Below, one piece after another: positions 1 through 27,680 of a stretch of DNA of 27,680 nt. The stretch spans positions 540,890-568,569 of the forward strand of contig FN649741.1 in the NCBI GenBank assembly GCA_000310025.1. The letters run 5' to 3'. The notes beneath the pieces are model-generated. The model had not been told where the DNA came from, ran no database searches, and was given only the letters and a program-made list of their open reading frames with translations. The position numbers were made by a program, and so were the translations under genes. Within the stretch, counting starts at the first letter, position 1. Each line of letters starts with the position of its first letter. The stretch comes from Ectocarpus siliculosus. Taxonomy: Eukaryota; Sar; Phaeophyceae; Ectocarpales; Ectocarpaceae.

Positions 1-1110
1 GGTTCCCCCCCCCCCCCCATTCCCTTTTCGGCCGGGAAGCATGGTTTCTTTGATTCAGCCTCGGGGTAGATCGTTTTCGACAAAAAAAAAAAGGACCCCC
101 CGGGTATTTCAAATTCTCCCCGGGGTACCAGTTTTCCAACGAGTTCCCCCCGGGGGGCATGTATTTCCCTTATTTTCTGAGTCGATTTGGTAGCATCGCG
201 GAGCACAGAACGCATGATATGGGACGGAAAATTAAAATTCATTTGCAGATCTGTTCTTCGAGCTAGCGGATACTCTCTGGAAGGCGGGCCCTTCCTCTTC
301 TTGGAATCACTTGCGGGACGAGACAATCTCCCCCAGCTGCTGTCCTCCTTGCTGTCTTTTTTCTCTTCGCGTTCGTTGCTCTTACGTTCCTCCTCCCCCT
401 GCTTGTTAAATGCTTGCTCGTAAACCTTACCCATCTCAGTTTCGTCACTCTCTGTGCGTGTGCTGTGTGGACCATCATTATTGTGCACAACCCCCCGGGG
501 GGGGGCTTCCCCCGGGGTAGCGTTGGAAAACAAAAGTCTACCCCCCCCCGGCACGTCACTTTCCCCCCGGGGGGTTTTCGTCTCAGAAAAAAAAACAATC
601 CCCTCCCCGGAGGGAAAACTCCAACGTTTACGGTAATGATGGTCCACACAGCACACGCACAGAGAGTGACGAAACTGAGATGGGTAAGGTTACGAGCAAG
701 CGTTTAACAAGCAGGGGGAGGAGGAATGTAAGAGCAACGAACGCGAAGAGAAAAAAGACAGCAAGGAGGACAGCAGCTGGGGGAGATTGTCTCGTCCCGC
801 AAGTGATTCCAAGAAGAGGAAGGGCCCGCCTTCCAGAGAGTACCCGCTAGCTCGAAGAACAGATCTGCAAATGAATTTTCCGTCCCATATCATGCGTTCT
901 GTGCTCCGCGATGCTACCAAATCGACTCAGAAAATAAGGGAAATACATGCCCCCCGGGGGGAGTCGTGGGAAAACTGGTACCCGGGGGGAAATTGAATAC
1001 CCGGAGGATATTTATTTTTTTTTGGTCGAAAACGATCTACCCCGGGGCTGAATCAAAGAAACCATGCTTCCAGGCCGAAAAGGTAATGGCGGGGAAGGGG
1101 AACTCTACCA
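1..1110. repeat. Large imperfect inverted repeat (fold-back element)
   Basis: Two arms of roughly 450-600 bp run in opposite directions around a centre near 555. The stretch at 24-61 (cctttt...gattcagcc) returns as its reverse complement near 1046-1084, 187-423 returns near 690-920, and 411-480 returns near 634-702. The centre at 481-633 is also partly self-complementary (517-526 against 621-631) and is packed with CCCCGGGG-type palindromes. Apparent reading frames in the two arms encode the same peptide on opposite strands, an effect of the palindrome. No transposase is visible. The left end may lie outside the window. This could be a fold-back or MITE-like element, or a recombination-derived palindrome. 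Confidence 0.85.
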
Positions 1111-1134
1111 GGTGGGGGAAACTCCGTAGTTTAC

Positions 1135-1570
1135 GGTAGGTGATCGTGGTATGTTTGTTTTATGGTGATCGGTAGGACATACTGTAGGTGATTGGGGATG
1201 TTTATGTTTGCTCCATGGTGATCTGAAGGACATACGTGATCGGGGTGTGTTTGCGCCATGGTGATCTGAAGGACATATGTGATGGGGGAATGTTTATGTT
1301 TGCTCCATGATAATCAGAAGGGCATAGGTGATCGGGGTGTGTTTGCGCCATGGTGATCTGAAGGACATATGTGATGGGGGAATGTTTATGTTTGCTCCAT
1401 GATAATCAGAAGGGCATAGGTGATCGGGGCTGTTTGTTTCATGGTGATCGGTAGGACATAGGTGATCGGGGTATGCCTGCTCCATGGTGATCGGTGCATG
1501 TTTGCCCGAGGTGATCTGAAAGACATAACGATCGGCGTGTTTTTGCCAGAGGTGATCTGAAGGACATACC
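1135..1570. repeat. Minisatellite, ~40-50 bp unit, left block
   Basis: About nine degenerate units share a core close to TGATCGGGGTATGTTTGCTC followed by CATGGTGATCTGAAGGACATA. A two-unit block of 92 bp starting at 1237 is repeated almost exactly at 1329 and ends at 1420, so there is higher-order structure. Open frames on the minus strand here are products of the repeat. Confidence 0.9.
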
Positions 1571-1825
1571 TTTATAGGTGACATAGTATACCACACCCAC
1601 AGAAGATACGACACCCCTAACAAAACGTAAAGAATCTCGTGTGATATTTTTCACCTCTGGAAAAAGCACCGGCATATCACATGGTCACGCAAGATACCAG
1701 CCCCCCCAAAGAACATATATATCCACAGAGCCCCCTATCACGCCGGGATGTGGTACAGCCGTAGTCACGCACAAAGCGTTGGCGAACCTGCGCTAGAGCT
1801 ATTGCGATGGACAACACAGCGGAGA
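1571..1825. other. Unique spacer interrupting the minisatellite
   Basis: This stretch lacks the repeat unit and separates the left and right blocks of the same minisatellite. No coding motif was seen. It may be an insertion or a decayed part of the array. Confidence 0.5.
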
Positions 1826-1970
1826 TCTGAATGACACACGTGATCGGGGTATGTTCGGTCCATGGTGATCTGAATGACATAGGTGATCGGGGTGTTCGCT
1901 CCATGATGATCTGAATGGCGTAGGGGATCGGGGTATGGTTGCTCCATGGTGATCTGTAGGGCATAGGTGA
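1826..1970. repeat. Minisatellite, right block
   Basis: Three more units of the family at 1135-1570 are present, each with TGATCGGGGT-like and CCATGGTGATCTGAA-like cores. The last ends at GGCATAGGTGAGCTAGC. Confidence 0.85.
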
Positions 1971-2632
1971 GCTAGCTCACGATGTGTCCTATGTGTGCAC
2001 AGGACCGATCAAATATGGCCAAGCGCTCCTTCCTCATTAGCCCAAAGGTGGCTAAAAACGGGGTCCCTACCTTTTAACGCATTCTCTCCTGGCTGTTACA
2101 TGCCTCAAACATCTCCCTGTGTGCATTAAATTCCTTCTATTTTCCCAGCTCAGACATGGAGTACATTTCTCTCTCCCTGTCGAACAACAGGCACTCCGCA
2201 ACCACATGAACCCGGTCTTCGCACTCGCAGGCGAATTCATTTCACATTCGAACTGAGGCGGGCGTGGGGGGTCCCCGATTTTCTGCCGGTGTTCAACCCG
2301 CTTTTGTACTCTTCTCTTGGTGCCACGTTGAAATCCACCCACAAAGACCCATGTGCTCTCTTGGGGCAATCGGCGTCGAAATCTGAACAAGAACCCCGCT
2401 CATCCAAGGCAGAGGCCTGCTCTAAGAAAAAACCTGGAAACAAAGAACACAGGCTCGGTTTGAGGCAACCAACAAGCGCGAGCGTCACGCAAAATAAGCG
2501 GTTTTTGGTGGCGCGTTCTGTGTGGGGGGAAGGGAAGTATTCCTCGGCGCACTGTTGAGTAAGGCGGACGCGTAATCATTTATTGTTTATTGAGCAACGA
2601 CCGACGAGAAGCAGGTACACAACCTTCATACC

Positions 2633-2748
2633 ACTCCGCGAAGCCGGCCAGAGCGTGCAACAAAAGCTTGGATTATTGTCAAAAGAAAAACTCCGCGAAA
2701 CCGCGGCCAGAGCGTGCACCAAAAGCTTGATCATCGTCAAAAGCAAAA
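2633..2748. repeat. 57-bp tandem duplication
   Basis: Two adjacent copies begin ACTCCGCGAA at 2633 and 2690. Both contain GGCCAGAGCGTGCA and CAAAAGCTTG, then an AT-rich tail ending in GTCAAAAG. They differ at several positions, so the duplication is not recent. Confidence 0.85.
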
Positions 2749-3611
2749 GTTTCCAAACTTTTTGCGCAACTGCTGTGACCAATATGAGTCATCAATGATC
2801 AGCATTTATGGTATTTCCAACACCAACATACAGCCCCAGCCATAGCATCATTAGCACAGGACGATGGTTTTCCTCGATTCTAGCGTTTTTTCCATTCACG
2901 TATTTAATAGCAGCCGAAGAAGCACAAGAAGAGTAGTATTGAACGTCCATTCGATTTGTGTTGATTTTTCGTAGGACAGCACTACGCTCAAATGCAGACA
3001 GACGTCCCTGCTACTCGCGGTCAGATTCGAACTCGACAACCCCTCGCTCTCCCGCACTATTTGGCAGCTCCGACAGTTGCAACTTTAGCCTTCCCAACAG
3101 ACTGAGCTGCAAGCAGTTTCCTCAACTCAATACCAGAAATACATATGGTCCAACTGCCGTTTCGTCTCCTGAGGAACATAGCCATCTCGACACGGTCGTG
3201 GGCGTCATTGCCTGCCAACAATAGTTGTACACGAACCCAACCATGCAACCCCCCTCTCACCTATTGGGCAACTAGCGCTGCCATTCGTCCATGCAAAGGT
3301 GTATGTATGGTGTATGTGGGCGGGCGGTACGCACGTAGGTACAGGTAGGTGCGCATTGTTTTTTTGTTTGTTTTTTCCTTTTCCTTTTTCTGTGGGTGTG
3401 TACGCGGAAGTCCGTGCACACACATCAAAATCATGTCTTCTTACGCATACGTGAAACTCACGATGCGCAAGACCCGTGTGACTCGGTGGAAAAATACCGA
3501 GGCTGCATTGCGATTTGAACCGCGTATTTTGCGGTGTCAACCGGCGATTATGTGGCGGAGTAGCTCAGACCGTTCCGCGAAAAACGCGCTTGTAGGGAGT
3601 ATTGCAAAACC

Positions 3612-3755
3612 TCACGGAGCGGAGCAGAGGGGTTGATTCGAAGACAAAATTCTCACGGAACGGACTTGGAGAGGAGCGTTTTTTTTGCTCATGTACGAAG
3701 CGGGGAGCGGTATTATGTAATTTGAAAGTCTCACGGAGCGAAGCGGAGCGTTTTG
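3612..3755. repeat. Short dispersed repeats (CTCACGGAGCG-like)
   Basis: The word CTCACGGA(G/A)CG occurs near 3612, 3651 and 3730, twice followed by G(A)AGC-rich sequence and a T run. It may be a degenerate tandem repeat; spacing is irregular. Confidence 0.5.
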
Positions 3756-4600
3756 CAGAAGAAAAACGTTCGGTGAACAACCCTGTACCACTATTGCTGT
3801 ATGCATGTTATTATTGTTGCTGCATGAGATGCGACACCACCGAAATTCTACCTTTTCGGAAAGCTCTCGACGAGGTGGTTCCGACGCACAGCCATTTTTC
3901 CGCATCGTCACTGCTGTTTCGCTTCCATGTATACTGTGCTGAGGTAGCCCTGTAATCGGAGTTTAGCAATCGGCCCAGGGAGGTGCGAACTCTTGCGCAA
4001 TCCACTGTAAACTTTGTAGACTACTGTAACACTACGCATGGAAAATACAGGGTCCGGACGCGGGGGAGTTTCCGTTGAGTTAAGGTTGTAGACGTCCGCC
4101 CCATGCTTTCTTCGTGGGGGGTGAGACGAGATATGTGAGTGTGGACGTGAGGGTGGAGTTAGGCAAGTGTAAGGTACTGCGGTGGTTATATTCTAAGCGA
4201 AAACAACTCCGGACACAAACACAGCCCCTCCCCTCCCGGGAGGGGAAAGTTTCGAAAAGAAATCTACCACGAATCGAAAATAAAATTCGACGCATTCGGT
4301 GAGCATTGGCGGCCTTCGCATGTTCGTGTTCAGTGCGACGATAATAGAACATGCATGCATGGTACAATTTTCCAGGTATTTGCTTTCGTTAGTTATCCGA
4401 CCAAGATGTTGAAGGGTTTTAGGCGCATGCACGGACGATACGAGTGTATATCCTAGCACGCGCTCCACAGGCTATTCTTGTGCACGGGCACCGCAACCAG
4501 CGACAACAAAATATAAAATACATCATCATCAATCGGTTCGCGGTACGCTCGACGTTGTTGCCCCGTCCCCGCATCGATCAGCGTGGTTTTGGGAGGAGCA

Positions 4601-4972
4601 ATGACGGAGGCGTTCGCCACATCCTCGTCTTTTGCCTGGTATGAAGTCCGCCGCATGCTTGCAGCCATCACAACCTTGGAGGTGATGGTCCTTGTGGCCA
4701 TCATGTTTGCGGCATCGGTCCCGTCACAAGGCTGGGCAGCGGTTGCAACAAACACAACGGCCACAACCGAACACCTGGATGCTTCCCCGAGCGCCGGACA
4801 AGATAGCGGTAGGAGGAGAGGCAGGGGGAGGAGAAGGAGGAAGCTGTATCACGTGGACGTGACGGAAGCAGGAGAGCCGTGCACACCAAGTCCGTTGTGG
4901 GATAGGGTGGTGGACCCAGCAAACTACGATTATGGATGCAAAGAAATCCAGGCAAGACTCAATACCGCGCGA
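4601..4972 (+). CDS. Kinase exon 1: N-terminus with membrane anchor
   Basis: It begins at ATG 4601, the first Met in a frame open through 4978. It encodes a hydrophobic segment, a Thr/Ala-rich linker, an Arg-rich patch and a juxtamembrane region containing DPANYDYGCKEI. The donor is the GTGTAG at 4973. The same GT lies just before an in-frame stop, so either splicing or termination occurs there. Confidence 0.7.
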
Positions 4973-7900
4973 GTGTAGATGGGAGTATAATACCTGCATC
5001 GCTGTGTTGCTGTCTGGGTCGCCCGAAGACATGCTCTATCTGTTGACCATCCTGAATTGTCGTAAAACGTATGCTTCTGCTCGGAGGACATGCTAGGGAG
5101 GCACATAAAACGAAAGGGTGCACTGTAGTATTTCCTTGGTTTGGAACTCTCTTTTGTGCGGACATTTTGAGGAATCATCGCCTGGAAAGACCTGCATCAC
5201 ACATAGACTACTGTAGATAGACTGGGTTGGCCAATGGTAAAGCGGAACACTTGACTTGACATGCTCTCCCCGACACCGAGCACTTGCCTCTCCCCCTGTT
5301 CTTGACTTCAACAGCTGCATATCTGTTACATTGCTTTATGAACGGCTACGGCTACCTCTATGATCTTCGCGCGCGATACCCTTTCTGCACGATTGCACAG
5401 AACATGCTGGCGGGAAACACAACCTTGGTGGGCAACGGCAGAGTCCGCGATGTGTATTTGGTGGAGTATGAGGGGAGAAAGGTGGCGCTCAAGACCCTGC
5501 GGAACATGGACGATAGTAGGAGCCAAAGGGTGCATCTCGAGAAACACAAGCGGGAGATTTTAACCCTTGACGCGGTGAGTGGACTGGCGTGAGCTTTGCT
5601 GAGTGCACCCCGAGGACGGGACGAACAGATCATACTCTTCACGCCACTGTCCAAAGCAAAAGCAAGTAACTGTACCTTGGGGTCCCTGCCATGCTGAGAC
5701 AAGCGAATCTTGTCCAGACCCCCAACGGTGGCTATGCCCATGTTTCCCCAATTTTGCAATAATTGGGCCATTGAGCTTCGTCGGAGCTACATATCACAAA
5801 AACTATTCCTACGCTTTTCACCGGGACACAATCTTCCTCGCGAAAATCTTGGCGTTCACGAGTTTTGGAGCAGCCTGCCCCGAGCATGATTCCCAATCAG
5901 CTCTTCGGTCTGCGAGGAAAAATTGTACCTTTCACCCACCACGAAAAAGTCGTCTCGACGGAAACCTTGGGCGGGGGTATGGCGAAAACGATGTCTGAGT
6001 AAGAGATCGAGCCAAAAGCTACTTGTCTCTAGCACAAGAGGTGAGTAGTCGAGAGAAGACTCAGTGAGAGCTACAACATTTCCAGGAGACTGAGAAATAC
6101 GAAGCAATTCCGAAATTTTCGTGAGGCAGACCGCTCCAAACGTTGTAAACGATAAGACATTCGCGAGCAGGTCCAGCCCCGGAAACCGCGGTGTTGGCAC
6201 TGGTATGTACAGTAAAATTTGACCGCAACTGTCAAGTTCTTGCTAGGAATTTAGGAAAGCTCTCATGGCGCAACGTCTGGGGAGGCCCGGCTTTGCAACG
6301 GTGGCTGTGTCGAAGCAACTCTGTAGAGGATCCAGTATAGAGTTTGGTTTACTTCAAACGGCAACCTGCAATGAGAAGTTAGGATTGCACCAAGTGATGG
6401 TGGCGGTTTATCCTTTTAAACGTGCGTGTCAGATGAGGGGGCATCGAAACATCGTCGGTATGCTTGGTTTGTGCGACACGATGGTGGTGACGGAATACTA
6501 TACCACGAGCTTTCTGCGGGCGATATTTCGCGGAAGGATGGAACTACCGGACCTAGCGGTTGTCTCCATGGCGCTGGATGCGGCGAGGGGACTGCAGGTG
6601 ACCACTTGTCATGTAACTTGTTGCTCTTGAAGATCGGATAGGTCAAGGCTGGAGAGTTCGACCTAACAAACGAAACACCTGGCGGTTTGGACGGACCCGA
6701 CCGACCTTCCTCCAAGCATCGCCCCCAGCTTGAGAAAAGGTATGTATTATAGCAGCTTGACCTACTGATGAGAATGCTCCGCCCGCTGTCCATTTTCCAA
6801 GATTATGCACGCATGGCTCAAGGGTCGCTGCTATCCCTGCTATCCCTTGCAGGCCCTACACGAAACCGCAGGTTCCATTCATGTCGACCTGAAACCGCAA
6901 CAGCTGCTCATCGACGACGACGGTCGCGTGATGCTCAACGACTTCAACAGCGCCCACATCATGAGCATAAGCCAGGCTGGTGACGGGACGGCTTGTCCTG
7001 CACAATCAACCAAAAGGAACCTGCCCACGCCCTGGCCGTCGCCTGAGAACTACGCCGGAGAGGTGCATTGCTCTCTTTATTCATATGTACCGTAGCCGAT
7101 GGGTTGCAATTGTGTAGCAGCATCGGTGTGCAAGGAAAGTTTTGTTGTTGTCCCTCTCTCTAGAAGTATTCCCAACCACCGGAGGTTTCTGGTGTGCAGT
7201 CAATCATGAGTGTTTGCCCAATGTAGCCCACCAACAAGAAAAAATGCGGCAAAGAAATTTTGAAAATATCAAAGTGGTGTAGACAATGCATGTAACTCTT
7301 TTCACCGTCCGGTTTCATGTTTTCAGGGATTGCATGGTGTTCTCATGTCGCCAGCCCGCTGAATTAAGGAATATGGAATACACCAAATGTACGATCTTTA
7401 TGGAGGTCATGTTCCTTCACCACATGGTGGCGGTGGGGGATATATGTGGAAGGACGCCCGCGATTCTAGCAGCACCGAGGATGGCATTGATTTTGATACA
7501 AAAAATTCTAGTAGATAATAGTGTATGTCGGATTTTGAAGGTTGATTCATACTCTCTATGCGTACGTATGCATACCAGTTGAGGTCTCCACGCACTCCGT
7601 CGTTTTTCACACGCACGCACTGATTCCACATCACCCGCTGGATTGATGCCACTTGGCTCCTACCCTCGCTGGGTCAAAACGGTTCCGCGACCAGCCCTTG
7701 ACACCAGCGTCCGACATCTACAGCTTGGCAATGATATTCTTCTCGCTAATGGCGGCGTCCTTACCTTACGAGGGGAACCCGGAGCTCTTGGCGAGGGCAA
7801 TGTCAAGACAAGGTCGGCCTGAGATAGACCCCTCGTGGCACAAAGGCTTCATGAAGGTGGGCCAATCGTATCACGAATCCCGACGAAAACGTTTCAATGG

Positions 7901-8266
7901 AAACGTCGAATGCTGTGTAGGTCTCACGTTATGAACTTCCATGAATCCTGGTTTACCACGCCCAACAACACGACGAACGAATTCACGCTTCTGCTTTGGT
8001 GCCAAGGTAGTCTCCCTGAAGTGCAAAACAAATGTCTCGGCTGCACAGCAGTTTCGCTGGCAACGATTTGGTCTATTATACGCTCTTCACACTACGATAG
8101 AATGAAGACATGTTACACTCACAATGTTAATATCTTGTTTCTGCAGGTGGTTCAAGATATGTGGCATCAAACACCCCAGAAAAGGCCTTCCGCCAAGCGA
8201 GTTGTGGTGCGATTGCAGCTTCTTCAGGCCGAAATCTATTCAGAAAGCGTTCAAGCAGGCCAATGA
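4601..8266 (+). CDS. Single-pass membrane protein kinase with atypical DFN motif, six exons
   Basis: Proposed exons are 4601-4972, 5281-5574, 6433-6597, 6853-7062, 7695-7856 and 8147-8266, all joined in phase 0, giving about 440 residues. A hydrophobic stretch at residues 19-40 looks like a signal anchor, followed by an Arg-rich segment at 71-80. The kinase domain then shows LVGNGRVRDVYLV (glycine loop, ~173-185), VALK with Lys195, an EILTLDA helix C, MRGHRNIVGMLGLC, HVDLKPQQ (~287-294), NDFN (~306-309), SPE, DIYSLAMIFFSLM and a KRPS Arg near the end. Family kinases normally have HRD...N and DFG; here Arg is Val, the metal-binding Asn is Gln, and Gly is Asn. The Lys and both Asp residues remain, so activity is possible. 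Substrate unknown. Resemblance to large membrane-kinase families of stramenopiles is inference. The first intron boundary is the weakest part. Confidence 0.82.
5281..5574 (+). CDS. Kinase exon 2: juxtamembrane region and ATP-binding lobe
   Basis: It encodes the glycine-rich loop and the VALK lysine. The donor GTGAGT at 5575 is strong. The acceptor at 5279-5280 (ctctccccgacaccgag) is chosen because it keeps phase 0 with exon 1. A better-looking acceptor (cttcaacag, ending 5314) would break the frame with the only usable upstream donor. Confidence 0.75.
5840..6170. repeat. Imperfect inverted repeat inside kinase intron 2
   Basis: The segment CTCGCGAAAATCTT...TTTGGAGCAGCCTGCC at about 5842-5881 returns, with mismatches, as its reverse complement at about 6125-6167 (ggcagaccgctccaaacg...cgcgag). 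This may be a degenerate MITE in the 858-bp intron. Confidence 0.45.
6433..6597 (+). CDS. Kinase exon 3: GHRNIVGMLGLC to helix E
   Basis: It is bounded by TGTCAG before 6433 and GTGACC at 6598. It encodes MRGHRNIVGMLG, the hinge VVTEYY and MALDAARGLQ, which continues directly into ALHE of the next exon. Phase is 0 on both sides. Confidence 0.85.
6853..7062 (+). CDS. Kinase exon 4: catalytic and activation loops
   Basis: The acceptor CCTTGCAG ends at 6852 and the donor GTGCAT starts at 7063. It carries HVDLKPQQLL, NDFN and the SPENYAGE substrate-binding segment. It contains the departures from HRD/N and DFG described for the whole gene. Confidence 0.9.
7695..7856 (+). CDS. Kinase exon 5: subdomain IX
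   Basis: It encodes PLTPASDIYSLAMIFFSLM, where the Asp stabilises the catalytic loop. The acceptor is GACCAG (ending 7694) and the donor GTGGGC at 7857. Phase is 0 on both sides. Confidence 0.85.
8147..8266 (+). CDS. Kinase exon 6: C-terminal helix and stop
   Basis: The acceptor TTTCTGCAG ends at 8146. The exon encodes VVQDMWHQTPQKRPSAKRVV, with the conserved RPS arginine of subdomain XI, and ends at TGA 8264-8266. Confidence 0.88.
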   Translation: MVQDMWHQTPQKRPSAKRVVVRLQLLQAEIYSESVQAGQ

Positions 8267-9028
8267 GATGGTACCGAATGAGGTGCTGACACATCGACCT
8301 TGTGGTAGAACAGACCATTTTTTCGATTCTTGATGTTTACCGGGCTGTTGGATGGTCTCCCCGGCCGGCCATGTCGTGTGAAGCGCGTTGGACAAGGTGT
8401 GTGTGTGAGAGAGAGTTAAGTGCTTTTGTTGCTAATGGTCCGTACCGGGCTGACAAGCTTTCGATGGCCTCGCATTGTTGGCGAGAAGGTTGTTCGCTTG
8501 ACCCCCTCACAATTCTCACACGGTCGATGGACCCTCAACCAAAGCGCAGTTTCAAGCAATTTTCGTGGAGGACTTGTACTAAATGGATCGGACCATCATC
8601 ACGATGTGGTCTCTCTGTGTGCGATCGTGATGGCCTGGGAGAGTCGACGGGGGGCTGCTATGATTAGGATGTGGAAGGTAGCTCAATTCAGAACAAGTCG
8701 CAAAATAGTGCTCCACACTACTGCTGTAACTGCTGTCGTTGTATTCCGTATTTAGTCTTATTGCACCACATTGTGGTGAAAGGTGTGCCTGTTACGTAGG
8801 GCTCATCTCTCGCTCTACCTAGGGTAGTTTGGTGTATAGTGCCCTCTGCTTGGTTGAAACCATTTCTTGGAAAGGCAAAAGTCGTTCGTGTGCGGCGTGT
8901 CTCCGTCGTCGGCCTTGCCGGTGTGATTATCATTCATGCTCTCGCGAGCATCTTGACGACAACAATTCGAACGTCCACGCTCGTCTGCTGGAAATAGTGT
9001 GCCGTTTGGCAACAGATTCAGATGGGGG
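8267..9028. other. Region downstream of the kinase gene, no gene seen
   Basis: It presumably includes the 3' untranslated region of the kinase. Short open frames on both strands have no recognisable motif. Confidence 0.5.
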
Positions 9029-9049
9029 TTTTAGGTTTTAGGTTTTAGG
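9029..9049 (+). repeat. Telomere-like TTTTAGG tandem repeat
   Basis: Three perfect copies of TTTTAGG are followed at once by GCCCCCCGGGAC. This is one base away from a plain TTTAGG plant-type repeat and differs from the TTAGGG tracts elsewhere in the window. Confidence 0.8.
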
Positions 9050-11309
9050 CCCCCCGGGACGGATGTTGAACTGTGTTTTGTGGGTCGGAAAGTGCCGTGG
9101 CTGATACGTATGTGTTGGTGTAATGTTATGGGTATGTTTACGTGCGGACCGACACGACACGAGCAATTCGGGCTTGCCGAAAAACTGCACTTGTAATTGG
9201 TTTTGGTTATACTTGTATTTCAGGAGGGTTGTAACGGGTGAGATTACGCACGCACGCGCTTATCCTACGAGCAGTATTTTTTCCATTCTTCGGCGATAAA
9301 AATACTCATGGCGGGTGCCGGCGGAATTGAACCCGGTTTGCCTTCCACTACAAGCATATACTACCTCTTCGTCGACCCCGTGTGTAATGAGGGAGTCGTC
9401 CTCGACAGAGTTTTTGGGAGGTTGTACAGTTGTAGTCTACCCTTCCTTATGAAGGAGATCTCCAACTACCGCTCGTTTTCTTCGTTCTTCATCTGGCCAC
9501 AAGGCTGTAAGTGACCTTCGTAGGGTTTTTGTATTAAGTAAACATGTTGGATAAAGCATGCGATCGGGGAAGCTGGGTCACGGGAAGGGTTAGGGATAGC
9601 GTCTGCGTACCCCCGGTTCTGTTCCCTCGTGAACTTGAGTTCTCCCGCGAAGGCGGTGAAGTAGCGGGCGGGCGACGTTTTTTTGTTTTGGAGAGTTTTT
9701 TTTTTGGGGGGGGGAGGGTACAAACCGACCAAACCCTGCCCCAATCGCCGTACTAAGTCCTATATACATACAGTAGCAGACAAAACTAATATTAATAACA
9801 AAAAAGAAGTGAATGTCAAAGGAGCGCCGCGTGGTGTTGGGGGGTTATTGTTGTGCATCTGCTTGCCCCGTAGCCATCATGTGCGCTTGCGCGGGCGCTC
9901 GCGCGCCTGCACACTGCGTTGCGTACCGCCTAGCTAGGCGAGAGGGAGAGCATGGTCAGTGCACCCTCAGGGGGGTTCGTAGACCAAAGCCCCGGCTGTT
10001 GCGGCGCAAGACTATAGCCAAACACGTTCTTGGAATGCATATGCTGTAGAAGTAGACTCAGAGTCCAGCGAACAAGGGGCAAGGGTAGGTAGTAGTTAGT
10101 GAGGAAAAGGGAGGGAGGGAGGATACTGTAGGGGTCGGGGTACTAAGGGGGAGAGAAGCCAAGGGGAAGGGGACGAAGAGGAAGAGGAGGAGACGGGGGA
10201 GGGAGAGAAGGGAAGAGAAGGAAGAGGAGCCGGACGTACGTTCGAGGAGGGGTAAACGAACCCCGAAACGGCGTTCGTTTTGGGTGGCAAATTTTGGTGC
10301 GAGAATGTTGGAACGTGGTACGCACAGTAGGCGGGTACGGTAGGCGAACGAACGTACAGCACTCTCAGCTGATTGCGCGCTCCTGCATGTCAAGAACATG
10401 TTCCGCGGTTTCCGTCGAGCATGGGGGTTCTTCGTTCACGCACGTAGCGGCGTGATGTCTCTCCGGGTTTTTAGTTTCACTGAAAACTCGATTCGAGGAT
10501 GTGGTTGGAGTGGATGATGATAATAATGCGGATGATTGTCGTGTGTGTGTCTTGGGTCTCCACCAGTTTCCCAAAAAACATTAATTAGACTATTGTATTG
10601 TTCTTGGCGCGTTTCAGTGCCATCACTCGGTGTTTCAACTGTCTGTGTACGACAGGTTAGACCAGTTTTGACGTTCAATACAGTACTGTAGTGGTATGTA
10701 CAGCGTTGAATGCATACTGCACACGATAAAAAAAATAACACGGAAAACATGGGGGAAAACAAGGGAAAAAAAGAAGAATCGAAAAACTTCTTCTATTGGC
10801 CCTCGAGGGGGGGGGGGGGAGAAAGGTACTTGGACTAACTACTAGGTTTGCGAGGCACCTTTTCCGGGTGCGTACCCGTGCTGACCACACAACAAGTAGT
10901 TGCCAGTCAGTCCTTCTTTGATGCAAAAAGGGGGCACCGGACGAAAAACATGTACTATTGTTTCTGTTCACCACATCATCATTATTCGTCGCCATCTATT
11001 TATCTCTCAGCACACGCATGTAACAGTTATTTCATTTATCTTTTTCCTAGAATCGCAGCATTTTCTCCGGGCCGGGAAACGCTCTCTCGAGCGCTCTCAG
11101 GCCACCACGCTTATTCACTTGGTTTCAGAGTGCAGTCCGGACCGTTCGAGCGCTGACAGGCCGGCATTTCGCATTTTGCAGTTTTCGCAATTTTGACGCT
11201 CGGAGCGCAGTTCCTTCGGTCCGATGTGCTCTATCGTCCTCTCCAATGCCATTCCGTTCGTCTCTGCCTTCTTTTTTCTCTACCGGTCTCGCTGTCTCGC
11301 CGTCCGTCG
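9050..11309. other. Intergenic region with homopolymer and purine-rich tracts
   Basis: No gene is recognised. It contains a T run next to a G run (about 9697-9720), a purine-rich plus strand at 10096-10235 made of GGGAGG and GAAGAGG words, and a G run at about 10808-10819. The open frames here are low-complexity or lack motifs. Confidence 0.5.
10096..10235. repeat. Purine-rich low-complexity tract
   Basis: The plus strand is almost all G and A over about 140 bp, in words such as GGGAGGGAGG and GAAGAGGAAGAGGAGG. Such DNA can form triplex or quadruplex structures; this is inference from composition. Confidence 0.75.
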
Positions 11310-11529
11310 AGTCGTGAGAGACGCTCTCTCTCTCTCTCTCTCTCTCTCTTCGGCGCTTTTTCTCTCTCTCCTCTCTCGGAATTAGAATCGGAACCAGAGT
11401 CCGAATGGGCGGTACAACTTTATTTTTATGGTACAAGGTATATTTATTTTTTTCCCGTTTCTCTCTCTGTCTGTTTCTATCTGTGATTCTCTCTCCGTCT
11501 CTGTGTCTGTCTGTGTGTCTTTCTCTGCC
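11310..11529. repeat. CT-rich simple-sequence region
   Basis: It contains a (CT)n run at about 11322-11348 and further CTCTC, CTGTCTGT and TCTCTC words. The serine- and leucine-rich frames through it are repeat products. Confidence 0.85.
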
Positions 11530-11937
11530 TTCTCCCTCTCTCATTTGTTTCCTTTCTCTCTTTTTCTGTCTCTCTCTATCTCCCTCTGTCACACACACAA
11601 TAATACCTATAATTTTTACACGTGTGTCACACATATTGTGCACGTGTGTGCGGCTCTTTTCTCATATGAATAACATTTTCTTTAGCTTTTCTCATAATAT
11701 GAATATCTTTTTCCGGAATCTTTTTCCGGAATCCTTCTCCCTCTCTCATTTGTTTCCTGTCTCTTTTTCTGTCTCTCTCTATCTCCCTCTGTCACACACA
11801 CAATAATACCTATAATTTTTACACGTGTGTCACACATATTTTGCACGTACGTGTGTGCGGCTCTTTTCTCATATGAATAACATATCTTTATATTTTCTCA
11901 TATGAATATCTTTTTCCGGAATCTTTTTCCGGAATCC
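11530..11937. repeat. 205-bp tandem duplication, two copies
   Basis: Copy 1 starts at 11530 and copy 2 at 11735, both with TTCTCCCTCTCTCATTTG. Each continues through GTCACACACACAATAATACC, the CACGTGTGTGCGG region and CTCATATGAATAACAT. Each ends in two copies of CTTTTTCCGGAATC. The copies differ by a few small indels, for example an added GTAC in copy 2. Confidence 0.92.
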
Positions 11938-12072
11938 ATCGGCGTTCGGTCAACGGGCGGTGAGGTTCGGTAGATCTTCTTAGGTTTTTCGCTCCCGCTC
12001 ACGCGCGCCCTCGCGCCGTCCGCGCAAGCTCCCACTCCATCCCACACCATTCTTTCGCGCACTCGAGTATGC

Positions 12073-12358
12073 ATGGCGTCGCGCAACATTTTTGCGTCTA
12101 CTCCGCCCAGCACCAAGCGGAAGACAGCTGACTACACTCTCGGTGAGGTCATCGGCAAGTGCGCCCTCTGCCCGTCAGCCAACGTGACTCGCTGTTGTGC
12201 GACCTTCGGAGGCTGTGAAAATTTCGGGACGTCAAGATCAGCATCCTGTCCGCGCCTTCGCCCTGCACAACTTGCCTGTCGGACATCAAGCCCGGCGTCC
12301 TCTGCTTGGGCGTACCCAATCCTAACGGCGTCAAGACTAAGAGCGGCAAGCAACTTGC
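12073..12358 (+). pseudogene. Exon 1 of chimera: unrecognised Cys-rich segment, frameshifted
   Basis: It starts MASRNIFASTPPSTKRK at ATG 12073. After FGGCENF the coding sense continues in another frame as DVKISILSAPSPCTTCLSD and later GVLCLGVPNPNGVKTKSGKQ. The donor GTGTGA at 12359 leaves two bases that complete an Ala codon with the first base of exon 2. The family is unknown; the Cys pairs could bind zinc. Confidence 0.5.
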
Positions 12359-12757
12359 GTGTGATCTATTCCCTTCTCGATTCGTGTTGTGATGTCATTC
12401 ATGTCTCTGCTTATTTTAGTTCGCTTCGTATTGTCTTCGTATTGTTTGTTTGACTGGGCGCGGCGCGCTTCGTTGTTTTTCCGTAGGCGACTTTGTTTCG
12501 GTTTTACTTCGTTGTTTTTCCGTATGCCGCTTATTAAACTACTGCCGCCGCTGCTGTACAGACGTCGAAACACATGTGGAATAGAGCGGTGCGGTGTGGT
12601 GTTTTGTCTTGCGTTCAACGTATGCTTTATTACTTTGCGGTCGTCCTTTGTGGTTTTTCTTCCGGGCGGTCCTTCTTCATTTTGCCTCCTCCGCTCTTTC
12701 TTCCCTTCTTGTGTCGTTTTCGTTTCATGTTCAGCGTACGTCAACAAACACTACAAG

Positions 12758-12857
12758 TGGGAAGGACTGCTTCGGGCTGAAGATCAAGCTCAGCAGGGAC
12801 GGCAAGCAGGCCTTCCGGTTCATCGAGAAGGTTGAGGCCGAGGACGCCAGGATTGGG
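12758..12857 (+). pseudogene. Exon 2 of chimera
   Basis: The 100-bp exon starts after CTACAAG and ends before GTGAGG at 12858. It encodes GKDCFGLKIKLSRDGK and FRFIEKVEAEDARIG. It is phase-compatible on both sides with exons 1 and 3. An alternative acceptor at TGTTCAG (12733) also exists. Confidence 0.5.
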
Positions 12858-12927
12858 GTGAGGTTTACTGATGCGTGCCGATTCTTCGTGCATTTTGTTT
12901 TTTTTTCTCGCCGCCGACCCGACTGAG

Positions 12928-13801
12928 TTCAAGGCGAGAGCCATCCTTTCGTCAACCAACGCCACCATAGACACCATTAACGCACACGTCCTTGACATCC
13001 TTCCAGGAGACCTTCTCACAGCATACAGTTGTGACACCGTCGATCCTGACGCGACTGACGATGGTATGGGTTTCGTTGCCGCAGCTGACCTCCACGCTAT
13101 TGACGTTTCTGGTGTACCGCCTCATGCCTTGGATTTGAAACTGAATTGCATGGTGATGATCACACGAAACCTAAACTTCAAGCAGGGCTTCGTCAATGGT
13201 CAGAAGGCTATCGTTCGTGGATACTCAACAGGAATTGTGCATGTAGAACTACTAGACGGTCTCTCAACGCTCGTTCTCATCCCACGTATTCGCTTCAAGA
13301 CTAAAGTCGGCAGCAACGGTATTGCTTTCTCGCGATTGCAACTTCCACTACGAGTGTGCTACGCGCTAACCATCAACAAAAGTCAAGGACAGACACTCTC
13401 CAAGATAGGTCTTGACTTGAGAGCTGACGTTTTCACTCATGGTCAGTTACGTCGCACTTAGTCGTGCCCAGGAGCGATCATCTATCATGTGTCTCGCATT
13501 ATCATCACGGTTGCGAGGATCGTTGAACCGCGCCGCGTTCGTCGCTAACATCACATTCCCGTCATTCGTAGATGCTGCAACTGACTCTACCAACAATTCC
13601 CCGTCCTTGCCGCCTTCGTACATCGACTTCATCGGATACATGCACGCAACCGACACCAGCAACAACACCCGACGAGACATGGGGCCGCCTGGGCTACACG
13701 ACACAGACAAAAACGCACACGCAAATGGCCAGGCTAATGCCCGCCATCCCAACCAATGCGCCGACGGCGGGTGGATTGAGGCAAAAGGCCTATCGCGTTA
13801 G
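12928..13801 (+). pseudogene. PIF1/Helitron helicase C-terminal region, frameshifted
   Basis: Helicase similarity runs from FKARAILSSTN to about SRLRGSLNRAAF, crossing a frameshift near 13447. The part after the shift ends at TAG 13799-13801 with a hydrophilic, low-similarity tail. The 70-bp intron before it (12858-12927) has a clear T tract. Confidence 0.85.
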
Positions 13802-13844
13802 AGTAATGTGTCCAGTGTATGTCGGAGTTGCGTATTGAGGTACA

Positions 13845-14245
13845 CGCCTGGTGTGAGAATGTCCTTTGTTGCTTCAGATCCGTGTGAGTGCCACACTTCA
13901 TGTTCGTAGGCATGTCTTCAGGTGGGTGCGATCGTTGTCTCCTATTGGTGTCGAGCTTGGTGTGAGGATGTCCTTTGTTGCGTCAGAAGCGTGAGAGTTC
14001 TATCCTGCATCGTCGTAGGCGTGTCTTTACGCGGGTGCGATCGTTGTCGACTATTGGTGTCGTTTTGTTGCGTCACAAGCGTGAGAGTTCTGTGTCGTGT
14101 CTTTGGGTGGGATCGAGCGTTGCCGCTTTGCCGCTTATATAAGTTCGATCTTGGTGTGTGTATGTCCTTTGTTGCGTCAGTAGCGTGGGAGTTCGACCCT
14201 TCATGGTCGTTGGTGTGTCTTTAGGTGGTTGCGATCGTATGTGTG
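13845..14245. repeat. ~110-bp tandem repeat, about four copies
   Basis: Units start near 13849, 13961, 14054 (shortened) and 14152. Shared words are GGTGTGAGGATGTCCTTTG, TTGCGTCAG, GCGTGAGAGTTC, TCGTAGGCGTGTCTTTA and GGGTGCGATCGTTGTC. It lies directly after the helicase remnant and may be part of the same mobile element. Confidence 0.88.
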
Positions 14246-14448
14246 GTGTCGCCATGTAGGATTTGGCGTATGTCTGAGCGTGTCGATTGCATTAATACAG
14301 TTAGTTTATGTCTACGTGCCAACATGTTGTCACGCGACAGACATGCACGTCAAACGGGCATCCTCAACGACACATAACTTCCATTTAACCTTCCACGATC
14401 CCCACACGTACCATCCCCGTGTACCTTGGGACTCGCTCCATTGGGCGT

Positions 14449-14464
14449 GGCGGCGTAAGCCGCC
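14449..14464. other. Perfect GC-rich hairpin
   Basis: GGCGGC-GTAA-GCCGCC forms a six-pair stem with a four-base loop, followed by AAAAAACTTG. Helitrons end with a GC hairpin then CTRR; here CTTG does not fit CTRR, so the link is only suggestive. Confidence 0.45.
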
Positions 14465-14650
14465 AAAAAACTTGTATGTATATACATTTAGATCCAATGA
14501 ATGCAAGGGCGAGGAGGGTGAGTTCCTTGGCCTTGTTGAGACTGAGGTCCCATTGAATCAATGAATGGCTGATGCCCCCCAGAACAGAACAATGACACCT
14601 ACGTACTGTCTGTAGATATGAAGTCGCCTTTGATGGTATAGTCTATGTAC

Positions 14651-14666
14651 TTAGGGTTAGGGTTAC
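14651..14666 (+). repeat. Interstitial telomeric repeat (TTAGGG)
   Basis: TTAGGGTTAGGGTT lies in unique sequence. TTAGGG is the common telomere unit and is reported for Ectocarpus. Confidence 0.7.
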
Positions 14667-16037
14667 CGATGATTGCTGGAGTCGAAAGAGAAAAACAGCA
14701 TTTTTTTTTTCTCCGGTTTATTTTTGTTTTTGTACTTAGCACCAGCTGGCATCACTGGTATAAATCATCAGTGTATAGACTTAAAAGACTCGAAATAAGT
14801 CCACCCAGCCAGCCGGTTTTCCTCCACTCACTGAAAAGACTCCACCACATCCAGTTCACTGCTGTGAGTATATCTCGAATGGGTAGTCTTTCTGTGTGTG
14901 TTTTTATTTTTATTTAATTTTTGCAACTGGCGAATCCAAAATCTACGCAACTGGCAGCTGTTTCGTACCTCCCCCCCCCCCGCCGTTGTTACTGCTGCTG
15001 TACACCCCCATTTCCCCATTATCGAGAGCGGGCTCGGAGGATCCGCCAAAATGCATGGTAGATAGGAGCAGCAAGTGTGACTCCGGACAAGAAAATAACG
15101 TTCTAACAACCAAGCACCAAGGTTCCAACACAATAGTCTAAGTGCTCGGTCTCTGTAGCGGGGCTAATCAAGGTGCTGGGAAAACGGCACCAAGAGCTTT
15201 GCAGTGGCCACAACGCAACCAAGGCAGGAAGGAAGGAGGGCGGAAGAACAAGCAACTTGAGCCAAGGGATTTGTCTCGAGCAACGCTAGGCTGGGCCAAG
15301 CAAAGGATCTCCCCCTGCGTGACGTAATGTGGGCAGGTTACTTCACCTAGAACGCGTCGACCGATTGGCTGTCCACAGGTAAGTGTGTGCACATCCATTG
15401 CACGCGCCTGTTGCTCTTCCCCACGTCTGTCCCATCGTCTTGCTCCGGTGTATGCATGATGTTAGGAAAAGTGAGAAGCGCCAGATTTCCCAGCACGTGG
15501 GTAGCAAGTAGCAAGCTAAGTGCCTGCATAGATGGTCCATCCCATCGATACAGCAGTGGTATGCAGAAAGCAGGTGACCGCTTTCCTTCTCTTCGCGAGA
15601 AACATGAGATCGGTGCCCCGCTTCCCGCTTCCCCTCGCGCCTGTCGCCCCCAAACCATTTCTACCCTGCTGCTCACCTGGTACGCCGTTGACAGTCCCGC
15701 CAATGCGGACCGTGTAGAGCACACTGCTGCAGCGCACCTGCTGCACCAACCAGGCACTAACACCGGTTACCACCCAAAACCCAACACCCAACACCTACCT
15801 ACACTGGGCTACTCCAAGCACCACCAATGTAGAGCCTACCCACGCCAGCAACATCTACATTGTACTTGGCACGCACCACGGACGGTGGTCTGAAAATATC
15901 GCGTAAACGCCAAAACCTGTGTTTCTGTACAGAACGGGCCGAAAAAATTCAAGAACAAAAAATGCTCCTAAAATAATTATGTAGATCAACACTTAGAAAT
16001 GTCCTCCCACGCTGTGACACATGAGAGTGAAGGGTTT

Positions 16038-16055
16038 GGGCGGCTTACACCGCCC
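16038..16055. other. GC-rich hairpin
   Basis: GGGCGG-CTTACA-CCGCCC forms a six-pair stem. It resembles the hairpin at 14449-14464 (GGCGGC stem with a TAAG/TTA loop). Function unknown. Confidence 0.4.
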
Positions 16056-17506
16056 CCCTGAGAGAAGCGACAGACCCGACTCCTAAGATGAATGGACGTC
16101 ACCTAGCAGTATAACGGTTACTCAATTGTTACGTTAGGTAAAGCGTACATTTCATAATCTAATGATTGTGTATTTTGACACAAACGTCAACTGAACGGGG
16201 CGATAGATAAGCGCATCGTATATATATGCAGTGAACAAGAAACTGGAAAGGAATGCACCGAAAAAAGCCCAAGGGTGCGCAGTACCATAACCGAAAGATC
16301 ACGCTCAAGAGCAACACACCACACCCACCTGACGTCGTGCTTTTGTCGAACGCACGACACTCGAGCCCATGGCACCACCCTACTCTGCGAAAACAAGCCG
16401 TCACGTCAAAGAGATAATCAGTGTAGCGGAAACGCATGGCATGTACTGCGCTGCTCTCCACACGCCGCCTACAGCAGAAACACGCAAAGCGCGGCACAAA
16501 CGCGGCTTTTCCTCTGTATCTGCTGACCCGCTCCGATTTGGGGTCAAACAAAAGACTTATTCTGTTGTGCATGCCTTCTTTTGACGCTGGTCCTCAGCCT
16601 TCCCCTCCGCACGTGTAAACTACTCAGGATGAATTGAACGTAACCTAGCCGCTGAGCATACTGTAACTGTTGTTTTCACCCGCATTGCTGTGAGAGCTAT
16701 TCACTGCCCCCGGCGGTCAAATGGCTAAGCTCGTAAACTTACCATCCCGGACTGTACTACACAACAAATAAGAGGGACCGGACTGCAGAGTTCCTCTCGG
16801 GTTAATATCGAAGGCAGGCACAGCAGGGGGTTGTGGAACGAAATGCAAAAGTCCACAAGATAGTCTTGCGTGTCATGTGGTATCTGACTTCTGTTGGACT
16901 CTTCTGGCTGTTATTTAGAAAGGGGGTCTCGCTGAATATAGCAAAACACCAGTGTTGTTTTGTAGCATCCCTGCAGTGGTCGATATTTTGGGCCGAGAAT
17001 GCCTTTCCCCCAACAGAATAATTGTAGAACACCTATACTCAGCGTACAAAGTGCTCGGGAATACTCTTGGGAATTCCATTTTTCGAAGAATGTCATGCTG
17101 ACGCGTCGAATGCTTCAACACTTCATGGATAGCGACTAGGCTACGTTGTCCAACACCCACACCTTCTCGGCATTCACTTTGCCCTCGACCTCCACTATTC
17201 AGAGCACGATGGGATTGCTTATTCGGCGCACACATGTCCTTCCACCAGCCAGGGCGAGGCATCGGCTACAACCAGCTTGCACCGCTTCTGTGTCTTGATA
17301 CTCTTGCTGGCAGCCTAGTGCCCACCTGCACGTAGCGGTGCAGGCACGTTGTTGCCAAGCTAACGTTCCTGTCGTCGTCACTGCTCATTAGTCGCGAGGT
17401 CATCGTTTGTTGAGGAAACTCTCGCGCGCCTTTCGCACTTTCCGACCCGTTTCGCGCCCCATGTAGGTCGTCTTGCGCGTGGGCTGTCGCGTGGGCAACA
17501 AGTTTC

Positions 17507-18670
17507 ATGATGGGTCGAGTATCGATTCTGGCGACCCTTATTGACCCGCTCAGGAGGGCTCGCGAGGCTTTGCAAGGAGCTGGTGACGTGAAGGCTGCCA
17601 TGCGGGAACGCTTGGATGACTATGAGCGGGTGGTGAATCAGTTCGAGAGTAAGCTCGGGTCAATATCCGATCGGCGTATCGAGCCCGAGGTGACGAAGCT
17701 GCTAGTACACTTCGACGAGATAACTGCTCTCATAAGAAAGTACACGGCCTCGCCAGGGGATTCGTTGCTCGTGAGATTGCGCAAGAAAACCGACAGAGCC
17801 AGGCTTCACAAGGAGCTTGCGGAGGAGCTCGAGCGCATCGACAAGGACATGCAGCGACAGCTGGCGACCATTCAAGTCCTGGGAATGATGGAGTTGAGCA
17901 ACCCGTTACCCACATTCTCGTTGGACGTTGGAAATGCGGCAGGTCACGACGGTGGTTTTACGTGGCATAACCTCAATTGGTGGATGCTGTTGCTCCTGGT
18001 CGTACTTGTTCCAATTGCGTTAAGCGTATGCTGGAAGCATGGGGGAGGGGGAAGCTCGACGCGTCCTCCCGTCCCAGACATGGCTGCAGCACCCGCTGCA
18101 GACACGGCTGCAGCCCCGACTGTATCGCTAGCTCTGCCTGCGAGCTACGTGGAGCGCAATTCTCTGATATCCGAAGTTGTTGGCAATCTCACGGCCGCTA
18201 ACGCGCCCCGATCCCCGTATGTGCTGCAAGGAAGTGGGGGAGCTGGGAAGACGGTTCTAGCAACCGCTGTCGTTAGGAACGAGGAGGTCCGGAAGCGCTT
18301 CGGGCGGGGGATTTTCTGGTTAGACGTGGGGCGTCATGGCAACCTCAAGCTTCCTGCCCTCGTTCAACGGCTGGCGAGGGAGATGGATGTCGTCTCGGAG
18401 AATATGGATGGCCTGGACGATTGCGTACGGGATATTGCTTTCGCTGTTGCGAGGGACAACTCTGTACCTCGCCTCCTCGTTCTGGACGACGTATGGCATG
18501 AAGAGGTCATGGACGCTCTACGACCCACGGGGCTCCAAATTCTGGTTACAACCCGCCTCGCTTCGGTAGGACGCGGCATGCTCGTTGGGGATATGGAAGA
18601 GGGAGAGGCCCGTGAGCTGCTGAGCAAGAAGAGCGGGGCGGTGGCGCTTCCGGTGCCAGAGGCCAACCAA
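17507..18670 (+). CDS. NB-ARC-TPR exon 1: helical domain, TM helix, NB domain
   Basis: It starts at ATG 17507 (a second ATG follows at 17510) and ends before GTACGA at 18671. It encodes residues 1-388, including the P-loop, the FWLDV strand, Walker B and the TTR sensor. The charged, Lys/Arg/Glu-rich N-domain (to ~130) has heptad-like helices and resembles signalling helical bundles only in general character. If the intron were retained, the frame would stay open to 18982 and give a NB protein lacking ARC and TPRs. Confidence 0.92.
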
Positions 18671-21600
18671 GTACGATGCCTTGTGCGTCACGAGTCGAGC
18701 AAACTGAGATGTTTGTCGTTCGCCTTTGCAAACGGGCGCTCGTCTTTTTCGCTGGGCATAGCTCCAATGATTACGAAAGTCCCCACCATCACGATTTTTC
18801 TGAATCGTGAAATCGGCTGTATTCCTGCGCGCAACATGTGCATCACAGGTTGCCCGGGATTGCGGATGTCATCCACTGACCCTCGTGATAGCGGGGTCGC
18901 TCAGGTGCGTCAGGGAAGCGCCAGACTCCGCCCTGGCGTGGCGCGAGCTTCACTCAGAGATAGAGAGAATAAAACGAAGTAGTCGGGGTCTCGAGATGGC
19001 CACTGACTCCGACGAGGAGCCATCACAATCGTCGCTGTTCCCCGTTCTGAGCCTGAGCTTCGAGCGGCTGAAGGTGCAAGAGCAGGACTCGTTCCTCAGC
19101 CTGGCTGTGCTCGCCCGTGGAGTCCCTGCACCTGTTGCAATGCTGGCCAACCTCTGGGACAAGGTGCACACGTGCTTGACATGGTCTCGGTTGCATATTT
19201 CCAAGAAGCATGACCCCCCTCTGGACAACGCTTGTGGTGTTTGGTAATGGTGCTAAGTATCCTTCGTATGCGACAAGAGTACCCCAGCTCTGTGGGCGTC
19301 CTTGCACGGACGGTCTCAACGTTTCCTCACACTAGAAAAGTAGGAAAGTCTCCTGTCGAAATACCTTGGTGCACGCACGCGGTGGCCCTTGCCGATACGA
19401 TGCCCTTGCTGGTGTTTCCTTGCAGGACGAGAAGGGTGCCAAGAAAGAAGCGAGCGCCTTCGTAGGGCGCTCTCTTTTGATTGAGGAGCAGGAAGCCTTT
19501 ATTGTTCACGACATGCTGTTGGACTTCATTGACGTCATGTGCCAGCACGAGAGCAGCGTGGTTCAGCTGGCAGTGATGCGCCAAACGCACTACCTGAGCA
19601 GGCTCCCTGTGGTCTGGCGGTACTGCCGTAAGGGAGAGTCCCTCGAAGGTATGTATTCCCTGATCTCCCTGTGGCGGCCAGTGATGAAGCTATCTGGTAA
19701 CGAGAAGCTAGACGTGGAAACCTACGAGGCCAGCCTGCGGGAATTGGGCGAGGAACATGAGCCAATAGACGTGGCCAATGCCTGCATGATAATCGGGGAC
19801 GTGTTCTTACTGCAGGTGCGTTCAACGTGGGGTATGGTAAGTGCCTTCCTCGAAACCTTTCCCCAAGAGTCATGTTTGGGAGTGTCAGCAGGACCGACGA
19901 ACCGTGAGGGGTTGTTGGAGAGCCAGATGACCCTAACCCTAACCCAGAAACGTTGTGTAGTGGTTTGGAGGAGTGATGCGGAGTTCGCACAACGCTCTGA
20001 TGAGTGGCGCATCGATGCCCAAGAATAGGGTTGGGTTGCTGGGAGAGTAAGGCGGAAATCGAAGGGAGTTTCGTGGCGTTCGTAACCCCGTATTTGTTGC
20101 GGCAATGTTTTGTGTTGCGGTGGATCAATGCCTCACATGAGCCCACTGCCTGTTGCACAGGACCAATACTCGGAAGCTGAGCCGCTTTATCAACGGGCTG
20201 AGGAGATATATGAGAATCTTCAAGGGCATGATTACCCACCTGTGGTGACATCGCTTAGCAACCGGGCTTCGTTGCGGCATCGACAGGTACGAGCCGTCAT
20301 TATTTTCCGGGGAAAGTTCTGTGTGGAACTGTCGTGCTCAGCACTCGGGTCGAGAGATAACTGATAATTCCTTCGGGCGAGGTCATCCAAAAGTTGCTGC
20401 AGTTCTTGACAATCGGCCGCGTTGATGAGAGTTGTGTTCCTTCGTACCAAGTGTTTTTCGAGCCTTGACCACGCTCACGTCCCGTTTCCCCGTCACTTTC
20501 CAGGGCGAGTATGCCGAGGCTGAGCGACTCCATGAGCAGCCACAGACCGTGCGAGAAGAGGTGCCGGACATGGGTGGTCCTGATGTTGACGTATCGCTCA
20601 GCAACGTGGCCACGTTGTTGCACCAACAGGTGAGAATGTTACAACAGGTTCGTCGTGCTCAATAAATGTCGTCGTCTATCACATCCGGATGGAGTTATTC
20701 CTGCTGTGTACACCAGCGACAATGAACGATTCGTCTCCAACTCCCAAGAAGTATGTGTTTTAGTTTTTTCCCCGCGGAAATCGGAAGCCTGGTGTTTTTG
20801 GGGGTGACCTCTACCCCTCTTCCCCAGGCCGCTACTCAATAGAGACCCAAACGTGTTACGAGGTAAGAAGGCTAGCTGACCACAGAATAGCTGGTCGCCG
20901 AGCTTTGATTGCAGATCTCCTGCATAATCCCTCACCAGACGCACGCCAGTCGGTCGTTCCATGTCATTATCGTGCGAGCTGCACACCTTCTCGTCCCTCG
21001 GCCTTTCTATGCGGCCGGCGCCTGAAACATGCTTACCTTGATCCTCACCTGCTAGCGTGTTGAACAGCATTACTATAGTATGCCAAATCTCACCTTTCTC
21101 TTCTTCCCGTCGGGGAATAGTTAGGATGGTGAGTGGGGAGACGACACAACGATATTCTTGCAATTTCCCCGTCTGCAGCAATCTTGCCTTCTCCCCGATA
21201 TTCTTTCCTACTACTCTCTCCGATCGCCCCACTATTGTCGAAGCGTCTGTGTCAATTCTGTCTGTGCTCGTTTCCCTCTGTCGCTGGACTGACTGGCTCC
21301 CAGTTTTTTCTCCTTTGTCTTGTTCTTCTACTGCGTCAACCTCGTAGCTACAACCGATTTGTTTCTTATAACCCTACCAATGGAGATTCTTCCTGTCAGA
21401 ACACCAGGTTGTTACAATACAATCCTCCAATTTGCTCAAGCACCGGGCCTGCAATAAGCGTTCGTTAGGTCGGGTGGAGGTATTGAGCACGTATGGTCCC
21501 GTCGTAAAACTCTCAAGAATGGAGCACTACATGTACTTCAAGCCGCATTCCCCCCCCCAATTTCGGAGTAAGTACTAAGATGAAGAACATCCTGTGCGTG

Positions 21601-24600
21601 CGCCTGTGAATGACTCCAACTTTTGCGTCATCGTCCACCAACCCAAAAACCGGCTGTTAACATTGGTTTCTTCGTCGAGCCAGCTGTACAGCTGTGACAA
21701 TACTTCCTCTGTCCCCAACTGTTTTCAGGGTTGGGAAGAAGACGGTCTGCAGAGAGAAGCCGCTACAAGCGACCAGGTCGTTAGTGGCCCAGAACATCCA
21801 GGGGTGGCTCTAGACTTAAACAATCGGGCGGAAACGTTGATAACGCAGGTGAGGATTGTCAGAATTTCCAAGAGATTTTCAGCCTTGTAGATGTTAGGGT
21901 ATATGCTAGAGCAACTCTAGAACAATGTGCTATTCGTTCGGTGCTTCTGACGGTGGCGTCTGTGGGCTACGCCATATGGTGGCTGCGGGGACCATGGTGA
22001 TGGTCTCGAGATCGGAACGGTTGATTGATCACGCAAGTCCAGCACAAATCCCTCTCTATCGCTATGAAGCACATGCAGAGTCGGCCGCGGCATGATCCCC
22101 GCCTCAACCCTCGTATGCGCCTCATTGCCGTAGTGGCCGCCGCCGCCGCCCGATCATTTTATGTCCCCCCGTGTAGAGAGTTGTGCGCGATACGTGTGAT
22201 GCGCGGCGGAACGCATCGCGTTAACTTCTATCGGAACGGAGGCTTGCGTAGGTTAGGTCGCCGCAGGGATACGAAATTTCCTGGGATTGCCAGTAAAGTT
22301 CGGTGACCAACCAGGCGGGGAGCCCCAGACGTTTTGTTTCGGTTTCTGGTATTGCAACTGTTTTGCTCTCTATGTGAACGAATTGGTTTCGGAACGTCAC
22401 CAAAGAACGCATCGCATGAGAAGCCTAAAAAAACTCAATATGGAGCATATGCGCCTCTTGTCATTGGTGCACAATCGGGTGGCCTGGTTTGGAGGCAGGC
22501 AAGAGTCGAGGAATTACTGTAGGCCTGGAAAATTTTCGTGAGGGCCCGTTATCATTCGTTCTTGGTGGACCACTCCCTCACACGCATCCACTCCTTGTTT
22601 CATAGGGCAAGTATGCTGCGGCCGAGCCACTGTTGGAGCGGTCGCAGGCTTTACAAGAGAAGGTCCTGGGTCCGGACCACCCCGAGGTGGCCGTGTCGCT
22701 CAACAGACTGGCGGAGCTGTTGAGTGCGCAGGTGACGTTATTACCGCGTTCTTGAACTTCGTGGGATCCTTTGCTTGGTCGCGTGCTGGTTTGTTTCTCC
22801 GAGACAATCTCTACTTATTACGTTCAGCACCTCAGGGTGTAGAGTGAAATACCTCAAGATATTTGCTGATTGCCGTTTAACAACTGTTAGATCTCGCTGG
22901 ATCACTGTTTCACAAAGGAGCATTTTCTCTCCGGATTGAGCTGGGCCATGTCAAGCGACCACACTCCTAACGTTTTTTGTCCTGACCGCACATTGCAAGT
23001 TCAGAGAGGCGGCCCTCTTTCGTTTTTTCGACTTTTGGAGGTCGGGGAACGAACTCTGTGCCCGGATCACCCATGCCGTTCCCGGGTGGATCACCCACCG
23101 GTTTGCTCATTTAACAAATGAAACGTGCCTAACCCCTTTCAAACGTTACATCCGTTCGTTTCGCGCTCGCCGGGGACATTCCAGGGAAACTATGAAGAGG
23201 CTGAGCCGCTATACAAGCGCTCAATGGCCGTTGATGAGAAGGTTTACGGTCCTTACCACCCAAAGGTTGCTGCAGATTTCCAGAGCTGGGCAGTTTTGTT
23301 GCATCGACAGGTAAGAACCGTAGGATTTTCATCGAAATTCCTAGTGGTTGGACGTTGATTTCATTCTTATGGACAACCCGGGCGAGTTGTAGAACCCTCT
23401 GCAAGTATATGTTTACATCCTTGACCACGCTGATCCGCATACCTTGACCATACCGATCCAGGGCAAGTATGCTGAGGCGGGCCCGTATTACCTTCGAGCT
23501 ATTGACATCGTGGAGAAGACTCTGGGCGTAGACCACCCAAATCTTGCTCAAATGCTGAACAGCCGAGCGGCGTTGTTGGATCGCCAGGTGAGAGTATTTT
23601 GCTCTCATGGCATTAGATTTATGAGGTGGCGCTTGGCGCTTTTTGTTGATGGCAGTACTGTGTCACGATACATTTCTTTGTTGTTTATGCTGCGAAACCG
23701 ATCGTTTCTGTAAGAGTATAACAGTCGCAATGTTCAGGATACAACGAGAGAAGCTTCTGGGACCCCCGGGGATATTTTATCAAAGAACGTTTAGTGAGAA
23801 CACTCTGGTCAATCGCACCCCCCACCGAAAGAGGTGCATATGCCCCCATTCCTCAATAGAAGTACGAGACATATTCACCCGCACGTCATGCGTCCTGCGT
23901 CGTGCGCGCCTGTCCACGCGAGAGAGGGACCACGGTACGTGTCAGGGCGGCTAGTTCAATCAATGAAGCGCGCTGCTTCTTAGCGATATGCGTTCCTACT
24001 TGTTGCACGTGCGAGATTTGCGTGAGCACTTCACTGTTTTCAGTCTCCAGAGCATCCCTATTCACAATGACCCGCGCATCCACCAACTGTGGAAATTGGA
24101 GGACAACCACCACTCCCGCGTATGGATGCTTTCTCATGGTTATCGGTGGTGGGACAATGAATATCTTCACCAATTTTGGTCTTTCCAGGGGATGTATGAC
24201 GAAGCGGGGCCACTTTATGAGCGGTCTCAGGCTATACGGGAGAAAGCCCTGGGTCCGGAGCATCCCGATGTAGCCCGTTCGCTCAACAAGCGAGCGTGGC
24301 TACTCTGTCGACAGGTGAGAGCGGTTCGGTTTCACATTTTTCTAGGGAACGTATGGTGCTCGGTGGAGTGCTGCACAACCGAGCGTCGTCGTAGCGAGGC
24401 TTTACTCCTCCGCAAAAGCAACCTTGACCACGTTCTTATGGACAATATACCTCATTCCAGGGCAAGCATGAGCAGGCCGAGCCTCTGAACGAACGTGCCA
24501 TCAGCATCTGGGAAGGGGCATTGGAGAGTGAGCAACCCAGAGTAGCTCCTGGACTCGAAATGCGGGCATGGGTTTTGAGAGCGCAGGTGAGAGGCGTCAA

Positions 24601-25094
24601 CTATCCAGGGGATTTGTTGTGGTGGACAGAAAATCTACATGTTGGTTCGGTTTGCCGGGTTATATGTTGAAGTGATGTTGTCGTGCTCGGGGACCAGGTG
24701 TTGTTGTTGTTGGACAGTCGGGTGAGAGCCGTTGAGGCAACTGCGGTCGCCGCGGTGCTCAAGCCCCGAGCGTCATTTTTAGAGTAACGCCAGACTTGAT
24801 TCTGTCCCCTCGATACTGCGAGGACCCCCGTTGATCGAGCACTTATTCGTGGTGGGCCCACTCCCTCACACGGATCCACACTGTTCCACAGGGCAAGCAT
24901 GCTGAGGCCGAGACGCTTTCAGAGTTGTCGCAGGCAATGCACCAGAAGGCTCTGGGGCCGGAGCACAGCGATGTGGCGCTGTCGCTCAGCAACCGGGCGG
25001 ATGAACTATATCGACAGGTGAGGGAAGGCAAGAACGTCCCACTGATGTTCTTGTAGTGCCCGGTAAATGCTGCTACTCTCAGGGCGAGTTTTGA
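17507..25094 (+). CDS. NB-ARC-TPR receptor-like NTPase with membrane anchor, exon-encoded TPR array
   Basis: Exons: 17507-18670, 18849-19163, 19426-19815, then nine TPR exons at 20161-20286, 20504-20629, 21729-21848, 22606-22731, 23185-23310, 23462-23587, 24189-24314, 24461-24586 and 24892-25017, all phase 0. About 1002 residues if the last exon is 25083-25094. Order: helical N-domain (1-130), transmembrane helix (~156-176, WWMLLLLVVLVPIALSV), Pro/Ala linker, NB-ARC with P-loop GSGGAGKT (242-249), LLVLDDVW (323-330), TTR (348-350), CHPLTLVIAG (GLPL-like, ~395-404), VHD (520-522, the MHD position), then TPRs. NB-ARC proteins are nucleotide switches in plant and animal immunity and cell death; TPRs bind peptides. 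Brown-algal NB-ARC-TPR genes are proposed pathogen receptors. Membrane tethering is inference. The true 3' end is uncertain. Confidence 0.9.
18849..19163 (+). CDS. NB-ARC-TPR exon 2: ARC subdomain
   Basis: It is bounded by CATCACAG and GTGCAC. It encodes CGCHPLTLVIAGSL, matching the GLPL motif with Gly-Leu changed to Cys-His, and FPVLSLSFERL and FLSLAVLARGVPAP, typical of the ARC1/ARC2 helices. Length is 315 bp, phase 0-0. Confidence 0.92.
19426..19815 (+). CDS. NB-ARC-TPR exon 3: winged-helix with VHD motif and link to TPRs
   Basis: It is bounded by CCTTGCAG and GTGCGT. It encodes FVGRSLLIEEQE, then FIVHDMLLDFID, where VHD stands for the nucleotide-sensing MHD motif. It ends in a helical linker (VETYEASLRELGEEHEP) and MIIGDVFLLQ, which joins the first TPR. 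Length 390 bp, phase 0-0. Confidence 0.92.
19931..19945 (-). repeat. Interstitial telomeric repeat (CCCTAA) in NB-ARC-TPR intron 3
   Basis: CCCTAACCCTAACCC lies in the intron between the NB-ARC body and the first TPR exon. Confidence 0.75.
20161..20286 (+). CDS. TPR exon 1 (126 bp)
   Basis: It encodes DQYSEAEPLYQRAEEIYENL and, after the turn, SLSNRASLRHRQ. The acceptor is TTGCACAG and the donor GTACGA. It begins with Asp where all others begin with Gly. Confidence 0.92.
20504..20629 (+). CDS. TPR exon 2 (126 bp)
   Basis: It encodes GEYAEAERLHEQPQTVREEV and SLSNVATLLHQQ. The turn lacks the usual GPEHP. The acceptor is ACTTTCCAG and the donor GTGAGA. The intron just before it has CCTTGACCACGCT, shared with TPR exons 6 and 8. 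Confidence 0.9.
20630..21728 (+). other. 1.1-kb intron between TPR exons 2 and 3
   Basis: This is the longest intron of the gene. I looked for further TPR exons on the plus strand and saw none that I could defend, nor a gene on the minus strand. Confidence 0.5.
21729..21848 (+). CDS. TPR exon 3, degenerate (120 bp)
   Basis: It encodes GWEEDGLQREAATSDQVVSG, then PEHPGVALDLNNRAETLITQ. It is two codons short in helix A and has lost the YxEAEPLY pattern, though GPEHP, NNRA and the final Gln remain. The acceptor GTTTTCAG and donor GTGAGG are good. It may be an active exon with an altered helix or one beginning to decay. Confidence 0.75.
22400..22501 (+). pseudogene. Relic TPR exon between exons 3 and 4
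   Basis: One frame reads KKLNMEHMRLLSLVHNRVAW then FGGRQ, matching the EKALGPEHPDVARSLNNRAW...RQ pattern of intact exons with small indels. Helix A is hardly recognisable and no good acceptor or donor is left (GCAAGA follows the Gln codon). Confidence 0.55.
22606..22731 (+). CDS. TPR exon 4 (126 bp)
   Basis: It encodes GKYAAAEPLLERSQALQEKV and a GPDHP turn, ending SLNRLAELLSAQ. About 50 bp of its upstream intron matches that of TPR exon 9. Confidence 0.93.
22994..23090 (+). pseudogene. Relic TPR exon between exons 4 and 5, frameshifted
   Basis: The start reads KFREAALFRFFDFWR (compare GKYEEAEPLYERS), then the match continues in another frame as VGERTLCPDHP (compare IREKTLGPDHP). The second helix is lost. 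Confidence 0.65.
23185..23310 (+). CDS. TPR exon 5 (126 bp)
   Basis: It encodes GNYEEAEPLYKRSMAVDEKV and a GPYHP turn, ending QSWAVLLHRQ. The acceptor is ACATTCCAG and the donor GTAAGA. Confidence 0.93.
23462..23587 (+). CDS. TPR exon 6 (126 bp)
   Basis: It encodes GKYAEAGPYYLRAIDIVEKT and a GVDHP turn, ending NSRAALLDRQ. The preceding intron is only 151 bp and carries CCTTGACCACGCT. Confidence 0.93.
23725..23790 (+). pseudogene. Relic TPR exon fragment between exons 6 and 7
   Basis: One frame encodes RIQREKLLGPPGIFYQ, matching AIREKALGPEHP of intact repeats. Flanking sequence is too changed to trace the rest. Confidence 0.5.
24189..24314 (+). CDS. TPR exon 7 (126 bp)
   Basis: It encodes GMYDEAGPLYERSQAIREKA and a GPEHP turn, ending NKRAWLLCRQ. 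It is closest to the TPR consensus of the locus. Confidence 0.93.
24461..24586 (+). CDS. TPR exon 8 (126 bp)
   Basis: It encodes GKHEQAEPLNERAISIWEGA and a divergent SEQP turn, ending EMRAWVLRAQ. The acceptor is CTCATTCCAG and the donor GTGAGA. CCTTGACCACG lies about 30 bp upstream of the acceptor. Confidence 0.92.
24700..24735 (+). pseudogene. Relic TPR exon 3' end and donor between exons 8 and 9
   Basis: TTGTTGTTGGACAGTCGGGT followed by GAGAGCCGTT matches the end of TPR exon 6 (GTTGTTGGATCGCCAG then GTGAGAG) and the conserved intron start GTGAGAGCCGT. Confidence 0.45.
24892..25017 (+). CDS. TPR exon 9 (126 bp)
   Basis: It encodes GKHAEAETLSELSQAMHQKA and a GPEHS turn, ending SNRADELYRQ. 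Donor GTGAGG at 25018. If the donor is not used, translation adds VREGKNVPLMFL and stops at TAG 25054-25056. Confidence 0.92.
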
Positions 25095-25140
25095 TCAACC
25101 CGACTGGTTTGTTGGAGAGATCCTGGCTGTTTCCGGGATA
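25083..25140 (+). pseudogene. Decayed terminal TPR exon; keeps its acceptor, stops after GEF
   Basis: After acceptor CTACTCTCAG the sequence reads Gly-Glu-Phe-stop (25083-25094). The DNA beyond still resembles a TPR exon: ACTGG..TTGTTGGAGAGATCCTGGCT lines up with ACTG..TTGGAGCGGTCGCAGGCT of TPR exon 4. Spliced transcripts would end here, making the relic the stop-bearing last exon. Confidence 0.6.
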
Positions 25141-25699
25141 ATATTTATGGAGATCTGTTGAAGACGTTGTTTCGTTGTCTCTCACTTCCACAAAGTACCC
25201 GTTTCATTTTTTTGTCGCACCCCAATAGAAAGACATGGGTTTGGGGGTGTGGCTCTCCCATTGGGATGGCAAGGCCCCGGCCCACAACTCGCACGGCCAC
25301 CCCAAATGCTTGCCTCGGCGTGTCCGTCATTTCATGTCTTGAGTCTCTCAGAAACACGCTCACCTCGGCTACCAATCATTCTTGTATTCTACGCCAGCCC
25401 TTCATATGCTTACCTCAAGCCGCCGACCGTACCCATGTATTGTTCTGGCCAGGATCACGAAATACCTACATCTGTCGGTCTTGCTGTTTTCAGCTCAAGC
25501 TACGAATTAACATGCTTATCTCAAACGTGACAGCCTTTCCATGTATTGCTCTGGCCAATGGCCAACAACACTTTACCTTGACCTCTCTCCTTTTCAAGAG
25601 TACGACCGTTTTCCCTTGTTAACCGAATCCCACCCCTCTCTCCTTCCCTTCGGGGCAAGGTGTGGAAAGTGGGTGGGCACAAGGCACGACGATGCTGTT

Positions 25700-25700
<1 letters not shown>
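25141..25700. other. Downstream flank of NB-ARC-TPR gene, no gene seen
   Basis: It probably includes the 3' untranslated region. Several TACCTTGACC- and GCTTACCTC-like words recall the intronic CCTTGACCACG element, for example at about 25575. No intact TPR exon is present. Confidence 0.4.

Positions 25701-25782
<82 letters not shown>
25701..25782. repeat. (CT)41 microsatellite
   Basis: An uninterrupted CT dinucleotide run of about 82 bp. It creates an Arg-Glu repeat frame on the minus strand and Ser-Leu on the plus strand, neither of them a gene. Confidence 0.97.
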
Positions 25783-25784
<2 letters not shown>

Positions 25785-27680
25785 CCCCCTCCTCTCTCTG
25801 CAGTCTTGATTATTCACTCGCCTGTGTCCCTCTCTTATCAAAGCGTGCTTGTCTGTTCTCGCTTCGCGCTCGTTTCTGTCGGGTGTGGGCGCGAGTGAAC
25901 GCCGTCCGTTCTTTTTCTCTTTGTCCTTCTAGCGTCTTGGTTAGTCAACAACGCCAAATTTTTACACCCCACCCATCCGCTTTTGTCTCGTACCTCCGCG
26001 AGCTTGCCTTTCATTGTTTGTCCCGCCCAAAATCGGGATCCCGAGGCTTGGTAGTTCCCCCCTTCCTTCCCCCGGCCCTTCACAATAGGGCGTTCAACCT
26101 CGTCCCTTGGTCGAGAACCTGACTGGCCATATCAAAACCAAGCTTGAATAGCAGTGTTCCGGGCACCAAACCTACACCTACTCGCTGTTCCTCCCATGTC
26201 CCTTTTGCTCACAGCAATTTCCATGTTGGGCTACCATATGTATTTTTTCATCTCAGCACTTCCTCTGCCGTCTTCCTCAACAGTTACGCTATGAGCGCGC
26301 CACTAGCAGCGTCCATATTGTCCCCGGTGATAGGAACCAGTGTCCCTTGATAAGCGGTTTCTCGTACCCTACGCCCTAACGTATGCCATGAATGCGCTGA
26401 GTAGCACACTTCCTTGTTCACAATTGCCTCAGGCACTCAAATCACTGCCAAGCTAGTCGCCCCCGCTTTACTTCCTGAACGGCTGTGACATGTTCTGGAA
26501 ATTATAACTTCCCCATTTATTGTCGACTCGTTAATTCCTAGCACGCGCAACATTACGAGATTTACTCTGCCAGCTCTTCAAATCTACTTCGGCCTCATAC
26601 ATAACGTTTCACGTTTTCATTCAGATGTTACAAGCTCCCCGAGTACGGCTTTTTTTGTTGAAGCTGCAATTCTTCCACACGCGCATGCGTAGCTTCGTAA
26701 ATCTAATCTCTGTTCATCGCCGTAGCCCCTTGCCTCCCAGTCCCTATACCGAATATGCCTGGAGGTTCCGATTTCAAGTTGCCAGCGATGCCTCCTTCCT
26801 CCCGTCGTGTTGTTCTGTCAGCTATTTCATGTGTCCTCCCTTCGTGGTTCGTGTGTCTGTCCTTGAACCCCCTGCCTTCGCTTGCTACGCCTCCCGAATC
26901 CTCATGGTCGTCCCCTATTCTCGTTTTTTCTTGCCCCTTGCCCTTTCACCTTCACCCAGGCGACGGCGTTCTCATTGTCCACCCTCGTCATCACCGTGTA
27001 CCTCTTACAGTAAGGCTTGTCCCCTCACTGAAGCATCGTCACAGACGTACGCTGTAATCACCATCGCCATCACTTATATTATATTATCTTGTTGCTCATG
27101 AAATTCTCTTCCCCTTCTTCTTCATCTTCGTTGTCCTGCTGTAGTCTGCACCTCTTCTGGCAGTCGGTATCTCCAGCACACCCTCGTCTCCATGCACACG
27201 CCCCCCAGCGCGCTCGTTGACGAATCTCATCACCAGGCCATCGAAGCGCCTGCTAGCGAACTGAATAACGCTCCTGTTATCCTACACCCCGGCCCGTCCT
27301 CGAAGTGCCATCGCCAACACACCCTCACTCGGCCAATACGTTCTTGTCAGGATCAGCACCTTGCTTGTGCGTCTTGCTTGCTCTGCCCGCCCCACGCGTC
27401 CCTCGTCCGGTCCGGTATTTCTTGCGGTTGAGGCGCAGTCCCGTCGCCTGCAAACTTGATCCGTTCGGGCCGGATTACAAAGGCGCTATTGCAGTTGACC
27501 AGTGCAAACCAGCTAGACCGTGCCCAATCCGCCGGCCACTGCGCCAGTCTCTCCTCTAAATCCTATACTCTTGTGCCGGTAACGATATGGAGGCGTCCTC
27601 TCTGTCGACCGACCATCCTCTGTCCACTTGTCGCCGTTTCCGGGTCTTCATGTTTTCTGCCGACAGCGGTTGCGCTTCCT
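25783..27680. other. Pyrimidine-rich region without recognised gene
   Basis: The plus strand is C/T-rich throughout. The longest frame (26625-27101, plus) has no recognisable domain and a composition set by the C/T bias. A minus-strand frame of about 60 codons near 27370-27556 has mixed composition (it contains ALVNCNSAFVIRPERIKF) but no Met start and no family I recognise. Confidence 0.5.

Follow-up and report, generated by a model that had tools for sequence, protein, structure and literature searches.

What might explain how a gene comes to carry a row of repeat exons of nearly one length and a single phase, and are whole exons, exchanged through their introns, the pieces from which such a row is built? 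The question is raised by the window, by which we mean the whole stretch of 27,680 nucleotides of Ectocarpus siliculosus DNA analysed here (C16:540890-568569 of a 189-Mb genome), which carries nine TPR exons behind one NB-ARC exon and two linkers.

Exon layout of the window gene and of the TPR family

All twelve exons lie on the plus strand. Coding exon 1 (17507..18670), for which the start codon is assumed at 17507, occupies a frame that is open from 17414 through 18670 and encodes an N-terminal region, a hydrophobic segment and the NB-ARC domain (Pfam NB-ARC, E 2e-14; 53.9 bits, cut-off 23.5). By eye, the hydrophobic segment between the N-terminal region and the NB-ARC resembles a membrane span, and the stretch L012 has two of them. 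Exon 2 (18849..19163), the end of the NB-ARC module, shows 33-42% amino acid identity by tblastn with 9 other searched stretches, and exon 3 (19426..19815), the linker preceding the TPRs, 32-37% with 10 other searched stretches. Eight of the TPR exons are 126 bp long: E1 (20161..20286), E2 (20504..20629), E4 (22606..22731), E5 (23185..23310), E6 (23462..23587), E7 (24189..24314), E8 (24461..24586) and E9 (24892..25017), the last that is visible. E3 (21729..21848) is 120 bp long, has a degenerate first helix and is possibly dying; it scores 27.7 bits with the exon profile, against 51-87 for the other eight, among which E7 has the top score of 87.3 bits. All nine are open, in phase 0, with AG before and GT after, and the three upstream coding exons are likewise joined in phase 0. 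TPR_12 is above its cut-off on all three exons tested (E4, 1.2e-9; E6, 8.7e-8; E7, 1.9e-9), and nine repeats of the 42-residue type were aligned. The initial annotation, which had described eight TPR exons of 126 bp and one of 120 bp with every intron in phase 0, is thereby confirmed at the exact coordinates and with AG/GT flanks, and its comparison with the one-repeat-one-exon layout of brown-algal NB-ARC-TPR genes is supported by the NB-ARC domain and the symmetric TPR exons. Judged by its sequence, the window gene is a member of the brown-algal NB-ARC-TPR kind and a candidate immune receptor.

Nine TPR exons are a minimum, because C16:568570-575932, directly after the window, reads N over about 7.4 kb, through either a gap or withheld sequence. 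A model of the terminal TPR exon, built from six arrays, gives 47.0-94.5 bits in ten stretches, among them the six of origin, and finds no terminal exon either in the window, where its best score is 22.4 bits on E4, or in C16:575933-581000, the two being separated by the 7.4 kb of N. No TPR matches were found beyond the N stretch up to C16:581000. Elsewhere in the window there are a fragment of a Pif1 helicase 2B domain (12862-13458, 3.8e-10), about 4 kb upstream of the NB-ARC exon, a weak likeness to ADP-ribosyl cyclase at 4517-4975 (2.1e-4, under the family cut-off), and a perfect (CT)41 run at 25701-25782, downstream of the last visible exon.

The same exon layout was examined in a sample consisting of the window and 34 further stretches with TPR exons, 237,569 letters in all, taken from one genome in a single assembly. 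The TPR family is larger than the sampled set, because a single-exon query gives at least 150 matches among 551 candidates genome-wide. Across the 35 stretches the exon profile finds 286 TPR units of at least 50 bits, with AG directly before 276 and GT directly after 248 of them; 240 of the 286 are open and carry both AG and GT at their precise ends, a further 34 retain the acceptor but lack the donor (six of the 34 with a stop), and 12 fail otherwise. The AG and GT at the exon ends are not due to chance, because the counts fall when the ends are shifted (by -9, -6, -3, +3 or +9 bases, AG in 0-2 and GT in 0-48 of 286; by +6, AG in 198, codon 2 being usually AAG, and GT in 41 of 286) and also in intronless TPR repeats, found as single open frames in ten stretches, where AG stands at 3 of 84 ends and GT at 1 of 84. 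Weaker units of 12-50 bits (n = 134) are mostly broken, five being open with both splice sites. The counts of intact and broken units therefore describe a family that is a mix of live and dead exons.

The intronless stretches (L036, L037 and L039-L046) have a 126-bp TPR step with no introns between repeats, some with an NB-ARC in the same frame, and at C25:1772770-1773744 TPR matches lie inside a frame computed as open over 16,827 codons. In L006 a TPR unit of 76.6 bits (7694-7819, minus strand) is inverted within a plus-strand array. L013 (898-3187) is a series of two-exon units of about 330 bp in which live and dead exons alternate, and in L017 (2873-7086) the amplification of a two-exon unit of about 740 bp has given six rounds of two alternating exon types. 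Positions 503-2852 of L031 (C16:824500-827500) form a tandem repeat of 268/269 bp whose monomer contains two TPR exon bodies in opposite directions; one of its 17 units has a donor GT, and a receptor exon seems here to have been turned into a satellite.

A conserved core near the 3' end of the TPR exon

The last third of the exon reads TCG CTC AAC AAC CGG GCG nnn TTG TTG. This core, CTCAACAACCGGGCGnnnTTGTTG, occupies exon positions 91-117 and ends 9 bp before the donor in 126-bp exons. Conservation at its synonymous sites far exceeds what codon usage would give, in older arrays as well. Among 123 exons thinned to below 80% identity, synonymous identity reaches z values of 8.6-23.6 for codons 31-36 and 38-39, whereas the control codons 2-30 give -2.2 to 5.8 and the splice-site codons 1 and 42 give 7.0 and 13.7, with codon 37 at expectation; the baseline for z is the codon usage of the same amino acids in codons 1-30, and related exons are counted as independent. 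Outside young arrays (152 exons of 24 stretches, thinned to 106) the core still has z values of 7.8-20.2. A 21-base word has 158 matches in the genome with at most two mismatches, and the reversed word has none; among the 100 matches listed, 87 fall in sampled stretches and 13 elsewhere. The best-kept 21-bp core of the window is that of E6 (23558..23578, plus strand), which matches at 18/21, with the other eight window TPR exons at 13-16/21. Over the full 27 bases, the nine window TPR exons match at 16-22/27.

A hairpin or palindrome in the core (CAACAA..TTGTTG) was considered and rejected. Its six pairs are complementary at frequencies of 0.57-0.84, against 0.58-0.84 expected, in the 123 thinned exons, and of 29 changes on both sides 13 are still complementary. 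A plain sequence signal fits, because the pairing about equals independence.

Such a signal would suit an exonic splicing enhancer near the donor; splicing would then account for its conservation, and exchange, described below, would fall there only because it is the longest stretch that the exons share. We give this explanation a substantial probability, somewhat short of an even chance. The core lies 9 bp short of the donor, and it is absent from the TPR runs that have no introns (median 8/21, best 11, in 80 units), where the amino acids differ too. However, the three upstream coding exons of the window gene, from the NB-ARC exon to exon 3, which bear donors, lack the core as well and match it at 12-14/27, against a median of 22/27 in 276 TPR units. 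The six terminal exons likewise match at 12-14/27, their end splicing being presumed, and an enhancer specific to TPR exons is possible. Homology length alone may place the switch, because the exons are most alike at the core. The core word may be kept for exchange, kept for splicing, or homogenised by exchange. That positions 91-117 might be an evolved exchange site, kept at synonymous sites for in-register and perhaps regulated recombination of modules, we regard as having little probability.

Splicing might also act on the array as a whole. It had been claimed that any exon of the array could be skipped without a change of frame, and with nine open phase 0 exons this holds in principle. Diversity could then come from alternative splicing of a fixed array, with exons skipped in different transcripts, and alternative splicing is named in the title of Teng et al. 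2023 on these genes. Nothing of skipping is to be seen in the window, however, and we consider this explanation possible but doubtful.

Where exchange cuts

Where, then, do exons exchange their parts? We grouped 278 units by upstream intron end, by exon body (positions 1-96) and by tail (the last 9 bases and 50 of intron), at an identity of 92% for body groups and 85% for upstream and tail groups. Among the 20 body groups with at least two members, 16 are linked to two or more tail groups and 8 to two or more upstream groups, and 10 of the 23 upstream groups are linked to two or more body groups. Counted in pairs, which are not independent, the link is kept between upstream intron and body in 154 of 275, between body and tail in 35 of 190, and between tail and next upstream intron in 65 of 117. 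All three links break; that between body and tail is the weakest, and the other two, each broken in 44% of pairs, hold about three times as often.

Single chimeric units locate the cut more closely. A unit was taken as a candidate when one relative matched it at the upstream intron end (-40 to -11) and a different one in the intron at 147-176, so that the cut could fall at any position between -10 and 146; the intron span from about +50 to -40 lies outside the coverage of this test. Of the 26 candidates 25 were dissected, and in 23 of these the midpoint of the switch falls at exon positions 91-121, where an even spread would place about 5. The two others switch at 57-58 and at 120-134, and 24 of the 25 midpoints are exonic. 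With the left zone extended to 24 the same 25 units are obtained, and 17 of the 25 switch intervals overlap 97-117 and 8 do not; with a left zone of 1-40 and a right zone of 137-176, 24 of 26 midpoints fall at 91-121. The exchange events are fewer than 25, because the chimeras share ancestry, coming from three contigs (C2, C6 and C10) and, in one case, from a C16 satellite unit. Selection of chimeras by their match to 1-96 and to 118 onward was rejected as a procedure, since the choice forces the result (16 of 18 overlap 91-117, and 18 of 18 lie within 91-121). Switches between upstream intron and exon were sought in three set-ups, which yielded one, one and seven chimeras, cut at 10-12 and at -3 to 78; of the seven units switching between -3 and 78, two do so perhaps at the exon start. 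The exon front is exchanged too, more rarely.

The edges of shared blocks are consistent with a concentration in the same part of the exon. Core-like sites hold 37 of 94 left edges and 60 of 101 right edges, against null means of 12.2 and 13.3 and maxima in 1000 draws of 23 and 25. Edges in introns number 44 of 94 on the left and 51 of 101 on the right, and of these 2 of 44 on the left (as by chance) and 12 of 51 on the right (null 2.6) are at core-like sites. Under three other alignment settings, 23-38% of left and 26-38% of right in-array edges fall at exon 91-117, a region that makes up 6.3% of the length; block edges locate exchange only to about a third of the exon, because alignment would draw exchanges from position ~75 to the donor towards the core edges.

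In classical exon shuffling, whole phase 0-0 exons would be duplicated or swapped by recombination in the flanking introns. The symmetric phase of the TPR exons would be explained in this way, as would the intronic block edges (44/94 and 51/101), the 52 of 117 same-tail pairs that lead to different next upstream introns, and the two-exon unit that has been amplified with its introns on C27 (L017, a 708-bp self-match at 95.2%). As the main pattern it is unlikely, and the initial assumption of whole exons swapped via introns needs revision: the link between body and tail is the weakest of the three, at 35/190, and of the 25 chimeras whose switch was free to lie anywhere between -10 and 146, 23 have it at 91-121. 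Because the dissected switches fall mostly near the 3' end of the exon, equal phase is not what keeps the frame there.

The most-broken link thus appears to lie inside the exon and not at the exon edges. We present this as new, and prior publication is possible: a switch internal to the exon has no mention in the passages considered of PMC11378527 and PMC5772912, nor in titles and abstract openings of the brown-algal exon-shuffling literature, a scope outside which Zambounis 2012 and Teng 2023 fall.

Decay of the window array, turnover in its sisters and relation to known systems

Has the window array itself taken part in such exchange? It looks old and quiet, with no sign of recent shuffling. 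Its median best within-array identity, taken over the 8 exons of equal length, is 0.61, the lowest of the 30 stretches with at least three live exons (some of these being neighbouring pieces of one array), and medians elsewhere reach 0.92 (L002, C2) and 0.97 (L017, C27). The window exons have a median best match outside the array of 0.73, and none of the eight is nearest to a sister exon, a condition shared by 10 of the 30 stretches, window included, and to be read with the larger pool outside the array in mind, because this favours outside matches. Neither within-array identities nor self-matches reveal a recent exon pair or block in the window array; the sole window self-match of at least 95% and at least 100 bp, at 1198-1429, lies outside it. 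No exchange was seen within the window array, where the core is kept at 13-18/21.

The introns of the array contain the remains of former exons, all on the plus strand. A relic TPR exon lies in the intron after E1 (20353..20428; nhmmer E 7.4e-6, 22.0 bits), a probable relic exon body at 22995..23073 (E 0.016, 11.2 bits) and a possible relic exon end at 24743..24787 (E 0.24, 7.4 bits), which is still over the best of 30 shuffles (4.5 bits), and two more intron hits of 3.8 bits fall below that control. Relic exon ends are recognisable also by core-like words: at 19897..19917 in the intron before E1 (17/21, with AT at the donor place), at 20021..20041, 23372..23392 and 24374..24394 (15/21 each), and at 25094..25114 after E9 (16/21). 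The introns of 19816-25450 thus hold five core-like sites, whereas 300 dinucleotide shuffles averaged 0.05 and never gave more than one; the reverse strand has none, nor has window 1-17400.

The live window exons are under constraint, slightly relaxed in comparison with reference pairs: pN/pS over codons 1-30 is 0.44 in the eight exons and 0.34 in 211 reference pairs. No diversifying selection was seen in the window, where the eight exons have individual pN/pS values of 0.29-0.91. In 93 close pairs of the genome pN/pS is 0.68, and amino acid changes are commonest at codons 40, 37, 41 and 17. The degenerate, 120-bp E3, the pN/pS of 0.91 for E1 and 0.65 for E2, and the absence of a terminal exon from the visible sequence could mean that the window gene is a pseudogene. 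This is distinctly unlikely, however, with all 12 exons open and provided with splice sites, the value of 0.44 against 0.34 over codons 1-30, and a gene end that may lie within the N stretch.

Turnover is apparent in sister arrays. Two genes on C2 (C2:8809500-8819000 and C2:8840500-8852500) lie in stretches separated by 21.5 kb. In a block of 2913 bp that includes their NB-ARC part they are collinear with 96.7% identity, and in a further 543 bp with 95.4%; the remainder of the pair aligns as 33 shorter segments (84-99% identity), mostly in altered order and in part overlapping alternatives for one place, with the order restored in the last two, near the end. The assembled copies show TPR arrays that are scrambled while the NB-ARC part is near-identical, which points to recent turnover. 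Blocks of at least 95% and at least 100 bp common to stretches number 125, of which 28 are within a stretch (one of them the window repeat at 1198-1429), 52 between stretches of the same contig and 45 between contigs. Turnover of such arrays is borne out in this genome by the sister arrays and not by the window array, with its best matches of 0.61 and no recent block. Helitron capture as the carrier was also considered and set aside, the genome having 53 Helitron_like_N matches and the sampled stretches none. Assembly errors at short shared sequence are a very improbable source of the scrambling: gaps of 34-100 N interrupt four array stretches, the core word is only 21 bp, and some joins may be assembly errors because the arrays contain gaps, but the switch intervals vary by unit (92-94, 109-110, 119-121) with no single word boundary, and only the arrays are scrambled, the NB-ARC part remaining collinear.

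The reading that we prefer, with a probability of about 0.7, is that the window gene is an old, slowly decaying member of a large family of receptor-like NB-ARC-TPR genes, whose arrays are subject to birth and death, and that exchange takes place mostly in register at the exon core. Modules of repeat and intron would arise by duplication, pass between arrays and disappear, with dead exons persisting in introns. The piece most commonly exchanged would start in the 3' third of one exon, take in that exon's tail and the intron behind it, and stop at the corresponding point of the following exon. It would be transferred by ectopic but homologous in-register exchange over a short coding core (exon 91-117), and would regenerate an exon of 126 bp and phase 0-0; introns and the exon front would see exchange too. 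It is the register of the switch that would preserve the frame; equal phase does not drive this. Unequal recombination or gene conversion is the probable process and the germ line the probable place of exchange, and by analogy the use may be ligand sensing by the TPR superhelix.

How does this compare with other receptor systems? Plant and animal NLR receptors combine a STAND NTPase with a repeat sensor. They use LRRs for the latter, whereas the window gene uses TPRs, each repeat in its own exon. In V(D)J recombination parts are recombined to diversify receptors, and the likeness is confined to the proposal of recombined parts; here the exchange lies in a coding core. The EsV-1-7 motif, which is expanded in brown algae, gives at least 150 matches among 880 candidates and none in 14 control genomes, all bacteria or archaea. 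Taken with the gene family, it makes a brown alga the probable host. Among brown-algal genes, the NB-ARC-TPR genes of Zambounis 2012 reportedly have one TPR per exon. According to PMC11378527, the NB-TPR genes of brown algae show exon shuffling of TPRs, somatic recombination has been proposed for them, and recombinant loci are as yet unreported; the claim of TPR exon shuffling is repeated in PMC5772912, and the 2012 NB-ARC-TPR paper is cited in the reference list of PMC4421812. The window gene resembles the NB-ARC-TPR genes of the 2012 paper and of Teng et al. 2023, as PMC11378527 reports on them, in its order of NB-ARC then TPRs and in belonging to a family with shuffling TPR exons; it differs as a member that is without recent turnover, and its sister arrays differ in switching inside the exon, at the core. 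The brown-algal ROCO (LRR-ROC-COR) genes are described by Teng et al. 2024 (PMC11378527) as having one LRR per exon, of 72 bp and equal phase, with shuffling and alternative splicing; their exons are in phase 2 and encode LRRs, unlike the phase 0 TPR exons of the window gene.

Directed recombination of brown-algal immune receptors has been proposed since 2012, and a place of about 27 bp in which exchange is concentrated, together with strong conservation at silent sites, makes that proposal testable. Equal exon phase, commonly taken to indicate exon shuffling, can be a side effect of exchange that stays in register within exons.
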